Source: Pseudotabrizicola sediminis
GTDB taxonomy: Bacteria > Pseudomonadota > Alphaproteobacteria > Rhodobacterales > Rhodobacteraceae
DNA length: 64,000 nucleotides
Direction of reading: 5' to 3'
Assembly: GCF_004745575.1 (NCBI RefSeq)
Contig: NZ_RPEM01000009.1
Location: 124,001 to 188,000, forward strand
In this document: positions 1 to 64,000 of the stretch, piece by piece
Layout: every line of letters starts with the position of its first letter
Numbering within the stretch: the stretch's first letter is position 1
Notes under the pieces: generated by a model
Database searches by the model: none
What the model saw: the letters and a program-made list of their open reading frames with translations, nothing else
Told to the model about the DNA's origin: nothing
Made by a program: the position numbers and the translations under genes

Positions 1-800
1 ATGGCCTGTCCTGCATCCGACAGCATGTAGTCGACGAAGGCCTTGGCCTCATCCTGGTTTTGCGACCATTCCATGATCATCACCGGGCGCGGCGCGATGA
101 CGGTGCCGCTTTCCGGGAAGATCACCTCGATCGACTCGCCCTTGGCCTGACCGTTCAGCGCAATGTAGTCCACCGCGCCGAAGACGGCGGCCTTGGCACC
201 TTGCAGCACCGGGTTCAGCGCATCGGCATTGGCACCGGCAACAATCGCGCCGTTGGCGGAAAGGCTGTCGAACATTGCCATGTCACCCCCCGCAGACAGC
301 GCCGCAACCAGTTCAAACGCCGAGCCCGATTTTGCCGGGTCCGGCAGGTTCACCAGATCCTTGAACTCCGGCTTGGCCAGATCGGCCCATTCGGTCGGGC
401 GCGGCGTGCCGGAATTCGGGTTCCATGCAATGGCCAGCGCAGCCACACCCTGTGCAACGGCGGTATCGGTCTTCAAGAAATCCGGCACCATTTCTGCATT
501 CGGGCTGGTGTAGGGCTCCAGCCAGCCGCGCGCGGCGAAATCGGTCGCGGTATCCCATGAGGCCGAGATCAGCACATCGACAACCGGGTTGGCGGCTTCG
601 GCTTCGATCCGGGCCATGACATTGCCGGTGGTGGCCTGAAAGAACTCGACCTTGGTTCCGGTTTCGGCGGTGAAACCGGCGGCCAGATCGGCAATCAGCT
701 TTTCCGGGCCAGCGGTATAGACGGTGACATCGGCCAAAGCGCTGCCGGCCACAAACAATGCGGTTGCGGCAACCGAGGCATGAAAGGCGGTTTTCAACAT
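1..800 (-). CDS. ABC transporter periplasmic substrate-binding protein (ferric iron / 2-aminoethylphosphonate type), partial
   Basis: The N-terminal 266 residues of an exported solute-binding protein; the C-terminus lies beyond the left edge. It begins with a Sec signal peptide (cleavage expected after ALA, about residue 22) followed by DVTVYTAG, the usual opening of the FbpA/FutA/PhnS-type binding-protein fold. The start is supported by AAGGA eight bases upstream of the ATG at 800. The ATPase gene ends 25 bases upstream on the same strand, so the two are co-transcribed and the permease is expected outside the window. Iron(III) and 2-aminoethylphosphonate binders share this fold, and the visible part does not separate them. 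Confidence 0.82.
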   Translation of the reverse strand, partial: MLKTAFHASVAATALFVAGSALADVTVYTAGPEKLIADLAAGFTAETGTKVEFFQATTGNVMARIEAEAANPVVDVLISASWDTATDFAARGWLEPYTSPNAEMVPDFLKTDTAVAQGVAALAIAWNPNSGTPRPTEWADLAKPEFKDLVNLPDPAKSGSAFELVAALSAGGDMAMFDSLSANGAIVAGANADALNPVLQGAKAAVFGAVDYIALNGQAKGESIEVIFPESGTVIAPRPVMIMEWSQNQDEAKAFVDYMLSDAGQA

Positions 801-824
801 GGGACTATCCTTGTGCATGAAGGG

Positions 825-1919
825 TCAGGGCGCCGGAAACCAGCGCAGACGGTCAGGGAGAATTTGCAGCCCGACACGCTCCCCGATGCGGAGCCGGGTA
901 TCACTTGAAATCTGGACCGTCTGGCCGGTGCCTGCTGTGCCCGCGCGGGCGTCTGCGGCAGCCCCATCAAGCCGCACGGTCACCGCATAGCCGGTGTCGC
1001 GGAACTGTGCGGCCAGCACCTCACCCGTCAGCGCGGCCGCATCGACATCGATCCTCCGCAGGGCGCGTGGTGTGATCAGGACATCGGCGGCGGCGCTTTG
1101 TGGCCCCCCCAGCGGCCCAAGGTCATGCCCGGCACAGGCCCACCCCTTCGCATCCCGCGACAGGCGCAACACCGCGCCCAGCCGCAGGAATTCGGCGACC
1201 TTGGCGCTGGCAGGCTGCTCGACCAGATGCTCGGGCGAGGCCAGTTGCGCAATCTGCCCGGAGTCCATCACCGCGACCTGATCGGCCAGCGTCAGCGCCT
1301 CGGACTGGTCATGTGTGACATAGATCGCCGTCAGCCCAAGCCCGCGGATAAGCGCGCCAAGTTCTGCCACCATGGTTTCGCGCAATTCGCGGTCAAGGTT
1401 CGACAAGGGTTCGTCGAACAGCACGATGCGCGGCTCGGCCACGATGGCGCGCGCGATGGCGACGCGCTGCTGCTGGCCGCCTGACAATGCCGACGGGCTG
1501 CGCGCGGCCATGGCCGCCAACCCGACCCGGTCCAGCGCCGCCGTGACCCGTGCCTCACGCTCGGCCCGGCCAACCCCCGCCATTTCCAGCGGAAAGGCCA
1601 CATTCCCCGCCACCGTCAGATGCGGCCACAGGGCATAATCCTGAAACACCATGCCAAGCTGTCGCTTTTCAGGCGGCACAAAGACCGAAGGGCCGGCAAC
1701 CAGCTGGCCATGAATCGCAATCTCGCCCGTGGTCGGAGCCAAAAGGCCCGCAACCAGCCGCAACAACGTGGTTTTGCCGCAGCCGGATGGCCCGAGCAGG
1801 GCCAGCGTCTGCCCGGATGGCAGTGCCACATCAATGCCCCGCAAGATCTGAGTGGTGCCATAGTTCAGCGTCAGATCCTTCGCGCAGATGGCTTTGTCTG
1901 ATTTTGTCCGAGCGCTCAA
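825..1919 (-). CDS. ABC transporter ATP-binding protein (FbpC/PhnT/PotA type)
   Basis: Cytoplasmic ATPase that powers the importer whose binding protein follows it. Walker A GPSGCGKT lies at residues 43-50, the signature LSGGQQQR and Walker B VLFDEP follow in order, and a TOBE-like regulatory domain fills the last ~120 residues. The frame stays open upstream to 2033, but those extra residues do not look like ABC sequence. A TTG at 1919 is preceded by AAGGGG eight bases away and gives 364 residues, a normal length, so I chose it. The putative promoter is in the gap shared with the divergent pyrophosphatase gene. The substrate is unresolved between ferric iron and 2-aminoethylphosphonate. Confidence 0.85.
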   Translation of the reverse strand: MSARTKSDKAICAKDLTLNYGTTQILRGIDVALPSGQTLALLGPSGCGKTTLLRLVAGLLAPTTGEIAIHGQLVAGPSVFVPPEKRQLGMVFQDYALWPHLTVAGNVAFPLEMAGVGRAEREARVTAALDRVGLAAMAARSPSALSGGQQQRVAIARAIVAEPRIVLFDEPLSNLDRELRETMVAELGALIRGLGLTAIYVTHDQSEALTLADQVAVMDSGQIAQLASPEHLVEQPASAKVAEFLRLGAVLRLSRDAKGWACAGHDLGPLGGPQSAAADVLITPRALRRIDVDAAALTGEVLAAQFRDTGYAVTVRLDGAAADARAGTAGTGQTVQISSDTRLRIGERVGLQILPDRLRWFPAP

Positions 1920-2079
1920 CGGGTCACCCCTTGTTCCGATGCCACCCCCGTAGGCGCTCAGTGTGACACGCAGATGAAGGTTTTCTGCGCCGCCCGGGCA
2001 GGGCTTCAAGCAACTCTGTGATCGAACCGTCACATCTGCCTGCTATGCGCCGCTCTGAACCGCACAAGGAGACGACCCA

Positions 2080-2787
2080 ATGACCAAGACCCTGATGTTG
2101 ACGACCGCTGCCTGTGTTGCCCTGTTTGCCCCGATGGCACAGGCCCAAAGCCTTGGTGATCTGGCATGGTCAGACACCACGCCGTTTGATGCCGCGATGA
2201 CCAAGCAGGACGATTTTACCATCGTCGGTACCGAAGAGCTGATGGGTCTGAAGGCCATGAACGACGATGGCACCATCAAGGCCATCATCGAAATTCCGTC
2301 CGGCACCTCGGCCAAATGGGAAGTCAGCAAGGAGGATCCAAAGGCCGTTTACTGGGAGCTGAAAAACGACAAGCCCCGCGTCATCAACTACCTTGGCTAT
2401 CCCGCAAATTACGGCTCGATCCCCGGAACCGCCCTGCCCAAGGAACTGGGCGGCGATGGCGACCCGCTGGATGTGATCGTGCTGGGTCAGGCTGTGCCGC
2501 GCGGGACCGTCGCCGATGTGCGGGTGATCGGTGTGCTCAAGATGCTGGATGGCGGCGAACAGGACGACAAGCTGATCGCCGTTCTGGCCAAGGACTCGCC
2601 CTTTGCCCATATCGAGTCGATGGCGCAGCTGGATGCCGAATTCGCCGGTGTCAGCCAGATCATCGACCTGTGGTTTGCAAGCTACAAGGGGCCGGATGGT
2701 GGCATGGCGGGCAAGGGATTCGAGGATGCCGACACCGCCCTTGCCGTACTTGAGGCTGCCGCCGCGAACTTTGACGCCGCGCGCTGA
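2080..2787 (+). CDS. Exported family I inorganic pyrophosphatase
   Basis: Predicted to hydrolyse pyrophosphate to phosphate. The metal-binding core GDGDPLD (residues 125-131) supplies the aspartates typical of family I enzymes (D126, D128, D131). Unlike the ordinary cytoplasmic enzyme, the 235-residue product starts with a clear signal peptide (hydrophobic stretch, cleavage after AQA at residue 22), so it should act in the periplasm. AAGGAG lies eight bases upstream of the ATG. It is monocistronic: a divergent ABC operon lies to the left and a strong terminator follows. A role in recovering phosphate from periplasmic pyrophosphate is inferred. Confidence 0.9.
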   Translation: MTKTLMLTTAACVALFAPMAQAQSLGDLAWSDTTPFDAAMTKQDDFTIVGTEELMGLKAMNDDGTIKAIIEIPSGTSAKWEVSKEDPKAVYWELKNDKPRVINYLGYPANYGSIPGTALPKELGGDGDPLDVIVLGQAVPRGTVADVRVIGVLKMLDGGEQDDKLIAVLAKDSPFAHIESMAQLDAEFAGVSQIIDLWFASYKGPDGGMAGKGFEDADTALAVLEAAAANFDAAR

Positions 2788-2821
2788 TCTGCAGGACCTG
2801 CAGTTTTCGTGACATGAAATG

Positions 2822-2855
2822 AGGTCTTGCAGCCGTCTGGGCTGCAAGACCTTTT

Positions 2856-2857
<2 letters not shown>
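2822..2857 (+). terminator. Rho-independent terminator after pyrophosphatase
   Basis: A perfect 13-bp stem (2822-2834 pairing with 2840-2852) with a five-base loop, followed by TTTCTATT, 35 bases after the pyrophosphatase stop codon. Confidence 0.85.
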
Positions 2858-3272
<415 letters not shown>

Positions 3273-3850
3273 ACCCGCGCTCGGCCCTGCTGGAGCTGGA
3301 GCTGGCGAACCGGTTCGAAGTGAGCCGGGGCACGGTGCGCGAGGCGTTGCTGCTGTTGCAGGAAGAGGGGCTGGTGCACCGGATGGCGCATCGCGGCACG
3401 GTGATCGCCGATTGCCGAGCCGAGGATGCCAAGGAACTGATCCGCCTGCGCCATGGCATCGAATGCCGAGGCGTGCGCCGGGCGATGGCGCGGCAGGGCA
3501 AGGGGCTGGCCGATGTGCTGCGGCACCATCTTGGGGCGATGCAGGACGCGGCGGCGGCGGGGGATGAATACCTTTTGTCGGTGCATGACCGCGCGTTTCA
3601 TGCCGGGCTGTTTGAACAGGCCGACTTGCCCCCGGTGCAACCGGTGCTGGCGCGATGCCTGATCCATGCGCATCGGTTCAAGATCCTGCATCCCGAACAG
3701 CAACGCGATCTGTTGGAAACCGCGAACCGGCATCAGGTGATCATCGAGGCAGTGGCGGCGGGCGACGCGTATGCGGCGGTGGATGCACTGTCGCATCACA
3801 TCACCACCATCATGGACTGCGGGCCCTCTGTGCTGGGATCGGGGGCATGA
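3273..3850 (+). pseudogene. GntR/FadR-family regulator lacking its N-terminus
   Basis: From about 3281 the frame encodes the recognition part of a GntR winged helix ([23 protein letters not shown]) followed by an FCD effector domain with its metal-site histidines (HDRAFH, HAHR, LSHHI) and an ordinary end at 3850. The first ~30 residues of the winged helix are missing. Upstream the reading frame continues to 3014 but is only antisense of the broken ABC gene, so the open frame is a deletion chimera. It overlaps the start of the hydrolase remnant by four bases, as in an operon. Whether any translated product survives is unknown. Confidence 0.8.
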
Positions 3851-4614
3851 GCCGGGGCCAGCCATCCCCGCAAATGGCCGCGATTCTGGCGCGACTGGCG
3901 CCAGAGGATACCGACCTGCCGGACCCGACCTTGCTGTCCGCGGCAGAGGGGCGGGCGCAGGCAGCGCAGGCGAATGCGCACTGGAACCGGGATTTTCCGC
4001 AGATGGCGCGGGTGACGGAAGGTGTTGTCGATGGCCCCGCTGGCCCCTGCCCTGCCGCATTCTGGTGCCGCTGGGGAACGTGCGCGGCACGATCCTGTAT
4101 CTGCATGGCGGCGGCTGAGCGTTTTGTGACCGCGACACGCATGAGCGCGCCGTGCGGGTTCTGGCGCAGGAGGCAGGCGCTGTGGTGGTCAGCGCCGACT
4201 ACCGGCTGGCACCGGAACATCCGTTTCCCGCCGGGCTTCAGGATTGCGCTGCGATCTGGGCGGCATTGCGCGGGGTTCAGGGCCCGTTTGACGGGCTGAC
4301 AGGGCCGTGGGCGATTTCTGGCGACAGTGCCGGTGCAAATATAGCGCGGGCGGTGCTGCTGGATGAAAACGCCCCGCCCGCCGATGGCGCGCAGTTGTTC
4401 TACGGCGTCTATGGTGCGGATTTCTCTACGGCCTCCTACACCGAATTTGCCGAAGTCCCGGGGCTGACGCGGTCCAAGATGCAGCGCTATTTCGACTGGT
4501 ATGCAGCGGAAAACCAGCGCCATGACCCGCGCGTGGCACCGCTGCGCGCCAGCGATGCGGCGCTGCAGGCCATGCCGCCCACCTATTTCGCGTGCGAGGA
4601 GGATTACACCGGGT
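3847..4614 (+). pseudogene. Alpha/beta hydrolase (hormone-sensitive-lipase family), frameshifted with an internal TGA
   Basis: Starts with ATG at 3847 overlapping the GntR stop. The reading frame shifts near 4040-4050. The oxyanion-hole motif HGGG then follows, and the next codon is TGA (4116-4118) where this family normally has Trp (HGGGW). The same frame reopens with THERAVRVLA, DYRLAPEHPFPAGL and the nucleophile elbow GDSAGAN. The fragment stops at PPTYFACEED, before the catalytic Asp/His region, where it joins in frame to an oxidoreductase fragment. Frameshift, nonsense codon and truncation make this a dead esterase gene. Confidence 0.85.
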
Positions 4615-5117
4615 TCTACCTGCACCACTGCGTGCATTACATGGATCTGATGCCGTGGCTGGTGGGCAGCCCACTACAGGACATGACCGTGCGCCGCATC
4701 AGCCCGGCCAAGGGGCAGGTGTTGTTCCACGTGGGGTTTGCCTGCGAAAACGGCGCTATCGGCAATGTGGTGATGGGCACGCTGCAATCGCGCGGGACGC
4801 CGATGGAGCAGATCACGGTGATGGGCGATCACAACCGGGTGGAGGTGTCGAATGTGATCAACGTGGCCTGGCAGCGCGACCCGCCGTTCAAGGCCGATGT
4901 TAAGGCGGCAACACTGGACCCGGCCAGCGATACGCTGTGCTGGACGCCAAATTTCACCGCCGCCGCGAATGAGGATCACAAGGGCTGTGCCGCCTTGTTG
5001 GCCGATGTGGCGGCAGGGCTGTCGGGGGCACCGTCCGCCGCGCCGATGATTGCCGATGGGGTGACCGCGATGGCCACGCTGGACCGGATGATCGCGCTGC
5101 TGGAGGGCCAGAGGTGA
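4615..5117 (+). pseudogene. C-terminal fragment of a Gfo/Idh/MocA-family oxidoreductase
   Basis: From YLHHCVHYMDLMPWLVG onward the frame matches the C-terminal alpha/beta domain of the glucose-fructose oxidoreductase/inositol dehydrogenase family: a long beta-sheet segment and a closing helix ending MATLDRMIALLEGQR. The N-terminal Rossmann domain with its GxGxxG motif is absent, so the fragment cannot bind NAD(P). It is fused in frame to the hydrolase remnant. Sugar-type ABC transporter, GntR, hydrolase and Gfo/Idh/MocA genes commonly form one sugar-acid or polyol catabolic locus, which is what appears to have collapsed here. Confidence 0.72.
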
Positions 5118-5300
5118 AATACGGCCCCTTTGGCCATGTGTGCCGGGGAGATGAGCTTGTGCAGTGGTGGTGATCTGACGTTCTGGCTGCAAGATGTCTT
5201 CACGCTTTGCCCCGGCTACACGCAGCCAAGCACGGCTCTTGGGAAGCAAGGGCCTTGGGTTGCGTCGACGTCGCCTGCGGCCCCCTTCCGCAGGGGCAGC

Positions 5301-6689
5301 TCAGCGCCCGACGATGCGGTTGGCCAAGGTGGCCAGCCGCGAGGTGCGCATGCCGCCACGCGCAGCCTCGCGCCGGTCGGCCAGAGTGTACAGCCAGTAC
5401 ATGCCATGGACGCCAAGCCAGCGGAACGGCTCGACCTCCCATTTGCGCGGCTTGCGATTGACCCAAGGCAGGGTCGTGCGCTCGGTTTGCTTGTCCAGCA
5501 CCAGATCGGCCAAAGTCTGCCCCGACAGGTTGGACGTGGACACCCCAAGCCCGACATAGCCCCCCGCCCAACCGATGCCCGTTTGCCGATCAAGCCCCGC
5601 CGTGGCGCACCAGTCGCGCGGCACCCCCAGAACGCCACACCACGCATGATCCAGCGCCAGCGCGCGGGTCTGGGGCAGCATCCGGTACAGAATCTCTTTC
5701 AGCTTTTCGACGGTTTCTCTTTGCGTTTCGCCATTCACATCGGTTTTTGACCCGAACCGATACGGCACGCCACGCCCGCCCATGGCGATGCGGTTATCCT
5801 GCGTGCGCTGCGCGTAGCAATAGGCATGCGACGCATCGCCGAATACTTCATGGCCGGTCCAGCCCAGGTCTTCCCACATCGCCTCGGGCACGGGTTCGGT
5901 CACCACAATGGCGCTGTTCAGCGGGATCCACTCCCGCGCATTGCCCGGAATGCCATGGGTAAAGCCTTCGGTCGCCCGCACGATCCGGTGCGCCGTCACC
6001 GTGCCGCGGTTGGTGGTGACGCGGCCCTTGCTGATGCCGGTCACGGTGATCTGTTCATAGATCGCAACGCCCTTGCGCTCCACCGCTTCGGCCAGCCCAC
6101 GCACCAGCTTGGCCGGCTGCACCCTTGCCACGCCCCCCGTCACCAGCGCGCCCTGCACATCCTTGATACGGATACGGGCGGCGGCTTCGGCAGCGCCGAT
6201 CAGATGGCTGCGCGCCTGAGGCACCTCCCACGCCATGTCATCGGCCTGCTCTGCGCGCAGCCGCTGCATCTGGGCGGGGGTGCAGGCGAAGGTCAGGCAG
6301 TCGGTACGCCGGATGTTCGCGTCAATGCCTTCTGCCTCGCACACGCGGATCACCTCATCGACTGTGCCGCGCAATTGCCGTTCAAAGTCGATCACGCCTT
6401 CGCGGGTGCCGGATGACAGATATTTCGAGCGGTTCCACGAAAATCCGCCGGAACACCAGCCGCCATTGCGCCCCGAGGCCCCAAATCCTGCAAACTCTTT
6501 CTCGACGATGGCAATCGACAGATCGGGATTGGCCGCTTTCAGGTAATAGGCCGTCCACAGCCCGGTATACCCCGCCCCCACGATGCAGACATCCACATCG
6601 ACATCGCCGGGCAGCGCCGGCCTGTAGCCGGGCAACCCGCCCATATCGGCATACCAGAAAGACACATCGCCGTTTTTCATTGCATCCAT
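5301..6689 (-). CDS. FAD-dependent amine/amino-acid oxidoreductase (DAO family, PuuB-like)
   Basis: A 462-residue flavoenzyme. The dinucleotide-binding motif VGAGYTGLWTAYYL sits near residue 38, the family signature GFGASGRNGGWCSGG follows at about 70-85, and the second FAD segment GWAGGYVGLGVSTSNL lies near the C-terminus. It resembles gamma-glutamylputrescine oxidase and related enzymes that oxidise secondary amines or N-substituted amino acids. The frame is open to 6761, but AGGAAGGA lies just upstream of the ATG at 6689, so I use that start. It is flanked by pseudogenes on both sides and appears intact. The substrate is not determinable. Confidence 0.85.
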   Translation of the reverse strand: MDAMKNGDVSFWYADMGGLPGYRPALPGDVDVDVCIVGAGYTGLWTAYYLKAANPDLSIAIVEKEFAGFGASGRNGGWCSGGFSWNRSKYLSSGTREGVIDFERQLRGTVDEVIRVCEAEGIDANIRRTDCLTFACTPAQMQRLRAEQADDMAWEVPQARSHLIGAAEAAARIRIKDVQGALVTGGVARVQPAKLVRGLAEAVERKGVAIYEQITVTGISKGRVTTNRGTVTAHRIVRATEGFTHGIPGNAREWIPLNSAIVVTEPVPEAMWEDLGWTGHEVFGDASHAYCYAQRTQDNRIAMGGRGVPYRFGSKTDVNGETQRETVEKLKEILYRMLPQTRALALDHAWCGVLGVPRDWCATAGLDRQTGIGWAGGYVGLGVSTSNLSGQTLADLVLDKQTERTTLPWVNRKPRKWEVEPFRWLGVHGMYWLYTLADRREAARGGMRTSRLATLANRIVGR

Positions 6690-6721
6690 CCTCTTGTCCT
6701 TCCTACCCCGCTGTCGCGCCG

Positions 6722-6985
6722 TCATCGGCCAGAAGCGGGCCGTCTTTTGGGTTTCATCCAAGCTCGATGGCCCGACGAAGTGACGCCGTGATTTGACCGC
6801 CGGATCATGAGCATTGGTGAAGTGTCGATCTTCACATCTGCGTCGTGCTTTCCCTCCAGCACGTCAAGGATCATGATGGCAGCATGGGAACTGTCGGCCT
6901 TGAAGGCGCGGCAGACGGTCATTGGCGAGACGGCCGCGAGACGGGCGACGCCGGCCATTGTCAACGCTTTGCGCGACGTGTTCAT
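6722..6985 (-). pseudogene. LacI-family regulator with most of the protein deleted
   Basis: Residues 9-32 are a typical LacI DNA-binding helix-turn-helix (TMAGVARLAAVSPMTVCRAFKAD). Immediately after this the sequence jumps to a LacI C-terminal end (HAAIMILDVLEGKHD... LMIRRS). The hinge helix and nearly the whole ligand-binding domain, about 270 residues, are missing, joined in frame near 6885. The 87-residue frame has its own ATG at 6985 and an intact palindromic operator seven bases upstream. A short DNA-binding peptide could still be made, but ligand response must be lost. The Cys in the recognition helix replaces the usual Ser. Confidence 0.8.
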
Positions 6986-6991
6986 AGCACA

Positions 6992-7007
6992 TTGATATCA
7001 TTATCAA
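6992..7007. promoter_or_regulatory. LacI-type palindromic operator
   Basis: TTGATATCATTATCAA: perfect six-base arms TTGATA/TATCAA around four bases, close to the usual LacI-family operator pattern. It lies immediately upstream of the truncated LacI gene, consistent with former autoregulation. Confidence 0.6.
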
Positions 7008-7094
7008 AGCCGGGAACCCAGCCTGCCAGCTTATGGTCCACGGCCAATCCGGTGCACAACCAACTGGCCTCCCCCACGATCACGACAGGCAGGC

Positions 7095-7850
7095 TCAGAG
7101 CGAGGCCGTGATGCCGCCATCCACATAGAGGATATGGCCGTTCACAAAACTTGCCGCATCCGAGGCAAGAAAGACGCAGGCCCCCTGCAATTCCTCAACC
7201 CGGCCCCAGCGCCCTGCGGGGGTGCGCTTTTCAAGCCAGGCGGTAAAGTCCGGGTCGGCCACCAGCGCGGCGTTTAGCGGTGTGTCGAAATAACCCGGCG
7301 CAATTGCATTGCAGTTCAGCCCGTACCTCGCCCAGTCGGTCGCCATGCCCTTGGTCAGGTTGCCGACCGCCCCCTTGGTTGCGGTGTAAGGAGCGATGCC
7401 GGGCCGCGCCAGCGCGGTCTGCACCGAGGCGATGTTGATGATCCGGCCTGCGCCACGCGCGATCATGTGCCGCGCGACAGCTTGGCCAACATGGAACACC
7501 GATGCGATATTGGTCTGCAAAAGCCGCTCGAATGCGTCGGCGAGGAACTCCTCCAACGGGGCGCGGTGCTGCATCCCGGCATTGTTCACCAGAATGTCGA
7601 TGGGTTTGCCATCCGCCTCGAACCCATCGACGGCGGTGCGGACAGCGGCATGGTCGGTCGCCTCAAAAGCCAGCGTTTCGGTGCCCGCTATGCGCGCGGC
7701 GGCGGCGGCAAGTTTGGCACTGTCGCGCCCGTTCAGCACCACCTGCGCGCCCGCTGCCGCCAGTCCTTGGGCCAGTGCAAAGCCAATACTTTGCGAAGAC
7801 CCGGTTATCAGCGCCCGCCGCCCCTTCAGATCAAAAAGCCGGTGTCCCAG
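7095..7850 (-). CDS. SDR-family oxidoreductase, gluconate 5-dehydrogenase-like, possibly decaying
   Basis: A 251-residue short-chain dehydrogenase resembling gluconate 5-dehydrogenase (IdnO). It has LFDLKGRRALITGSSQ, NNAG, the catalytic Ser-Tyr-Lys (IASVQ..., YTATK) and the end FVNGHILYVDGGI. Two features are odd. The cofactor loop TGxxxGIG reads TGSSQSIG, replacing a conserved Gly by Ser. No ATG, GTG or TTG exists at the expected start: a CTG at 7850 sits exactly where homologues begin, six bases after AAGGAAG. The frame is open to 8090, but those residues look non-coding. It is either a CTG-initiated gene or a recently disabled one. Confidence 0.6.
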   Translation of the reverse strand: MGHRLFDLKGRRALITGSSQSIGFALAQGLAAAGAQVVLNGRDSAKLAAAAARIAGTETLAFEATDHAAVRTAVDGFEADGKPIDILVNNAGMQHRAPLEEFLADAFERLLQTNIASVFHVGQAVARHMIARGAGRIINIASVQTALARPGIAPYTATKGAVGNLTKGMATDWARYGLNCNAIAPGYFDTPLNAALVADPDFTAWLEKRTPAGRWGRVEELQGACVFLASDAASFVNGHILYVDGGITASL

Positions 7851-8166
7851 GTTCTGCTTCCTTTCAACGCGCTTTCGACAAGCGTGCCGATGCCACGTAA
7901 GTTCTTGTTTACCTTCAGTGTGGACCGATGATCGGCAAGACCGCGCCCATTGCAGCGAGGGAACTGGACCTGCGCGGATCATTCCGTTTTCCTTCTGAAT
8001 TTGAAGGCCGGGCTTTGGGGTCCCACTGGCGTCCGGGCGGACTGCGTCGATGAAGGCGCAGACAGTGTTGCGGACGGATTGGCCACGCAATCTTGGCGTA
8101 CACCGTGATCTGGATCATTGCGCGCGCCGTCAGCGTCGGCAAAATGGGGCAAAACGAGGCTTCACC
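7851..8166. other. Intergenic region upstream of the YeeE gene
   Basis: No gene recognised. It separates the divergent SDR and YeeE genes and contains one FNR-like palindrome (8105-8118). The open frames through it resemble no protein. Confidence 0.5.
8105..8118. promoter_or_regulatory. Possible FNR/FnrL box upstream of YeeE transporter
   Basis: GTGATCTGGATCAT matches the FNR consensus TTGAT-N4-ATCAA except at the two outer bases and is a near-perfect inverted repeat. Its centre is about 55 bases upstream of the GTG start at 8167, which suits an oxygen-responsive promoter. Sequence match only. Confidence 0.35.
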
Positions 8167-9228
8167 GTGACCATCAGCCTTCTTCTGGACCATATGGACG
8201 AGCCGACGCTGGCTGCCGCCTTCGGGCTGCTGGTCGGATCGATTTTCGGCATCGCGGCGCAGCGATCCGCCTTTTGCTTGCGGGCCGCCACGGTAGAGTT
8301 TGCGCGCGGGCACCTGGGGCCAAGGGTGGCAGTCTGGTTGCTGGCATTTTCGACCGCTCTGATCTGGGTGCAGGCCGCGCAGATGCTTGGGCTGTTCCGG
8401 GCCAGTGATGCGCGGATGATGGCAGTGGCGGGGTCCTGGTCGGGTGCTGCAATCGGCGGGCTGATGTTCGGCGCGGGCATGGTTCTGGCCCGCGGCTGTT
8501 CGGGGCGCCTTCTGGTGCTGGCGGCATCTGGCAACCTGCGGTCGGTCGTGTCGGGGCTGATCTTTGCCGTGGTGGCGCAGATGGCGCTGCATGGCTGGCT
8601 GGCCCCGCTGCGCCAGTCGCTGGCGGCGCTGTGGGTCACACCGGGGGGTCGCAATGTCGATCTGTTGGCCGGGCTGTCGCTGCCGCCCTGGGCCGGTCTT
8701 GCAACAGGGGTTGTGGCGGCGGGCGTGGCGCTGGGGATTGCCTGGCGCAACCGGATCGGGGCGCGGGTGCTTGTCTTTGCCTCGGGCGTGGGGTTTGCGG
8801 TCGCCTTGGGGTGGGGGCTGACCTTTGCCCTGTCGCAGGTGGCGTTCGAGCCGGTGGCGGTTACCTCAGCCACGTTCTCGGGGCCGTCTGCAGCGACGCT
8901 GATGTTTTTCCTGACCCCTGACCCGGAGCTGAGCTTTGATATCGGGCTGGTGCCGGGGGTGTTTCTGGGAGCCTTGCTTGCCGCCGCCTGGGCGGGCGAG
9001 CTGAAGCTGCAGGGCTTTGAAGGAGAGGGCCAGATGCGGCGGTCGATGGCGGGGGCGGCGCTGATGGGGTTCGGGGCGATGCTGGCCGGGGGCTGTGCGA
9101 TCGGGGCCGGGGTTACTGGCGGGTCGATCTTTGTGGCGACGGCCTGGCTTGCGTTAGGGTCAATGTGGGTGGGCGCTGTCCTGACCGACTTTCTGGTCGA
9201 TCAGGGTGGGGCAAGGGTACGGCAATAG
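8167..9228 (+). CDS. YeeE/YedE-family sulfur-compound transporter
   Basis: Polytopic inner-membrane protein of about nine hydrophobic segments. It carries the conserved cysteines of the YeeE (TsuA) thiosulfate-uptake family: SAFCLRAA near residue 34, ARGCSGR near 100 and GGCAIGAG near 305. In characterised TsuA such cysteines relay thiosulfate through the pore. The GTG at 8167 with GAGG upstream is the likely start; longer in-frame extensions are not hydrophobic and look non-coding. It converges on soxH, so with the separate soxT gene the sox cluster has a YeeE transporter at each end. Exact substrate (thiosulfate, sulfite or another sulfur anion) is inferred from context. Confidence 0.82.
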   Translation: MTISLLLDHMDEPTLAAAFGLLVGSIFGIAAQRSAFCLRAATVEFARGHLGPRVAVWLLAFSTALIWVQAAQMLGLFRASDARMMAVAGSWSGAAIGGLMFGAGMVLARGCSGRLLVLAASGNLRSVVSGLIFAVVAQMALHGWLAPLRQSLAALWVTPGGRNVDLLAGLSLPPWAGLATGVVAAGVALGIAWRNRIGARVLVFASGVGFAVALGWGLTFALSQVAFEPVAVTSATFSGPSAATLMFFLTPDPELSFDIGLVPGVFLGALLAAAWAGELKLQGFEGEGQMRRSMAGAALMGFGAMLAGGCAIGAGVTGGSIFVATAWLALGSMWVGAVLTDFLVDQGGARVRQ

Positions 9229-9306
9229 GACTGCCCCCTGCGTTACAAAAGCACTGTCATTCGCCATCAATAGAGGGATTTTTGACCTCCCCCCTCCCCT
9301 TTGCGC

Positions 9307-10251
9307 CTATTCGAACTCCATCTCGGCAAAGACCACGCCTGCGTTTTTGGTGGCGAGTTCCTCGAACGTGTCGAGGTGTTGCCATTTCGACTGATCGACG
9401 TAATAGGCCCCGGCCAGATCGCCGCCCTCTTCCAGATGGGTGCCGATCTTGCTGCGCAGGTCCAGCAGATAGTCACGGGTATAGCGGGTGACCTGCGCCA
9501 GATTGGTCGGGTGGCCATGGCCGGGAATCACATAGGTAGGGTTCAGCGGCATCAGCGCCGTATCCCATGTTTCGATCCAGCAGGCGGTGCAGGTGCCCTC
9601 AAAAATCGGCGGCATGCGTTCGTGGAACGCGATGTCGCCCGCGATCATGATGCCCCATTGCGCAATCCACACCTGGGTATCGCCCGGGGAATGGGCGGGG
9701 CCGAGGTGCAGCACCTCCAGCGTGATGTCCCCCATGGTGATGGTCTTTGCATCCGTAAAGGTTTCGGTCGGCAGGGCGATCACCGTGCCTTCGGCGTTTT
9801 CACGGGCGTAGCGTTGCAGGCTGGCCAGATCCTGCGCGCTGCCATCTTCGAACTCGGCCGCCGCATCGGCATGGGCAAGGATCGGCACCCCCTGCCCTGC
9901 CCAATAGCCATTGCCCAGCATGGCATGGCCCTGCCCGTTTTCCACAATCACCAGTTTCACCGGCTGATCGGTCACCGCCCTGATTTCATCATGCAAGGCC
10001 TGCGCCAGTTTGGAACTGGCCCCGGAATTGACCACGACCACCCCGTCGCCCGTCACAATGAAGGACAGGTTGTTGTTATGGCCCGCGTTTTCATATGTCG
10101 GCGGGGCGGTGGCCCCGATGGCCGAAAACACATGCGGGATCACCTCGACCGGTTTGGAATAGAGCACCGATTGCGGGTATTGATCGGGAATATCCTCGGA
10201 CGCGATGGCCGGAGAGGCGAGCAGCAGGGCGATGAAAAGGGTGTGTTTCAT
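9307..10251 (-). CDS. soxH: SoxH: exported metallo-beta-lactamase-fold protein with altered metal site
   Basis: Last gene of the sox operon, 314 residues with a signal peptide (cleavage near residue 18). The fold is recognisable from HSPGDTQVW, GDIAFH and IPGHGHPT, which supply late metal ligands. The usual HxHxDH motif is replaced: residues 104-114 read ENGQGHAMLGN, so the two His become N105 and Q107, the Asp becomes H109 and the last His A110. Its start overlaps the soxG stop by four bases. Position and size match SoxH of Paracoccus pantotrophus, a periplasmic protein not needed for thiosulfate oxidation in vitro. The natural reaction is unknown. Confidence 0.85.
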   Translation of the reverse strand: MKHTLFIALLLASPAIASEDIPDQYPQSVLYSKPVEVIPHVFSAIGATAPPTYENAGHNNNLSFIVTGDGVVVVNSGASSKLAQALHDEIRAVTDQPVKLVIVENGQGHAMLGNGYWAGQGVPILAHADAAAEFEDGSAQDLASLQRYARENAEGTVIALPTETFTDAKTITMGDITLEVLHLGPAHSPGDTQVWIAQWGIMIAGDIAFHERMPPIFEGTCTACWIETWDTALMPLNPTYVIPGHGHPTNLAQVTRYTRDYLLDLRSKIGTHLEEGGDLAGAYYVDQSKWQHLDTFEELATKNAGVVFAEMEFE

Positions 10252-11159
10252 TCTGCAATGAACCTGTAGCCGTCGCCCGATTTCTGGGCATAGCCGATGC
10301 CGCCACCGGGCAGGTGAAAGCCGATCAGCCGCATCTGCGCCGTGCTGATCTGATCGAGCAAAGCAACACGGGTTGTCGCGGCCAGATCCTTGTCCTGATC
10401 CGAGCCCGACGCCCAGCCGGGCCGCTCAAACGCCACATGGTGATTTCCAAGCGCATCGCCCACCACCATCGCCGACTCTGACCCTGCGCGAAGTTCAAAG
10501 GCCATATGGCCCGGCGTGTGGCCGGGGGTGGCGCGCGCGGCGATGCCGGGCAGGATTTCTTCGCCATCCGACACAAAGCGCACAGCGTCGGCAATGGCCG
10601 ACAGGCGACGCTCGGCACCGATGGCAAATGTGGTGCGCGCCTCGCCGATGGTCGAGACGGTGTTCGGGTCGGTCCAATAATTGAATTCCGCCTGTCCGAT
10701 CAGGTATTCTGCATTGGGGAAGACCAAATCGTCAAAGTCATCTAGCAGCCCCCAAAGGTGATCGGGGTGGCCGTGGGTAAAGACGACATGGGTAATGTCA
10801 TCGGTGGTCAGACCTGCGGCATCCAGCGCCTCGGCCAGTTTGCCCGCCGATGGCTGGAAGTCGGGGCCAGCGCCTACGTCGAACAGCACGGTGTTGGTCC
10901 CGTCGCGCATCAGGGTGACATTGCAGGGCGGCGTCAGCTGATCGGTCGGCAGGCCATGGGCAGCGACGATCTGCGCCATTTCCTCTTGCGGCATGCCGCC
11001 AAGGATGAAGTCGCCCGGCAGGACCAGATTGCCGTCAGACAGGGTGTCGATCTGGATCGCCCCCAGCGTGAGGCTGGACGCAGCCCAGAGGCGGCGCGGC
11101 GCGAAGGGAAGCGCCAGAGCGGCGGCGGCAGAGGTGAGGATATGGCGACGGGTCAGCAT
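10248..11159 (-). CDS. soxG: SoxG: exported metallo-beta-lactamase-fold hydrolase
   Basis: 303 residues, the length reported for Paracoccus SoxG. The N-terminus MLTRRHIL followed by a hydrophobic run is a Tat-like signal. The complete zinc motif HGHPDH lies at residues 119-124, with GHTPGHM and GDALGNHH supplying the remaining ligands, so unlike its neighbour SoxH this copy should be catalytically competent. The frame extends upstream to 11360, but the ATG at 11159 marks the signal peptide. It is translationally coupled to soxH by ATGA. A thiol-ester or persulfide hydrolase role in the periplasm is suggested by fold and context only. Confidence 0.85.
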   Translation of the reverse strand: MLTRRHILTSAAAALALPFAPRRLWAASSLTLGAIQIDTLSDGNLVLPGDFILGGMPQEEMAQIVAAHGLPTDQLTPPCNVTLMRDGTNTVLFDVGAGPDFQPSAGKLAEALDAAGLTTDDITHVVFTHGHPDHLWGLLDDFDDLVFPNAEYLIGQAEFNYWTDPNTVSTIGEARTTFAIGAERRLSAIADAVRFVSDGEEILPGIAARATPGHTPGHMAFELRAGSESAMVVGDALGNHHVAFERPGWASGSDQDKDLAATTRVALLDQISTAQMRLIGFHLPGGGIGYAQKSGDGYRFIAE

Positions 11160-11223
11160 GGTGGGCCTTTCAAGCGAGAGCAGGCGGGCACCACAAGCGC
11201 CCGCCCGTTGGGAAGGAACGTTG

Positions 11224-12489
11224 TTAGCCGAACATGTCGGCGGTGATGCCCGAGTACCAGCCGAGGCTTTCCTCATAGGTTCCCTTGCGCAGGGCGGCGT
11301 CTTCGCCGGTGGCACTGATGAAGCTTTCGACCGAGGCGATCTTTTCCGGGGTGGGTTCATAAGAAGCCCCGACCTTCACCCCGTCGTCGGGCGCGATCAG
11401 GGACCAGCAGGTGTTGGAGTATTTCGCCGGAAACACCTTGGACCCAAGCAGCTCGCCCCGGATCGACATGGCAGCGACCTTGGCCTGCGAATTGGCAGAA
11501 TAGCCAGATTTCGGCATATCGCCCTGCGCACTGGAATCGCCCAGCACATAGACGTTTTCATCGGCCTTGGTTTTCATGCTGTCGGGGTGTACCGGGGCCC
11601 AGCCAGACTCGTCCGTGACCCCGGCGATGGCGGCAATCTTGCCTGCGATCTGCGCCGGAATGACGTTGCAGACATCGACCTTTTGCACCTCGCCCTCAAC
11701 CACGATTTCCATGGTGTCGGGGCGCACCTCGACCGCGCCGCCGCCAAATTCGGGGCCAACCCAGCTGATCATACCGTCATAATGCTTGCCCCAGCCTTCC
11801 TCGAACAGCGCCTTCTTCGAGAAATTCTCTTTCGGATCAAGAACAAGGATCTTGGCGGTGGGGTTGGTCTGTTTCAGCAGATGCGCGACCATGCTGACCC
11901 TTTCATAGGGGCCGGGCGGGCAGCGGTAGGGGTTTGGCGGCGCGATCATGGCGAATGTGCCGCCCTGCGGCATCGACTCGACCATGGATTTCAGAAGCTG
12001 GGTCTGCGGCCCCGCCTTGTAGGCGTGCGGCATGATCTCGGCATGGTCTTCTGCGGTCCAGCCGGGGACGGCCCCATCACGGAAGTCGATGCCGGGCGAC
12101 AGGATCAGCCGGTCATAGGGCACGGTCTGCCCGCCCGCCAGCGTGACGGTCTTGGCGGTGCGGTCAACGCCGGTGGCCATGTCGGTGATGACGGTGACGC
12201 CGCCTGCGGCGATGGTGTCATAGCCGTGCTGGAGACTTTCAAAATCACGGAAGCCGCCGAGGTAGAGGTTCGAGAAAAAGCAGGTGGTGTAGACCGGATT
12301 GGCCTCGATCAGGGTAACGTCAAGTGCGCCCGCGCTGTCCTTGGCCAGATAGCGCGCGGCGGTGGCCCCACCTGCCCCGCCGCCGATGACGACAACGCGC
12401 GGTTTGGCCTGCCCCCAGACCATGGGGGCCGACAGGAACGCGGCGGTGGAGAGACCAGTGCCGATGAAGTGGCGTCTGTTCAGGGTCAT
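11224..12489 (-). CDS. soxF: SoxF: flavocytochrome c sulfide dehydrogenase-type flavoprotein
   Basis: A 421-residue periplasmic flavoprotein related to the FccB subunit of sulfide dehydrogenase. It has a Tat signal (NRRHFIGTG), the FAD-binding motif GGGAGG at residues 36-41, and Cys70 (VYTTCFFSN) at the position that binds FAD covalently in FccB. Cysteines in YRCPPGPYE and SNTCWS match the redox disulfide pair. GGAGGA lies six bases before the ATG at 12489. It is paired with the diheme cytochrome SoxE immediately upstream. In Paracoccus SoxF has sulfide dehydrogenase activity and increases the rate of the Sox reaction. Confidence 0.93.
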   Translation of the reverse strand: MTLNRRHFIGTGLSTAAFLSAPMVWGQAKPRVVVIGGGAGGATAARYLAKDSAGALDVTLIEANPVYTTCFFSNLYLGGFRDFESLQHGYDTIAAGGVTVITDMATGVDRTAKTVTLAGGQTVPYDRLILSPGIDFRDGAVPGWTAEDHAEIMPHAYKAGPQTQLLKSMVESMPQGGTFAMIAPPNPYRCPPGPYERVSMVAHLLKQTNPTAKILVLDPKENFSKKALFEEGWGKHYDGMISWVGPEFGGGAVEVRPDTMEIVVEGEVQKVDVCNVIPAQIAGKIAAIAGVTDESGWAPVHPDSMKTKADENVYVLGDSSAQGDMPKSGYSANSQAKVAAMSIRGELLGSKVFPAKYSNTCWSLIAPDDGVKVGASYEPTPEKIASVESFISATGEDAALRKGTYEESLGWYSGITADMFG

Positions 12490-12539
12490 GTGAAATCCTC
12501 CCATGTGATGTGAAGGGGGCGGTTCGGCCGCTCCTCTGG

Positions 12540-13244
12540 TCATTCAAGTGTCGCGAAATAGGCGGCGAGAGCGGCGATTTCGTCGTTGGACAGGCGGCTG
12601 GCCATCATTTGCATAACGGGGTGCGGGCGCAGTTTTGATTTGTAGGCGTGCATGGCGACGACGAAATCTTCGGCGGGCCACTGGGTGATCGATGGGATGC
12701 CCGCATCGGTGCCGTCTGTGCGGTGACAGGTTGCGCATTCGGACGAAAGGTAAGCACCGTAGTCCGGGTCGCCCTGAATGGCGAGGATGGCAGGGTCGAG
12801 GCCGGGTTCGGTCTTGCGCGCCGTTGGTTCGGATTCGGGGATATTGGCCGGTTGGTCGGAATAGTTGCGCAAGAACGCCATCAGGTCGGCGCGGGCAGTG
12901 GCATCGGCCAGGCCGCGATAGTTCATCCGGGTGCCGGAAACGAGGGCATTTGGGTTTTCGACATAGGCATCAAGCGTTTGCAGCGTCCACGTCAGGCCGT
13001 CATTGCCCATGCGGATGATGGATTTCGAATATTTGAAACCGGGGACGGTCCCTGCCCTGCGGCCAAAGATATTGCTCAGGGTGGGGCCGACGCGGTTTGT
13101 CGCCCCCGCGCCGATCTGGTGGCAGGCCTTGCACTGGTGGTCAAACAGCGTGGCACCGCGGGCGGGGTCGCCGATGCTGTCGGCGGCAAGGGGGGCGGCG
13201 GGGGCCGCAAGGAGCGTCAGGGCGAGGAACCAGTGCCGCGCCAT
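12540..13244 (-). CDS. soxE: SoxE: diheme cytochrome c
   Basis: A 234-residue periplasmic cytochrome with a signal peptide and two heme-attachment motifs, CKACH (residues 38-42) and CATCH (170-174). The first half is a cytochrome c2-like domain (GPTLSNIFGRRAGTVPGFKYSKSI); the second is a shorter class I domain. It is the electron acceptor of SoxF, encoded 50 bases downstream, and lies six bases after soxD. Spacing and strand put it inside the soxX-to-soxH operon. Confidence 0.92.
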   Translation of the reverse strand: MARHWFLALTLLAAPAAPLAADSIGDPARGATLFDHQCKACHQIGAGATNRVGPTLSNIFGRRAGTVPGFKYSKSIIRMGNDGLTWTLQTLDAYVENPNALVSGTRMNYRGLADATARADLMAFLRNYSDQPANIPESEPTARKTEPGLDPAILAIQGDPDYGAYLSSECATCHRTDGTDAGIPSITQWPAEDFVVAMHAYKSKLRPHPVMQMMASRLSNDEIAALAAYFATLE

Positions 13245-13250
13245 GCCAAC

Positions 13251-14612
13251 TCAGCCCCCGAGGCTTGCCAGATAGGCGATGACCGCCGCGCGCTCCTCGG
13301 CGGATTTCAGACCGGCGAAGGCCATTCGGGTGCCTTTCATGAAGCTGCGTGGGTTTTCGAGGAAGGCGTCGAGGTTTGCCTCGTCCCAGACCAAACCGGC
13401 TTCGGCCATTGTCAGCAGGGGTTTGGAGTATTTGAAGCCATCCACCACCCCAGCCTTGTCGCCGACGATGCCGTTGAGCGTGGGGCCAACGGCGTTCTTG
13501 GCGTCTTCGCCGACCTTGTGGCAGGAAGAGCATTTTTTGAACACCGTCTCGCCTGCGGCGATCAGGGCCGGGTCTGCTGCGGCAGAGATGATCGCCTCTG
13601 GCACGGCGGCGGGTTCTGCGGCAGGTTCTGCGGCCTGTGCCGGTGCCTCGGCAACCGCCTCGGCGGTGGGTTCGGCAGCGGCAGGTGCCTCGGCAACAAC
13701 GGCCTCGGCGGGCACTGCCGCTGTCTGGGTCATCGGCGGTGCGGCTGCGCCAGCTGTGCTGGCCGCCAGAGCTGGCAGAGTTCCGGCGGGTTTACCGGTT
13801 TCATCCATTGGCGTCACCTTCAGGTCGATGGCGCGTTTGGTCACCTGCGGCGTGGCAGGCAGGCAGTTTTCCATGCAGGGCTCATCGGTGAAGAGCGGAT
13901 ACTCTGCCTGCGCCCGGTCGTCTTCGTAAAAGCCATCGGCGTTCGGCATCACGATCGACGTGAAATTCTCGTTCGTCAGAACGAAGTCGTCTTCGACGAT
14001 ACCGTTCGAATAAAGCAGGAACGCCGTGATCGCGTAGGTGTCGTCCGGTGTCAGGGTCTGTGCCCCGCCAAAGGGCATAGAGCGGTGAACATAGTCGAAC
14101 ACGGTCGAGAGGTAGGGCCAGTAGCTGCCCACGGTCTTGACCGGGCGGGGATCGGTCAGGGAGTTGTTGCCCCCTGCCAGCACGGGCCAACTGTCGAGCC
14201 CTTCGGCAAAGTCACCGTGGCACGAAGCGCAGGCGGTGCTGAACACCTCATCCCCGGTTTCGACATCGCCCGAGCCGACAGGCAGGCCGGTGCCATCGGG
14301 CAGCACGGCGACATCCCAGGCGTCGATCTCTTCGGTCAGGGCGGCGCGGCCAAGACCAAGGGGGGTGCCGGTCATGGCGGCAGGAACCACCTGTGCCGGC
14401 GCTGGGGCCGGTTCAACCGGCGCGGCTTGGGCGACTTGGGGGGCCGCTGTTTCAGCCTGGGCCGGGGTTTCGGCACTGGCGGCACCCATCGGCTGGCCGA
14501 CGGCTTCGCCGGGGGCGTGGCCGGTGGTGGCCATCAGAACGGCGGCGACTGTGGCGACCGAGGCCCAGCTTGTCACCAGAAGGATGGTCGGGAACTCAAG
14601 CGATTTCGACAT
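13251..14612 (-). CDS. soxD: SoxD: diheme cytochrome c subunit of Sox sulfane dehydrogenase
   Basis: Electron-accepting partner of SoxC. After an N-terminal membrane or signal segment comes an Ala/Pro-rich stretch (about residues 40-80), heme domain 1 with CASCH (128-132), a second low-complexity Ala/Pro/Glu linker (about 283-340) and heme domain 2 with CSSCH (361-365). At 453 residues it is longer than typical SoxD because of the two linkers. The ATG at 14612 has GGAGAGG upstream and overlaps the soxC end by 17 bases; the frame is open further up, but that part is antisense-like. SoxCD oxidises the outer sulfane sulfur on SoxY, giving six electrons per thiosulfate. Confidence 0.92.
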   Translation of the reverse strand: MSKSLEFPTILLVTSWASVATVAAVLMATTGHAPGEAVGQPMGAASAETPAQAETAAPQVAQAAPVEPAPAPAQVVPAAMTGTPLGLGRAALTEEIDAWDVAVLPDGTGLPVGSGDVETGDEVFSTACASCHGDFAEGLDSWPVLAGGNNSLTDPRPVKTVGSYWPYLSTVFDYVHRSMPFGGAQTLTPDDTYAITAFLLYSNGIVEDDFVLTNENFTSIVMPNADGFYEDDRAQAEYPLFTDEPCMENCLPATPQVTKRAIDLKVTPMDETGKPAGTLPALAASTAGAAAPPMTQTAAVPAEAVVAEAPAAAEPTAEAVAEAPAQAAEPAAEPAAVPEAIISAAADPALIAAGETVFKKCSSCHKVGEDAKNAVGPTLNGIVGDKAGVVDGFKYSKPLLTMAEAGLVWDEANLDAFLENPRSFMKGTRMAFAGLKSAEERAAVIAYLASLGG

Positions 14613-15858
14613 TCTCGACCTCTCCGTCAGCGCGCACCCACCAGACCTGGATGGCGTTGTTGTGGTAAACGTTGTTGGTGCCGCGAATATCGCGCAGCGC
14701 CTGCTTGGTGGGCTGGACATAGCCGGTTTCATCCACCGCGCGGGACAGGATGAACATCTCGGACCCGTCCCAGTTCATGTCGTAGTGGAACCGGGTCAGC
14801 GCCTTGGTTTTCGCATCGCCGGAAATACGGGCGGGGGCCCAGCTGTTGCCACCATCGGTTGACACGTCGACGCGGGTGACGCGGCCATTGCCGCTCCACG
14901 CCAGCCCGGTGATGACCAGCGGGCCAGCGCCATGGCGGATCGGGGCCTGCGGGCTGGGCGAGGTGATGACGGATTTGGCATCCATCACCCATGTCCATTT
15001 GCGGGCGCGCCCGTCTGGCATCAGATCAGTGTATTTCGAGGTTTCCTCGCGGCTTTGCACGGCCTGATCGTAAACGGCAATGCGGCGGATCCATTTGACC
15101 CACATGTTGCCTTCCCAACCCGGCACGACCAGCCGGACCGGATAGCCGTGCTCCTTGCGCAGCGCCTCGCCGTTGGCAAAAAAGGCGACCATCACATCAT
15201 CAAGCGCCTTTTCCAGCGGGATCGAGCGCCCGTTGGACGATGCGTCATGGCCTTCGACATAGACCCATTTTCCCGCCGTCTGCACACCCGCCTCGGCCAA
15301 CAGGTCACGCAGCATGACGCCGGTGTATTCCATGTTGTGGATCATGCCTTGGGTGAACTGGACACCTTCAAGCTGTGCGCCGCCCCATTCCATGCCGCCG
15401 TTGGCCGCGCATTCGCAAAACGCGGTGGTGATATGGCGGGGAAAGCGCATCAGGTCTTCAAAAGTGAAGACCAGCGGGCGGTCGACCAGCCCGTTGATCA
15501 TCAGGCGGTAGTCTTGTTTGGTCATGTCGATTGCGCCCGAATGGTGGCGCTCAAACGCACAGCCCTGCGGGGTGATCGTGCCTTCCAGCGCGTGGATCGG
15601 GGTGAAGTTGATGGAACTGACCGGGCTTTCGGTCAGCCATTCGACATTGCGGCGCACGACATGCGCCTCATGGCTGATCGGAGTGCCGTAGGGCGCGGCA
15701 TCGACCGGATCGCCAAAGCCTGAGGCGTAATCCTGCACTTGGGTGATCAGCGGATCGGCGGTTTGGGCATGGGCGGCAGTGGCCATCAGCCCGGCCCCCG
15801 CGGCGGCGGTGCCGCGCAGGAATGTGCGGCGCGATTGGGTAATGGGTTCGTCGGTCAT
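14596..15858 (-). CDS. soxC: SoxC: molybdopterin subunit of Sox sulfane dehydrogenase
   Basis: A 420-residue sulfite-oxidase-family molybdoenzyme. The Tat signal SRRTFLRG (residues 9-16) exports it folded with its cofactor. The cofactor-binding Cys is in ECAANGGMEWGG (Cys150). The C-terminal dimerisation domain contains GLAWSGNG and DVSTDGG, typical of the family. It forms the SoxCD complex with the next gene, whose start it overlaps. Presence of soxCD predicts complete thiosulfate oxidation to sulfate without stored sulfur globules. Confidence 0.95.
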   Translation of the reverse strand: MTDEPITQSRRTFLRGTAAAGAGLMATAAHAQTADPLITQVQDYASGFGDPVDAAPYGTPISHEAHVVRRNVEWLTESPVSSINFTPIHALEGTITPQGCAFERHHSGAIDMTKQDYRLMINGLVDRPLVFTFEDLMRFPRHITTAFCECAANGGMEWGGAQLEGVQFTQGMIHNMEYTGVMLRDLLAEAGVQTAGKWVYVEGHDASSNGRSIPLEKALDDVMVAFFANGEALRKEHGYPVRLVVPGWEGNMWVKWIRRIAVYDQAVQSREETSKYTDLMPDGRARKWTWVMDAKSVITSPSPQAPIRHGAGPLVITGLAWSGNGRVTRVDVSTDGGNSWAPARISGDAKTKALTRFHYDMNWDGSEMFILSRAVDETGYVQPTKQALRDIRGTNNVYHNNAIQVWWVRADGEVENVEIA

Positions 15859-15879
15859 GTGGCGAACGCTCCTGTTGTT

Positions 15880-17571
15880 CTATAGACCGGTCACAGAGAC
15901 CGAGGTGTTGGGGTCCAGCCGGACGGTGCCCAGCTTGCGGATATGGGCTTCGACCACTTCCCAGATTTGCGGGCCTTGGGTGCCTTCGTTCACCGAAGCC
16001 CAGCCGGCGACGGTGTAGGATCTGGCGGCGTCGATCGCCTCGCCCGTGTCGGTTAGGGCAAGGTTCGAGATGCGGCTGCCGATGGGTTTTGAGACATCAA
16101 TGGCAAAGCCCATGCCGCCGATGCGGACCATGTCGCCGCCCTGCTGGTAATAAGGGTCGGTGTTGAACAGGTTGTCGGCGACGTCTTCAAGCACGGTATG
16201 CAGCATCTCGCCGGTCATTTCGGTGCGGTAGACTTGGCCATAGGTCATCGAGGTGACGTTGTGGATATCTTCGCGGGTGATGTCGTCGCCGGGCAGCAGC
16301 GACGGCCCCCAGCGCACGCCGGGCGACAGCGCGATCTGGGCGTCCCGTTCAGAGCGCACCGCGTCGCAGATCAGGTCATCCCAGGTGCCCTGAAAATTGC
16401 CGCGCCGGTAGAGGAGCGACTCGGTGGTGCCGATCTTTTCCTCAAGCTGATCCTTGAACGGCGCGCGTTCGGCGTCGATCAGCGCGGCCATGTCGGCATC
16501 GGGGGTGATCACGTCAGAGAAAATCGGGATCAGCTTGTGGCGGAATCCCAGCATCTTGCCATCCCGCACATCCAGATCGACGCGAGACACGAATTTGCCG
16601 TTGGAGCCGGAGGCGATCAGGATGGTCTGACCCACAATCACCGGTTCAGGAATGGCGTCATGGGTGTGGCCGGTCAGGATCACGTCGATGCCCTGCACGC
16701 GAGCGGCCATTTTCTGATCGACGTCAAAGCCGTTGTGCGACAGCACCACCACCAGATCGACGCCCGCTTCGCGGACCTCGTTCACCACCGCTTGCATCCG
16801 CTCTTCGCGGATGCCGAACGAATATTCAGGGAACATCCAGCGCGGATTGGCGATGGGCATGTAGGGGAAGGCCTGACCGATCACCGCGATGCGGGTGCCT
16901 GCGCGTTCAAAGATCTTGTAGGGCTCGAACGCGGGTTCATCCCATTCGGCATCGAAAATATTGGCACCAAGGAAGGCGAAGGGCAGGTTTTCGACAATTT
17001 CCTGCACGCGCGCGGTGCCGAAGGTCCATTCCCAATGGCTGGTCATGGCGTCCGGGGTCAGCGCATTCATCACGTTGACCATGTCCTGACCCTTGGTCGC
17101 AAGACTGGTCATCGAGCCGTGCCAGGTGTCGCCGCCGTCGAGCAGCAGGGCATCGGGGCGGGCGGCGCGGATGGATTTGATGACCGTGGCCACGCGGTCC
17201 ATGCCGCCCATCCTGCCATAGGTCTTGCCCAGCGCCACGAAATCCTCATGCGTCAGCGCATAGGCCTCGGGGGTGCCGGGGGCGATGTTGAACATTTCCA
17301 GAAACGCGCGGCCCACCACATGCGGCGGCTTGCCGGTGGCCTCGCCCACACCGATGTTCCATTCCGGTTCGCGGAACCAGATCGGTTTGAGCTGGGCGTG
17401 GATGTCGGTGATGTGGATCAGCGTCACATTGCCGAAATCGTCGAACTGCAACAGCTGATCCTGCGTCAGCGCCTGTTGTGCGGCAAGCCGCGACCAGTTG
17501 CCAAAGCCTGACACCCCAACGATGGCCGTGGCGGCGAGACTGGCTTGCAAAAATTCGCGGCGGCTGATCAT
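15880..17571 (-). CDS. soxB: SoxB: thiosulfohydrolase (dimanganese)
   Basis: A 563-residue member of the metallophosphatase/5'-nucleotidase superfamily that hydrolyses the terminal sulfone of SoxY-bound S-sulfonate to sulfate. It has a Tat signal (ISRREFLQAS), the first metal motif DIHAQLKP (D56, H58), GGDTWHGS (about 146-153), SHNGFDVD and GHTHD. Length and motif order are complete. It lies 110 bases after soxA with the Sox genes continuing in the same direction. It is an essential core Sox enzyme. Confidence 0.96.
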   Translation of the reverse strand: MISRREFLQASLAATAIVGVSGFGNWSRLAAQQALTQDQLLQFDDFGNVTLIHITDIHAQLKPIWFREPEWNIGVGEATGKPPHVVGRAFLEMFNIAPGTPEAYALTHEDFVALGKTYGRMGGMDRVATVIKSIRAARPDALLLDGGDTWHGSMTSLATKGQDMVNVMNALTPDAMTSHWEWTFGTARVQEIVENLPFAFLGANIFDAEWDEPAFEPYKIFERAGTRIAVIGQAFPYMPIANPRWMFPEYSFGIREERMQAVVNEVREAGVDLVVVLSHNGFDVDQKMAARVQGIDVILTGHTHDAIPEPVIVGQTILIASGSNGKFVSRVDLDVRDGKMLGFRHKLIPIFSDVITPDADMAALIDAERAPFKDQLEEKIGTTESLLYRRGNFQGTWDDLICDAVRSERDAQIALSPGVRWGPSLLPGDDITREDIHNVTSMTYGQVYRTEMTGEMLHTVLEDVADNLFNTDPYYQQGGDMVRIGGMGFAIDVSKPIGSRISNLALTDTGEAIDAARSYTVAGWASVNEGTQGPQIWEVVEAHIRKLGTVRLDPNTSVSVTGL

Positions 17572-17680
17572 CGGTTAATCCTTGTCTTTTGGCATGGCGG
17601 GGGTGGTCGCGCAGGCGCGATCAGCTATGCCGGTCTTTTCGGGTTGGGTGATAGCCCCCGCCATAGGCGGGGGCTGGTGT

Positions 17681-18547
17681 TCAGTGGCGGACCGAGACGC
17701 CTTCGACTGCGAGACCATTGCCGCGCGAGGCGACATAAAGTTCCAGCGCCTTGAACTCTGCCGAGTCCGGCTTGAAGGTTTCTGCCCGCGTGTCACGGAC
17801 GCAGCCGACAAAGCGCTGCTGCGCCGACAGGATGCCCGCATCCTTGAGCCGGTAGACCGGGAAGCCGTTGATCTGGCCCTGGCTGAGGTGGTCGGCGCGG
17901 ATGAAGAGGCCCTGATTGTCCTCGTGGCAGTTGGCACAGGACATTTCGAGCTGACCAAAGCGGGTGTAGTAGATTTCCTTGCCCGCTTCCCAGAACGGCG
18001 CGGCCGGTCCGTCGATGGCGACATTCACCAATTCGCCGCGCGACTGCATCGAGATCAGCGCCATCATGTCCTTCATCTTGTCGCCGGTCATGCCCCATGG
18101 CTCCAGTCCCATGCGGTCGGTCACGCAGCCGTTGACGTAGTTTTCCACCGTCATCAGTTTGCCGGTTGTCGCATCGACACGCGGGGTAACCGCGCGCAGA
18201 CCCTTCATGCTTTCGGGGCCCTCATGGCATCCGGCGCAGCTTTCGCCCTTTGCGCCCTGCGCCTTGTTCCAGCTGTCCAGCGCGCGGTCGACATAGACCA
18301 TTCCCGGATTGTCGAAATCATCGCGTTGCAGATCACGGGTTTCGGTTTCGCGGAAGTGCCAGCCGGAATAGATCGTATCCATCACATCTGACAGATGCGG
18401 CGGTGCGGCGGTGGTGGTGACGATGTCGAGCGTGCCGTCATCGGTGTCGATGCTCAGGCTGTCTTCGACCGGGTCAGCAAAGGCCGCGCCCGACAGGGCA
18501 AGGCCGAGGGCCAGGGTCGTGGCCAGTCGCCAGGTTCCGCGGTGCAT
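17681..18547 (-). CDS. soxA: SoxA: diheme c-type cytochrome subunit of the SoxAX L-cysteine S-thiosulfotransferase
   Basis: Oxidatively couples thiosulfate to the SoxY carrier cysteine. Signal peptide (cleavage after AFA near residue 24), heme motifs CAGCH (104-108) and CANCH (204-208), and the two axial-ligand cysteines Cys141 (GCVTDR) and Cys249 (GCVRDTR), the latter being the persulfurated active-site Cys in this family. Two heme motifs mark it as the diheme SoxA subtype. GGGAGGAG precedes the ATG at 18547. SoxX, its partner, is encoded three genes upstream. Confidence 0.96.
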   Translation of the reverse strand: MHRGTWRLATTLALGLALSGAAFADPVEDSLSIDTDDGTLDIVTTTAAPPHLSDVMDTIYSGWHFRETETRDLQRDDFDNPGMVYVDRALDSWNKAQGAKGESCAGCHEGPESMKGLRAVTPRVDATTGKLMTVENYVNGCVTDRMGLEPWGMTGDKMKDMMALISMQSRGELVNVAIDGPAAPFWEAGKEIYYTRFGQLEMSCANCHEDNQGLFIRADHLSQGQINGFPVYRLKDAGILSAQQRFVGCVRDTRAETFKPDSAEFKALELYVASRGNGLAVEGVSVRH

Positions 18548-18577
18548 GATGTCTCCTCCCTTGAACATCTGCGGCGA

Positions 18578-18907
18578 TCAGGCGAGTTCGATGGTTTTGA
18601 CGTCTTCGTAGACAGAGCCGTCGTCGTCATACCAGGTGAACTTGATCTCGCCCGAGTCGGCCATCAGGGCATCGAACTCGAAATAGGGGTTGGTGGACAC
18701 CGCCGGATCAATCGCCACATCGATCACGTTGACGCCGCCCAGATCGCAGGTGAAGCGGTTGATGATCGAGCGCGGGATCAGCTTGCCTTCGGCATCCTTG
18801 CGCTGACCGGATTCCATCTTGTGGCTGATCAGGGCCTTGATGTTCACGACCTCGCCGGGCTTGGCCGACTTGGGGACTTTGACACGGGGTTTTGCGTCTT
18901 CTGCCAT
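18578..18907 (-). CDS. soxZ: SoxZ: subunit of the SoxYZ sulfur carrier
   Basis: A 109-residue immunoglobulin-like protein without its own signal peptide, as usual; it is exported with SoxY through the Tat system. It contains KPRVKVPK, the HKMESGQRKDAEGKLIPR segment that packs against SoxY, and the closing strand KFTWYDDDGS. It sits 21 bases after soxY and 30 before soxA, as in other sox operons. Confidence 0.95.
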   Translation of the reverse strand: MAEDAKPRVKVPKSAKPGEVVNIKALISHKMESGQRKDAEGKLIPRSIINRFTCDLGGVNVIDVAIDPAVSTNPYFEFDALMADSGEIKFTWYDDDGSVYEDVKTIELA

Positions 18908-18928
18908 GATATTCTCCTGTTCCTGAAC

Positions 18929-19348
18929 TCAGCCGCCGCAGCCGCCGATGGTGACTTTGACCGTTGTGGCCGCCTGAACGATGCTGCCATCCGCCATTTT
19001 GGCGAGCGCGATCACGTCTTGCGTGGCGGCAAGCCGGATGCGGGTGGCGGCTGTCTGGCTGCCGGCGCCGGGGCCAAAGGTAAAGGTGGCGACGGCTGGC
19101 GTCGGGTTTCCTGCTGCCAGCAGCATGATCGCGACGGCACCGGGCGCACTGACCGAGACCGGAACAGTGTTGCCGTTTTCGGCGATTTCCGGGGCGGTGA
19201 TGGTGATGCCCCCTGCCCCCACTGCGGTACCGCCGGTGAAGGTGGAGGTCAGTTCTTCCACCGTGGCGGCGAACACGGGGTTCGCAAGCGTCGCGGCGGC
19301 GATGCCGCCAAGGCCAGCCCACAGGGCGTCTCTTCTGGAAAGGTTCAT
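18929..19348 (-). CDS. soxY: SoxY: sulfur carrier protein with C-terminal GGCGG
   Basis: Carries sulfur intermediates covalently on the Cys of its C-terminal swinging arm, which ends exactly in GGCGG. The Tat signal (LSRRDALWAG) is complete. Two in-frame ATGs exist: the first has AGGAG touching it, the second (19348) has AGGAG nine bases upstream, so I chose the second, giving 139 residues. SoxZ follows. This is the substrate of SoxAX, SoxB and SoxCD. Confidence 0.95.
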   Translation of the reverse strand: MNLSRRDALWAGLGGIAAATLANPVFAATVEELTSTFTGGTAVGAGGITITAPEIAENGNTVPVSVSAPGAVAIMLLAAGNPTPAVATFTFGPGAGSQTAATRIRLAATQDVIALAKMADGSIVQAATTVKVTIGGCGG

Positions 19349-19379
19349 TTTTGTCATCTCCTCTGGTCGCGTGGCGTGA

Positions 19380-19853
19380 TCACTCTGTCATCGTCATCAG
19401 GTAGGCCACGACATCTTCGACTTGCTGGGCGGTCAGGATCGGTGGCAAAGCCTCGGTCGGGGCCTTGCCGCTGTAGGCCGCACCCGGACGGATGAAGCCT
19501 TCGGTCTTGTAGAAGGCGGGCATGAAGCTGCCTTCGAACGTCATCTTTGCATTGGCCACGAGGCCGCGAAGCTGCGCTTCGGAATAGCGGTCGGCCACGC
19601 CGTCCAGCGGCGGTGCGATGTCGCCCTGAAAATCCGCTTCGGGGATGGTGCCGATCTGGTGGCAGGCCACGCAGTTGCCCAGCGATGCGGTGGTCATCAC
19701 CTTCTTGCCAGCTGCCACATCACCGGGACCACCGGTCAGTGACGCTTCGATGGCACCATCCACATAGGCAACGGCTGTCGGTGCCGTTTCACCAAGAACG
19801 GGTGTTGTCAGGCACAGTGCTGCCACTGCGGCCATCCAGAATTGGCGTGTCAT
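19380..19853 (-). CDS. soxX: SoxX: monoheme cytochrome c subunit of SoxAX
   Basis: A 157-residue periplasmic cytochrome: signal peptide ending near residue 21, heme motif CVACH at 61-65, and the methionine region GSFMPAFYKTEGF expected to supply the distal ligand. It accepts electrons from the SoxA thiosulfate-coupling reaction and passes them to soluble cytochrome. First gene after the AT-rich regulatory gap, so it probably starts its own transcript, as in Paracoccus where a promoter precedes soxX. Confidence 0.95.
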   Translation of the reverse strand: MTRQFWMAAVAALCLTTPVLGETAPTAVAYVDGAIEASLTGGPGDVAAGKKVMTTASLGNCVACHQIGTIPEADFQGDIAPPLDGVADRYSEAQLRGLVANAKMTFEGSFMPAFYKTEGFIRPGAAYSGKAPTEALPPILTAQQVEDVVAYLMTMTE

Positions 19854-19918
19854 ACGATCCTCCCAGATCTCTCTCCATTTGATGATAGCCCCGGCATACC
19901 ATGGTGCGCAATATAAAT

Positions 19919-19936
19919 ATATGCATCTATGAATAT
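19919..19936. promoter_or_regulatory. Candidate SoxR operator upstream of soxX
   Basis: ATATGCATCTATGAATAT is an 18-base dyad matching in seven of eight arm positions, inside a 40-base AT-rich island in otherwise GC-rich DNA. It is 65 bases upstream of soxX and shares ATATTC-type half-sites (minus strand) with the operator in front of soxS. Confidence 0.55.
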
Positions 19937-19963
19937 AGATATATTTAAAGGCCCATCAACGGC

Positions 19964-20527
19964 TTAGCCGCCGTTCTGCGCGTTGATCCGGTTGGCGAGG
20001 TACTTTTGAAAGTGGTCGCCCGAGTCGTATCCGTGATCGCGGACCCAGGTCAGAAGCGCTTCGGTGGTGCCGATGTCAAAGGCCCCGGGCATCATGGCCA
20101 CGGCCGATTCTGCTGCAGTTGCGCCCGCCGGACCCTCTTCGGGCAGAAAGATCATTGTGGGGGTGAACATGACACCCCAACGCACCGCCATTTCCTTTTC
20201 AGACAGGGTAGTGCCGTCAAGATCGGTAACATTGATGTCGCCGAACAGGTTGATCTGGACGACGAAGAAATGGTCGCGGATCAGGGTGTCGATGGCTGGG
20301 GCGGGATAAACCTCGGCGTGCATCTGGGTGCAGTAAATGCAGCCACGCTGTTCGACCATCAGGAGCAGGCGTTTGCCTGAAGCATTCGCCTCGGCCAGAT
20401 CGTCACGCAGATCCTTGAAGGTTTCGCGCATCCAACCGGGTTTGTGCAGCCCGTCGTCGCCCAATTCGGCGGCAGGCGCGAGGATGGGCCAGAGGGCCAG
20501 CGTGGCAAACAGCAGAAAGCGGCGCAT
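19964..20527 (-). CDS. soxW: SoxW: periplasmic thioredoxin
   Basis: A 187-residue exported thioredoxin-fold protein. Signal peptide cleaved near APA (residue 19) and redox motif CIYC at residues 63-66. The cis-Pro region FTPTMIFLPEEG completes the active site. It is encoded 12 bases after soxV, the membrane reductant carrier, and in Paracoccus receives electrons from SoxV to keep Sox carriers reduced. The C-terminal extension ending YLANRINAQNGG is usual for the family. Confidence 0.92.
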   Translation of the reverse strand: MRRFLLFATLALWPILAPAAELGDDGLHKPGWMRETFKDLRDDLAEANASGKRLLLMVEQRGCIYCTQMHAEVYPAPAIDTLIRDHFFVVQINLFGDINVTDLDGTTLSEKEMAVRWGVMFTPTMIFLPEEGPAGATAAESAVAMMPGAFDIGTTEALLTWVRDHGYDSGDHFQKYLANRINAQNGG

Positions 20528-20538
20528 GGGGCGTGTCC

Positions 20539-21276
20539 TTATCTGAGGGTGGCGGTCCAGTCGAAATTGCGGATCATCCAGTCGGCGATCAGATTGACGG
20601 AATTGGTGGCGATCAGGATGCCAAAGACGATCAGCATCACCCCCATGGCCTTTTCCACATGCCCCATCATCGCGCGGTGGCGGGCGATGAAGCCAAGGAA
20701 GGGGCCGGCGAACAAGGCCGCAAGGACAAAGGGCAGCGTCATGGCAAGGCCGTAGACCAGCAGCAAAAGGCCACCGCGCCACAGATCGCCCATGCCGCTG
20801 GCGACCATCAGGATGGCGGCAAGTACGGGGCCGACGCAAGGAGTCCAGCCAAAGCCGAAGGCAAGGCCCATGACATAGGCACCGATCAGGGTCGTGGGCG
20901 TGGCATCGGTCTGCACGCGGGCCTCTCGGTAGAACAGGCCGATTTTCAGAATGCCCAGAAAGTGCAGCCCGAACAGGATCAGCACGCCCCCGGCGACCCA
21001 GGACAGCGTCTCGCGCCACTGCAGAAACACCCGGCCAAGGGCGGTGGCCCCCAGCCCCAGCATCACGAACACGGACGTGACACCAAAGGCAAAGGCCAGC
21101 GCCTGCCCCACCAGCCGCCGCTGCGCGCCAGGTGCGATGGTGCCACCGTCGCGCAACTCCCTGACCGATTGCCCGGCCATGTAAGACAGGTAGAACGGCA
21201 CCATCGGCAGGATGCAGGGCGACAAAAAGGACAAGAGCCCGGCAATCGCCGCGCCGGTATAGCTTATGTCGAGCAT
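20539..21276 (-). CDS. soxV: SoxV: CcdA-family membrane thiol-disulfide transporter
   Basis: A 245-residue inner-membrane protein with six transmembrane segments. The paired redox cysteines are in LSFLSPCILPMVPFYLSY (Cys21) and GFGWTPCVGPVLAAIL. It moves reducing equivalents from cytoplasmic thioredoxin to the periplasm for SoxW and the SoxYZ carrier. The frame opens upstream at 21318, but the ATG at 21276 has GGGAGGGG five bases before it. It is divergent from soxS, with the SoxR operator between them. Confidence 0.93.
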   Translation of the reverse strand: MLDISYTGAAIAGLLSFLSPCILPMVPFYLSYMAGQSVRELRDGGTIAPGAQRRLVGQALAFAFGVTSVFVMLGLGATALGRVFLQWRETLSWVAGGVLILFGLHFLGILKIGLFYREARVQTDATPTTLIGAYVMGLAFGFGWTPCVGPVLAAILMVASGMGDLWRGGLLLLVYGLAMTLPFVLAALFAGPFLGFIARHRAMMGHVEKAMGVMLIVFGILIATNSVNLIADWMIRNFDWTATLR

Positions 21277-21322
21277 TGCCCCTCCCGAAGCGCCGCCTTG
21301 CCTTGCAGGGCAATACATATTA

Positions 21323-21336
21323 ACATATTCGTATGT
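21323..21336. promoter_or_regulatory. SoxR operator between soxV and soxS
   Basis: ACATATTCGTATGT: perfect five-base arms ACATA/TATGT around TTCG, in the AT-rich gap between divergent soxV and soxS. ArsR-family sulfur sensors bind imperfect ATATTC-type palindromes of this kind, and soxR is the second gene to the right. Confidence 0.65.
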
Positions 21337-21354
21337 GAAAATAGGACTGTCAAT

Positions 21355-21726
21355 ATGTTGCGAACGCTCTTTGCGCTGACGATTGCGACGGGGCTTTGGG
21401 GCCCTTTCCCTGCGGTGGCGTCAGAGCTTGAATTGCTGATGATCGAGCAACCCGGCTGCATCTATTGTGCGGCATGGGACGCCGAGATCGCGCCGCAATA
21501 TCCGCTGACCGATGAGGGCAAGGCCGCGCCGCTGGCCCGGCAGCAGTTGCGCGCAGCACTGCCCGATGGGGTGGTGCTGCACAGACCACCGGTGTTCACG
21601 CCGACGTTTATCCTGCTGCACAATGGGGTGGAGACCGGGCGCATCGAAGGCTATCCGGGAGAGGATTTCTTTTGGCCGCTGCTGGCAGGGCTGCTGGAAC
21701 AGGCGGGCAACACGACAGAGCAGTGA
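21355..21726 (+). CDS. soxS: SoxS: periplasmic thioredoxin-like reductant for SoxY
   Basis: A 123-residue exported thioredoxin-fold protein: signal peptide ending at AVA (residue 22) and redox motif CIYC at residues 35-38, with FTPTFILLHNG containing the cis-Pro. In Paracoccus SoxS reactivates SoxYZ by reducing its carrier cysteine. AGGA lies eight bases upstream of the ATG. The gene is divergent from soxV and starts the soxS-soxR-soxT transcript. Confidence 0.9.
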   Translation: MLRTLFALTIATGLWGPFPAVASELELLMIEQPGCIYCAAWDAEIAPQYPLTDEGKAAPLARQQLRAALPDGVVLHRPPVFTPTFILLHNGVETGRIEGYPGEDFFWPLLAGLLEQAGNTTEQ

Positions 21727-21858
21727 CGCAACGCCACATCAGGTTGCCTTTGCCTGCGCCGCAACTGCGGGTTTTGGTTGCCCCCGCCGACAGTCTCTTC
21801 CATGAAGGCGGGGGGCAAAAGGGTCAGCAGAAAGATGCCACTGGGCGACACGGAAGAG

Positions 21859-22182
21859 ATGGATCAGAACCCGCACCCGCCATTGGATATGGACGGGCTG
21901 GTCGCAAGCGCCAATGACGCAGCGACTTTTCTGAAGGCGTTGGGTCACGATGGCCGGTTGCTGATCCTGTGTCATCTGGAAACCGGGCCCAAAAGTGTGA
22001 CCGAACTTGAAAACCTGTTGTCGGCCCGACAGGCTGTGGTCAGCCAGCAGCTGGCGCGGCTTCGGCTGGAGGGTCTGGTCAGCGCCCGCCGGGAGGGGCA
22101 GGCGATTTTCTATTCCATCCTTGATCCCAAGGTGTCCGAGATGATCGGGCTTCTGGCAAGGCTGTTCTGCAAGCGGGACTGA
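21859..22182 (+). CDS. soxR: SoxR: ArsR-family persulfide-sensing repressor
   Basis: A 107-residue winged-helix repressor of sox genes. The recognition helix region SARQAVVSQQLARLRLEGLV is complete. Cys38 (RLLILCHLE) and Cys104 (LARLFCKRD) occupy the positions of the two sensing cysteines of SqrR/BigR/SoxR, which form a polysulfide link and release DNA. The start is uncertain: ATG at 21859 is chosen because homologues begin close to it, but ATGs at 21802 and 21835 are possible. Candidate operators lie upstream of soxS/soxV and soxX. Confidence 0.88.
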   Translation: MDQNPHPPLDMDGLVASANDAATFLKALGHDGRLLILCHLETGPKSVTELENLLSARQAVVSQQLARLRLEGLVSARREGQAIFYSILDPKVSEMIGLLARLFCKRD

Positions 22183-22242
22183 AACCCGCAGACATCATGA
22201 CCCGCTGCTGGTGCTGCGGGAGACGGCAAAGGGAGGATGGCT

Positions 22243-23289
22243 ATGGAAACGATTCCATACGGTCTGTTGGCAGCCCTCGTCGGGCTGGCTGGCGGGATGG
22301 TGCTGGGGCTGGCCGCGCGGCTGGGGGATTTCTGCACCCTGGGTGCCCTGGAATCGGCCGTTTACGGCAAAGACCAAAAGCGGCTGCGGCTGTGGGGGAT
22401 CGTCCTGGGAGTGGCAATTCTTGGGACGCAGTTTGGCGCGCTGGCAGGCTGGGTCGATCTGGGCAGCACCTTTTATCACTCGATTGCATGGAATCCGCTT
22501 GGTTCGATCCTTGGCGGGCTGGTGTTTGGCTATGGTATGGCGATGGCCGGCAACTGCGGCTTTGGGGCGCTGGTGCGGTTCGGCGGCGGCGATTTGCGGT
22601 CGCTTGTGGTGGTCGTGGTGATGGGGATTTTTGGATTTGTTGCCCTGTCGGGGCCCTTGGCCCCGTTGCGACTCTTGCTGTTTCCGCAGCCAGATGCAAC
22701 GCAGCCACAGGGCATTGTGTACGATGTGGGAACATTGACGGGCCTTCCCGCCAGTCTGATCATCGTCGCTATCGGCTTTGGCTGCCTGATCTGGGCATTG
22801 TCCCATGCGCCCTTGCGCCACGCGCCGCGGACGCTGTTCTGGGGGGTGGCGGCAGGGTTGGCAGTGGTGTGGTGTTTTGCCGGAACGACATGGGTCAGCG
22901 AAAGCAGCCTGGGTGCAATTGCGGTCGAAGGCCCATCGTTCACCGCCCCTGTCGGTCGCACGCTGATCTTCCTGATGACCTCGACTGCCGGTGGCATCAC
23001 CTTTTCCGTCGGTGCGGTCGTCGGCGTGATGGTGGGGGCATTGATCGGGTCAATGACCCGCGGCCTGTTCCGCTGGGAAGCCTGCGAAGATCCGCGCGAG
23101 CTGGGGCGCCAGGTCGGCGGCGCGGTGCTGATGGGCATTGGCGGCGTTGTGGCCATGGGCTGTTCAATAGGGCAAGGCGTGACTGCCTTTGCCGCGTTGG
23201 CCTGGTCCGGCCCGGTGACGCTGATGGCGATCATTGCTGGCGCGCTGTTCGGGCTGCATCAGTTGATCAGCGGGTATCAACCGGATTGA
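22243..23289 (+). CDS. soxT: SoxT: YeeE/YedE-family sulfur transporter of the sox locus
   Basis: A 348-residue membrane protein of nine or so hydrophobic segments. It has the YeeE-type cysteines RLGDFCTLGA (near 30), AGNCGFGA (near 105) and AMGCSIGQG (near 305). Two ATGs are close together; the second (22243) has GGAGG six bases upstream and is preferred. It follows soxR by 60 bases on the same strand, matching the soxTRS module of other sulfur oxidisers, where SoxT is proposed to move a sulfur signal or sulfur anion. It is distinct in sequence from the YeeE protein at the other end of the cluster. Confidence 0.85.
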   Translation: METIPYGLLAALVGLAGGMVLGLAARLGDFCTLGALESAVYGKDQKRLRLWGIVLGVAILGTQFGALAGWVDLGSTFYHSIAWNPLGSILGGLVFGYGMAMAGNCGFGALVRFGGGDLRSLVVVVVMGIFGFVALSGPLAPLRLLLFPQPDATQPQGIVYDVGTLTGLPASLIIVAIGFGCLIWALSHAPLRHAPRTLFWGVAAGLAVVWCFAGTTWVSESSLGAIAVEGPSFTAPVGRTLIFLMTSTAGGITFSVGAVVGVMVGALIGSMTRGLFRWEACEDPRELGRQVGGAVLMGIGGVVAMGCSIGQGVTAFAALAWSGPVTLMAIIAGALFGLHQLISGYQPD

Positions 23290-23602
23290 GGGCGGCCGCT
23301 GACAGACGGTCGCGCCGGGCAGTGGCGGCGATGGTCGGGGTTCAGTGCAGGGTTCAGGCCAGCGGCTGGTGACGCCGCAGCAAAAAGACTTTGATGGCCA
23401 ATATCGCCCGGCCGTTCGTCAAAGGCGCAGACGCGACCGAGGGCTGAGGCTTCGGGGTATGGGCTGCAACGGATATGCATGCACAACGAAGGGGGAGCAG
23501 CGATTTTCGACTGGAACATGACTGCGCCACGAACGGCTGGAAGGCGGTCATGCGTTTGGCCACGATCAGGGCCATGACCATCTGCGGCGGGCGCATCAGC
23601 CA
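23290..23602. other. Intergenic gap between soxT and the LuxR-type gene
   Basis: The convergent ends of soxT and the LuxR regulator. No protein, RNA gene, clear terminator or repeat was recognised in these 313 bases. Confidence 0.5.
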
Positions 23603-24415
23603 TCAGGTGCCTTGACCCGGCTCTGCCCGGTCTTTCAGTAGCGGAAGCATCAGCGCGAACAGCTCTGCCTGTGACGAGATCCTGCAGCGGGCATAAAGCT
23701 GCTTGCGGAACACCTTGACCGTCTGCGCCGACAGGCCCAGCCGCAAGCCGATCGACACCGTGGAATGCCCGCGCAAAATCAGCAGCGCCACCTCGGCCTG
23801 TCTTGGCGACAGGTGAATGCCATGCCCGGTCCGCGCGGCATCGGCCAGCAGCGCGGGGGTATCCTCCACCGGCCCTGTCGCCCGCGCGATATTGGCCCAA
23901 TGCGCCTCGACCAGCGCCAGCACAACCGGAGCGATCCGGCTGCAGGTTTCAACCTCGCGCATCGCAAACACCCGGCCAGAAGAGGCATCGCGCCCGATAC
24001 AGATGTTCAGCGTGACCCAGGGCGAGGGGTAGGCAACAAAGGCGATCTCGTCGATCAGCGTGGTCTGCTCGTAATATTCGATGAAGTACCGGCTGCGCTG
24101 AAAGGCATCGGGCGCAATATCGGCGATGCGGTAGGCCCCGGCGGACGCACGGCGCAGATGAAGGTCATAGAACGGGTCCAGCCGGTAGGCCCCGGCCAGA
24201 TAGGTGCGGTCAAGCTCGGCAAACACCTGCGGATGATCGGTTTGCTGGTACAGCACCAGCGGCGGCCCCGCGCTGCGATAAGCCAGAATAATCAGGTTAT
24301 CGGGCGCACAGATCGCGCGGAAGAAAGACGCCAGTGTCTGTTCAAACCCCGGCTGCCCGCGCAGGCGGATGGTCTCGGCCAGTTGCGCCTCGGCCAGATT
24401 GGGCAGCGGCTGCAT
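23603..24415 (-). CDS. LuxR-family transcriptional regulator
   Basis: A 270-residue DNA-binding protein with a C-terminal LuxR/FixJ helix-turn-helix (about residues 200-260: LSPRQAEVALLILRGHS... LGLSAQTVKVFRKQLY). The N-terminal ~180 residues contain no receiver Asp and no recognisable autoinducer motif, so it is probably a ligand-sensing domain specific to this regulator class. It is divergent from an amine-type ABC importer, with a perfect GGGGTATATACCCC palindrome in the shared promoter gap, so it most likely controls that operon and itself. The inducer is unknown. Confidence 0.82.
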   Translation of the reverse strand: MQPLPNLAEAQLAETIRLRGQPGFEQTLASFFRAICAPDNLIILAYRSAGPPLVLYQQTDHPQVFAELDRTYLAGAYRLDPFYDLHLRRASAGAYRIADIAPDAFQRSRYFIEYYEQTTLIDEIAFVAYPSPWVTLNICIGRDASSGRVFAMREVETCSRIAPVVLALVEAHWANIARATGPVEDTPALLADAARTGHGIHLSPRQAEVALLILRGHSTVSIGLRLGLSAQTVKVFRKQLYARCRISSQAELFALMLPLLKDRAEPGQGT

Positions 24416-24435
24416 CGCGGTGTCATACCTCGTTG

Positions 24436-24449
24436 GGGGTATATACCCC
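24436..24449. promoter_or_regulatory. Perfect palindrome, probable operator of the LuxR-type regulator
   Basis: GGGGTATATACCCC is a perfect 14-base palindrome 21 bases upstream of the regulator start. A second half-site GGGGGTAT occurs at 24486-24493, overlapping the start of the divergent ABC gene. The position suggests joint control of both transcripts. Confidence 0.6.
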
Positions 24450-24491
24450 GAAAAATCCTGTGATTAGCCTTCGATCGCATATTCCGGGGGT

Positions 24492-25576
<1,085 letters not shown>

Positions 25577-25577
<1 letters not shown>

Positions 25578-26500
25578 TGGCCGGAGCAGCCCCCGACAGC
25601 GGCACCAGCGCCGAGACGACCTATCGCAGCGCCCGCGTGCCCTTGCTGTTGCCGACATGGCTGGTGATCGGGATTTTCCTGATCCTTCCCGTCGCGCTGA
25701 TGGCGGTCTATTCTTTCCTGACCAAGGAAATGCGTGGCGGGGTGATCTGGGAATTCTCGCTGGCCGCCTATGACCAGTTCTTCATCAACCGCGGCCTGTT
25801 CGGCGACGAGCCGCCCAGCCTTGAATGGACCTACATCAGCGTCTTTGGCCGCTCGATCGCACAGGCCGCCACCGCCACCACCCTGTGCCTGCTGATCGGC
25901 TTTCCCACCGCATGGTTCATCGCCACCCGCCCCCCCGCTACCCGCGGCGTCTGGCTGTTCCTGATCACGGTGCCCTATTGGGTGAACCTGTTGATCCGCA
26001 CTGTCAGCCTGCGCTTTCTGATCCGTGAAAACGGCCCGCTGAATGACGCGCTGCTGGGCACCGGCCTGATCTCGGAACCCCTCGCCATGATCAACACCAA
26101 TTTCGCCGTACAGCTGGGCCTGTTCTACAGCTATCTGCCCTTCATGGTGCTGCCGATCTATGCGGCGGTGGAACGCTATAACTTCACCCTCTCTGAAGCC
26201 GCCGCCGACCTGTACGCCAGCCGCTGGGTCATCTTGCGGGAAATCGTGCTGCCCATCGTCAAACCGGGCATCATCGCCGGCTGCCTGCTGGTCTTCATCC
26301 CGTCGATGGGTGCCTTTCTGGCCCCCAACCTGCTGGGAGGGGCCAAGAACTTCATGATCGGCTCGCTGATCGAAGAACAGTTCAAACGCTCGCTCGGCAA
26401 CTGGCCCTTTGGCGCGGCGGTGTCGATGATTTTGATGAGCCTCGTGCTGATCCTGCTCATGCTCTACGCCCGCAGCATGGCAAAGACGGAGGCACGCTGA
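25577..26500 (+). CDS. Polyamine-type ABC transporter permease (PotB-like)
   Basis: A 307-residue inner-membrane permease with six hydrophobic segments and the EAA loop [28 protein letters not shown] near residues 205-235, which contacts the ATPase. It overlaps the ATPase stop by one base and the next permease start by one base, so the importer genes are translationally coupled. PotB-like proteins form a heterodimer with PotC-like ones. Confidence 0.88.
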
Positions 26501-27306
26501 TGGCCCTGCGCTCTGTCCGGCATTACCCCAGCTTTTTCAGCATCGCCATGCTGTGCCTGATCATCCTTTATGCGCCGCTGATCGTGGTCATGGTCTATTC
26601 GTTCAACGACTCGCCTTCGATCACCAACTGGGGCGGGCTGTCGCTGCGCTGGTACTTTGATGTGTTCACCGGGCCAGAGGCCCCGCGCTTCCGCGCCGCC
26701 GCGTGGAACTCGCTGACCATCGCCGTTTTGGCCGCAACCATCGCCACCGCCATTGCCACCGCCGCCGCGCTGGCCATGCTGCGGGCGGGCAAGTTCAAGG
26801 GCCGGTCGCTGACCTTCGCCCTGATCAACCTGCCGCTGATGGTGCCCGAAATCGTGATCGCTGTGGCCACGCTGATCTTTTTCACCATGATCGGCTTTAC
26901 CACCGGTTATCTGACCATCCTGATCGCGCATATCACCTTCTGCATCCCCTTTGCCTACCTGCCCATCGCCGCCCGGCTGCAGGGCATCGACGGCAGCTAT
27001 GAGGCTGCCGCCCGCGACCTCTACGCCACCCGCGCGCAGTCGTTCTGGCTGGTGCTGCTGCCGCTGATGGCCCCCGGCGTGATCTCGGGCTACCTCTTGG
27101 CCTTCATCATCAGCCTTGATGATTTCATCATCACCAATTTCGTCAAGGGCGCCGGCATGGAAACCCTGCCAACCGCCATCTTCGGTTCGGTCAAACAGGG
27201 GATCAAACCCAATATCATGGCGATTTCCACCCTGATGCTGGGCGTCTCGATCCTCTTCGTCACGCTGTCCTACCTGATCAACCGCAAGGGCCGCCAGAGC
27301 CCGTGA
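26500..27306 (+). CDS. Polyamine-type ABC transporter permease (PotC-like)
   Basis: A 268-residue permease with six predicted transmembrane helices and the EAA motif [31 protein letters not shown] (about 167-195). The DDFIITNF segment is characteristic of PotC/PotI. It is the second half of the importer channel; the binding-protein gene follows 28 bases downstream. Confidence 0.88.
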
Positions 27307-27334
27307 AACCATACCACCCAACAAGGAGCCCGCC

Positions 27335-28363
27335 ATGACACGCCTGATAACCACCACCTCCGCCCTGTGCCTGCTCGCAGGGGCCGCCCAAGCCGAGGGC
27401 ACGCTGTCGGTCTATCACTGGTTTGAATACATCCCGCAGGAACTGGTCGACAAATTCACCGCCGAGACCGGCATCGCCGTGACCATCGACACCTATGACA
27501 GCAACGAAGCCATGCTTGCCAGCCTCAAGGCAGGACGGCTGGGCCAGTACGATGTGGCGGTGCCCGCCGATTTCATGGTGGAAATCATGGCCGAGACCGG
27601 CATGCTCGACACTTTCACGGCGGAAGAGATGCCAAATCTGCCCAATATCGCGCCGCAATGGCTCGACGTGCCGTTCGACCCGGGCCGCACCTCGTCGATC
27701 CCCTATCAATGGGGCTCCACCTCCTTTGCGGTGAACCGCGATGTCTATGCCGGCGACATCTCCAGCCTCGGTGTGATCTTCGACCCGCCAGAGGAGTTGC
27801 GGGGCAAGATCAACGTGCTCGACAGCCAGAACGAGGTGCTGATCCTGGGCTCCCTCTACCTCGGCATTCCGCAATGCTCGACCGACCGCGACCAGTTGCG
27901 CGCGCTGTCCGATATGCTGGTGGCGGCAAAGCAGCACTGGGCCAGCTTCGGCTCGGACACCGCCAAGGATGTCATGGTGTCCGGTGATGCGGCAGCAGGC
28001 ATGATCTACAACGGCTTTTCCGCCAAAGCCCGTGCCGAAGGCGCCAATGTCGAATACAGCTACCCAACCGAGGGGCATGTGCTGTGGATGGACAATGTGG
28101 TGCTCCTGAAAGATGCGCCGAACCGCGCCAATGCCATCGCCTTCATGAACTTCCTGCTGGAACCGGAAAACGCCGCCGCCGTGACGAATTACGCGGCCTA
28201 TACCTCGGGCGTGTCAGGGGTGGAATCGTTCCTTGATGAGGCGATCCGCACCAGCCCGGAAAACAACCCGCCCGCAGGCGCGGCACCCGGCGCCTTTGCC
28301 CAAGTCTGCGATGAAGAAACCCAGAAACTGTACGACGCGATCTGGATCAACCTGAAAAAATGA
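27335..28363 (+). CDS. Polyamine-type ABC transporter periplasmic binding protein (PotD/PotF-like)
   Basis: A 342-residue exported solute-binding protein. Signal peptide cleaved after AQA (residue 20); the mature protein opens EGTLSVYHWFEYIP, the PotD/PotF strand that forms the amine pocket, and continues with TYDSNEAMLASLKAG. AAGGAG lies upstream of the ATG. The family binds putrescine, spermidine and other cationic amines. The adjoining hydrolase and trimethylamine-dehydrogenase-like genes suggest a small amine or betaine instead of a standard polyamine. A terminator follows. Confidence 0.85.
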   Translation: MTRLITTTSALCLLAGAAQAEGTLSVYHWFEYIPQELVDKFTAETGIAVTIDTYDSNEAMLASLKAGRLGQYDVAVPADFMVEIMAETGMLDTFTAEEMPNLPNIAPQWLDVPFDPGRTSSIPYQWGSTSFAVNRDVYAGDISSLGVIFDPPEELRGKINVLDSQNEVLILGSLYLGIPQCSTDRDQLRALSDMLVAAKQHWASFGSDTAKDVMVSGDAAAGMIYNGFSAKARAEGANVEYSYPTEGHVLWMDNVVLLKDAPNRANAIAFMNFLLEPENAAAVTNYAAYTSGVSGVESFLDEAIRTSPENNPPAGAAPGAFAQVCDEETQKLYDAIWINLKK

Positions 28364-28370
28364 ACCCGCC

Positions 28371-28396
28371 GGGGGCCGGGCATTCCGGCCCCCTTT
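28371..28396 (+). terminator. Terminator after the amine-binding protein gene
   Basis: Perfect nine-base stem GGGGGCCGG/CCGGCCCCC with a five-base loop followed by TTTC, seven bases after the stop codon. The downstream genes may be reached by partial read-through. Confidence 0.7.
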
Positions 28397-28402
28397 CATC
28401 TG

Positions 28403-28441
28403 TTTCCAAATATCCCGGGGGTCCGGGGGCAGCGCCCCCGG
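28403..28441. repeat. REP-like intergenic hairpin element
   Basis: AAATATCCCGGGGGTCC followed by CCGGGGGC-AGC-GCCCCCGG, an eight-base perfect stem with a three-base loop. From memory, GC-rich elements of this form recur between genes in Rhodobacterales; only one copy is in this window, so the repeat status is inferred. Confidence 0.45.
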
Positions 28442-28451
28442 TGTTTGCACC

Positions 28452-29207
28452 ATGCGCATCGCTGTCTGGCAGGGCCCGTCCCCCGCCGCCGATCTGGAAG
28501 CCGGCCTTTCACAGGCCAAAGCGGCCCTTGCCGCCGCAGGCCTGATGAATGCCTCTGTTCTTGTCCTCCCCGAGGTCTGGCTGCCGGGCTACAATCAACC
28601 CGATATCCCGGAACGAGGCCTTGCAACCGATGGGCCAGAACTGGCGCAGCTCGCCGCCGCCGCACGTGACGCAGGCTGTGCGCTTGCGATCGGCTATGCG
28701 GAACGCTCCGGCGAGGCTCTCTACAATGCTGCGCTGTGCATCGGCCCCGATGGCACCATCCTTGCCAACTACCGCAAGATCCAACTCTATGGCCCGCGCG
28801 AACAGGCGCTCTACACCCCCGGCACGGACTATGTCACCTTTGACCTGGCCGGGCACACACTCGCCCTGCTGATCTGCTATGACATCGAATTCGCGCCGCA
28901 TATCAAGGCACTGGCCGCTCGGGGCGTCAGTCTGATCCTGTGTCCCACCGCCAATATGCACCCCTTCACCCATGTGCCGCGCGTCACCGTGCCCGCCATG
29001 GCCGCCAATCACGGCATCGCCATCGCCTATGCCAATTACTGCGGCTCCGAGGGCGATCTGACCTATACCGGCGGCAGCCAGATCACCGGCCCACATGGCG
29101 AAATCCTCGCGCTGGCGGGTGAACATCCCGCTCTGCTGATCGCCGATCTGCCTGCCCGCGATCCGGCCCGGCTGTCCACCCAATCCGCCGATTTCAGGGT
29201 CATCTGA
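28452..29207 (+). CDS. Carbon-nitrogen hydrolase (nitrilase superfamily amidase)
   Basis: A 251-residue cytoplasmic enzyme with the complete Glu-Lys-Cys triad: E41 (VLPEVWLPGY), K109 (NYRKIQLYG) and C142 (LLICYDIEF). It hydrolyses a C-N bond in an amide, carbamoyl compound or nitrile. It is close in form to omega-amidases and N-carbamoylputrescine amidases. It sits after the amine importer and two bases before the trimethylamine-dehydrogenase-like gene, so it probably processes the imported compound or its product. Confidence 0.87.
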   Translation: MRIAVWQGPSPAADLEAGLSQAKAALAAAGLMNASVLVLPEVWLPGYNQPDIPERGLATDGPELAQLAAAARDAGCALAIGYAERSGEALYNAALCIGPDGTILANYRKIQLYGPREQALYTPGTDYVTFDLAGHTLALLICYDIEFAPHIKALAARGVSLILCPTANMHPFTHVPRVTVPAMAANHGIAIAYANYCGSEGDLTYTGGSQITGPHGEILALAGEHPALLIADLPARDPARLSTQSADFRVI

Positions 29208-29209
29208 CC

Positions 29210-31312
29210 ATGCCAAAAGACGCCCGCGACAACCGCTATGATATCCTGTTCGAGCCGCTGCGGATCGGCCCGAAAACCGCCAAAAACCGCTTTTATCAGG
29301 TGCCCCACTGCAATGGTGGCGGCTATCGCGACCCGTCCGCCGTGGCCGAGATGCGCCGCACCAAGGCCGAAGGCGGCTGGGGCGTCATCTTCACCGAACA
29401 GACCGAGATCCACCCGACATCCGAGATCACCCCTTTCATCGAACAGCATCTGTGGGAGGATAAGGATATTCCCGCGCTTGCCGCGATGGCCGATGCAATG
29501 AAGTCGCACGGCGCGCTGGCAGGCATCCAGCTGGCTTACTCCGGCATCAATGGTCCCAATCTCTACAGCCGCGAGGTGCCGCTGGCGGTTTCCGGCGGCC
29601 CGATCCTCACCTTCACCTCCGACCCGGTGCAGGCCCGCACCATGGACCGGACCGATATCCGCGACCTGCGCCGCTGGTTTCGCAATGCCTTCCGCCGCAG
29701 CCAGACGGCGGGCTTTGACCTGATCTGCCTTTATGGCGCGCATGGCTTTGGCATCTTGCAACATTTCCTGTCCCGCGCCACCAACCACCGCACCGATGAA
29801 TACGGCGGTTCTTTGGAAAACCGCGCCCGCTTTCTGCGCGAGATCGTGGACGAGGCGCGTGAGGAAACCAAAGGCGAGCTGGCCATCTCGCTGCGCCTGT
29901 CGCTGCACGAAGCAGGTGCTTTCGGTTTTTCCAACGCCGAGTTGCGCGATTTCATCGAAATGCACGGCGATCTGCCCGACATCTGGGATCTGGCGCATGG
30001 CACATGGGAGGCGTGTTCGGGCACCTCGCGCTTCAAACCCGAAGCGGCACAGGAAGAGTTGGTGCGCGGCATCAAGGCGCTGACCAGCAAACCCGTCGTC
30101 GGCGTTGGCCGCTTCACCTCTGCCGATGCCATGGTCCGGCAGATCCGCTCCGGTATCCTCGATTTCATCGGCGCGGCGCGGCCCTCCATTGCCGATCCGT
30201 TCCTGCCGAAAAAGATCGAAGAGGGCCGGTTCGACGACATCCGCGAATGCATCGGCTGCAACATCTGCGTTTCGGGCGACATGACCGGTGGTATCAGCCG
30301 CTGCACCCAGAACACCGCGTTCATGGAAGAATGGCGCAAAGGCTGGCACCCCGAACGCGCCCGGCCAAAGGGCCGCTCCGACACGGTGCTGATCGTCGGG
30401 GCCGGCCCGACCGGGCTGGAGGCGGCGATGCAGGCCGCCAAACGCGGCTATCACGTCACACTGGCCGAGGCGACAACCACGCTTGGCGGCCGGGTCGCCC
30501 GCGAACGCACCTTGCCCGGCCTGTCCGCCTGGGGCCGGGTCGCCGATTTCCGCACCGGGCAGCTTGCCCCCCTGACCAATGCCGAAATTTACCGCGACAG
30601 CCGATTGACGGCAGATGACGTGCTGGCCATGGGCGCGCAGCATGTGGCCATCGCCACCGGCGCGCACTGGCGACGCGACGCGGTGGCCCGTCTGCACCTG
30701 CACCCCATCCCCACCGATCCCGTAATGCCGGTGTTTTCCCCTGATGACATCATGGAGGGTAACGGTCCGACGGGTGGGCGCGTCACGCTTTATGATGACG
30801 ACCATTTCTACATGGGCTCGGTCATCGCCGAGGTGCTTGTGGCGCGCGGCTGTGCGGTGGATTTCATCACTCCCGCGACGAAAGTCGCCGAATGGGCCGA
30901 AAACACGCTGGAACAGGCCATCATCATGCGCCGCCTGCTGGCGTTGGGCGTCACAATCCACACCAGCAAAGCGCCCGAGGTCATCACCGCAACCGACGTC
31001 ATGCTGGGCTGCACCTGGACCAGAGCGCAAAGCGCACTTAAAGCCGATGCCGTGGTCATGGTCACCTCGCGCATCCCGCACGATCAGCTCTATCACGACC
31101 TGCGCGCCCGCCATCAGGAATGGGCCGGCGCTGGCATCCTTTCGGTCAAGCTGGTTGGCGATGCTGCTGCCCCCGGTCCGGTTGCCTGGGCCACCTATGC
31201 CGGTCGCCGCTTTGCCGAAGAGCTGGACCAGCCCGATGACCGCGGCGACACCCCCGCCTTTCGCCGCGAAGTGGCGCGGCTGGAGCCATTGCCCACGCGC
31301 CTGCCCTCGTAA
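29210..31312 (+). CDS. Trimethylamine-dehydrogenase-family flavoprotein (FMN, 4Fe-4S, FAD-type domain)
   Basis: A 700-residue soluble enzyme. The N-terminal TIM barrel binds FMN; Cys34 in QVPHC matches the Cys that attaches FMN covalently in trimethylamine dehydrogenase. Active-site YGAH (Y175, H178) is kept. The 4Fe-4S cluster uses C347, C350, C353 and C365. A nucleotide-binding domain follows (VLIVGAGPTGLEAA, about 391). One substrate-bowl Tyr of trimethylamine dehydrogenase is Gln here (Q64), so trimethylamine itself is unlikely. Dimethylamine, histamine or N-methylproline type demethylation or deamination is plausible. It follows the amidase by two bases. Confidence 0.85.
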   Translation: MPKDARDNRYDILFEPLRIGPKTAKNRFYQVPHCNGGGYRDPSAVAEMRRTKAEGGWGVIFTEQTEIHPTSEITPFIEQHLWEDKDIPALAAMADAMKSHGALAGIQLAYSGINGPNLYSREVPLAVSGGPILTFTSDPVQARTMDRTDIRDLRRWFRNAFRRSQTAGFDLICLYGAHGFGILQHFLSRATNHRTDEYGGSLENRARFLREIVDEAREETKGELAISLRLSLHEAGAFGFSNAELRDFIEMHGDLPDIWDLAHGTWEACSGTSRFKPEAAQEELVRGIKALTSKPVVGVGRFTSADAMVRQIRSGILDFIGAARPSIADPFLPKKIEEGRFDDIRECIGCNICVSGDMTGGISRCTQNTAFMEEWRKGWHPERARPKGRSDTVLIVGAGPTGLEAAMQAAKRGYHVTLAEATTTLGGRVARERTLPGLSAWGRVADFRTGQLAPLTNAEIYRDSRLTADDVLAMGAQHVAIATGAHWRRDAVARLHLHPIPTDPVMPVFSPDDIMEGNGPTGGRVTLYDDDHFYMGSVIAEVLVARGCAVDFITPATKVAEWAENTLEQAIIMRRLLALGVTIHTSKAPEVITATDVMLGCTWTRAQSALKADAVVMVTSRIPHDQLYHDLRARHQEWAGAGILSVKLVGDAAAPGPVAWATYAGRRFAEELDQPDDRGDTPAFRREVARLEPLPTRLPS

Positions 31313-31399
31313 AGCTGGCATCACATGGTTGCGCCCGAACACCGGCTCAGCCGGTCGGACGCCAGAGAAACCCCAAAGCACCTCGGCAACGCGCAGTTT

Positions 31400-32290
31400 C
31401 TGCGCCGCGATACGGTCGACCACCGCCATGTCGTGCGAGATGAAGAGAAGGCCCGTGCCCTCCTCTCGGGTCAAACGCTCCAGCACGGTCAGCACCTGCT
31501 CCTGCACCGCTACATCAAGCGCTGAGACGGGTTCCTCAGCGATCAGCACCCTGAGGCGCAAGATGAGGGCGCGCGCAATGCCGATCCGCTGGCACCGGCC
31601 GCCAGAAAACTGATGCGAGAAACGGTCGAAACCGTCTTCGGGCAGACCCTCCCGTGCAATCAGCGAGACAAGGCTTGCGTTACTTGCCTTTTCTGTGCGG
31701 TGCTGGCCCCGGATGCGCAGGGGCTCTGTGAGACGCTGGCGCACTGACATGCGCGGGTCCAGCGCGGCATAGGGGTCTTGAAACACCGTCCGGATGTCAT
31801 TGCGGGCAAGCCGCAGATCAGGGCCGATCAGCGACAGGAAGTCTTTTCCCGCCAGCAGCGCGCGACCGGTCTGGGCGGTCACCAGACGCAGCAGGCACTT
31901 GGCCAGCGAGGATTTGCCGCAGCCGCTTTCTCCGATCAGGGCGACGGTTTGGCCGGGGTGCAGATCAAAGCTGACATCTTCGACGGCATGCAGGTTGGCG
32001 GTGTGCCGCCGCAACAGACCCGTGCGCACGGAAAAGGGGGCGCCGAGATGGCTGACCGAGAGCACTGGCGCAGCCTGTGGCGGCGCAGACGGGTGTCTGG
32101 CCTGCGCCTCGTGGAATTTCGGTGCGGCAGCCAAAAGCCGCCGGGTGTAGTCATGCAATGGCTGGTCGAAGATGCGCCCCGCTCTGCCTTCATCAACACT
32201 GCGTCCCTGCAACATCACCGCCACCCGGCCGTCGAGTTCGGCCACAACGCCCGTGTCATGCTTGATGAACAGCACTGCCACGAGCGAGTT
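31400..32290 (-). pseudogene. Remnant of a two-domain oligopeptide ABC ATPase (GsiA/DppDF type)
   Basis: The minus strand begins in the H-loop of a first ATPase domain (LFIKHDTGVVAEL... VMLQGRSVDEG... LHDYTRRLLAAAPKF), then gives a nearly whole second domain: Walker A GESGCGKSS, Q-loop QDPYAALDPRMS, signature FSGGRCQRIGIARAL (the usual Gln replaced by Arg) and H-loop ISHDMAVV. Sequence similarity stops abruptly at about 31400, and no stop codon follows in frame before the neighbouring antisense gene. Both ends are therefore truncated. No permease or binding protein for it remains nearby. Confidence 0.82.
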
Positions 32291-32398
32291 TGCCACTATG
32301 TATCGGCTGCAACAGCGAACGAGTTGCACCGCTGCAGAAAGCAGGAAAGGAACGCATGCACACTCCACGCGTTGGTAAAGGGAATTCAAGAGGGGCGC

Positions 32399-32837
32399 AT
32401 GTCGGCGGTCACCACGATCAGTCCTGCGACCAAGGAAGAGATCCTGACTTACACCCGCATAACAAAACATGAGGCAACAAACCGGTTCGAGGCCTCCAAT
32501 GACGCTTACCACCTGCTGGAAGGTGCCAATATCGAGACGGCGGCCACATGTCGGTCAGGGGGCGGCTCTGCAACAACGGCGAAACCCGCATTTCGGCTAT
32601 CAGGGCAAAGGACGACAAGGGCACCAAGCGTCTGGCAGATGAAAGCCGCTATGGCTTGGGCAGCGGGGTGTTTTCCAAGGACGAAAAGCGCGCCCCCAAT
32701 CTGGCCCGAAATCGTTTCGACACCGGCAGAATCGCATCACTTCGCTCGGCGGGGCCAAGGATTTTCCCCACGGGCGCGAACATGGCGGCTTTGGGGTGAA
32801 TGACTTCCGCAAAGTGAAGGCGATCTTCCTGCCGTGA
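32399..32837 (+). pseudogene. Aldehyde dehydrogenase reduced to its two ends
   Basis: The first ~40 codons from ATG 32399 look like the start of a succinate-semialdehyde dehydrogenase-type enzyme (TISPATKEEILTYTRI). After about 32520 the sequence jumps, in shifting frames, to the C-terminal end of the same family: SRYGLGSGVFSKDEKRA, then GGAKDFPHGREHGGFGVNDF and a normal TGA at 32835. About 350 codons, including the catalytic Cys and Glu, are missing. An internal deletion plus frameshifts explains this. It abuts the ABC remnant, so one deletion-prone stretch covers 31.4-32.8 kb. Confidence 0.75.
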
Positions 32838-32889
32838 CCGGCCCGATTCAAGGCTTTCACTTAACTCGGCAACCACGAAGGAGCACTTA

Positions 32890-33561
32890 ATGAGCATGAA
32901 TATCCTTGTCGCCGGGGCAACCGGCAAAACCGGCCTGCATCTGGTCCGGGAACTGATCGATCTTGGTCAAAACCCGACAGCGCTTGTCCGCGAAAGCTCT
33001 GATACCAGCGCGCTACCCGAGGGGGTTGACCTGCGCCACGGCGATCTGACCAACTTGCAGGACGGCGTGTGCAACGGGATGGATGCGGTCATTTTCGCGG
33101 CAGGCTCGGGCGGGTCCACCGGCCCGGAGATGACCGATAAGGTCGATCGAGACGGCGCCAAGCGCCTGATCGATCTGGCGCACGCCGCAGGTGTAAAGCG
33201 GTTCGTGATGCTCAGCTCTGTCGGGGCAGATCAGGCTGCCCCGAGGGGCGCGCTGGCCCATTACCTGAAGGCCAAGCACGAGGCGGATGAACACCTCAAG
33301 ACGTCGGGGATGACCTTCTCGATCCTGCGCCCGGTGGCCCTGACCAACGACGGCCGCAGCGCTGCCGTGATCTTGGGCGACAAGGTCGACCCATCTGCGA
33401 CCGCCTCGCGCGCGGATGTGGCCCATGTTCTGGCCGATGCCGCTGTTTCCGGCCGCTTCGACGGAATTGTACAGCTCTTGCAGTCTGCGCAGGACATGTC
33501 AGACGTGCAGGGTGGCAAACATCCGAACCTTTCCGGCACCCATGATTTGCTAAAGGAATAG
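32890..33561 (+). CDS. NAD(P)-binding atypical SDR (SDR_a5-like) oxidoreductase
   Basis: A 223-residue Rossmann protein with the glycine motif GATGKTG near residue 9 and the strand-loop MLSSVGAD followed by HYLKAKHEADEHLK. The usual Tyr-x3-Lys is represented by YLKAK. Proteins of this class include flavin reductase/biliverdin reductase B-like and quinone-sensing NmrA-like members. AGGAG sits six bases upstream of the ATG. The next two genes follow at short spacing, suggesting one transcript dealing with reactive carbonyls or quinones. Confidence 0.78.
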   Translation: MSMNILVAGATGKTGLHLVRELIDLGQNPTALVRESSDTSALPEGVDLRHGDLTNLQDGVCNGMDAVIFAAGSGGSTGPEMTDKVDRDGAKRLIDLAHAAGVKRFVMLSSVGADQAAPRGALAHYLKAKHEADEHLKTSGMTFSILRPVALTNDGRSAAVILGDKVDPSATASRADVAHVLADAAVSGRFDGIVQLLQSAQDMSDVQGGKHPNLSGTHDLLKE

Positions 33562-33566
33562 CGTCC

Positions 33567-34598
33567 ATGACACAATCCGACACCAGGAACCGCAAGTTTG
33601 TCCTGGCCCAGCGTCCAACGGGCGAGCCTGACGCCAGTACCCTTCGGCTGGAAACCGAAGATGTACCGGTCCCCGGCAAGGGTCAGATGCTCTTGCGCAA
33701 CGCATATCTCTCGCTGGACCCCTACATGCGCGGCCGGATGAGCGATGCGCCGTCCTATGCCGCCCCGGTCGCGATCGGTGCCGTCATGATCGGTGGCACC
33801 GTCGCGCAGGTTTTGTCATCAGACGTGGCAGGCTTCGCGGTAGGCGACTGGGTGCAGGCCTTCGGCGGCTGGCAAGATTACGCCCTGTCCGACGGCACCG
33901 GTGTGATCAACATGGGCAAATCGCCCGAAAACCCGTCCTGGGCGTTGGGTGTGCTGGGGATGCCGGGCTTGACGGCGTGGGCGGGTCTGACCCAGATCGG
34001 CCAGCCGAAAGCGGGAGAGACGCTGGTCGTTGCCGGGGCCAGTGGCCCGGTGGGGGCCACTGTCGGGCAGATCGGCAAGATCCTCGGCCTGCATGTTGTC
34101 GGTATCGCAGGCGGGGCTGCGAAATGTGCCCATGTGGTCGACACTCTCGGCTTTGATGCCTGCATTGATTACAAGGCTGGCGGGTTCCCCGGTGCCCTTA
34201 AAGCGGCAGTGCCGGACGGCATCGACATCTACTTCGAAAATGTCGGCGGCGCCGTTTTCGACGCGGTTCTGCCGCTGCTGAACCCCAAGGCGCGCATCCC
34301 TGTGTGCGGCCTGATCTCGCAATACAACGCAACCGCACTGCCGGACGGCCCCGACCGGTTGAACCTGTTGCTGGGCACGATCCTGCGCAAGCGGATGACC
34401 CTGCGCGGCTTCATCGTCTTTGATGACTTTGGTCACCTTTACCCTGAGTTTGCGAAGCAGATGGGCGAGTGGGTCAAGGCAGGAAAAGTCCAGTACCGCG
34501 AGGAAATGATCGACGGTCTGGAACTTGCCCCGGCGGCGTTCGTTGGCTTGCTGCGCGGCGAGGCATTCGGCAAACGTGTCGTAAAGCTGGCTGTCTGA
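33567..34598 (+). CDS. NADP-dependent medium-chain oxidoreductase (CurA / leukotriene B4 dehydrogenase-like)
   Basis: A 343-residue zinc-independent medium-chain reductase. The opening RKFVLAQRPTGEP, LSLDPYMRGRMSD and the cofactor motif GASGPVGATVGQIGK (about 152-166) identify the alkenal/one double-bond reductase group, which reduces activated C=C bonds of enones and alkenals. It starts five bases after the previous gene. It is not the acryloyl-CoA reductase AcuI type. Confidence 0.85.
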   Translation: MTQSDTRNRKFVLAQRPTGEPDASTLRLETEDVPVPGKGQMLLRNAYLSLDPYMRGRMSDAPSYAAPVAIGAVMIGGTVAQVLSSDVAGFAVGDWVQAFGGWQDYALSDGTGVINMGKSPENPSWALGVLGMPGLTAWAGLTQIGQPKAGETLVVAGASGPVGATVGQIGKILGLHVVGIAGGAAKCAHVVDTLGFDACIDYKAGGFPGALKAAVPDGIDIYFENVGGAVFDAVLPLLNPKARIPVCGLISQYNATALPDGPDRLNLLLGTILRKRMTLRGFIVFDDFGHLYPEFAKQMGEWVKAGKVQYREEMIDGLELAPAAFVGLLRGEAFGKRVVKLAV

Positions 34599-34628
34599 AA
34601 CACTCATACTTTGAAAGGTCCCTTCCCG

Positions 34629-35303
34629 ATGAAAATCCTCATGGTTCTGACATCGCACGACAAACTCGGTGACACCGGCAAGAAAACCGGATTCTGGCTC
34701 GAGGAATTCGCCGCACCCTACTACGTATTCAAGGACGCGGGGTGCGACGTCACCCTGGCCTCGCCCAAGGGCGGCCAGCCGCCGCTTGACCCCACCAGCG
34801 ACGCGGACGACGCACAAACGGAGGCAACCAAGCGCTTCAAGGGCGACAAGGCGGCCCAAACCGATCTGGCAAACACGGTCGTTCTTGCGACGGTATCGCC
34901 GGATGGCTTCGACGCGGTTTTCTATCCTGGCGGTCACGGCCCGCTGTGGGATCTTGCCGAGGACGCCGACAGCATCAAACTGATCGAGACCTTTGCCCGC
35001 ACCGACCGCCCGATTGCCGCCGTCTGCCATGCCCCCGCAGTGTTCAAGCACCCCAAAGGCGCAGATGGCAAACCGCTGGTATCAGGCAAGACGGTGACCG
35101 GTTTCACCAATACCGAAGAAGAGGGTGCCGGCCTGACTGATGTGGTGCCGTTTCTGGTCGAGGACATGCTGAAAGCCAACGGCGGCAATTACGAAAAGGG
35201 TGCCGACTGGGCGTCGTTCGTGGTGACTGACGGCAAGCTGGTCACCGGTCAGAACCCGGCGTCGTCGGAAGAGACCGCGCGGAAACTAATAGACTTGGTT
35301 TGA
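34629..35303 (+). CDS. DJ-1/PfpI-family protein (Hsp31-like glyoxalase/chaperone)
   Basis: A 224-residue class I glutamine-amidotransferase-fold protein. The nucleophile Cys is in AAVCHAPAVF (near residue 136), with the preceding YPGGHGPLWDL loop and Glu near the N-terminus as in Hsp31-type glyoxalase III enzymes. AAAGG is nine to ten bases upstream of the ATG at 34629; an in-frame TTG 18 bases earlier is less likely. As third gene of the group it fits a carbonyl-stress role. Confidence 0.83.
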   Translation: MKILMVLTSHDKLGDTGKKTGFWLEEFAAPYYVFKDAGCDVTLASPKGGQPPLDPTSDADDAQTEATKRFKGDKAAQTDLANTVVLATVSPDGFDAVFYPGGHGPLWDLAEDADSIKLIETFARTDRPIAAVCHAPAVFKHPKGADGKPLVSGKTVTGFTNTEEEGAGLTDVVPFLVEDMLKANGGNYEKGADWASFVVTDGKLVTGQNPASSEETARKLIDLV

Positions 35304-35533
35304 TCGGGCCTATCGCGCGGCGCTGCCGCCCTGACGGGCAGCCATCTGCTGGCCGTCACCGGGCGGCGGCCAAATCCGGATGATCCGGGGCTTTGGTATC
35401 GCCCACAGTCATTGTGGGCGACCAAGGTGGCCAGACCGACAGCCGCAAAAGGTGCCGACCTTCACGCGCTGGCATTTGAACGCGGCGCGGGGTAAAAGCA
35501 CGCAAGCGCATAGACGGCGGCGCTCACAGACTT

Positions 35534-36085
35534 ATGAAATCCCTCAACCATGCGGCATTTCCCCGAATGAAACCAATCGAGCTGGACGCCGCAGATATCC
35601 GGATTCTCAGCGCGCTGCAGGGCCATGGGCAACTGAGCAAATCGAAGCTGGCCGAAATAGCAGGTCTGTCGGCGACGCCGTGCTGGGCACGGGTGACACG
35701 GTTGAAGAAGGCCGGGCTGATCCGGGGCTATCACGCTGACATTGCGCTTTCTCAAATCATCACAAACCTGGCCAAGGTGGTGGTGACAGTATCCCTCAAA
35801 AGACATCGGAAATCTGACTTCGAACGGTTCGAGACCCACATTCTCAACACCCCCGAGGTGACGGACTGCATCTCGACGGGTGGCGGGATGGATTATGTGA
35901 TGACGGTGGTCACTACCAGCTTACCGGACTTCCAGACCTTGATGGAGGCGATGCTGGATGCCGACTTGGGGATTGAGCGATACATGACCTATATTGTCAC
36001 GCGCCAGATCAAATCGGCCCGCCCCGACCTTGCCCGCCTGGTCGCCGCGCAGTCGCCAAAGGCTGAGCCGGAAACGAAAGTCTGA
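35534..36085 (+). CDS. Lrp/AsnC-family transcriptional regulator
   Basis: A 183-residue regulator: N-terminal helix-turn-helix (LDAADIRILSALQGHGQLSKSKLAEIAGLSATPCWARVTRLKKAGLI) and C-terminal RAM ligand-binding domain (about 75-165). The SATPCW recognition helix resembles the DoeX group of Lrp-type regulators. The ATG at 35567 (MKPIELDAAD) is a common start in homologues and may be the true one. It precedes the DmdA-like gene by 147 bases on the same strand and may regulate it. Confidence 0.85.
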   Translation: MKSLNHAAFPRMKPIELDAADIRILSALQGHGQLSKSKLAEIAGLSATPCWARVTRLKKAGLIRGYHADIALSQIITNLAKVVVTVSLKRHRKSDFERFETHILNTPEVTDCISTGGGMDYVMTVVTTSLPDFQTLMEAMLDADLGIERYMTYIVTRQIKSARPDLARLVAAQSPKAEPETKV

Positions 36086-36232
36086 ACGGACTGACCTTTT
36101 GAAATCTTTGGTCTGATCGGTCCGGCCTGGCACCGTCTTTGGCCCGATCATCCAGCCAGCCTTGCCTAACGTCTTGCCATCGACAAACCGTCGCGCGGTC
36201 TCAGGACAGACCCGCCAGCAAGGGCAAGCAGG

Positions 36233-37375
36233 ATGACAACGGCGCAAAACTTTGGCTTCGGCACGCAAATACGCAAATCTCCCTATTTCGATGCCACGGT
36301 GCGCTGGGGGGCGACCGGGTTTTCGGTCTACAATCACATGTATATTCCGCGCGACTTCGGGAACCCGGAACAGAATTTCTGGAACCTGATCAACGATGCG
36401 ATCCTGTGCGATGTAGCGGTTGAACGTCAGGTCGAGATTACTGGCCCGGATGCTGCGCGCTTTGTGCAGATGCTGACCCCGCGCGATCTGTCCAAGCTGG
36501 CGGTCGGGCAGTGCAAATATGTGCTGATCACCAATGCGCAAGGGTGCATTCTGAACGACCCCATCCTGCTGCGGCTGGAGGAGAACCATTTCTGGCTGTC
36601 GTTGGCCGACAGCGACATTCTGCTGTGGGCGCAGGGTGTTGCCGTGCACTCCGGCCTTGATGTCACCATCCGGGAACCCGATGTGTCGCCGTTGCAGCTG
36701 CAAGGGCCCAAATCAGGCGAGGTGATGCGGGCTCTGTTTGGCGACAGCATCATGGATCTGAAATACTACTGGCTGCGCCGGGTCGAACTGGACGGCATCC
36801 CGCTGATCGTGTCACGCACCGGCTGGTCCAGCGAGCTGGGTTATGAGCTTTATCTGCAGGATTCGGTCCATGGCGATGCGCTGTGGGAAAGGATCATGGC
36901 CGTGGGCCAGCCATTGGGGCTGAAGCCGGGCCACACCTCGTCGATCCGGCGGATCGAAGGGGGGATGCTGTCGTATCATGCTGATGCCGATATCAACACC
37001 AACCCCTATGAACTTGGGCTGGACCGGCTGGTGAACCTGGACAGCGGGGCCGATTTCATCGGCAAGGCGGCCTTGCAGCAGATCAAGGACACCGGCGTCA
37101 GCCGCAAGCAGGTGGGTCTGGTGATCGAGGGCGCGCCGCTGGTGGGGCCGAACACCACCTTCTGGGCGATCACCAGGGATGGAGCGGCTATTGGCAAGGT
37201 AACCTCGGCTATCCACTCGCCCCGTCTGAAGCAAAACATTGCGTTGGCGATGCTTGCCACCGATCATGCAGTGATTGGTACTGTGGTTGAAGTGACGACG
37301 GCACAGGGCCCGATGCGCGCCACAGTCGTGGACCGCCCGTTTTACGACCCAAAGAAAACGCTTGCCGCTGCCTGA
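36233..37375 (+). CDS. DmdA-like aminomethyltransferase/demethylase (GcvT family)
   Basis: A 380-residue tetrahydrofolate-dependent methyltransferase of the GcvT fold. It shares the DmdA pattern VYNHM near residue 27, CDVAVERQVEITGPDAARFVQMLTPRDL (about 59-90), ADSDILLWAQG and EPDVSPLQLQGPKS. DmdA transfers a methyl from dimethylsulfoniopropionate to folate. This one is diverged from marine DmdA as I recall it and may use another methylated onium or N-methyl compound. An enoyl-CoA hydratase and a CoA ligase follow, like the later DmdB/DmdD steps. No DmdC-like acyl-CoA dehydrogenase is present here. Confidence 0.75.
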   Translation: MTTAQNFGFGTQIRKSPYFDATVRWGATGFSVYNHMYIPRDFGNPEQNFWNLINDAILCDVAVERQVEITGPDAARFVQMLTPRDLSKLAVGQCKYVLITNAQGCILNDPILLRLEENHFWLSLADSDILLWAQGVAVHSGLDVTIREPDVSPLQLQGPKSGEVMRALFGDSIMDLKYYWLRRVELDGIPLIVSRTGWSSELGYELYLQDSVHGDALWERIMAVGQPLGLKPGHTSSIRRIEGGMLSYHADADINTNPYELGLDRLVNLDSGADFIGKAALQQIKDTGVSRKQVGLVIEGAPLVGPNTTFWAITRDGAAIGKVTSAIHSPRLKQNIALAMLATDHAVIGTVVEVTTAQGPMRATVVDRPFYDPKKTLAAA

Positions 37376-37403
37376 ACAACTTGGCCAGGATGGACATCAA
37401 GAC

Positions 37404-37577
37404 ATGACTGAACTTTCGATCAATCTTCACTGGCAACGCGCGGAGGCTGAGGTGAAGACCCGCGCGCATTTGAACACTCAGCCCGAGTTTAACGACCGTT
37501 ACGATTTGCCAGTCGCGCACCGCTCCTGCTTCGTCGCGAACGCGCTGTCTGACAGCGTGCAAGTCAACATCCTTTGA
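37404..37577 (+). CDS. Small hypothetical protein, possibly a gene remnant
   Basis: A 57-codon frame between the DmdA-like and enoyl-CoA hydratase genes, starting MTELSINLHWQRAEAEVK. AGGA lies 13 bases upstream of the ATG, which is far. The opening is faintly like that of OsmC-family proteins, but the rest does not match anything I recognise. It could be a short protein or the start of a deleted gene. Confidence 0.3.
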   Translation: MTELSINLHWQRAEAEVKTRAHLNTQPEFNDRYDLPVAHRSCFVANALSDSVQVNIL

Positions 37578-37599
37578 CCACGGCAGGAGGCCCACCCCC

Positions 37600-38412
37600 A
37601 TGCAAGACACCCCGGAACACGACGACATCCTTCTGTCTGATCTGGATGCAAGCGGCATCCTGCGTCTGACCCTGAATGACACGCGTCGGCGCAATGCCCT
37701 GTCCGAGGCGATGTTGGCCCGGCTGGATGCTGCCTTTGCCAAAGCGGGCGCGGATGCAGGCGTGCGGGTGGTGGTTCTGGCCGGCCATGGTCCGGCTTTT
37801 TGTGCGGGCCACGATCTGAAGGAACTGACCGCAGGCCGGGCCGCCCCGGATGGCGGCCGCGCCTATTTCGCCCGGATCATGGCGCAGTGTTCAGGTGTGA
37901 TGCAGGGAATAGTGAATTGCCCCAAGCCGGTGATTGCCGAAGTCACCGGCATCGCCACTGCCGCAGGCTGCCAACTGGTTGCCAGCTGTGATCTGGCAAT
38001 TGCGGCCACCACCGCGCAATTCAGCACGCCCGGCGTCCATATCGGGCTGTTTTGTTCCACCCCAATGGTCGCCCTGTCGCGCAATGTGTCCAGCAAACAC
38101 GCGATGGAAATGCTGCTGACCGGCGACATGACTTCGGCCGCGCGGGCCGCAGAGATCGGGCTGGTCAACCGGGTCGTGGCGCCCGAGGCGCTGCACGCCG
38201 CCACGCTGGATATGGCGCGCAAGATCGCCTCGAAATCCAGCATGACGCTGGCGACCGGCAAGCGCGCCTTTTACGAACAGCGCGAGATGGCTTTGGCGGC
38301 CGCCTATGACCATGCCTCGGCGGTGATGGTGGACAACATGCTTGCGCACGACGCAGAAGAAGGTATTGGCGCCTTCATCGCCAAGCGCGCGCCCCAGTGG
38401 CACGACCGCTAA
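37600..38412 (+). CDS. Enoyl-CoA hydratase/isomerase family protein (ECHDC3-like)
   Basis: A 270-residue crotonase-fold protein. The oxyanion loop is CAGHDLKELT (near residue 67) and the second HIGLFCSTPMVALSRNV (about 147-163). In this ECHDC3-like subgroup the second catalytic Glu of classical hydratases is not evident, so hydration may not be its reaction. It sits between the DmdA-like gene and the CoA ligase, starting the next gene five bases after its stop. By analogy with DmdD (methylthioacryloyl-CoA hydratase) it may act on a CoA ester made by the ligase. Confidence 0.8.
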   Translation: MQDTPEHDDILLSDLDASGILRLTLNDTRRRNALSEAMLARLDAAFAKAGADAGVRVVVLAGHGPAFCAGHDLKELTAGRAAPDGGRAYFARIMAQCSGVMQGIVNCPKPVIAEVTGIATAAGCQLVASCDLAIAATTAQFSTPGVHIGLFCSTPMVALSRNVSSKHAMEMLLTGDMTSAARAAEIGLVNRVVAPEALHAATLDMARKIASKSSMTLATGKRAFYEQREMALAAAYDHASAVMVDNMLAHDAEEGIGAFIAKRAPQWHDR

Positions 38413-38416
38413 GACC

Positions 38417-40051
38417 ATGGCGCAAAACCCCTACAACACCGACCTTGATCGCAATGCGGCCAATTTTCAGCCGCTCACGCCGCTGACCTTTCTGGAACGC
38501 GCGGCCAGCGTATTCCCCGATCACACGGCGATCGTGCACGGTGACCTGAGGCGCAACTACGCCAGCTTTTACACCCGCGCACGCCAGCTTGGCTCGGCCC
38601 TTCAACGGGTGGGGGTGGGACGGGGAGATACCGTCTCGGTGGTGCTGGCAAATACGCCCGCCATGCTGGAATGCCATTACGGCGTGCCAATGTGCGGAGC
38701 CGTGCTTCATTCGGTCAACATCCGGCTGGATGCGGCGATCATCGCATTTCAGCTGGATCACGCCATGGCAGCTGTGGTCATCGTGGACCGCGAATTTCTG
38801 CCGCTGATGGAGGGCGCTTTGGCCTTGTGCAAGGTGACGCCGCGCGTGATCCAGTATGACGACCCGGAATATGACGGCACGCTGACGGCAACCGATGCGC
38901 AGGATTACGAGACGTTTTTGGCAAGCGGCGATCCCGAATTCGACTGGCTGATGCCCGAGGATGAATGGGACGCGATTTCCATCAACTACACCTCCGGCAC
39001 CACAGGAGACCCGAAAGGCGTGGTGTCGCATCATCGCGGCGCCTATCTGCTGGCGCAAGGCAATGCGCTGACCACATCCATGCGCAAGCACGCGGTCTAT
39101 CTGTGGACGCTGCCGATGTTTCACTGCAACGGCTGGTGTTTTCCGTGGACGATGTCGGCCATCGTCGGCACCCATGTCTGCCTGCGTCAGGTCCGGGCCG
39201 AACCGATCTGGAAGGCGCTGGCGACGGCTGGGGTGACCCATCTGTGCGGCGCACCCATCGTGATGTCTTTGATGCTGTCGGCGCCGGCGGCGGAAAAAAA
39301 GGATCTGGACCGGACTGTGCAGTTCTTCACTGCCGCGGCCCCGCCGCCCGAAAAACTGCTGGCAGAGATGCGCGAGGCGGGGTTCGAGGTGACGCATCTA
39401 TATGGGCTCACCGAAACCTACGGCCCGGCCATTGTGAATGACTGGCACGACAGCTGGTCGCTTTTGCCCGCAGCCCGACAAGCCGCGCTGAAGGCCCGCC
39501 AAGGCGTGCGCTATCTGCCCTTGGAGCGCGTGGATGTGCTCGACCCCGAAACCATGCAGCCTGTGCCCCGCGACGGCCAAACCATGGGCGAGGTGATGTT
39601 TCGCGGCAATGTCGTGATGAAAGGCTATTTCCGCAACCCCAAAGCCACCGCCGAGGCGTTTGCCGGCGGCTGGTTCCATTCCGGCGATCTGGCCGTGATG
39701 TACCCGGATGGCTATCTGCAGCTGAAGGACCGATCGAAAGACATCATCATTTCGGGCGGCGAGAACATTTCGTCGATCGAGGTGGAAGAGGTGCTTTACC
39801 GCCACCCCGCCGTCGCGGTCGTCGCCGTGGTCGCGATGCCCGACGAAAAATGGGGGGAAACACCGTGCGCATTTGTCGAACTTGCTGACGGCTGGCTACC
39901 AGATCCCGATGAGTTGCGGGCCTGGTGTCGAAGCCATCTGGCAGCCTACAAGGTGCCCCGCAGGTTTGTGATGACGCAAATCCCTCGAACATCGACGGGA
40001 AAGATTCAGAAGTTCACACTGCGCGAACAGGCGAGACAGTTCGTGGTTTGA
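38417..40051 (+). CDS. AMP-forming acyl-CoA synthetase (DmdB-like)
   Basis: A 544-residue adenylate-forming ligase. It has YTSGTTGDPKGVV (A3), YGLTETYGPA (A5), WFHSGDLAVMYPDGYLQLKDRSKDIIISGGENIS (A7-A8) and the catalytic Lys near the end in PRTSTGKIQKF. The group activates short/medium-chain fatty acids, including methylmercaptopropionate in the case of DmdB. The start at 38417 follows the hydratase stop by five bases; the frame is open earlier but overlaps the hydratase. Substrate is inferred only from the DmdA-like neighbour. Confidence 0.87.
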   Translation: MAQNPYNTDLDRNAANFQPLTPLTFLERAASVFPDHTAIVHGDLRRNYASFYTRARQLGSALQRVGVGRGDTVSVVLANTPAMLECHYGVPMCGAVLHSVNIRLDAAIIAFQLDHAMAAVVIVDREFLPLMEGALALCKVTPRVIQYDDPEYDGTLTATDAQDYETFLASGDPEFDWLMPEDEWDAISINYTSGTTGDPKGVVSHHRGAYLLAQGNALTTSMRKHAVYLWTLPMFHCNGWCFPWTMSAIVGTHVCLRQVRAEPIWKALATAGVTHLCGAPIVMSLMLSAPAAEKKDLDRTVQFFTAAAPPPEKLLAEMREAGFEVTHLYGLTETYGPAIVNDWHDSWSLLPAARQAALKARQGVRYLPLERVDVLDPETMQPVPRDGQTMGEVMFRGNVVMKGYFRNPKATAEAFAGGWFHSGDLAVMYPDGYLQLKDRSKDIIISGGENISSIEVEEVLYRHPAVAVVAVVAMPDEKWGETPCAFVELADGWLPDPDELRAWCRSHLAAYKVPRRFVMTQIPRTSTGKIQKFTLREQARQFVV

Positions 40052-40290
40052 AGTTTTTGAGCGGCCGTCCGCTGCAATGAAACACATGCGAGGGCCAGGA
40101 TCTCGTCAGTGACGCAGGCCTGATGGCGCACCGAAAGACGCCGCCCGATCACGCCCAACGCATGGCCTGTGACGGTATCAAGGTTCATCGCGTTCATGCC
40201 AAGGCGGCGCATCTGCGACAGTTCGGTGCGCGCCATGAAGGCCGCGTCATGGGGCAAGAAAACATCGATCGGCGTCAGCGGATTGGCCAT
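40006..40290 (-). pseudogene. Unrecognised fragment at the end of the ligase gene
   Basis: A 94-codon frame starting MANPLTPIDVFLPHDAAFMARTEL that follows the ATP-grasp remnant on the minus strand by eight bases and runs into the 3' end of the ligase gene. It has no ribosome site and no family I recognise. I read it as the surviving first part of a gene truncated by the deletion that brought the ligase next to it, but it may be only chance coding. Confidence 0.3.
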
Positions 40291-40297
40291 GGCAATA

Positions 40298-40555
40298 CTA
40301 CTTCAGAAAGGGTTGCACACCGCGCGCCAAACGCATCACGCGTTCGCTTCGCGCGCTGCGGACAAGGCTGGGCGTCTTGTTGGCATCCAGCAGGATCGCC
40401 TGACCATCGTGAACAACATAGTCGAACTTGCCAAAGTCAAAGCCCATCTCCTCGCGCAGGCGCAGGATCGGCTCTGGGGGCGGCCGGTCCAGATATTCGT
40501 GGCTTACGATAGACTTGACCCTGACCAGCGGGTGGGTCGCAAACATCCGGTAGCC
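40298..40555 (-). pseudogene. C-terminal remnant of a RimK-like ATP-grasp protein
   Basis: On the minus strand the sequence from YRMFATHP to the stop reads as the last part of an ATP-grasp ligase: EYLDRPPPEPILRLREEMGFDFGKFDYVVHDGQAILLDANKTPS. The Asp-Asn pair near the end (LDANKTP) is the usual metal-binding Asn region. The ATP-binding core is missing. Its broken end meets a permease fragment on the opposite strand at about 40550. Confidence 0.65.
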
Positions 40556-40768
40556 CTTGGCATCCTGCTGACGGTGTCCGCCGTTGTGATCGCGTTGATC
40601 ATCCACGTCATGACGCTGGAAAAACTGAAACAGATTGCCACGCTGAAACTGATTGGCGCACCGGACCGCGTGATCTTCGTGCAGCAATCGCTGGCTCTGG
40701 GGACGTTGGGGTTGGGGCTGATCCTGACGGTCAAGGACTATTTCCCGCGCCGCGTGCTGCTGGTGTGA
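40547..40768 (+). pseudogene. Fragment of an FtsX/DevC-like ABC permease
   Basis: The plus strand reads VALGILLTVSAVVIALIIHVMTLEKLKQIATLKLIGAPDRVI, the typical helix and cytoplasmic loop of FtsX-type (DevC/MacB) permeases, then GTLGLGLILTVKDYFPRRV with missing residues between. It has neither a proper start nor the periplasmic domain. It overlaps the C-terminal end of the DUF6522 gene on the other strand. Confidence 0.65.
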
Positions 40769-41031
40769 TTGGCCTTGGCCACACCTACGGGAAACATCGC
40801 CCGCGCCAGCACCTCGCCGTCTGCGTTTACGGTCAACCGAAGGGCCCGTCCTGCATGGCGGAAGGTCAACCGGAACCGGCCGAGGTCAGCGTCGACACCA
40901 GCCTCGCAAACACTGGTGACCTCGCCCGCGCGCATCCGCGCCTGAAGGGTGGCGGGATCAATGGCAAAGGCTGCGGCGATTAGCGTTGCATCCACCTCGA
41001 AGCCAGCCGTCGTGATGGTGACGGCGGTCAT
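40738..41031 (-). CDS. DUF6522-type small protein
   Basis: A 97-residue soluble protein with the pattern LIAAAFAIDPATLQARMRAGEVTSVCEAGVDADLGRFRLTFRHAGRALRLTV, which I recognise as the DUF6522 family seen near denitrification genes in this order. It lies three bases after ccoS on the same strand. The last ~15 residues overlap the permease scar and may be a changed tail. Function unknown. Confidence 0.65.
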   Translation of the reverse strand: MTAVTITTAGFEVDATLIAAAFAIDPATLQARMRAGEVTSVCEAGVDADLGRFRLTFRHAGRALRLTVNADGEVLARAMFPVGVAKANHTSSTRRGK

Positions 41032-41034
41032 GTT

Positions 41035-41229
41035 TCAATCAGCATCTGTTTTATCATGGCTATTTCTCAACGATTCTGGTGGTGAAAGTGGCTGATCGGG
41101 TGTCGTCAGGATACGCGCCGCTGCGCCATCCAGATCCTCATACTGATTGTGGCGCATGGCCCAGAAAAAGGCACCAAGCCCGGTCAGGCCGAGGGTGATA
41201 GAGACCGGGATCAGAAAGAGATAGCTCAT
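41035..41229 (-). CDS. ccoS: CcoS: cbb3 oxidase assembly protein
   Basis: A 64-residue protein with one N-terminal transmembrane helix (LFLIPVSITLGLTGLGAFFW) followed by AMRHNQYEDLDGAAARIL, the family signature. CcoS is needed to insert cofactors (heme b and copper) into CcoN. The ATG at 41229 overlaps the DUF2189 stop by four bases. Its usual partners ccoG, ccoH and ccoI are not in the window. Confidence 0.9.
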   Translation of the reverse strand: MSYLFLIPVSITLGLTGLGAFFWAMRHNQYEDLDGAAARILTTPDQPLSPPESLRNSHDKTDAD

Positions 41230-42035
41230 TCTTCTGACTCTCCGACCGCGGGCCGCAGCGCGACCCACGCGTGCCAGGTGCCGTGCCCCAATAGCGGAAA
41301 GATCACGATCAGGCCCAGCAGGCCCGTCAATGCGGCCAGCGCGAAGCCTGTAACCACGATAGCGCCCCATGGCAGCACGGCGCGCAGGTTTTGGGTGGTC
41401 AGGGCAAAGCTGGTGCCAAGGGCGGTCAGCGCATCGACCCGGCGTTCGAGCAGCATCGGAATGGAAAACAGGCTGATCGCCATGGCGAAGGCGGCAAACA
41501 ACCCACCAACCGCAGACCCCGCCGCGATCAGCGCCCAGCCCCGCTGCGTGGTCAGCACCTGGCCAAGGATCTGGTCATATCCCGGAAACGGCAACAGCCC
41601 GTAAAACAACGCATACAAAAGGTCCGCCGCGCGCAGCCACAGCATGACCAGCAGGCACAGCAGCAGCCCCGCGAACACCAGCTGCCCCCCAGACCGCGGA
41701 TGCGTCACGATCATGTTTGCCAATGTCACCGGCTGCCCCGCCTGCAAACGACGGCTTTTCTCATAAAGGCCGATCGCCAGCAGCGGACCCACCACCAGAA
41801 AGCCCGACAGCGCAGGCAGGATCAGCGAAGGCAGGCCAACCGCAATCAGCCCCCAGATCACCAGGATGGAAAGCGCAAAGACGGCCAGACCATAAGCCAG
41901 GCTTTGTACCGGACTGGCGCGCAGATCAGACCATCCGGCACCCAGCCATTCCAGCGCGGCCTGACGCGGAAGGTAGCGCGCGAAGCCGGTGTCGGGGCGG
42001 ACCCTTGGGGCGATGGCGGGAAGGGGTTCAAGCAT
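41226..42035 (-). CDS. DUF2189-family integral membrane protein
   Basis: A 269-residue inner-membrane protein with about six hydrophobic helices. The opening motif VRPDTGFARYLPRQAALEWLGAGWSDLRASPVQSLAYGL and the middle GPLLAIGLYEKSRRLQAGQPV are typical of DUF2189. Such genes sit beside cbb3 oxidase and denitrification genes in Rhodobacterales. Here it lies between a 51-codon gene after ccoP and ccoS, with which it overlaps. A role in cbb3 assembly or NO tolerance is inferred from position only. Confidence 0.82.
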   Translation of the reverse strand: MLEPLPAIAPRVRPDTGFARYLPRQAALEWLGAGWSDLRASPVQSLAYGLAVFALSILVIWGLIAVGLPSLILPALSGFLVVGPLLAIGLYEKSRRLQAGQPVTLANMIVTHPRSGGQLVFAGLLLCLLVMLWLRAADLLYALFYGLLPFPGYDQILGQVLTTQRGWALIAAGSAVGGLFAAFAMAISLFSIPMLLERRVDALTALGTSFALTTQNLRAVLPWGAIVVTGFALAALTGLLGLIVIFPLLGHGTWHAWVALRPAVGESEE

Positions 42036-42047
42036 GGTGTCCTTTCC

Positions 42048-42203
42048 TCAGCAGGCGGGTTTTGCAGCGGGGCGGGCGGCGTCCACCGGCACGCAGCCGG
42101 GGGCGGTGTCGAACGCCAGCCGTACGAATTGCCAGTTGGCCGCGATGACCAGCGCCAGCCCGGCGCAGGCCGCAAGAATTGCCCAGTGGCGCGCTGCGGT
42201 CAT
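42048..42203 (-). CDS. 51-residue membrane-anchored protein after ccoP
   Basis: A short gene whose ATG overlaps the ccoP stop by four bases (ATGA), so it is translationally coupled to the oxidase. It encodes one transmembrane helix (HWAILAACAGLALVIAANW) and a short periplasmic tail with two cysteines (GCVPV... KPAC at the very end). DUF2189 starts 12 bases later. I do not recognise a named family. The paired cysteines suggest metal or thiol chemistry during oxidase assembly, as speculation. Confidence 0.7.
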   Translation of the reverse strand: MTAARHWAILAACAGLALVIAANWQFVRLAFDTAPGCVPVDAARPAAKPAC

Positions 42204-43066
42204 GGGGCTGTCCCCGACAGACCCTCGACATACAGCGCCATCGCGCGGATCTCGGCTTCGGTCAGGCGCGATTGCCAGCTGGGCATCTGCCCCTGCCGGC
42301 CGGCAACAAGGCCGTGACGCAGGTTGGCGGCATCCCCGCCATAGAGCCAGTCGCCATCCGTCAGATTTGGCGCGCCGCTGCCTGAAATGCCACGGGCATC
42401 CTCGCCGTGGCAACCGGCGCAGTTTGTCTGGAACAGCAGTGCACCATCAGACGGATCGTCCGCCATTACGCCCGCGCCCAACGTCTGGACATAATCGGTC
42501 AGAACGGAAATCTCTGCGCCTGTCAGCAGACCATCACGACCAAAGGCCGGCATCTGCGCGAAATGGGTGTCAGGGTGGTCGGCATTGATGCCAACGCGCA
42601 GAGTGGTGGCAATCTCGTCCGCCGTGCCGCCCCAGACCCAGATGTCATCATTCAGACGCGGATAGCCCGGCCCGCCGATGCCGTTCGCACCGTGACACAC
42701 CTGGCAGTTCTGCCCGAACAACGGTTCGGCCGTCGCCAGTGCCCGCGCCATCAGGTCGGGGTCGGCACGGATCGCATCGAAATCATGTGTCGCGAGCGCG
42801 TTCATCCATCCGGCCCGATCTGCGTTGGCGGCTGCGATGTCAGCCGCAACCGCTGTCTTCTGGTCGATGCCCAAAAGCCCCTTGGTAAAGGTCTGACCCA
42901 ACGGCCAGGCGGGCAGCAGAAACCAGGCGACCAACGCGTAAAGATGGGTCACCACCATGAACGCGAACACGATGCGCGGAACGGGGGAGTTCAGCTCCGT
43001 GATGCCGTTCCAGACATGCCCGGTGGTCAGATACCCCGAGACAGGATCACGCTCTTCTATGGACAT
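42200..43066 (-). CDS. ccoP: CcoP: diheme subunit of cbb3-type cytochrome oxidase
   Basis: A 288-residue subunit with a membrane anchor (about 31-55) and two heme c motifs, CQVCH (121-125) and CAGCH (216-220). It receives electrons from periplasmic cytochrome c and passes them through CcoO to the CcoN active site. Its start overlaps the ccoQ end by ten bases. The GYLTTGHVWNGITELNSPVPR N-terminal stretch is the classic CcoP opening. Confidence 0.95.
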   Translation of the reverse strand: MSIEERDPVSGYLTTGHVWNGITELNSPVPRIVFAFMVVTHLYALVAWFLLPAWPLGQTFTKGLLGIDQKTAVAADIAAANADRAGWMNALATHDFDAIRADPDLMARALATAEPLFGQNCQVCHGANGIGGPGYPRLNDDIWVWGGTADEIATTLRVGINADHPDTHFAQMPAFGRDGLLTGAEISVLTDYVQTLGAGVMADDPSDGALLFQTNCAGCHGEDARGISGSGAPNLTDGDWLYGGDAANLRHGLVAGRQGQMPSWQSRLTEAEIRAMALYVEGLSGTAP

Positions 43067-43221
43067 GGGCGATCCTCCGCGGTCAGGATAGACTGGGCCG
43101 CATGGTCGGCGCTGGCGCGGCGCGACGGGCGGTAGGTCTGAAAAACCACGATCAGGAAGAAGACCATCAGGTAAATCAGTCCAAAGGTCTTGGCGATGAT
43201 GACATAGGTTTCATGGGTCAT
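43057..43221 (-). CDS. ccoQ: CcoQ: small cbb3 oxidase subunit
   Basis: A 54-residue single-helix membrane protein ([23 protein letters not shown]) encoded between ccoO and ccoP, overlapping both (four and ten bases). The helix followed by a TYRPSRR-type basic segment is typical of CcoQ, which stabilises the CcoN-O-P complex. Confidence 0.9.
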
Positions 43222-43955
43222 GGCTGCTCCAGCATGGCATCGGGGGCATAGGGGGCTTGGGTCAACTGGCCCAGAACTTGCAGGTAGGCCACGACTGCAT
43301 CCATTTCCGTCAGGCGCGGTGTGCCTGAGAACCGGCGCAGGGTGGTCGCCTCGCCGTAGCGTTCGGTTACACCTGCGGCACCGGCCGAGTCCGGGTTTGC
43401 CTGCGCTTCGGCGTCGCGCGGGGCGTTGGCGATCATCTCATCGGTGTAGGGCACGCCCAGAGTGCGCAGCGCCGCCAGATGTGCGCCCAGGTCATCCACC
43501 GCCAAAGGTGCCGTCGCCAGCCATGGATAGGCCGGCATGATCGAGGTCGGCACCACCGCACGCGGATTGATCAGATGTGCCACATGCCAGTCGTCGGAAT
43601 ACTTGCCCCCCAGCCGTGCGATGTCCGGCCCGGTACGCTTTGACCCCCACAGCATCGGGTGATCGTATTGCGATTCCGCCGCCAGCGAATAGGGGCCATA
43701 GCGTTCGACCTCGTCGCGCAGGGTGCGGATCATCTGGCTGTGGCAGGCATAGCAGCCTTCGCGGATATAGATGTTGCGGCCCGCCAGCTCCAGGGGCGTG
43801 TAGACCCGCATGTCGGGCAGGGTTTCCACCGTCTCGTCTATGGTGAACAGCGGCGCGATCTCCACGATGCCACCAACGCTGGCCGCCAGAATGATCCCGA
43901 TCACCAGCGCAATCGAGTTCTTTTCCAGATTGTAGTGGGCTTTGAACAGGGCCAT
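43218..43955 (-). CDS. ccoO: CcoO: monoheme subunit of cbb3-type cytochrome oxidase
   Basis: A 245-residue membrane-anchored cytochrome c with one N-terminal helix and heme motif CYACH (residues 68-72) within [13 protein letters not shown], the family hallmark. [22 protein letters not shown] and SIMPAYPWL follow as usual, the Met being the distal heme ligand. It begins three bases after ccoN and its stop overlaps the ccoQ start. Confidence 0.96.
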
Positions 43956-43958
43956 GGG

Positions 43959-45584
43959 CTACTCCGCCGGTTGGGGGGACAGGGGGCGGTCGGCGGCCGC
44001 ATTGCGCGCGCCCCGCACCGTCAGCCAGATGTTCACCGCGCCCACACAGATGCCTGCCAGGAAGAGCGAGCCCCCCACCACGCGGGCGATGTAATAGGGG
44101 CGCATCGCCTCCATGCTGTCGATGAAGGAATAGTTCAGCGTGCCCGCGTCGTTATAGGTGCGCCACATCAGCCCTTGGGTGATGCCCGCGTTCCAAAGGG
44201 CGAAAACGTAGGTCAGCAGCCCGGTCAATGCCAACCAGAAGTGCCACTCCACCAGCTTGGGCGAATACATCGCGGGTCGTCCCCAGATTTGCGGGATGAC
44301 CGAGTAGAACGCTCCAAAGGTCACCATTGCCAGCCAGCCCAAGGCACCGGAATGGACATGCCCCACCGTCCAGTCGGTGTAATGCGACAGCGCATTGACC
44401 GGGCGGATCGCTAGAAACGACCCCTCGAATGTCGACAGCCCATAAAACACCGCCGCCACGAACATGAAGCGCAGCGTCGCATCATCGCGCACCCGGTGCC
44501 ATGCGCCGTTCAGTGTCAGAAGCGCATTGCCCGCCGAGGCCCAGCTTGGCACCAGAAGCATGACCGAAAACGTCATGCCAAGCGTCTGCACCCAATGCGG
44601 CAGCGCCGTGTAATGCAGGTGGTGCGAGCCGACCCACAGGTAGAAAAACGTGATCCCCCAGAATGACAGGATGGACAGGCGGTAGGAAAAAATCGGCCGC
44701 TGCGCCCGCACCGGCAGGTAGTAATACAGCATCCCCAGAAAGCCCGAGGTCATGAAGAACGCCACCGCGTTGTGGCCGTACCACCACTGAACCATCGCAT
44801 CCTGCACGCCCGAAAACGCCGGATAGCTTTTCGCGCCTGTCCAACTGACCGGCAGGGCGGCGGCATTCACGATATGCAGCATCGCCACCACCACGATGAA
44901 GGCGAGGTAATACCAGTTGGCGACATAGATATGCGGCTCGGCCCGGCGCTTGAGCGTGCGCAGGTACAGCACCAGATAGGCCACCCACACGATCACCAGC
45001 CAGATGTCGGCATACCATTCGGGCTCGGCATATTCCTTGGACTGGGTGATCCCCATGAAATAGCCGCTGACCGCCCACAGGCAGAACAGGTTATAGCCAA
45101 TCAGCACGAACCATGGGCTAAGCTGATCGGCCAACCGCGCACGGCAGGTGCGTTGCATGACATGAAACGAGGTGGCGATCAGCGCATTGCCGCCAAAGGC
45201 AAAGACCACCCCCGTCGTATGCACTGGGCGCAGACGGCCATAGCTGGACCACGCCTGCCCGAAGGTGGCGTCAGGCCAGACCATCAGCGCCGCGACCCAC
45301 AGCCCGATGGCCATGGCAAAGACGCCCCAGATCATCGCCAGCACGATGCCCACCTTGATCGGGTCATCGTAATACTGCAGCAGTCGCGCAGGGCTCGGGG
45401 TTGGCTCTTCCAGCACGCCCCCCACCGCAAAGACCAGAACAAGACCAAGGGCAAGCGCCATGAACCCATGCACTGCCATGGGGTCGTGATTTCCCACCGC
45501 CGCCATGGTCAGGCCCAGCAGGGCCAGAAGTGCCGCTAACGTCATCGCCACGTTGCGCTCTGTGCGGGTCAGTTGGGCAATCAT
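43959..45584 (-). CDS. ccoN: CcoN: catalytic subunit of cbb3-type cytochrome oxidase
   Basis: A 541-residue heme-copper oxidase subunit I of the C family with 12 or more helices. Heme and copper ligands are visible in WYGHNAVAFFMTSGFLG, WVGSHHLHYTALP and WTVGHVHSGALGWLAM. It reduces oxygen to water with high affinity and pumps protons. First gene of the ccoNOQP operon. No FNR-type palindrome was found in the 88 bases between it and nsrR, so regulation may come from elsewhere. Confidence 0.96.
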   Translation of the reverse strand: MIAQLTRTERNVAMTLAALLALLGLTMAAVGNHDPMAVHGFMALALGLVLVFAVGGVLEEPTPSPARLLQYYDDPIKVGIVLAMIWGVFAMAIGLWVAALMVWPDATFGQAWSSYGRLRPVHTTGVVFAFGGNALIATSFHVMQRTCRARLADQLSPWFVLIGYNLFCLWAVSGYFMGITQSKEYAEPEWYADIWLVIVWVAYLVLYLRTLKRRAEPHIYVANWYYLAFIVVVAMLHIVNAAALPVSWTGAKSYPAFSGVQDAMVQWWYGHNAVAFFMTSGFLGMLYYYLPVRAQRPIFSYRLSILSFWGITFFYLWVGSHHLHYTALPHWVQTLGMTFSVMLLVPSWASAGNALLTLNGAWHRVRDDATLRFMFVAAVFYGLSTFEGSFLAIRPVNALSHYTDWTVGHVHSGALGWLAMVTFGAFYSVIPQIWGRPAMYSPKLVEWHFWLALTGLLTYVFALWNAGITQGLMWRTYNDAGTLNYSFIDSMEAMRPYYIARVVGGSLFLAGICVGAVNIWLTVRGARNAAADRPLSPQPAE

Positions 45585-45672
45585 TCAACAGTCCTTTGTG
45601 GGCGCGGCCAGTGTGGTGCTGATAGAACCCGGGAAGCGCCGTTTCGTTGCTGCAGATCAGCCTGCAAGCGAT

Positions 45673-46113
45673 TCAAACCCCGGTGCCTGCCATCGCTCGA
45701 ACACCGGGCGCAGCGGGCAAGGCAATGTCGGCAAGCGTGGACCGATCAAGATCGGCCAGAAACGCCGCCTCGGCACTGCGCAGGCGGGATTTCAGGCGGC
45801 AGCAGCCCGTGAGCGTGCAATCGCCCCCCTTGGCCGCAAAACATTCGACCAGCGGCTGCCCTTCTTCCAGCAGGCGCACGATTGCGCCCACGGTTACCTC
45901 TTGCGGGTCTCGGGCCAGCATCGCCCCCCCGCCGCCGCCGCGCCGGGTGGTCACGATGCCGCCCAGCGCCAACCGCTGCATGATCTTGGTCAGGTGATTG
46001 CGTGACAGACCGAATTCATCGGCCAGTTCGGCGGTGGAAAACGCGCGGTCCGGCGCGCTGGCCAGCCGCATCAGCATCCGCAGGCCGTAGTCGGTGAAAG
46101 AGGTCAGGCGCAT
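45673..46113 (-). CDS. nsrR: NsrR: nitric-oxide-sensing Rrf2-family repressor
   Basis: A 146-residue winged-helix regulator. MRLTSFTDYGLRMLMRLA and the recognition helix LSRNHLTKIMQRLA are NsrR-like. Cysteines at 91, 99 and 104/105 (ECFAAKGGDCTLTGCC) match the cluster-binding spacing of NsrR, whose 4Fe-4S cluster reacts with NO and so relieves repression. It is divergent from a truncated haemoglobin gene, with a perfect palindrome between them, and next to ccoN on the same strand. Confidence 0.9.
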   Translation of the reverse strand: MRLTSFTDYGLRMLMRLASAPDRAFSTAELADEFGLSRNHLTKIMQRLALGGIVTTRRGGGGGAMLARDPQEVTVGAIVRLLEEGQPLVECFAAKGGDCTLTGCCRLKSRLRSAEAAFLADLDRSTLADIALPAAPGVRAMAGTGV

Positions 46114-46136
46114 GATCGAAAGGGTTCCATTGAATC

Positions 46137-46151
46137 GGTATTTACAATACC
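46137..46151. promoter_or_regulatory. NsrR/Rrf2-type operator
   Basis: GGTATTTACAATACC: perfect six-base arms around three bases, 23 bases upstream of the nsrR start and 49 bases upstream of the haemoglobin start. Position supports autoregulation and control of the haemoglobin. Confidence 0.65.
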
Positions 46152-46200
46152 TATTAGCAGCCCTAGACCAGAACACAACCCTGAATGACCGGAGCCGATC

Positions 46201-46701
46201 ATGCACCCCGATGCCGCTGCACACCCTATCCGGTCCGCCCGGCCTGCAATGACCGCCGCATTGATGGCCGAGACCGGGCTGAATGAGGCGATCCTGACCG
46301 CGCTGGTGCACCGGTTCTACGACAAGGTCCGCGCCGACCCCGTGCTGGGCCCGATCTTTGCCGCCCGCATCACCGACTGGGAGCCGCACCTTGCGCGGAT
46401 GGTCGAATTCTGGGGCTCGGTCGCGCTGATGACCGGGTGCTATCACGGCTCGCCAGTGGCCAGACATGCCGACCTGCCGGTGACATGGGCGCATTTCGAG
46501 CGCTGGCTGGTGCTGTTCCGCGCAACCGCAGATCAGGTTTGCCCACCCGCCGGTGCCGCCCATGTTATCACCCGCGCAGAACGTATCGCCCGGTCGCTGT
46601 ACTTTGCCATCGAAGATGCCGCGCGTGATCCTGATGTGGTCCCTGACCTGAACCGTTCGCATGGAATGAGCCAGATCGACCTTTCCAAAGACGACACCTG
46701 A
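46201..46701 (+). CDS. Group III truncated haemoglobin
   Basis: A 166-residue globin. The sequence LNEAILTALVHRFYDKVRADPVLGPIF, then MVEFWGSVALMTGCYHGSP, and a proximal His in the VARHADLPVTWAHFERWL stretch, is typical of class III truncated haemoglobins. They are linked to NO or nitrite handling. It is divergent from nsrR across the palindromic operator, so NO-induced expression is likely. A possible NnrR box 24 bases after its stop belongs to nirK. Confidence 0.87.
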   Translation: MHPDAAAHPIRSARPAMTAALMAETGLNEAILTALVHRFYDKVRADPVLGPIFAARITDWEPHLARMVEFWGSVALMTGCYHGSPVARHADLPVTWAHFERWLVLFRATADQVCPPAGAAHVITRAERIARSLYFAIEDAARDPDVVPDLNRSHGMSQIDLSKDDT

Positions 46702-46723
46702 CAACCTTCACATCGGCCGAAAC

Positions 46724-46739
46724 GTTGTTGCGGCACAAC
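46724..46739. promoter_or_regulatory. NnrR box A upstream of nirK
   Basis: GTTGTTGCGGCACAAC, TTGT-N6-ACAA, ending 60 bases before the nirK ATG. One of four copies of the same palindrome in this denitrification region. Confidence 0.78.
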
Positions 46740-46799
46740 GAAGGGACGCAGCCATCAGGCTAGATTTCGGGAAACCACCTGCTCTCGAAAGGAAACAAG

Positions 46800-47951
46800 A
46801 TGCTGACCAGACGCGCTGCACTCATGGGGGCCGCCTTGGTTGCGGCCTCGCCCTATGTTCTGAAAACCTCCGTCGCGGCGGAAGAGGTGATGGACACCTC
46901 TGGTGCCGCCCCGGTCGATCTGTCGGCCATGACGCGGCGCAAGGTGAAACTGGTCGCCCCGCCGTTCGTGCATGATCACGAACAGGTGGCGACGGTTGGC
47001 CCGCAAATCGTTGAATTCGAGATGAAGATCATCGAGAAGGAAATGCAGGTGGATGAGGACGCCTGGATACAGGCGATGACCTTCAATGGCTCGGTTCCCG
47101 GCCCGCTGATGGTGGTGCACGAGGGAGACTATGTCGAACTTACGTTGTTCAACCCGCCCGAAAACATGATGCAGCACAATATCGACTTTCATGCTGCCAC
47201 AGGCGCCTTGGGCGGCGGGTCGCTGACGCTGGTGAACCCCGGCGAAAAGGCGGTGCTTCGGTTCAAGGCGACGCGGCCGGGCGTGTTTGTCTATCACTGC
47301 GCGCCAGGTGGTCCGATGATCCCGTGGCATGTGGTGTCGGGCATGTCGGGTGCGATCATGGTGCTGCCTCGTGACGGGCTGAAGGATCATCTGGGCCAAC
47401 CGGTGTCGTATGACCGGGTCTATTACGTCGGCGAGAATGATTTCTACATTCCGCGCGGCGAAGATGGTGCCTACAAGCGCTTTACGGACGCTGGCGAGAG
47501 CTATCCCGACACGCTGGAAGTGATGAACCGACTGATCCCGTCGCATGTGGTGTTCAACGGCCGGGTCGGCGCGCTGACCGGCACCAATGCGCTGACCGCG
47601 GAACAGGGCGAAGCCGTCTTGTTCATCCACTCTCAGGCCAACCGCGACAGCCGCCCGCACCTGATTGGTGGGCATGGCGATCTGGTCTGGGAAACCGGCA
47701 AGTTCAACAACGCACCAGAGCGTGATCTGGAGACGTGGTTCATTCGCGGCGGATCTGCCGGGGCGGCGCTCTATACCTTCCTGCAGCCCGGCGTTTATGC
47801 CTACGTCAACCACAACCTGATCGAGGCGGTCAATCTGGGGGCAACGGCGCATGTGATCGTCGGCGGTGACTGGAACAACGACCTGATGGAACAGGTGGTG
47901 GCCCCGGTCGAATACGACGTGGCCCACGAGGGCCGGACCGCACTGCCGTAA
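46800..47951 (+). CDS. nirK: NirK: copper-containing nitrite reductase
   Basis: Reduces nitrite to nitric oxide in the periplasm. It has 383 residues with a Tat-like signal (LTRRAALMG). Type 1 copper ligands are visible in [12 protein letters not shown] (His), [13 protein letters not shown] (Cys, His) and SGMSG (Met). The catalytic Asp is in HNIDFH, and [10 protein letters not shown] supplies the catalytic His region near type 2 copper. AAAGGAA lies six bases before the ATG. NnrR box A precedes it; a terminator separates it from nirV. Pseudoazurin encoded nearby is the likely electron donor. Confidence 0.96.
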
Positions 47952-47972
47952 CGCGGGCCACCAACGCCAATG

Positions 47973-48001
47973 GGCAGCCCCGTGTCTGGGGCTGCCTTTT
48001 T
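47973..48001 (+). terminator. Terminator between nirK and nirV
   Basis: Nine-base stem GGCAGCCCC/GGGGCTGCC with a six-base loop followed by TTTTT. nirV starts 18 bases later, so its expression depends on read-through of this attenuator-like hairpin. Confidence 0.82.
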
Positions 48002-48018
48002 CTATCCGGAGGGCAGTC

Positions 48019-48828
48019 ATGAAACGTCGCATCGCACTTGCATCGCTGGTCGTGGTCACCGTGGGCGCCACCGTCGCGCTTTGGCCCGATCAGACCGATC
48101 CTCTGAAACTGCCCGAAACCATCCGCCTTGCAGACACGCAGCAGGACTATCGCCCGGCGGGTGATTTCCGCCAGGGCACCCGCGTCGTCGACGCGCCAAA
48201 ACAACGACAAGACGTGCCTGCGGTGGATGTCATGAAATACCACGTGACCGAAGCCGAATACGCGCTGTGCGTGGCCGAAAATGCCTGCCCACCCGTACCC
48301 TCTGCCGGGCGGACAAATTTCGCACAGACCGGGATCAACCATGCGGACGCCACGTCCTATGCCGCGTGGCTGACCACGCGCACCGGGCAGCACTGGCGCC
48401 TGCCGACCGACGCCGAATGGCTGCGCGCGGCGGCAGAACGCGGCAGCGACGACGGCTTTTCCGAAGCGGCCAATGGCACAGACCCCTCACGTCGCTGGAT
48501 CGCAAGCTATTTGCGAGAGGTCGAGTTGCGCGGCGAGGCCGATTACGACGCGCATCCGGTGGGGCACTACGGGGTCAACCTCGTCGGCGTGGCCGACATG
48601 GCCGGCAACATCTGGGAATGGACCGAAACCTGCTTCAAGAATGGAACGCTGTCGCCAGACGGAGCGGCGATCCTGACACAATCAGACTATTGCGGCGTGC
48701 GTGCCGTACAGGGCAAACACCGCGCTTTCGTGATCGACTTCATCCGCGATGCGCGGTCTGGCGGATGCGCGGCCGGCGTACCGCCTGATTATCTGGGATT
48801 TCGTCTGGTGCGGGACGGCGCGACCTGA
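48019..48828 (+). CDS. nirV: NirV: formylglycine-generating-enzyme-like protein
   Basis: A 269-residue SUMF1-fold protein with a signal anchor. It carries HWRLPTDAEWLRAAAERG (about 130-147), MAGNIWEWTETC and YLGFRLVR, the characteristic FGE blocks. NirV typically follows nirK and is thought to help nitrite reductase maturation, though its reaction is not established. GGAGG lies six bases upstream of the ATG. Convergent with the pseudoazurin gene over a bidirectional terminator. Confidence 0.9.
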   Translation: MKRRIALASLVVVTVGATVALWPDQTDPLKLPETIRLADTQQDYRPAGDFRQGTRVVDAPKQRQDVPAVDVMKYHVTEAEYALCVAENACPPVPSAGRTNFAQTGINHADATSYAAWLTTRTGQHWRLPTDAEWLRAAAERGSDDGFSEAANGTDPSRRWIASYLREVELRGEADYDAHPVGHYGVNLVGVADMAGNIWEWTETCFKNGTLSPDGAAILTQSDYCGVRAVQGKHRAFVIDFIRDARSGGCAAGVPPDYLGFRLVRDGAT

Positions 48829-48872
48829 CGGATCAGATCATCTTTGGCGCGGCATCCGGCACAAAAAACAAA

Positions 48873-48903
48873 GGGCGGCCCCATAACCGGGGCCGCCCTC
48901 TTT
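48873..48903. terminator. Bidirectional terminator between nirV and pseudoazurin
   Basis: Ten-base stem GGGCGGCCCC/GGGGCCGCCC with a six-base loop, preceded by AAAAAACAAA and followed by TCTTT, serving both convergent genes. Confidence 0.85.
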
Positions 48904-48918
48904 GCTTAAATTACTGCG

Positions 48919-49353
48919 TTATTCAGCGATTTGTGTAAACAGCGGCTCGAACCGCGCCTTCGCCTTGCCTTTATGGACCACAGCCGTCGCCGCATCCAGG
49001 TTGACCGGAGCACCGACCTGAATCAGCGCCACCATGCCCATCGTGTAATGCGGGGTGCATTTGATACCATAAAGGCCCTCGGCCGTAAGCGTCAGGACAA
49101 AGTCATCGCCCAGTTTGCTTTTGAACGGCTCCACGCCTTCGGGCAGCATGTCCTTGATGTTCTCGGCATTGTGGCCCTTGTCGGTGGAAATGAAGGTGAT
49201 GGTGTCACCGACAGCCGCTTTGACGTAGGCGGGCTCGAACACCATGGCACCCTCGGCACCTTTGTTCAGCATCATCACATCAAAGTTTTCCGCATATGCA
49301 GCGGGCGCCAGCAGCAGCGCGGCAAGACTGGCGGCGATCAATTTCGGGAACAT
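48919..49353 (-). CDS. Pseudoazurin: blue copper electron carrier
   Basis: A 144-residue cupredoxin with signal peptide (cleavage after AYA, residue 21). The type 1 copper ligands are His in KGHNAE and Cys, His, Met in KCTPHYTMGM. It donates electrons to copper nitrite reductase (nirK lies about 1 kb away), and in some species accepts them from the bc1 complex. It is divergent from nnrR, with NnrR box B 69 bases upstream of its ATG. Azurin-like alternatives are excluded by the ligand spacing. Confidence 0.93.
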   Translation of the reverse strand: MFPKLIAASLAALLLAPAAYAENFDVMMLNKGAEGAMVFEPAYVKAAVGDTITFISTDKGHNAENIKDMLPEGVEPFKSKLGDDFVLTLTAEGLYGIKCTPHYTMGMVALIQVGAPVNLDAATAVVHKGKAKARFEPLFTQIAE

Positions 49354-49422
49354 GGCTTGTCCTTTCGTGGAACAGTAGCGATTGGTCTTGCCTCTGTTCT
49401 AGGCTAAGGTCACCCGCGGCTC

Positions 49423-49438
49423 GTTGTGCTGCCACAAC
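49423..49438. promoter_or_regulatory. NnrR box B between pseudoazurin and nnrR
   Basis: GTTGTGCTGCCACAAC, TTGT-N6-ACAA. Ends 12 bases before the nnrR start, next to its ribosome site, and lies 69 bases upstream of pseudoazurin: fit to activate pseudoazurin and perhaps obstruct nnrR. Confidence 0.75.
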
Positions 49439-49450
49439 ATCGGAGGCTTT

Positions 49451-50149
49451 GTGTTAAAGAAACTTGACGAAAGTCTGCTGACCGATCTGCCGCCGTTTCG
49501 CAAACTGTCACGCCCGCAAATCCGCGAGATCCTGGATGCGGCAACGCCGTTGCGGTTTGATGCCGGGGTCGCGGTATTCAGCGAAGGCCTGCCGATCGAG
49601 CGGTTCTTTTTGCTGCTCGACGGCCATATCCGGGTGATCCGCACAACGCCCGGCGGCGATCAGATAATCGCGCTGCACATCGCGCCGGGGCAGTTGTTCG
49701 GCATCGGGGTGGCGCTTGGGCGGACCTCCTATCCGGCGACGGCGATGACGGCGGATGAATGTCTGGCGCTGGCGTGGCCCAACCGGCTGTGGGCCACATT
49801 CACCGAACGCTATGACGGTTTTGGCACCGAATCCTACAAGGTTGTCGGAGACCGCGTCGGCGAAATGAACAACCGCATCGTCGAGCTGGCAACCCAAGCG
49901 GTGGAACAGCGCGTGGCCTGCGCCATCCTGCGGCTGATCACCCAGACCGGCCGCAAGGTCGAGGGCGGGATCGAGATCGGCCTGCCGATCACCCGGCAGA
50001 ACATATCCGACATGACCGGCACCACGCTGCACACCGTCAGCCGCTTGCTCAGCGGGTGGGAGCGCGACGGCATCGTGATGTCGGAACGGCGCAAGATCAC
50101 GGTGACAGCACCGCATCAGTTGGTGATCCTCAGTGGCGCGACCGTCTGA
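49451..50149 (+). CDS. nnrR: NnrR/NNR: Crp-Fnr-family nitric-oxide-responsive activator
   Basis: A 232-residue regulator. N-terminal cyclic-nucleotide-binding-like domain (about 20-140: ERFFLLLDGHIRVIRTTPGGDQIIALHIAPGQLFGIG) and C-terminal helix-turn-helix (ITRQNISDMTGTTLHTVSRLLSGW). It lacks the FNR cysteine cluster, as in Dnr/NnrR, where NO is sensed through heme. The GTG at 49451 has GGAGG five bases upstream. Surrounded by denitrification genes carrying TTGT-N6-ACAA boxes, it is their likely activator. A dead copy exists at 51.5 kb. Confidence 0.88.
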   Translation: MLKKLDESLLTDLPPFRKLSRPQIREILDAATPLRFDAGVAVFSEGLPIERFFLLLDGHIRVIRTTPGGDQIIALHIAPGQLFGIGVALGRTSYPATAMTADECLALAWPNRLWATFTERYDGFGTESYKVVGDRVGEMNNRIVELATQAVEQRVACAILRLITQTGRKVEGGIEIGLPITRQNISDMTGTTLHTVSRLLSGWERDGIVMSERRKITVTAPHQLVILSGATV

Positions 50150-50152
50150 GCC

Positions 50153-51340
50153 TCAGCGGCCATTCGGCTGACGGCGGGCCGGGTTGGGCAGGGTCAGCAC
50201 CGGGGCAAAGTGCCAGACGAACAAGCCAAACCCAGCCGTCCACAGCGTTGCCGCGATCCACAGCCCCGCCAATCCGGGAACTGCCACGCGCGCAACCGCC
50301 GCCAGCGCCACACAGGCAAAGGCCAGCGTCAAGGCAGCACCTGCATCCAACGCCCGCCCCGTATGACCAAGCGAGGCGCGCATCATCACCGCAACCGTCA
50401 TGCCGCCAAAGCCACCGATCCCCAGCAGATGAAACCCGGTCGCCGCGGGCAAGACCTCCAGCGCGCCAAGGCCCAGTGCCAACAGCCCCGCCGGCACAAA
50501 GCCAAAGGCCAGATGCAGCATCAACACCAGCGGCGCGGACCAGACCCGCCACCCCCGCCAGCGCAGCATACGCACCCCCTGCCCCACACCCGCCACCACC
50601 AGCAAGACGCCTGTCAGCAGCCATATCGGCCAGATCACCCAGACCAACAGGGCAAGCAGCACCCCGCCAAGACTGACCGCATCAAACCGCCCGAACGGCA
50701 CCGGCAGCGGGCCCGGCTCGGGCGACTGCTTGGCCAGCCAGTTGCGCGTAAAACTGGGGATGATCCGCCCGCCGATCAGCAAGATCAGCAGCACCACCAT
50801 CACAAACCCCAGCCGACGGCCATAATCCGCGCTGCCCAGCAGCGTCGCCTCAAGATGAAAGGTTACATTGGCCGCCAGATACAACAGCACCGGCACCACA
50901 ACCTTGAGGTTGCTCCAGTTGCGCCCCGCCACGATTTCGATCGTGACCATCGCCCCGATCGCTGCCATGAAGGCACAGTCGATGACCATCACCCCGACCG
51001 GCCCAAGCCCAAGCCCCCCGGCCACCGCCAGACGCCCCAGCAGCCACAGCGCCGTTAGCACCATCAGGGGCCAGCCGCGCGTGGGCATGCGTCCGGTCCA
51101 GTTCGGAATCGCGGTGAACAAAAACCCCGCGATCACCGCCGAGGTGTAGCCGAACAGCAGCTCGTGGATGTGCCAGTCCAGCGGTGAAAACGGGCCACCC
51201 AGCACGATATCGCCTGACCAGACCATCATCCACAAAGGCACGATCAGCGCCGCAAAAACGCCCGCCATCAGGAACAGCGGGCGGAAACCATAGCTGAAGA
51301 CGGCGGGGCCGATGTAGGGCGCGCTTATCTGTTTTTGCAT
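50153..51340 (-). CDS. nnrS: NnrS: heme-copper membrane protein for NO stress
   Basis: A 395-residue protein with about 12 transmembrane helices. YGFRPLFLMAGVFAAL, DWHIHELLFGYTSAVIAGFLFTAIPNWTG and GGRIIPSFTRNWL are standard NnrS segments with conserved His. NnrS lowers the toxicity of NO and its products. The frame opens with TTG at 51376, but the ATG at 51340 is the natural start. It ends three bases from the convergent nnrR stop, and NnrR box C lies 167 bases upstream. Confidence 0.92.
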   Translation of the reverse strand: MQKQISAPYIGPAVFSYGFRPLFLMAGVFAALIVPLWMMVWSGDIVLGGPFSPLDWHIHELLFGYTSAVIAGFLFTAIPNWTGRMPTRGWPLMVLTALWLLGRLAVAGGLGLGPVGVMVIDCAFMAAIGAMVTIEIVAGRNWSNLKVVVPVLLYLAANVTFHLEATLLGSADYGRRLGFVMVVLLILLIGGRIIPSFTRNWLAKQSPEPGPLPVPFGRFDAVSLGGVLLALLVWVIWPIWLLTGVLLVVAGVGQGVRMLRWRGWRVWSAPLVLMLHLAFGFVPAGLLALGLGALEVLPAATGFHLLGIGGFGGMTVAVMMRASLGHTGRALDAGAALTLAFACVALAAVARVAVPGLAGLWIAATLWTAGFGLFVWHFAPVLTLPNPARRQPNGR

Positions 51341-51507
51341 GTCGATGCGACTGTCCTCTGGAGTGTACGTCCGCAACCGCGATGCCCGCCCGGAACGAAC
51401 GGCTGACTGGCAGGTTGTTGGAATTGCAACCGAAATGAAGACGCTATCTGACCTGATCTGTCGCCGTCATGTACCCCGGAGTCTGCTCCATCAGGGCAGC
51501 CAGCGTC

Positions 51508-51523
51508 GTTGTTCTGGCACAAC
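51508..51523. promoter_or_regulatory. NnrR box C between nnrS and the nnrR copy
   Basis: GTTGTTCTGGCACAAC, TTGT-N6-ACAA, 14 bases before the start of the dead nnrR copy and on the upstream side of nnrS. The placement mirrors box B relative to nnrR. Confidence 0.72.
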
Positions 51524-51537
51524 CTCAGGACACGCCA

Positions 51538-52323
51538 ATGAAATTCCCCACCACAACCTTTTGCCGGCAGATGATGCCGTTTCACCGACTTGGCACCGAG
51601 CAATTGCGCGAGGCCCTTGGTCTGGCCGAGGTCCGGCGTTTTCACCTCCACCTGTCCCGGCACATCCGCTTTGTCCGGCTGACAGCACAAGGCGACCAGA
51701 TCATCGTTCTTCATGTTCAGGCTGGCCACATGTTCGGGATCGGCACCGTACTGTCGCAGGCAACGCATCAGACAACCGCGATCACCGCCGATCGATGCCT
51801 TGTCCTGTCCTGACCAAACAGCCTTTGGCCAGCCTTTTCGGCCCGATATGATGGCTTTGTCGCCGAGACGCTTCGGGCCTTTGGTGCGCGCGCCGATGAA
51901 ATGAGCACGCGGATTGTCGAGCAGTCGACCAAACTGGTGGAACAGCGGATCGCCTGCGCCTTGCTGCGGATGATCGGCCAATCCGGGCGCAAGGTGGCGG
52001 GCGGGGTAGAGATCGGCTTTCCTGTCACCCGCCAGAACATTGCCGACATGACCGGCACCACCTTGCACACCGTCAGCCGGATTCTGTCGATGGGGGAACG
52101 CCAGGGCATCCTGAAAAGCACCCGCTGCCTGATCATGGTGCGGGACCCGCACCGGCTTGTCATGCTGAGCGGTACTGTGGTCGGGGGCGCGCCGGAGGGC
52201 GGAAACACCCGCGTCCCGGATCTGCAGCCCTATACCAGTGCCCTGATCACCGCCGCATGTAGCTCTGCCCGGAACAGCGCTTCGTCCAACCCGTATTCGG
52301 CGCAGGCGTCGATCACGGTGTGA
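51538..52323 (+). pseudogene. Second nnrR-like gene, disabled by an in-frame TGA and a deletion
   Basis: A paralogue of nnrR in one continuous frame. The first part lacks a section of the cyclic-nucleotide-binding fold (LGLAEVRRF joins directly to HLHLSRHIRF). Codon 92 (51811-51813) is TGA at the position where nnrR has Trp (LAWPNRLW versus LS*PNSLW). The frame then continues through an intact helix-turn-helix (VTRQNIADMTGTTLHTVSRIL). The natural stop is also lost: translation would run on to 52323, over the end of the DUF1858 gene. Duplication followed by decay is the simplest reading. Confidence 0.85.
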
Positions 52324-52448
52324 AACGGCGCGATCGGGCAGCCAAAGCAGAACATTTGGCGCGACAGGAAAACCGTCGCCGTCGCGGGCCAGGTGTCAAA
52401 CAGCAGTGCCAGCGGCAGATCGGGATCGTCCATCCTTGGGCCGGGCAT
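52230..52448 (-). CDS. DUF1858-type small protein
   Basis: A 72-residue protein: DLPLALLFDTWPATATVFLSRQMFCFGCPIAPFHTVIDACAEYGLDEALFRAEL. The CxxC-like FCFGCP motif and the DLPLALL opening identify the DUF1858 (hybrid-cluster-protein-associated) family. GGAGG lies five bases upstream of the ATG at 52448. It is divergent from norC, with NnrR box D exactly midway (61 bases from each start), so it belongs to the NO-reduction regulon. Function unknown, probably iron-sulfur or thiol related. Confidence 0.82.
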   Translation of the reverse strand: MPGPRMDDPDLPLALLFDTWPATATVFLSRQMFCFGCPIAPFHTVIDACAEYGLDEALFRAELHAAVIRALV

Positions 52449-52509
52449 GGTGCCTCCGCAGCGGCAGGGGTGCCGCTTGTGCAAAGTGCCCGCACCATTG
52501 CCCCGCGTC

Positions 52510-52525
52510 GTTGTGCTGGAACAAC
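52510..52525. promoter_or_regulatory. NnrR box D between DUF1858 gene and norC
   Basis: GTTGTGCTGGAACAAC, TTGT-N6-ACAA, 61 bases from both divergent starts, the same distance as box A from nirK. Confidence 0.8.
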
Positions 52526-52586
52526 GTCCGCCCCCGCCACCGCCCGTAAAAGCATCTGATCCGCAACGATTCCAGGGACCGTCCGC

Positions 52587-53039
52587 ATGTCAGAGATCCT
52601 TACGAAGTCACGGGCCAGAAACATTTTCTACGGTGGGTCCATGTTTTTCATCGTCGTATTCGTGCTCATGACCATCCATTCGCACAACTATGTTGTGAAA
52701 GTTTCCACCGCCGGGATGCCGCTGTCGCCAGAGGTAATCCTGGGCAAGCATGTCTGGGAACGCCACAGCTGCATCAACTGCCACACGCTGCATGGCGAGG
52801 GGGCGTATTTCGCGCCTGAACTGGGCAATGTGATGACCCGCTGGGGCGTGCTGGACAACGCCGAAGACGCTTACATCACGCTAGACGGCTGGATGGCCGC
52901 CCAGCCCAGCGGCATCGAAGGGCGTCGCCAGATGCCGCATTTCGAGATCACGCCGGAAGAAATGCGCGGTCTGGCAGAGTTTTTACGCTGGGCTGACCAG
53001 ACAGACACCCAAGGCTGGCCGCCCACGGATGCGGGCTAG
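52587..53039 (+). CDS. norC: NorC: cytochrome c subunit of nitric oxide reductase
   Basis: A 150-residue membrane-anchored cytochrome: one helix (about 14-30) and heme motif CINCH at 62-66 within WERHSCINCHTLHGEGAYFAPEL, the NorC signature. It passes electrons to NorB. First gene of the norCBQD operon, with NnrR box D upstream. norB begins nine bases after its stop. Confidence 0.95.
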   Translation: MSEILTKSRARNIFYGGSMFFIVVFVLMTIHSHNYVVKVSTAGMPLSPEVILGKHVWERHSCINCHTLHGEGAYFAPELGNVMTRWGVLDNAEDAYITLDGWMAAQPSGIEGRRQMPHFEITPEEMRGLAEFLRWADQTDTQGWPPTDAG

Positions 53040-53048
53040 GAGAAAACC

Positions 53049-54401
53049 ATGAAATATCAATCACAAAAAGTGGCATACGCCTATTTCCTTGTCGCCATGG
53101 GCCTGTTCGGCATTCAGGTGCTGGGCGGGTTGCTGGCGGGCTGGGTCTACATATCTCCCAACACCCTGTCGGAACTGCTGCCGTTCCACATCATCCGGAT
53201 GATCCATACCAACGCCCTGATCGTCTGGCTGCTGCTCGGCTTTTTCGGCGCGGCGTACTTTCTGGTGCCCGAAGAGGCCGAGCGTGAAATCTGGTCGGTC
53301 AAGCTGGCCTACCTGCAACTCGTCATCCTTGTCGTCGGCACTCTGGGCGCCGTCATCGGCTACGTTTTTCGCATTCACGGCGGGCGCGAGTTTCTGGAAC
53401 AACCCCTGTGGGTCAAGTTCGGCATCCTAGTCGCCGCGGTGATCTTCCTGCTGAACATCTCGATGACCGTTCTGGCGGGGCGCAAGACCGCCATCACCGG
53501 CGTTTTGCTGACCGGCCTGTGGCTCTTGTCGCTGTTGTGGATCTTTGCCTTCATAAACCCCGACAACCTCAGCCTCGACAAGATGTACTGGTGGTTCGTC
53601 ATCCACCTGTGGGTCGAAGGGACATGGGAACTGGTGATGGCTGCGATCCTTGCCTTCCTGATGCTGAAACTGACCGGTGTTGACCGCGAGGTGGTGGAAA
53701 AGTGGCTGTATGTCATCGTCGCCACAGCGCTTTTCTCGGGAATCCTTGGCACCGGCCACCACTTCTACTGGATCGGCCTGCCGGCATACTGGCAGTGGAC
53801 CGGCTCGATCTTCTCGGCCTTCGAGGTTGTGCCGTTTTTTGCGATGATGGCCTTTGCCTTCATCATGGTCTGGAAGGGGCGGCGCAACCATCCTAACAAG
53901 GCGGCCCTGCTCTGGGCCTTGGGCTCGGCAACGGTGGCGTTCTTTGGGGCGGGCGTCTGGGGCTTTCTGCACACATTCCACGGTGTGAACTTCTATACCC
54001 ACGGAACGCAGATCACTGCAGCCCACGGTCACCTTGCCTTTTACGGTGCCTACGTCGCGATGAATCTGGCCATCATCACCTATGCCATGCCTCTGCTGCG
54101 GGGCCGTGCACCTTACAACCAGGTGCTCAACATGGTGTCGTTCTGGCTGATGACCGGGGGCATGGCGTTCATGACCTTTGTGCTGACCTTTGCCGGTACG
54201 ATCCAGACCCACATGCAACGCATCGTCGGTGATTACTACATGGACGTGCAGGACCAGCTTGGCCTCTTCTACGTCATGCGCTTCGGGGCCGGGATTGCGG
54301 TCGTTCTGGGCGCGATCCTGTTCATCTACAGCCAGGTCGTCGTGCGGCGCGAGGTCATCACGCCGGACACGATGCCTGAACCCGAAGGGAACGTGGCATG
54401 A
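53049..54401 (+). CDS. norB: NorB: catalytic subunit of nitric oxide reductase
   Basis: A 450-residue heme-copper family protein with 12 helices. Key segments: HIIRMIHTNALIVWLLLGFFGA (heme b ligand), HLWVEGTWELV (His and Glu near the FeB site), GTGHHFYWIG and HTHGTQITAAHGHLAFYGAYV. It reduces two NO to N2O. It overlaps norQ by four bases. The absence of a long N-terminal quinol-oxidase extension shows it is the cytochrome-c-dependent type, cNOR. Confidence 0.96.
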   Translation: MKYQSQKVAYAYFLVAMGLFGIQVLGGLLAGWVYISPNTLSELLPFHIIRMIHTNALIVWLLLGFFGAAYFLVPEEAEREIWSVKLAYLQLVILVVGTLGAVIGYVFRIHGGREFLEQPLWVKFGILVAAVIFLLNISMTVLAGRKTAITGVLLTGLWLLSLLWIFAFINPDNLSLDKMYWWFVIHLWVEGTWELVMAAILAFLMLKLTGVDREVVEKWLYVIVATALFSGILGTGHHFYWIGLPAYWQWTGSIFSAFEVVPFFAMMAFAFIMVWKGRRNHPNKAALLWALGSATVAFFGAGVWGFLHTFHGVNFYTHGTQITAAHGHLAFYGAYVAMNLAIITYAMPLLRGRAPYNQVLNMVSFWLMTGGMAFMTFVLTFAGTIQTHMQRIVGDYYMDVQDQLGLFYVMRFGAGIAVVLGAILFIYSQVVVRREVITPDTMPEPEGNVA

Positions 54402-55204
54402 ACGCACTTTCCCCGGAACGGACGGGGGCCGAAGCCCCCTTCTACCGCCCTGTCGCACAGGAAGTCGCCCTGTTCGAGGCGGCCCATGCCAACGGTCTGC
54501 CCCTTCTTCTGAAGGGGCCGACCGGTTGCGGCAAGACACGGTTCGTAGAGCATATGGCGGCCCGGCTGAACCGCCCGCTTTATACCGTCGCCTGCCACGA
54601 TGACCTGTCGGCCGCCGATCTGATCGGGCGCTACCTTCTGCGCGGCGGTGCCACAGAATGGGTCGATGGCCCCCTGACCCGCGCTGTGCGGGAAGGGGCG
54701 ATCTGCTACCTTGATGAGGTGATCGAGGCAAGGAAGGACGTGACGGTGGTGCTTCACCCTCTGACCGACAACCGCCGCACCCTGATGATCGACCGCACCG
54801 GCGAGGAACTGGTGGCCCCACCCGCCTTCATGCTGGTGGCCAGCTACAACCCCGGCTACCAGAACATCCTGAAGCGGCTGAAGCCATCCACCCGGCAGCG
54901 GTTCCTGTCGATCACCTTTGGCTTTCCCGATGCGGTGACGGAAACAGCCGTGGTCGCCCGTGAAAGCGGCCTTGATGCCGCCCGCGTGGTGCCGCTGGTG
55001 CGGCTGGCAGGCCATATCCGGGCGCTATCGGGCATGGATCTGGAGGAAGGCGTTTCCACCCGGCTGCTGATCTACGCCGCCACCCTGATCGCCGGGGGCA
55101 TGCCGATTGACCGCGCCCTGCAGGCCGCCGTGATCGAGCCTCTGACCGACGAGCCCGACGTCGCCCAGGCCCTGCGCGATGTGATCGCATCGGTTTACGG
55201 CTGA
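54398..55204 (+). CDS. norQ: NorQ: MoxR-type AAA ATPase for NO reductase activation
   Basis: A 268-residue ATPase: Walker A GPTGCGKTR (40-48), Walker B ICYLDEVIEA (about 107-116) and sensor/arginine residues in STRQRFLSITF. With NorD it inserts the non-heme iron (FeB) of NorB. The start overlaps the norB stop; norD follows after three bases. Confidence 0.95.
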   Translation: MNALSPERTGAEAPFYRPVAQEVALFEAAHANGLPLLLKGPTGCGKTRFVEHMAARLNRPLYTVACHDDLSAADLIGRYLLRGGATEWVDGPLTRAVREGAICYLDEVIEARKDVTVVLHPLTDNRRTLMIDRTGEELVAPPAFMLVASYNPGYQNILKRLKPSTRQRFLSITFGFPDAVTETAVVARESGLDAARVVPLVRLAGHIRALSGMDLEEGVSTRLLIYAATLIAGGMPIDRALQAAVIEPLTDEPDVAQALRDVIASVYG

Positions 55205-55207
55205 GCC

Positions 55208-57088
55208 ATGGCCCTGCACGCAAAAGACCTGATGGAGCCCGAAGAGACGATGGGCAACCTCTGGCACGGGGTGGCGCAGCGTCTGGCCCCCGTTGCGGGA
55301 TATGCCGACAGCGCGGTCGCGCTGGAGGCGGTGCGTCCCGGTGTGGCGCTGCTGTTCCGCGCGCTTGGTGGCGCGGCGGGCGTCGAGATTGCGCCCTGCC
55401 CTGCCACCGCCTCGCGCCACCGCCGCGGGCTTGGCGCACAGCTTGCCGAAGCGCGGGTGATGGAACACGTGGCAACGTTTGACGGCACCACCCTGCGCCT
55501 GCCGCCGGTGATGGATGCTTTCCCAACTGCTGACTTGAACCGCGTGGCCTATCTGTGGCTGGCGGCCTTGGCGGCGGGGGCGGAACCCTATCCGGTTCCC
55601 GACGATGCCTGTGACGCCGACATGACCCACCTTGCCGCGATGTCAGCGGCAACCGTATGCGCCCTCGCGCTTTGCCCCGGTCTGCGCGCGCCGCACGCCG
55701 ATTTTTGCGCACATCTGCTGAAAACCCTGCCGGATTTCGCCGCCTCCGCCGCCGAACGCGCGGCAGGATACCACGCCCGCGCGCTGTTGTCGGGCGAGCT
55801 ACCGCCCGAGGTCGGCCCCGGCCCGGCCCCGCGCAGCTATGCTCCGCTTCCGCCTCTGCCGATCTGGATACGGCTGGACCGCGCGGCGCGTGGCACGCCT
55901 GCCACACCGGCAGAGGAAGCGATCAGCGCCCCGCCGGGCCTTGCCACCGCAACCCGCAAGCAGGCGATGCGCGAGGACAACGATCAGGCCAACCGCACTG
56001 ACAGTTTCATCATGCACCGGTTCGAATCCATCTTCTCATGGGTTGAAAGCATGGGCCTGAACCGCGCGACCGATGACGACGATCTTGAAAACGCGCAGAA
56101 GGCTGCCGAGGATCAGGACCATATCGCGCTGACCAAACACCACAAACGCGCCGCAACCCGCCTGCGCCTGCATCTGGACCTTGCTCCGCAGGACGCCGAC
56201 CACGAGCGTCTGTCCGATATATTCACCTACCCAGAATGGAACCACCGCGCCCGCGCCTACATGCCCGACCACACCCGCGTGCTGGAGGCCGAGGCAACCC
56301 CCGGCGAACGCTTTGCCCCCGACCCGCGCCTGATGGCCCGCGTCCGCGCGCAATTTCAGGCGATGCACCCCCGCCGTATCCTGTTGCCCCGGCAGGTGGA
56401 CGGGGCAGAGCTTGACCTTGACGCGCTGATTGCAGCCCAAGTTGCAATCCGCGCCACGGGCCAAGGCAGCGACCGCATCTTCCGCAACCTGCGCACTGTG
56501 GAACGCGACCTTTCGGTGGCGATCCTGATGGACTGCTCACGTTCGACCGAATCCGTGGTGGGCAGCCGCAGCATCATCGACACCATGCGCGAGGCGTTGG
56601 CAGCGCTCGCAGGCGGCATCGACGCGGCTGGCGACCGGCTGGCGATCTGGGGCTTTTCGTCCCTGCGCCGCGACCGGGTGTTCCTGACCCGCTGCAAGGG
56701 GTTTGACGGTCGCGTGACACCCGATGTCACCGCCCGCATCGGCGGCCTGATCCCCGGCCACTATACCCGCCTTGGGGCGGCGATCCGTCATGCGACGACG
56801 CAATTGGCGGCAGAGCCTTCGGCGCGCAAACTGCTTGTGGTGCTGACCGATGGTAAACCGAATGACCTTGACCATTATGAGGGCACCCACGGCATCGAGG
56901 ACAGCCACATGGCCGTGCGCGAGGCCCGCCGCCTAGGCCACGCGGTGCATGGCGTGATCGTGGATGCCGACGGGCAAGACTGGTTCGCCCGCATCTTTGG
57001 CCGCGCCGGGTTCACCCTGCTGCCTGACCCCGCCCGCCTTGGCCGCGCCCTGCCCGATATCTACCGATCCCTGACCCTGGAGAGCTGA
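55208..57088 (+). CDS. norD: NorD: von Willebrand factor A protein for NO reductase activation
   Basis: A 626-residue cytoplasmic protein. The N-terminal ~430 residues form the family-specific region; the C-terminal vWA domain begins near residue 435 with the MIDAS motif LMDCSRSTES and continues through TDGKPNDLDHYEG. It works with NorQ as chaperone-like metal inserter for NorB. Length is normal. Followed closely by two small membrane-protein genes and nnrU. Confidence 0.94.
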   Translation: MALHAKDLMEPEETMGNLWHGVAQRLAPVAGYADSAVALEAVRPGVALLFRALGGAAGVEIAPCPATASRHRRGLGAQLAEARVMEHVATFDGTTLRLPPVMDAFPTADLNRVAYLWLAALAAGAEPYPVPDDACDADMTHLAAMSAATVCALALCPGLRAPHADFCAHLLKTLPDFAASAAERAAGYHARALLSGELPPEVGPGPAPRSYAPLPPLPIWIRLDRAARGTPATPAEEAISAPPGLATATRKQAMREDNDQANRTDSFIMHRFESIFSWVESMGLNRATDDDDLENAQKAAEDQDHIALTKHHKRAATRLRLHLDLAPQDADHERLSDIFTYPEWNHRARAYMPDHTRVLEAEATPGERFAPDPRLMARVRAQFQAMHPRRILLPRQVDGAELDLDALIAAQVAIRATGQGSDRIFRNLRTVERDLSVAILMDCSRSTESVVGSRSIIDTMREALAALAGGIDAAGDRLAIWGFSSLRRDRVFLTRCKGFDGRVTPDVTARIGGLIPGHYTRLGAAIRHATTQLAAEPSARKLLVVLTDGKPNDLDHYEGTHGIEDSHMAVREARRLGHAVHGVIVDADGQDWFARIFGRAGFTLLPDPARLGRALPDIYRSLTLES

Positions 57089-57089
57089 C

Positions 57090-57266
57090 ATGCGCCTGCC
57101 CCTGATCCTTTTCGCGATCCTGACACCCGCCCTTGCCACTGCCGAAGCCTTCCAACGCCCGATTCCGCAGCCGCAAACGGCCGAGGCTGAATTGGCCTAT
57201 CTCGCCGCCTCATTGGTTTTCCTTGCGGCGCTGGTCGCGGTGCAGTGGCTGGTCAGCCGCAGATGA
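57090..57266 (+). CDS. 58-residue exported/membrane protein downstream of norD
   Basis: Starts one base after the norD stop (TGACATG). It has a hydrophobic signal-like N-terminus (LPLILFAILTPALA), a short Pro/Gln-rich middle (FQRPIPQPQTAEAE) and a C-terminal helix (LAYLAASLVFLAALVAVQWLV) ending in SRR. Its stop overlaps the next start by ATGA, so the nor genes stay coupled through it. I do not know a named family for it; it may be a minor NOR assembly factor. Confidence 0.7.
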   Translation: MRLPLILFAILTPALATAEAFQRPIPQPQTAEAELAYLAASLVFLAALVAVQWLVSRR

Positions 57267-57487
57267 CCTCACACACCAGCATGGGGCGTCTGTTCCTGTA
57301 CCTCTACCCATTCGGCGCAGGGGCGATGGCGGTAAATGTGTTCTTTGCATCCCTGATCTGGTCGTGGATCGGTTGGCCAGTGCTGACGCCTGCGCAATCG
57401 GTGCTGGGCGGCGCTGTGCTGGGCGTGCCCGCAACTTGGGCCTTCGCCCGCCACATCAGAAACTTGATGGAAAAGGCCGACCCGTGA
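57263..57487 (+). CDS. NorF-like small membrane protein
   Basis: A 74-residue protein with two transmembrane helices (GRLFLYLYPFGAGAMAVNVFFASLIWSWIG and PAQSVLGGAVLGVPATWAFA). Size, topology and place after norD resemble NorF of norCBQDEF operons, but no NorE-like (subunit III type) gene is present. Overlaps the preceding gene by four bases and nnrU by four bases (GTGA). Name is by position and form only. Confidence 0.6.
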   Translation: MTSHTSMGRLFLYLYPFGAGAMAVNVFFASLIWSWIGWPVLTPAQSVLGGAVLGVPATWAFARHIRNLMEKADP

Positions 57488-58182
57488 TCCTGTCGGGCTG
57501 GGCAGAATTCGCGCTGGCGCTGGTTGTGTTCATGGGGTCGCATTTCCTGCCCCGAGTGGGCGGCCTGCGCGAAACCCTGATCGGCAAGATCGGTCGGCGC
57601 GCATATTTTGCAGGCTATGGCATCACATCGTTGGTGGTGCTGGTCTGGCTGATCGGGTCCGCGAGCCGGGCACCCTATGTGGAGATCTGGGCCGCGTCTG
57701 AATGGACCCGCAAAGTGCCCGCTGTCGTTATGCCCTTTGCGATGGTCCTCGCCGTGATCGGTATTGGAACCCGGTGGCCCTTTACCCTTGGCGGCAAGGA
57801 GGCCACGGCGTTCGACCCGGCAAAACCCGGTCTGGCCGCACTGACCCGGCACCCGCTGCTGTGGGGCTTGGCGCTTTGGTCGGCAGCACATCTGCCACCA
57901 AACGGCGACTTTGCGCATGTGCTCCTGTTTGGCGGATTTGCCCTCATGAGCCTTGCCGCAATGCCGATGTTTGACCGCAGGGCAAAGGCCGCGCTTGCAA
58001 CAGGCGACACCGCGCGGTGGTTTCAATCGGCGCCGCTGCTGTCATTCGAGACACTGACTGACCCGAATTGGCTGAAGGCAAACGGTCGCGATTTGACATG
58101 GCGTCTGGCCATTGCGGCGGTAACATGGGCGGTGGCGTTTGGTCTGCACAGCACAGTGATGGGTGTGTCCCCAAACCCGTGA
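57484..58182 (+). CDS. nnrU: NnrU-family membrane protein
   Basis: A 232-residue inner-membrane protein with six or so helices. The motif TRHPLLWGLALWSAAHLPPNGD (about 120-142) with its conserved His and the opening GWAEFALALVVFMGSHFLPR identify NnrU, a methyltransferase-like membrane family required for full NO reductase activity in some denitrifiers. The GTG start at 57484 overlaps the previous stop. Last gene of the nor operon. Confidence 0.88.
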   Translation: MILSGWAEFALALVVFMGSHFLPRVGGLRETLIGKIGRRAYFAGYGITSLVVLVWLIGSASRAPYVEIWAASEWTRKVPAVVMPFAMVLAVIGIGTRWPFTLGGKEATAFDPAKPGLAALTRHPLLWGLALWSAAHLPPNGDFAHVLLFGGFALMSLAAMPMFDRRAKAALATGDTARWFQSAPLLSFETLTDPNWLKANGRDLTWRLAIAAVTWAVAFGLHSTVMGVSPNP

Positions 58183-58253
58183 AAGTCAGGCGTAGTCCGC
58201 CCCAGGGTGCGCCTCTCAGGTTATTGATGTATATGAATTTTCTCAGCTTCAAG

Positions 58254-58279
58254 GGCAGGCAGCCGCCGCAGCCTGCCTT
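58254..58279 (+). terminator. Weak terminator after the nor operon
   Basis: Seven-base stem GGCAGGC/GCCTGCC with a ten-base GC-rich loop followed by TT only; 72 bases after nnrU. The remaining gap to 58443 shows nothing recognisable. Confidence 0.35.
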
Positions 58280-58442
58280 AACTGTGGTGCGCTGTGTTAC
58301 CTGCGAGGTCCAGCTGACGTCGGAACATATATCGCAATAAATCAGACGCTTGCACAGTCATTCCTTGACCCGCGCGATGGGCTCATGTCGGCTGCACATG
58401 TGGTCCGGATCGCTCAGTGTTCGGGCTGAGGTGCAAGTCATG

Positions 58443-58781
58443 TCACAGGCCTTCTTGCATGATCAGAAGGACTGTCGCGGGCAGATCTGTGTCATTGCGC
58501 AGGGCGCGGGCCTCGCCCGGAGCGAATGCGCAGGAGTCCAAGGGGCCAAGAACGGCATCTTCTTTGCCGTTTCCAAGCGTCACGTGACCAGAGATGACAA
58601 TGTACAACTTTTCCTGCGGCGAAGCCTTCAGCGAGGTATGCCCGCCGGGTAGCAGCGTCGACATACCCATCCACATCGACTGCGTCGCCGTCGCCTCTTT
58701 GCCCTGAAGACGCAAGCAGGCCATGTCGAAATGCTCGGGCGCATCGTAGCGGCGCGCGTCTGTGATCCGGGTGATCTGCAC
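58443..58781 (-). CDS. Cupin-domain protein
   Basis: A 112-residue single-domain beta-barrel: MSTLLPGGHTSLKASPQEKLYIVISGHVTLG and GPLDSCAFAPGEARALRNDT form the two cupin motifs, the first with fewer metal-type His than usual. It begins two bases after the MDR gene and is the last gene of a six- or seven-gene leftward operon. Possible isomerase, lyase or small-molecule sensor in that pathway; the substrate is unknown. Confidence 0.72.
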   Translation of the reverse strand: MQITRITDARRYDAPEHFDMACLRLQGKEATATQSMWMGMSTLLPGGHTSLKASPQEKLYIVISGHVTLGNGKEDAVLGPLDSCAFAPGEARALRNDTDLPATVLLIMQEGL

Positions 58782-58782
58782 C

Positions 58783-59787
58783 TTATGGCCTCAGAATGAC
58801 GCGGTCCGAGGTGGAGCGCAGGACCGAGGCATAGGCTATGGCTGCGTCCTGCAGTCCATAGATCGCGGCGGGTTTGATCGGAAAGGGCCTCAGCCGCCCG
58901 GACTCGAAGCTGGGCTTCAGCTTGTCAAAAATGCGCGCGCAATAGGTGCTGTCCAGTCCCAGCGAGTCGATGCCGATGTACTTGTGGCGGCCGCGGAAGA
59001 AGGTGAAAATATCGAAATCCACCGCCCGGTCAAAGGTCGAGATGAAGATCTGCCGCGCGCCCTTGGCCATCGACTTGTTGGCTATGTCAAAGAACGGGCT
59101 GCCGACGACGTTGAAGACGATATCGACACCGGAACCGCCGGTCCGGTCGCGCACCAGAGCCGCCACATCCTGCGAAGAGCTGTCGAACATCTCGACTTCG
59201 GCATTGGCATGGCCGAGATAGCCCACGGGCCTGTGCACCGCGCCAAAAACACGCGCCCCGGCAAGCGTGGCCAGTTGGATCGCCGCCTGACCAACCTTGC
59301 CGTTGGCACCGCACACCAGCACGGTTTCCCAGGGTTGCACGCCCCCGGCTTCGCGCAGACCTTCAAACGCGGTGATAAAGGGCACCCCGATCGAGCCTGC
59401 CTCTTCAAAGCTCATCGACTCAGGTTTGGCGCGGACGGCGGCTTGCGGCAGCACCATCCATTTCGCATGGCTACCGTTCTGGGTGATCCCCAGTTCACCC
59501 CCGCCCCCCCAGACTTCGGTGCCCACCAGATGCGCCGGACCCTCGCGGACAATGCCGCCAAAGTCACGGCCCGGAGTTCGGGGCCACGTGGCGTGGGGCA
59601 TGTGGCCCAGAGCAGCCTTGACGTCCGACGGATTCACCCCGGCGGCGATGATTTCAACCAGAACCTGACCGGGGCCGGGCACTGGCGTTTCGGACTCGAT
59701 CAGATTGATCTTCAGGTTGTCGAGATCGGAAGACTTCTCGTCAACCCGCAATGCGGGCCCGGTCTTGGCTCTGGTCTGAACGTTCAT
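58783..59787 (-). CDS. MDR-family NADPH quinone oxidoreductase/alkenal reductase-like enzyme
   Basis: A 334-residue medium-chain dehydrogenase without the structural zinc site. GVNPSDVKAALGHMP, PGRDFGGIV and the cofactor motif VCGANGKVGQAAIQLA (about 151-166) are present. It probably reduces a double bond or keto group. The ATG at 59787 has AGGAG nine bases upstream; the frame opens earlier but without a site. Lies between the BKACE and cupin genes in the same operon. A maleylacetate-reductase-like role in that operon is speculative. Confidence 0.78.
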   Translation of the reverse strand: MNVQTRAKTGPALRVDEKSSDLDNLKINLIESETPVPGPGQVLVEIIAAGVNPSDVKAALGHMPHATWPRTPGRDFGGIVREGPAHLVGTEVWGGGGELGITQNGSHAKWMVLPQAAVRAKPESMSFEEAGSIGVPFITAFEGLREAGGVQPWETVLVCGANGKVGQAAIQLATLAGARVFGAVHRPVGYLGHANAEVEMFDSSSQDVAALVRDRTGGSGVDIVFNVVGSPFFDIANKSMAKGARQIFISTFDRAVDFDIFTFFRGRHKYIGIDSLGLDSTYCARIFDKLKPSFESGRLRPFPIKPAAIYGLQDAAIAYASVLRSTSDRVILRP

Positions 59788-59812
59788 AGGTGAAATCTCC
59801 TTTCTAAATCTG

Positions 59813-60694
59813 CTATGTCTGCAGGCCCAGCATTGCGCGTGCCTCATCCGGAGTGGCGATCTGGCCGCCCAGCTTTTCGATCAGGTCGCGGGCGCGCTCG
59901 GTCAACTCGCCATTGCCTGCGGTCAACTGGCCTTTGGAAATATAGCTGGTGTCTTCCATGCCGATGCGGACGTGTCCGCCCAGAAGCCAGGACTGCACCA
60001 GCATCGGAAACGCCATCCGTCCGATGCCAAAGCCTGTCCAGATACTGCCGGGCGGCAGCATCCGCGCGGCAGTGGCCATGGCATCGGGCGTAGAGGGCAG
60101 CCCGTATTTCACGCCCGTGACGATGGAACAAAGCATCGGCCCCGCAATCGAGCCATCCTGCAGCATGTCTTGGGCAAGACCGATGTCGCCGGTGTCGAAC
60201 AGTTCGATCTCGGGTTTCACACCAGCCTCGCGGATGATTGCGGCCATGATCCGGGCCGAGCGGGGTGTGTTGATCACGACCTGTCCGCCAGAATTCATGG
60301 TGTTTAGGTCCAGCGTGCAGATTTCGGGCTTCAGCGCCGTGATATGTTCGACGCGCTTTTCCGGCGGCAACAGGGTTGTGCCGGGTCCGGCGATGGCGGG
60401 GTTGTCGTCGGACGGAACATATCGCCCCCCCGGGCCGGTCGTCAGGTTCAGGATCAGCGCGGAATTGCGCGCGCGGATCAGCGCGACCACCCGGGCGTAA
60501 AGCTCCAGATCCATCGACGGAGCAGCGGTCACCGGGGCGCGCACATGGATATGCGCAATGGATGCCCCCGCATCCGCGGCGTCAAGGCAGGCCTGCGCGA
60601 TTTCCTCGGGCGTGGCGGGCAGGCCGGGGTGCTGAGCGCGGGTGGCAAGGTTGCCGGTTACGGCGCAGGTGATGATGACCTTTGGCAGCATCAT
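59813..60694 (-). CDS. BKACE-family beta-keto acid cleavage enzyme
   Basis: A 293-residue TIM-barrel protein. KVIITCAVTGN opens the barrel, HIHVRAP (48-50) gives the zinc-binding His pair, and the C-terminal glycine and Glu region GMEDTSYISKGQL is typical. BKACE enzymes cleave a beta-keto acid with acetyl-CoA, giving acetoacetate and a new acyl-CoA. Beta-ketoadipate is one reported substrate among many. The start at 60694 overlaps the SDR stop by ATGA. The neighbouring dioxygenase makes a beta-ketoadipate-type substrate plausible. Confidence 0.82.
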   Translation of the reverse strand: MMLPKVIITCAVTGNLATRAQHPGLPATPEEIAQACLDAADAGASIAHIHVRAPVTAAPSMDLELYARVVALIRARNSALILNLTTGPGGRYVPSDDNPAIAGPGTTLLPPEKRVEHITALKPEICTLDLNTMNSGGQVVINTPRSARIMAAIIREAGVKPEIELFDTGDIGLAQDMLQDGSIAGPMLCSIVTGVKYGLPSTPDAMATAARMLPPGSIWTGFGIGRMAFPMLVQSWLLGGHVRIGMEDTSYISKGQLTAGNGELTERARDLIEKLGGQIATPDEARAMLGLQT

Positions 60695-61437
60695 AGAGCC
60701 CGCCCTGCATCGACCGCGATTCTGATGCCAGTGGACAGCGGCATATGGGCGATGGCGGCGTAGATGGTGTCTGCCACATCCGACGGCTGGGCCGTCAGCC
60801 CCAGAGGGGTGGCAGAGCCTGCTTTTTCGATCTGTTCCGCCGTGCGTCCGGGGACAAATCCGGTGGCGACCATGCCGGGCGACACGGACAGCACCCGGAC
60901 ATCCGGTGCCAGTGCCAGCGCAAGGGTATGGGTCATCGAATCCAGTGCCGCCTTGGCCCCGCAATAGGCGACCGAGGAGCCGAACCCCTTATAGGCGGCG
61001 ATGGAGGAGACGTTGATGATGACGGCGGGTCTGCTGGCCCGCAGCATCGGCGCAAAGGCGCGGATGGTCGCGAACACCCCGCGCCAGTTCGAGGCAAAGA
61101 CCTCGTCTATGATCGTATCGGTCAGACTGTCCAGATCACCATGCGGCACCGGCGTCGTGGTGCCCGCCGCGTTCACCAAAATGTCGGTGCGGCCATGGCG
61201 GTCCTGCACCGCATCACGAAAGGCGGTGATGCTGGCGCTGTCAGTGACGCTGACCGACAGTGCGGAGTGGTTCTGACCGGGCAGCGTCGACGCCAGCGCC
61301 CTGGCTCGGTCCTGCCCCGAGCGGTAGCCGATGACGACAGTCGCCCCCGCCGCCGCCAGCTTTTCGCAGGTTGCCGCCCCGATCCCACCCGACCCGCCGA
61401 CGACGACGGCGATCTTGCCTGCAAGTTGCCCGCTCAT
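60691..61437 (-). CDS. SDR-family oxidoreductase (3-oxoacyl-ACP reductase-like)
   Basis: A 248-residue classical short-chain dehydrogenase: cofactor loop GGSGGIG (residues 14-20), NAAG, catalytic Ser-Tyr-Lys (VSSIAAYKG... SVAYCGAK) and a terminal VDAGRAL. It overlaps both the dioxygenase stop (four bases) and the BKACE start. It probably oxidises or reduces an alcohol or keto intermediate in this operon. Confidence 0.85.
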   Translation of the reverse strand: MSGQLAGKIAVVVGGSGGIGAATCEKLAAAGATVVIGYRSGQDRARALASTLPGQNHSALSVSVTDSASITAFRDAVQDRHGRTDILVNAAGTTTPVPHGDLDSLTDTIIDEVFASNWRGVFATIRAFAPMLRASRPAVIINVSSIAAYKGFGSSVAYCGAKAALDSMTHTLALALAPDVRVLSVSPGMVATGFVPGRTAEQIEKAGSATPLGLTAQPSDVADTIYAAIAHMPLSTGIRIAVDAGRAL

Positions 61438-62363
61438 GCTGCTTTTCCAGAAATCGGCGGAAGGGGGAAATTGGGTGTGCCGGGCTTCAACACGAAATCG
61501 TATTGGCAGGTCATGAACGGCGGCTCGACAGCGGGAAATCCGGGCAGGGGCAACTCGCTGGTCTGCAGCGCGACCGCGATCTGTTCCTTGGCACCGAACA
61601 CCACATCATCAAGCATTGCGGCCTTTGTATCGACAAAAATCTGTGTGATCAGCGTCTTGTGAGCCGGGGCTGAAACGATGAAATGGATATGCGCAGGGCG
61701 CATCGGGCTGCGGTTTTGCGCTGCCAGAAGCGGCCCGGTGGGCGAGGTGTGGGTCGGCACCGGATAGCCTGCTGGCCGGATGGTATGCAGGTGATACCGG
61801 CCCGCTCCATCGGTCGTATAGACCGCGCGCAGGTTGTAATCGGGCTGGTCGGGGTCCTGATTCTCATAAAGCCCCTTGGGATCGGCCTGCCAGACATCGA
61901 GGCGTGCCCCGGCGATCGGCTGGCCCGCGGTATCAAGCACCCGCCCCGACATCAGAAGCGGCTCGCCCACCGTATCGTTTCGGGCCATGCTTTCGCCCGG
62001 CGCACAGTCGGGGGCAGAACCACGGTAGAACGGACCCAGCAGCGCCGACATGGTTTCGCCCTGCATGCCGTCGTTGTTGATCAGGTCCACCAGTGTTGAC
62101 AGACCGATCACGTCGCAGAACAGCACAGCCTCATTATGCGCAGCATTGGTCGCCTTGCCGATGTCGTTCAGAAACTGCAACCCGGCCTCATATTCCTGTT
62201 CCGTCGGTCGCACCTCGATGAAAAAGGCGTGCAGGTGGCGAACCATCGCCGCCATGATCTGGCGAAGCCGGGGGTCGGTGGTGTCTTCCATCGCCTTCAG
62301 GACATAGGGGGTGACATCGGACTCGTTGGCGATCAGGTGGTCGTGTTTCGACGAAGTATCCAT
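61434..62363 (-). CDS. Intradiol ring-cleavage dioxygenase (hydroxyquinol/catechol 1,2-dioxygenase type)
   Basis: A 309-residue non-heme iron(III) enzyme. The N-terminal helical dimer domain precedes the catalytic barrel, with iron ligands Y166 (GLYENQ), Y200 (RPAGYPVP), H225 and H227 (RPAHIHF). GPFYRGSAPD is the usual signature. It opens a 1,2-diol aromatic ring between the hydroxyls. The sequence is nearer to hydroxyquinol than catechol dioxygenases by general form, which would give maleylacetate. It sits between an amino-acid-type ABC permease and the SDR. Confidence 0.86.
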   Translation of the reverse strand: MDTSSKHDHLIANESDVTPYVLKAMEDTTDPRLRQIMAAMVRHLHAFFIEVRPTEQEYEAGLQFLNDIGKATNAAHNEAVLFCDVIGLSTLVDLINNDGMQGETMSALLGPFYRGSAPDCAPGESMARNDTVGEPLLMSGRVLDTAGQPIAGARLDVWQADPKGLYENQDPDQPDYNLRAVYTTDGAGRYHLHTIRPAGYPVPTHTSPTGPLLAAQNRSPMRPAHIHFIVSAPAHKTLITQIFVDTKAAMLDDVVFGAKEQIAVALQTSELPLPGFPAVEPPFMTCQYDFVLKPGTPNFPLPPISGKAA

Positions 62364-62367
62364 GATT

Positions 62368-63423
62368 CTAGTCCCAGTTCAGAATGCGCGGCAGGCGGTG
62401 GTTGCGGGCCAGCGTGCCGACAATGCCCAGAGGGAAGAACAACAACACGACCACCATCAGCACGCCCGTTGCCAAGATGTTGAGTTCGGACGCACCCAGG
62501 GTGGCGACAAAGACCTCGTTGAAAGCGGTGATCAGGATGGCGCCGATCACGGGCCCTGCGATGGTGCCCTTGCCACCGAGAATGCACATCAGCACCAGGT
62601 TGACGCTGACCAGAATGACCAGAAAGATGTTTGGCCGGATGTAGGTAAGGTATTCACCCCAGACCGCCCCCGCCATGCCGACAAAGGCAGCAGAGATCGC
62701 GAATGCGAGCACCTTGTAGGTGCGGGTGTCGATCCCGGCACTTTCGGCCTTGATCTCGTCTTTGGAAATCGCGCGAAGGCCGAGCCCGAATTTTGAATGC
62801 TTTATCCGGTAAGACGCCCAGACCGAAAAGGCAGCCAGAATGACGAAGGCGTAGTAATAGGGCAGCTTGGACCACAGGACCGGAAGGTCATTGGCTTTCA
62901 GCGCCACCCCGTTGGCACCGCCGACAAAGGTCCAGTGGTCAAAGAGGATACGTGCGATCATCACCAGCGCCAGCGACGAGATGATGAAGCTGGGGCCACG
63001 GGTCTTGAGCGTGATGCTGCCGATCAGATAGCCGACGGCGGCGCACAAGATCCCTGCCATGGGTGCCATGAGGATGGTGGATACCCCGTAGCGGGCAAAG
63101 ATCATCCCGGCAAAGTAGCCGCCGATGGCAAAGAACACGTTATGCCCCAGACTGATGTAGCCCGTGAAACCGCCAAGGATGTTCCAGCCCGATGCCATGG
63201 CTGCGTAGCAGGCGGTGAACAGAACAAGGTGCAGGACATAGTTGTAATTGCCCACGAATTGCAGCGCCGGCAAAGCCAACAGCACGGCCATCAGGACCAG
63301 CGGAAACCAGATGCTGCGGGCCTTGTCGGCGCTAGCAGCGAGCTTGATATTGTAAGCCTTACGAGCCTCCAGCACGGCAGAGACGCCTTCGGAAGCATCG
63401 GATTTTGTTGCGACGGTCATCAT
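62368..63423 (-). CDS. Branched-chain amino acid-type ABC permease (LivM-like)
   Basis: A 351-residue inner-membrane permease with about nine helices. GYISLGHNVFFAIGGYFAGM and the EAA-like loop FGLGLRAISKDEIKAESAGIDTRTYKVLAF identify the LivM family. Its start overlaps the LivH stop (ATGATG). In the aromatic-catabolism setting such importers often carry aromatic acids or ring compounds rather than leucine. It continues into the dioxygenase gene with only four bases between. Confidence 0.86.
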   Translation of the reverse strand: MMTVATKSDASEGVSAVLEARKAYNIKLAASADKARSIWFPLVLMAVLLALPALQFVGNYNYVLHLVLFTACYAAMASGWNILGGFTGYISLGHNVFFAIGGYFAGMIFARYGVSTILMAPMAGILCAAVGYLIGSITLKTRGPSFIISSLALVMIARILFDHWTFVGGANGVALKANDLPVLWSKLPYYYAFVILAAFSVWASYRIKHSKFGLGLRAISKDEIKAESAGIDTRTYKVLAFAISAAFVGMAGAVWGEYLTYIRPNIFLVILVSVNLVLMCILGGKGTIAGPVIGAILITAFNEVFVATLGASELNILATGVLMVVVLLFFPLGIVGTLARNHRLPRILNWD

Positions 63424-64000
63424 GCAAGCTCCGGTTTTTCGCCGAACAACCCCTGGGGGCGAACGAGCAGGATCAGGAAGAGGGCCAGAAAGAAGGTCAT
63501 TGTCGACCAGGTCGAGCCGAACCAGACCCCGACAAAAGCCGCGATGATGCTGAGCAGGAACGACGCCAGCACGGTGCCAAGGATCGACCCCATGCCGCCC
63601 AGCACGACCAGCGACATCAGCACGGCGACCCACTCCCAGTGCTTTGCCGGGAAAAAGGAAAAGACAAACGACACCAGCGCACCTGCGGCCCCCGCAAGGC
63701 CGATGCCGATGGCAAAGCTCATGATCCCGACGAGGTTCACGTTGACGCCCAGCAGTTCAGCCGCGTCACGGTTCTGGGTGGTGGCGCGGATGGCATTGCC
63801 AAAGCGCGAGTATTTCAGAAAGGCCGCCAGCGCGCCAATGATCACCAGCGACACGATGCCGGCGTAAAGCTGACCCATGGGGATGAAGACATTGCCGATG
63901 AAGATGGCGTCGGTCGCATAGCCGGGCGACGTCACACGTTGGGTGTTGGTGAACATGAAGCCCAGCGCACCTTCGACGATCATCGCGGTGGCGAATGTGA
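63420..64000 (-). CDS. Branched-chain amino acid-type ABC permease (LivH-like), partial
   Basis: The C-terminal ~193 residues of a LivH-type permease; the N-terminal part is beyond the right edge and the frame is open to the end of the window. It carries the LivH loop RATTQNRDAAELLGVNVNLV followed by helices LVVLGGMGSILGTVLASFLL and the final RPQGLFGEKPELA, a common LivH end. ATPases and binding protein are expected upstream, outside the window. Confidence 0.87.
   Translation of the reverse strand, partial: TFATAMIVEGALGFMFTNTQRVTSPGYATDAIFIGNVFIPMGQLYAGIVSLVIIGALAAFLKYSRFGNAIRATTQNRDAAELLGVNVNLVGIMSFAIGIGLAGAAGALVSFVFSFFPAKHWEWVAVLMSLVVLGGMGSILGTVLASFLLSIIAAFVGVWFGSTWSTMTFFLALFLILLVRPQGLFGEKPELA

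Follow-up and report, generated by a model that had tools for sequence, protein, structure and literature searches.

The end of the analysed window (the whole 64,000-nucleotide stretch of the Pseudotabrizicola sediminis genome examined here) lies in a single operon that reaches beyond the window and contains an intradiol dioxygenase (IDO), an SDR oxidoreductase, a DUF849/BKACE enzyme, an MDR reductase and a small cupin behind a Liv-type importer. The remaining genes of this cassette were present in 40 of the 80 loci that were fetched with the IDO alone. The BKACE is a BsfD-type sequence; as judged from its sequence, it most likely carries out an acetyl-CoA-dependent processing of a ring-derived beta-keto diacid, and this processing is probably a cleavage.

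Operon structure and conservation

All of the cassette genes are on the minus strand. Based on ORFs and Pfam matches, the end of the window (58443-64000) contains the following:

58443..58781, minus strand: small cupin closing the operon, 112 aa, read from a GTG start (Cupin_2, 34.1 bits; cut-off 27.2)
58783..59787, minus strand: MDR reductase of the quinone-oxidoreductase/ene-reductase type, 334 aa, ATG at 59787 (ADH_N, 38.3 bits; ADH_zinc_N, 47.4 bits)
59816..60694, minus strand: DUF849/BKACE enzyme of the BsfD-like subfamily, 293 aa (PF05853, 308.6 bits; cut-off 24.8)
60691..61437, minus strand: SDR oxidoreductase, 248 aa (adh_short, 145 bits)
61434..62363, minus strand: IDO, hydroxyquinol 1,2-dioxygenase-like, 309 aa (Dioxygenase_C, 150.9 bits; Dioxygenase_N, 88.9 bits)
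62368..63423, minus strand: LivM-type ABC permease (BPD_transp_2, 127.1 bits)
63420..64000, minus strand: LivH-type ABC permease, truncated at the window edge (BPD_transp_2, 71.9 bits over the portion inside the window)

Four-base overlaps were found at IDO/SDR, SDR/BKACE and LivM/LivH, with gaps of 28 bases between BKACE and MDR and a single base between MDR and cupin. Past the window, the flanking locus (L003) contains the whole LivH gene (L003:7420-8298, an ORF of 292 aa), LivF, LivG, a binding protein (SBP) and a divergent LacI gene, giving the order divergent LacI, then SBP-LivG-LivF-LivH-LivM-IDO-SDR-BKACE-MDR-cupin. An earlier note on this DNA had placed the named genes in one operon behind a Liv importer, and the ORFs, the Pfam matches and the continuation in L003 bear this out. 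The best explanation of the locus is a LacI-controlled catabolic operon, and it was probably gained by horizontal transfer.

The same note proposed sequencing past position 64000 to find a binding protein and a hydroxylase. The former is there, and its matches among solved structures were weak amino-acid-type binders only, which do not indicate a substrate; no hydroxylase was seen among the ORFs of the contig's last 9.6 kb, which were judged by eye with family models applied to the binding protein and LacI only. Among the ORFs of the window and the rest of the contig, the operon contains no CoA transferase or thiolase, in keeping with the bypass drawn in the note, and likewise no iron alcohol dehydrogenase (Fe-ADH). 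It is thus neither a classical hydroxyquinol operon (i.e. with a Fe-ADH maleylacetate reductase) nor a beta-ketoadipate lower pathway operon (i.e. with PcaIJ and PcaF).

Cassette hosts were alphaproteobacteria and betaproteobacteria, and some of the records were plasmids. A strict uninterrupted run in the same order was found in at least 26 of the 41 loci examined using our own ORF calls; these contiguity counts are lower bounds, since the simple ORF caller missed or misassigned genes (e.g. in L017, L027, L030, L041 and L042). The cupin was found by tblastn in 38 of the 40 cassette loci, and SDR and cupin were conserved as well as the remaining genes. Exceptions were one locus without the BKACE (L037), two without the SDR at its usual place (L014 and L016) and one with the IDO separate from the rest (L039). 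Given this conservation of the gene set, a chance neighbourhood was rejected.

Several loci without the Liv set have TRAP, TctC or dicarboxylate-symporter (SDF) genes near or adjoining the cassette, which fits an acidic substrate. Across the neighbourhoods of the 40 cassette loci (most single flank ORFs unscanned) no hydroxylase, CoA transferase, thiolase or iron-type reductase was a constant partner. A missing hydroxylase as a necessary part was accordingly rejected, with none seen on the rest of the contig and none constant near the cassette. Genes of the Fe-ADH type (in L024, L028 and L062) and of the hydroxylase type (in L019 and L025) were located <10 kb from the cassette; they belong to clusters c43 and c75. 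A GST from a further locus (L010) matched LigF at 90 bits and maleylacetoacetate isomerase at 77.5 bits among solved structures, and therefore no substrate could be deduced from it. Among the papers listed in the open-access literature searched, none was found to describe the cassette.

The DUF849 enzyme and its relatives

Membership of the window BKACE in the BKACE/DUF849 family follows from its PF05853 score together with the Zn ligands His48, His50 and Glu247, as named for BsfD (PMC12871164). It scored 232.7 bits in one further family-membership test, and its AlphaFold model (pLDDT 88.7) aligned to DUF849 structures with Z values of 36.5-40.4; other TIM barrels in the fold search, at Z of about 15-16, were treated as background. 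The closest solved sequence was BsfD (PDB 9ZSC), a DUF849 enzyme of flavophos biosynthesis that C-acetylates rather than cleaves (PMC12871164), with 56% identity to the window BKACE and 55-61% to other cassette members. According to the text covered of that source, an insertion loop following beta3 carries Arg91 of BsfD, which comes close to the phosphonate group of a beta-keto acid. The window BKACE has this loop at the same length, as well as the same-numbered Zn ligands, Phe166, Arg226, Tyr251 and Lys254, and it belongs with BsfD by both the Arg91 loop and Phe166. The Zn ligands, Arg91 and Phe166 were invariant among 26 aligned cassette proteins; Arg91 and Phe166 were present in 40/40 cassette DUF849 proteins, as was Arg226, with Tyr251 in 39/40 and Lys254 in 30/40. 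The contexts differ: BsfD acts by C-acetylation in a phosphonate biosynthetic cluster (PMC12871164), whereas the window gene sits in an operon for ring cleavage, with a chemistry predicted from sequence. As BsfD acts on a beta-keto acid whose distal end is anionic, a beta-keto diacid would suit the cassette BKACE.

Canonical cleavage enzymes follow a catalytic Tyr rule (Tyr145 in CcaKce, Tyr173 in PdKce; PMC12871164), from which the cassette proteins depart, with Phe166 in all 40. Phe was also found at this position in 7/7 proteins of the NF053568 clade, so Phe alone does not signify acetylation. At column 16, KCE has Glu and the window BKACE has Leu.

The earlier note offered the BKACE bypass of CoA transferase and thiolase as new; however, replacement of PcaIJ/PcaF by a BKACE of subfamily NF053568 (3-oxoadipate:acetyl-CoA acetyltransferase) is already in print (PMC6449761, 2019; PMC8963497, 2022; PMC12379598, 2025). 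In the Methylobacterium pca operon (PMC8963497, PMC12379598), a DUF849 enzyme (kce) similarly takes the place of pcaIJ/pcaF after intradiol cleavage, but with PcaGH and pca lactone enzymes; SDR, MDR and cupin are not mentioned in the text covered of those papers. On the NF053568 model the window BKACE scored 161.5 bits, below the cut-off of 350, compared with 432-499 bits for five comparison proteins, four of which adjoin or are near pca dioxygenase genes. NF053568-type BKACEs from Microvirga and Methylobacterium were 29-35% identical to it. Cassette proteins were placed apart from the NF053568 clade in both BKACE trees, with support for the cassette group of 100/100 without BsfD and 67/17 once BsfD, a long branch, was added (L130 omitted). 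Furthermore, Puniceibacterium and Poseidonocella each have the cassette plus a pca operon in which an NF053568 enzyme adjoins a PcaHG pair, which argues for different acids. The model score, the trees and this coexistence all speak against beta-ketoadipate, the acid named in the earlier note. An Arg common to cassette and NF053568 proteins was considered as support for beta-ketoadipate and dropped, as it occurs in only 5/7 clade proteins and the loop lengths differ. Of the note's BKACE end point, the family assignment and a beta-keto diacid as a suitable substrate stand; cleavage is not assured, since BsfD, the nearest relative found among characterised enzymes, is not a cleaving one.

Ring cleavage, accessory enzymes and genes elsewhere in the genomes

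The hydroxyquinol pathway consists of a hydroxyquinol 1,2-dioxygenase and a Fe-ADH maleylacetate reductase. The window operon shares the dioxygenase type but is without Fe-ADH or hydroxylase, and adds SDR, BKACE, MDR and cupin. The best solved relatives of the IDO were hydroxyquinol 1,2-dioxygenase 1tmx (212.1 bits) and PnpC 3n9t (208 bits), versus 122.4 bits or less for catechol enzymes, and Y166, Y200, H225 and H227, which we take to be the Fe ligands, were invariant among 24 aligned sequences. These features make it hydroxyquinol 1,2-dioxygenase-like, consistent with the ring cleavage to maleylacetate drawn in the note, and a beta-keto diacid is therefore a plausible product. Non-cassette relatives (42-48% identical) had HpaH-type genes at 29/39 loci and HpaI-type genes at 27/39; these neighbours point to 2-oxo acid handling, and thus the hydroxyquinol type does not hold for all of the IDO family. 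Cassette and non-cassette enzymes intermixed in the IDO tree with five changes, based on 20 of the 39 non-cassette loci and with rows of <280 aa dropped from non-cassette and cassette loci alike.

For the MDR, the best NCBIfam match was quinone_pig3 at 105.4 bits, below its cut-off of 296.8, and an NPSD stretch was invariant in 17 aligned sequences. The SDR has N117, S145, Y158 and K162, all invariant in 18 aligned sequences; its matches among solved structures were general SDRs only, which do not indicate a substrate. The AlphaFold model of the cupin (pLDDT 81.6) matched the Mn cupin TM1459 and other small cupins, and its fold search returned general small cupins only. The path proposed in the earlier note assigns no role to the SDR or cupin.

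The bypass is not forced on P. sediminis, whose genome also carries, at other sites, a hydroxylase/Fe-ADH/IDO/Liv-like cluster and genes of the PcaF and PcaJ type. Matches to PF00465 (Fe-ADH) were on contigs C34, C26, C78 and C1, with none on C86; CoA-transferase matches were on C23 and C5, with PcaF adjoining the C5 pair. Genome-wide searches covered 35 of the 40 cassette genomes (five MAGs left out). Fe-ADH was found in 22 of these, with 13 lacking any match at 1e-40 to the P. sediminis protein presumed to be its maleylacetate reductase, and pcaF was over the cut-off in 33, with none in 2; neither gene is therefore needed for keeping the cassette.

Predicted pathway and alternatives

Taken as a whole, the best explanation, held tentatively at somewhat short of an even chance, is import, ring opening, ene reduction by the MDR and cleavage by the BKACE. 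We infer that a small aromatic of the hydroxyquinol type, with its hydroxyls already in place, enters through the Liv-type ABC transporter, and that the IDO would open the ring between adjacent hydroxyls to an unsaturated beta-keto diacid (e.g. maleylacetate). The MDR would then reduce the C=C bond, substituting for the iron-containing maleylacetate reductase, and the BKACE would take the beta-keto diacid and acetyl-CoA, with the distal anion near Arg91, most likely cleaving the diacid; the products would be acetoacetate and an acyl-CoA, which for beta-ketoadipate would be succinyl-CoA. Possible roles for the SDR are formation of the compound that the IDO cleaves, maintenance of the quinol in its reduced state or modification of an additional hydroxyl. 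Points against this explanation are the NF053568 failure, the non-cleaving BsfD, conserved SDR and cupin left without use, and the frequency of Fe-ADH and pcaF in cassette genomes.

A lesser but serious possibility is that the BKACE cleaves another beta-keto diacid, from a ring substrate with a further group (e.g. a second hydroxyl or a side chain) on which the SDR, perhaps with the cupin, acts before the BKACE. This would explain the conservation of SDR and cupin, and is consistent with the separate BKACE subfamily and its coexistence with an NF053568 enzyme in two genomes, although isozymes for the same substrate may also fall in different subfamilies and no neighbouring gene names a substrate. 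The SDR adjoins the BKACE in the cassette, and there is precedent for the pair in deoxyribonate oxidation, with a beta-keto acid formed by an SDR and its cleavage proposed for a neighbouring BKACE (PMC6365646); that substrate is aliphatic, and no dioxygenase, MDR or cupin is named in the text covered of that paper.

Alternatively, the BKACE may act as BsfD does, transferring acetyl from acetyl-CoA to the alpha carbon with loss of CO2, the resulting beta-diketone then being split by a hydrolase. We consider this unlikely. The closeness of BsfD, with its shared Phe166, Arg91 and loop length, favours it, as does a member of the FrsA-like alpha/beta hydrolase cluster that follows the cassette in 11 loci (scan of one example); however, no hydrolase is a constant cassette member, BsfD is biosynthetic and long-branched, and Phe is also found throughout the NF053568 clade, the enzyme kind that replaces PcaIJ/PcaF in Methylobacterium (PMC12379598). 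Less likely still is a distinct hydroxyquinol-type lower pathway in which the MDR replaces the iron reductase, the BsfD-type BKACE C-acetylates and decarboxylates the diacid to a beta-diketone exit rather than beta-ketoadipyl-CoA (beta-ketoadipate would yield 4,6-dioxoheptanoate), and BsfD itself descended from such a catabolic enzyme. Lastly, two functions sharing the operon by chance, i.e. ring cleavage by the IDO (with the MDR) and, independently, turnover of an aliphatic acid by the SDR and BKACE, would suit the exceptional loci lacking the BKACE or usual SDR or with the IDO apart, but is very improbable with the genes together in 40 loci, in two classes and with different importers.

The favoured reading, ring opening followed by ene reduction and BKACE cleavage, would supply a role for five genes with poor annotation that many rhizobia, roseobacters and burkholderias carry. 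Maleylacetate reduction is usually assigned to iron alcohol dehydrogenases, and if the MDR is the maleylacetate reductase, an unrelated enzyme would perform this step. The window BKACE is not of the known ring-pathway type, but is a close relative of an enzyme with unusual chemistry. The Arg91 loop and Phe166 of BsfD recur throughout a group of proteins encoded in gene sets for ring cleavage, so that the question of cleavage or acetylation in DUF849 can be put to a direct test.

Operon layout and conservation of the cassette

The window covers bases 124001-188000 of contig C86, which is 197,603 bases long; the genome totals 4.04 Mb on 86 contigs. The operon was followed past the window end (locus L003), and with the upstream LivH, LivF, LivG and binding protein genes present, the transporter is complete.

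Genes of the operon (window coordinates, or L003 coordinates where so marked)
58443-58781, minus strand: cupin
58783-59787, minus strand: MDR reductase
59816-60694, minus strand: BKACE (DUF849)
60691-61437, minus strand: SDR
61434-62363, minus strand: intradiol dioxygenase (IDO)
62368-63423, minus strand: LivM
L003 7420-8298, minus strand: LivH, complete here (gene end inside the window)
L003 8314-9042, upstream part of operon: LivF
L003 9042-9785, upstream part of operon: LivG
L003 9852-11126, upstream part of operon: binding protein (start codon our choice)
L003 about 11485-12513, plus strand, divergent start: LacI-type gene

The top NCBIfam match of the LacI-type gene was RbsR (187 bits, under the cut-off of 382). 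No hydroxylase, CoA transferase or thiolase was seen among ORFs inspected by eye on the remainder of the contig. Ahead of the operon, window positions 49424-58182 carry ORFs that by eye resemble what we take to be a NorC, NorB, NorQ, NorD nitric oxide reductase cluster, together with presumed NnrS-like membrane and NnrU-like proteins and Crp/Fnr-type regulators.

Searching GTDB genomes with the IDO as sole query gave 80 loci, 40 of which hold further cassette genes beside the IDO (tblastn) and 39 of which lack the cassette; L013 stops behind its IDO and is not classifiable. By tblastn, SDR and MDR were found in all 40 cassette loci (on the opposite strand in L014 and L016, and in L009, L033, L035 and L057, respectively), BKACE in 39 (absent from L037) and the cupin in 38 (absent from L033 and L034). 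ORF calls placed all five genes in a single close run, IDO-SDR-BKACE-MDR-cupin, in at least 26 of 41 loci, L013 counted. The gene set and operon described in the earlier note were confirmed, and are more general than that note could know.

The importer differs among cassette loci: a Liv set occurs in 21/40, and in others TRAP, TctC, SDF or other ABC genes lie near the cassette (one example scanned per cluster). Annotated cassettes also occur in plasmid records, with TRAP and tripartite tricarboxylate genes and a LacI gene in Bosea, with Liv, GST and LacI genes in Rhizobium T136 and Shinella HZN7, and with TRAP and LacI genes in Skermanella, where the cupin sits in the divergent TRAP group. One of the five genes is not listed in the annotation of R. 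leguminosarum RCAM0626 and Rhizobium RCAM05350, and three more records give the region without a gene table. Among 15 further genomes of this genus, two had IDO matches reaching 1e-60, with identities of just 40 and 43%. The cassette was likely acquired by horizontal gain.

Ring cleavage and apparent replacement of the dioxygenase

Among 36 solved relatives of the IDO, hydroxyquinol 1,2-dioxygenase 1tmx ranked first (212.1 bits), followed by PnpC 3n9t (208); catechol enzymes reached at most 122.4 bits. The metal-binding Tyr/Tyr/His/His set, assigned as in 1tmx, is retained in the alignment. Hydroxyquinol-type cleavage would yield a beta-keto acid, which fits BKACE as the following enzyme. Against such a product stand the 2-oxo-acid enzymes near most other IDO relatives (one example of each cluster scanned, over cut-off), namely a 2-oxohept-4-ene-1,7-dioate hydratase cluster in 29 and an HpaI aldolase cluster in 27 of the 39 non-cassette loci, together with a tree in which cassette and non-cassette IDOs, the latter 42-48% identical, are intermingled.

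One such non-cassette locus, L058 (3419-12463), places its IDO relative beside HpaH, HpaI, a CHMI-type isomerase, an AroE-like dehydrogenase, a type II dehydroquinase, a TIM-barrel isomerase and a polar amino-acid ABC importer. It looks like a shikimate/quinate-linked ring-cleavage route into hydratase and aldolase; similar places occur in most of L044-L083, with gene identities scanned in L058 only. A variant on plasmid pSWIT02 of Rhizorhabdus wittichii RW1 (L091 3327-18446) has an FAD monooxygenase, TPP enzyme, aldehyde dehydrogenase, IDO, hydratase, aldolase and TonB receptor.

Alignment showed the NPSD stretch of the quinone-reductase-type MDR to be invariant; ene reduction of maleylacetate and hydroxyquinone reduction are both possible. 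The SDR retains Asn117, Ser145, Tyr158 and Lys162, and its matches were unspecific (the second was dihydrodiol dehydrogenase 9ng1). The cupin is a small one of general type.

Ten operon proteins are 78-92% identical between the window and Puniceibacterium (L029), but the IDO just 62%; the L029 IDO shares 82% identity with its L007 counterpart and 84% with that of L009. In the IDO tree the window enzyme groups with that of Roseibium limicola (66% identical, support 100/95), whose operon (L004) has a GST. A GST-family gene lies between LivM and IDO in 21/21 Liv-type relatives (one example scanned); the window operon lacks it, and the best match in the genome is 33% over 64 residues. On these grounds the window IDO looks to have been replaced in place, with the GST lost alongside. 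The stretch DLINNDGMQGETMSALLGPFYRG is identical in the window, L004, L005, L007, L010, L012, L020 and L029 (alignment).

Subfamily of the DUF849 enzyme

Membership of the BKACE in DUF849 is clear (308.6 bits; predicted model against DUF849 structures, Z 36.5-40.4), and it fell below the NCBIfam cut-offs for KCE (232.7 of 382 bits), 3,5-dioxohexanoate (180.3 of 430), 3-oxoadipate (NF053568; 161.5 of 350) and bifunctional KAL/KCE (148 of 725). Its best solved match was 9zsc, with three sister entries, which PMC12871164 identifies as BsfD of the flavophos cluster, the nearest relative with a characterised function that was found. BsfD residues 4-290 share 56% identity with the window BKACE and 55-61% with other cassette BKACEs; identity falls to 41% for the second BKACE encoded in this genome and to 28-34% for NF053568 proteins. 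BsfD adjoins the cassette group in the BKACE tree with weak support (67/17); without BsfD the cassette group is supported at 100/100.

According to PMC12871164, BsfD acetylates the beta-keto acid 3-oxo-4-phosphonobutanoate, decarboxylation follows, and the authors link acetylation to Phe166 replacing Tyr and to Arg91, in an insertion after beta3 close to the phosphonate. Both residues are shared, with the same numbering, by 40/40 cassette BKACEs. Phe also occupies this alignment position in 7/7 NF053568-clade proteins and the second BKACE of this genome; therefore Phe alone is no mark of acetylation, and the paper's generalization that Tyr is present throughout BKACE fails for these annotated members. 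Arg91 argues for a substrate whose far end is anionic, and a ring-derived diacid fits this.

Routes through beta-ketoadipate

The earlier note proposed that ring cleavage to maleylacetate and reduction to beta-ketoadipate end in BKACE, bypassing CoA transferase and thiolase. This interpretation is partly supported. The enzyme found here belongs to another subfamily, whose nearest tested member performs other chemistry, and the bypass was already known: published work includes a 2019 proposal of a COG3246 protein near cat genes as beta-ketoadipate cleavage enzyme (PMC6449761), its replacement of PcaIJ/PcaF in Methylobacterium pca operons (PMC8963497, PMC12379598), and a beta-ketoadipate group within BKACE (PMC4922564). 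Among the matches listed, no description of the IDO-SDR-BKACE-MDR-cupin set was found in open-access literature.

The organism is not dependent on the cassette for beta-ketoadipate, since contig C78 holds a cluster of flavin hydroxylase, Fe-ADH (presumed from its neighbors to be maleylacetate reductase), another IDO and Liv-like transporter genes, and C5 encodes PcaF (710.6 bits, cut-off 605) and a PcaJ-type subunit (289.8 bits, cut-off 243.55). Genes of the same Fe-ADH cluster (L024, L028, L062) or hydroxylase cluster (L019, L025) lie less than 10 kb from the cassette in five loci, so both routes may operate in parallel.

Comparison BKACEs, to which the window enzyme is 29-35% identical, scored 454 and 455 bits with the 3-oxoadipate model in Microvirga VF16 (one adjoining pcaHG, the other 7 kb from a pcaH) and 462 bits in Methylobacterium NEAU 140, whose genome has no PcaH over cut-off. 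Of the 35 cassette genomes compared (the 40 less five MAGs), 33 had pcaF over cut-off and 22 a match to the C78 Fe-ADH; Poseidonocella (G067) and Puniceibacterium (G086) had neither. Both carry a PcaHG pair, 61-64% identical to the Microvirga protein over the PcaH cut-off, with an NF053568 BKACE directly behind it (432 and 499 bits), and G086 has pobA too.

Published-type bypass operons in roseobacter-type genomes without pcaF over cut-off
L129 7604-11351: PcaHG pair then 3-oxoadipate-type BKACE, with pobA
L130 8354-10531: PcaHG pair then 3-oxoadipate-type BKACE

In Poseidonocella pacifica (L131 4162-14468), a cassette-like BKACE (55%) lies behind a class III aminotransferase. Next to it are an IclR gene, a PcaGH-like dioxygenase pair, an enoyl-CoA hydratase and a TRAP importer; this may be another ring-cleavage/DUF849 pathway.

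In G067 and G086, the two genomes searched for it, the published-type bypass is therefore an operon separate from the cassette, which has a BKACE of its own, and L129 and L130 extend the Methylobacterium arrangement to marine bacteria.
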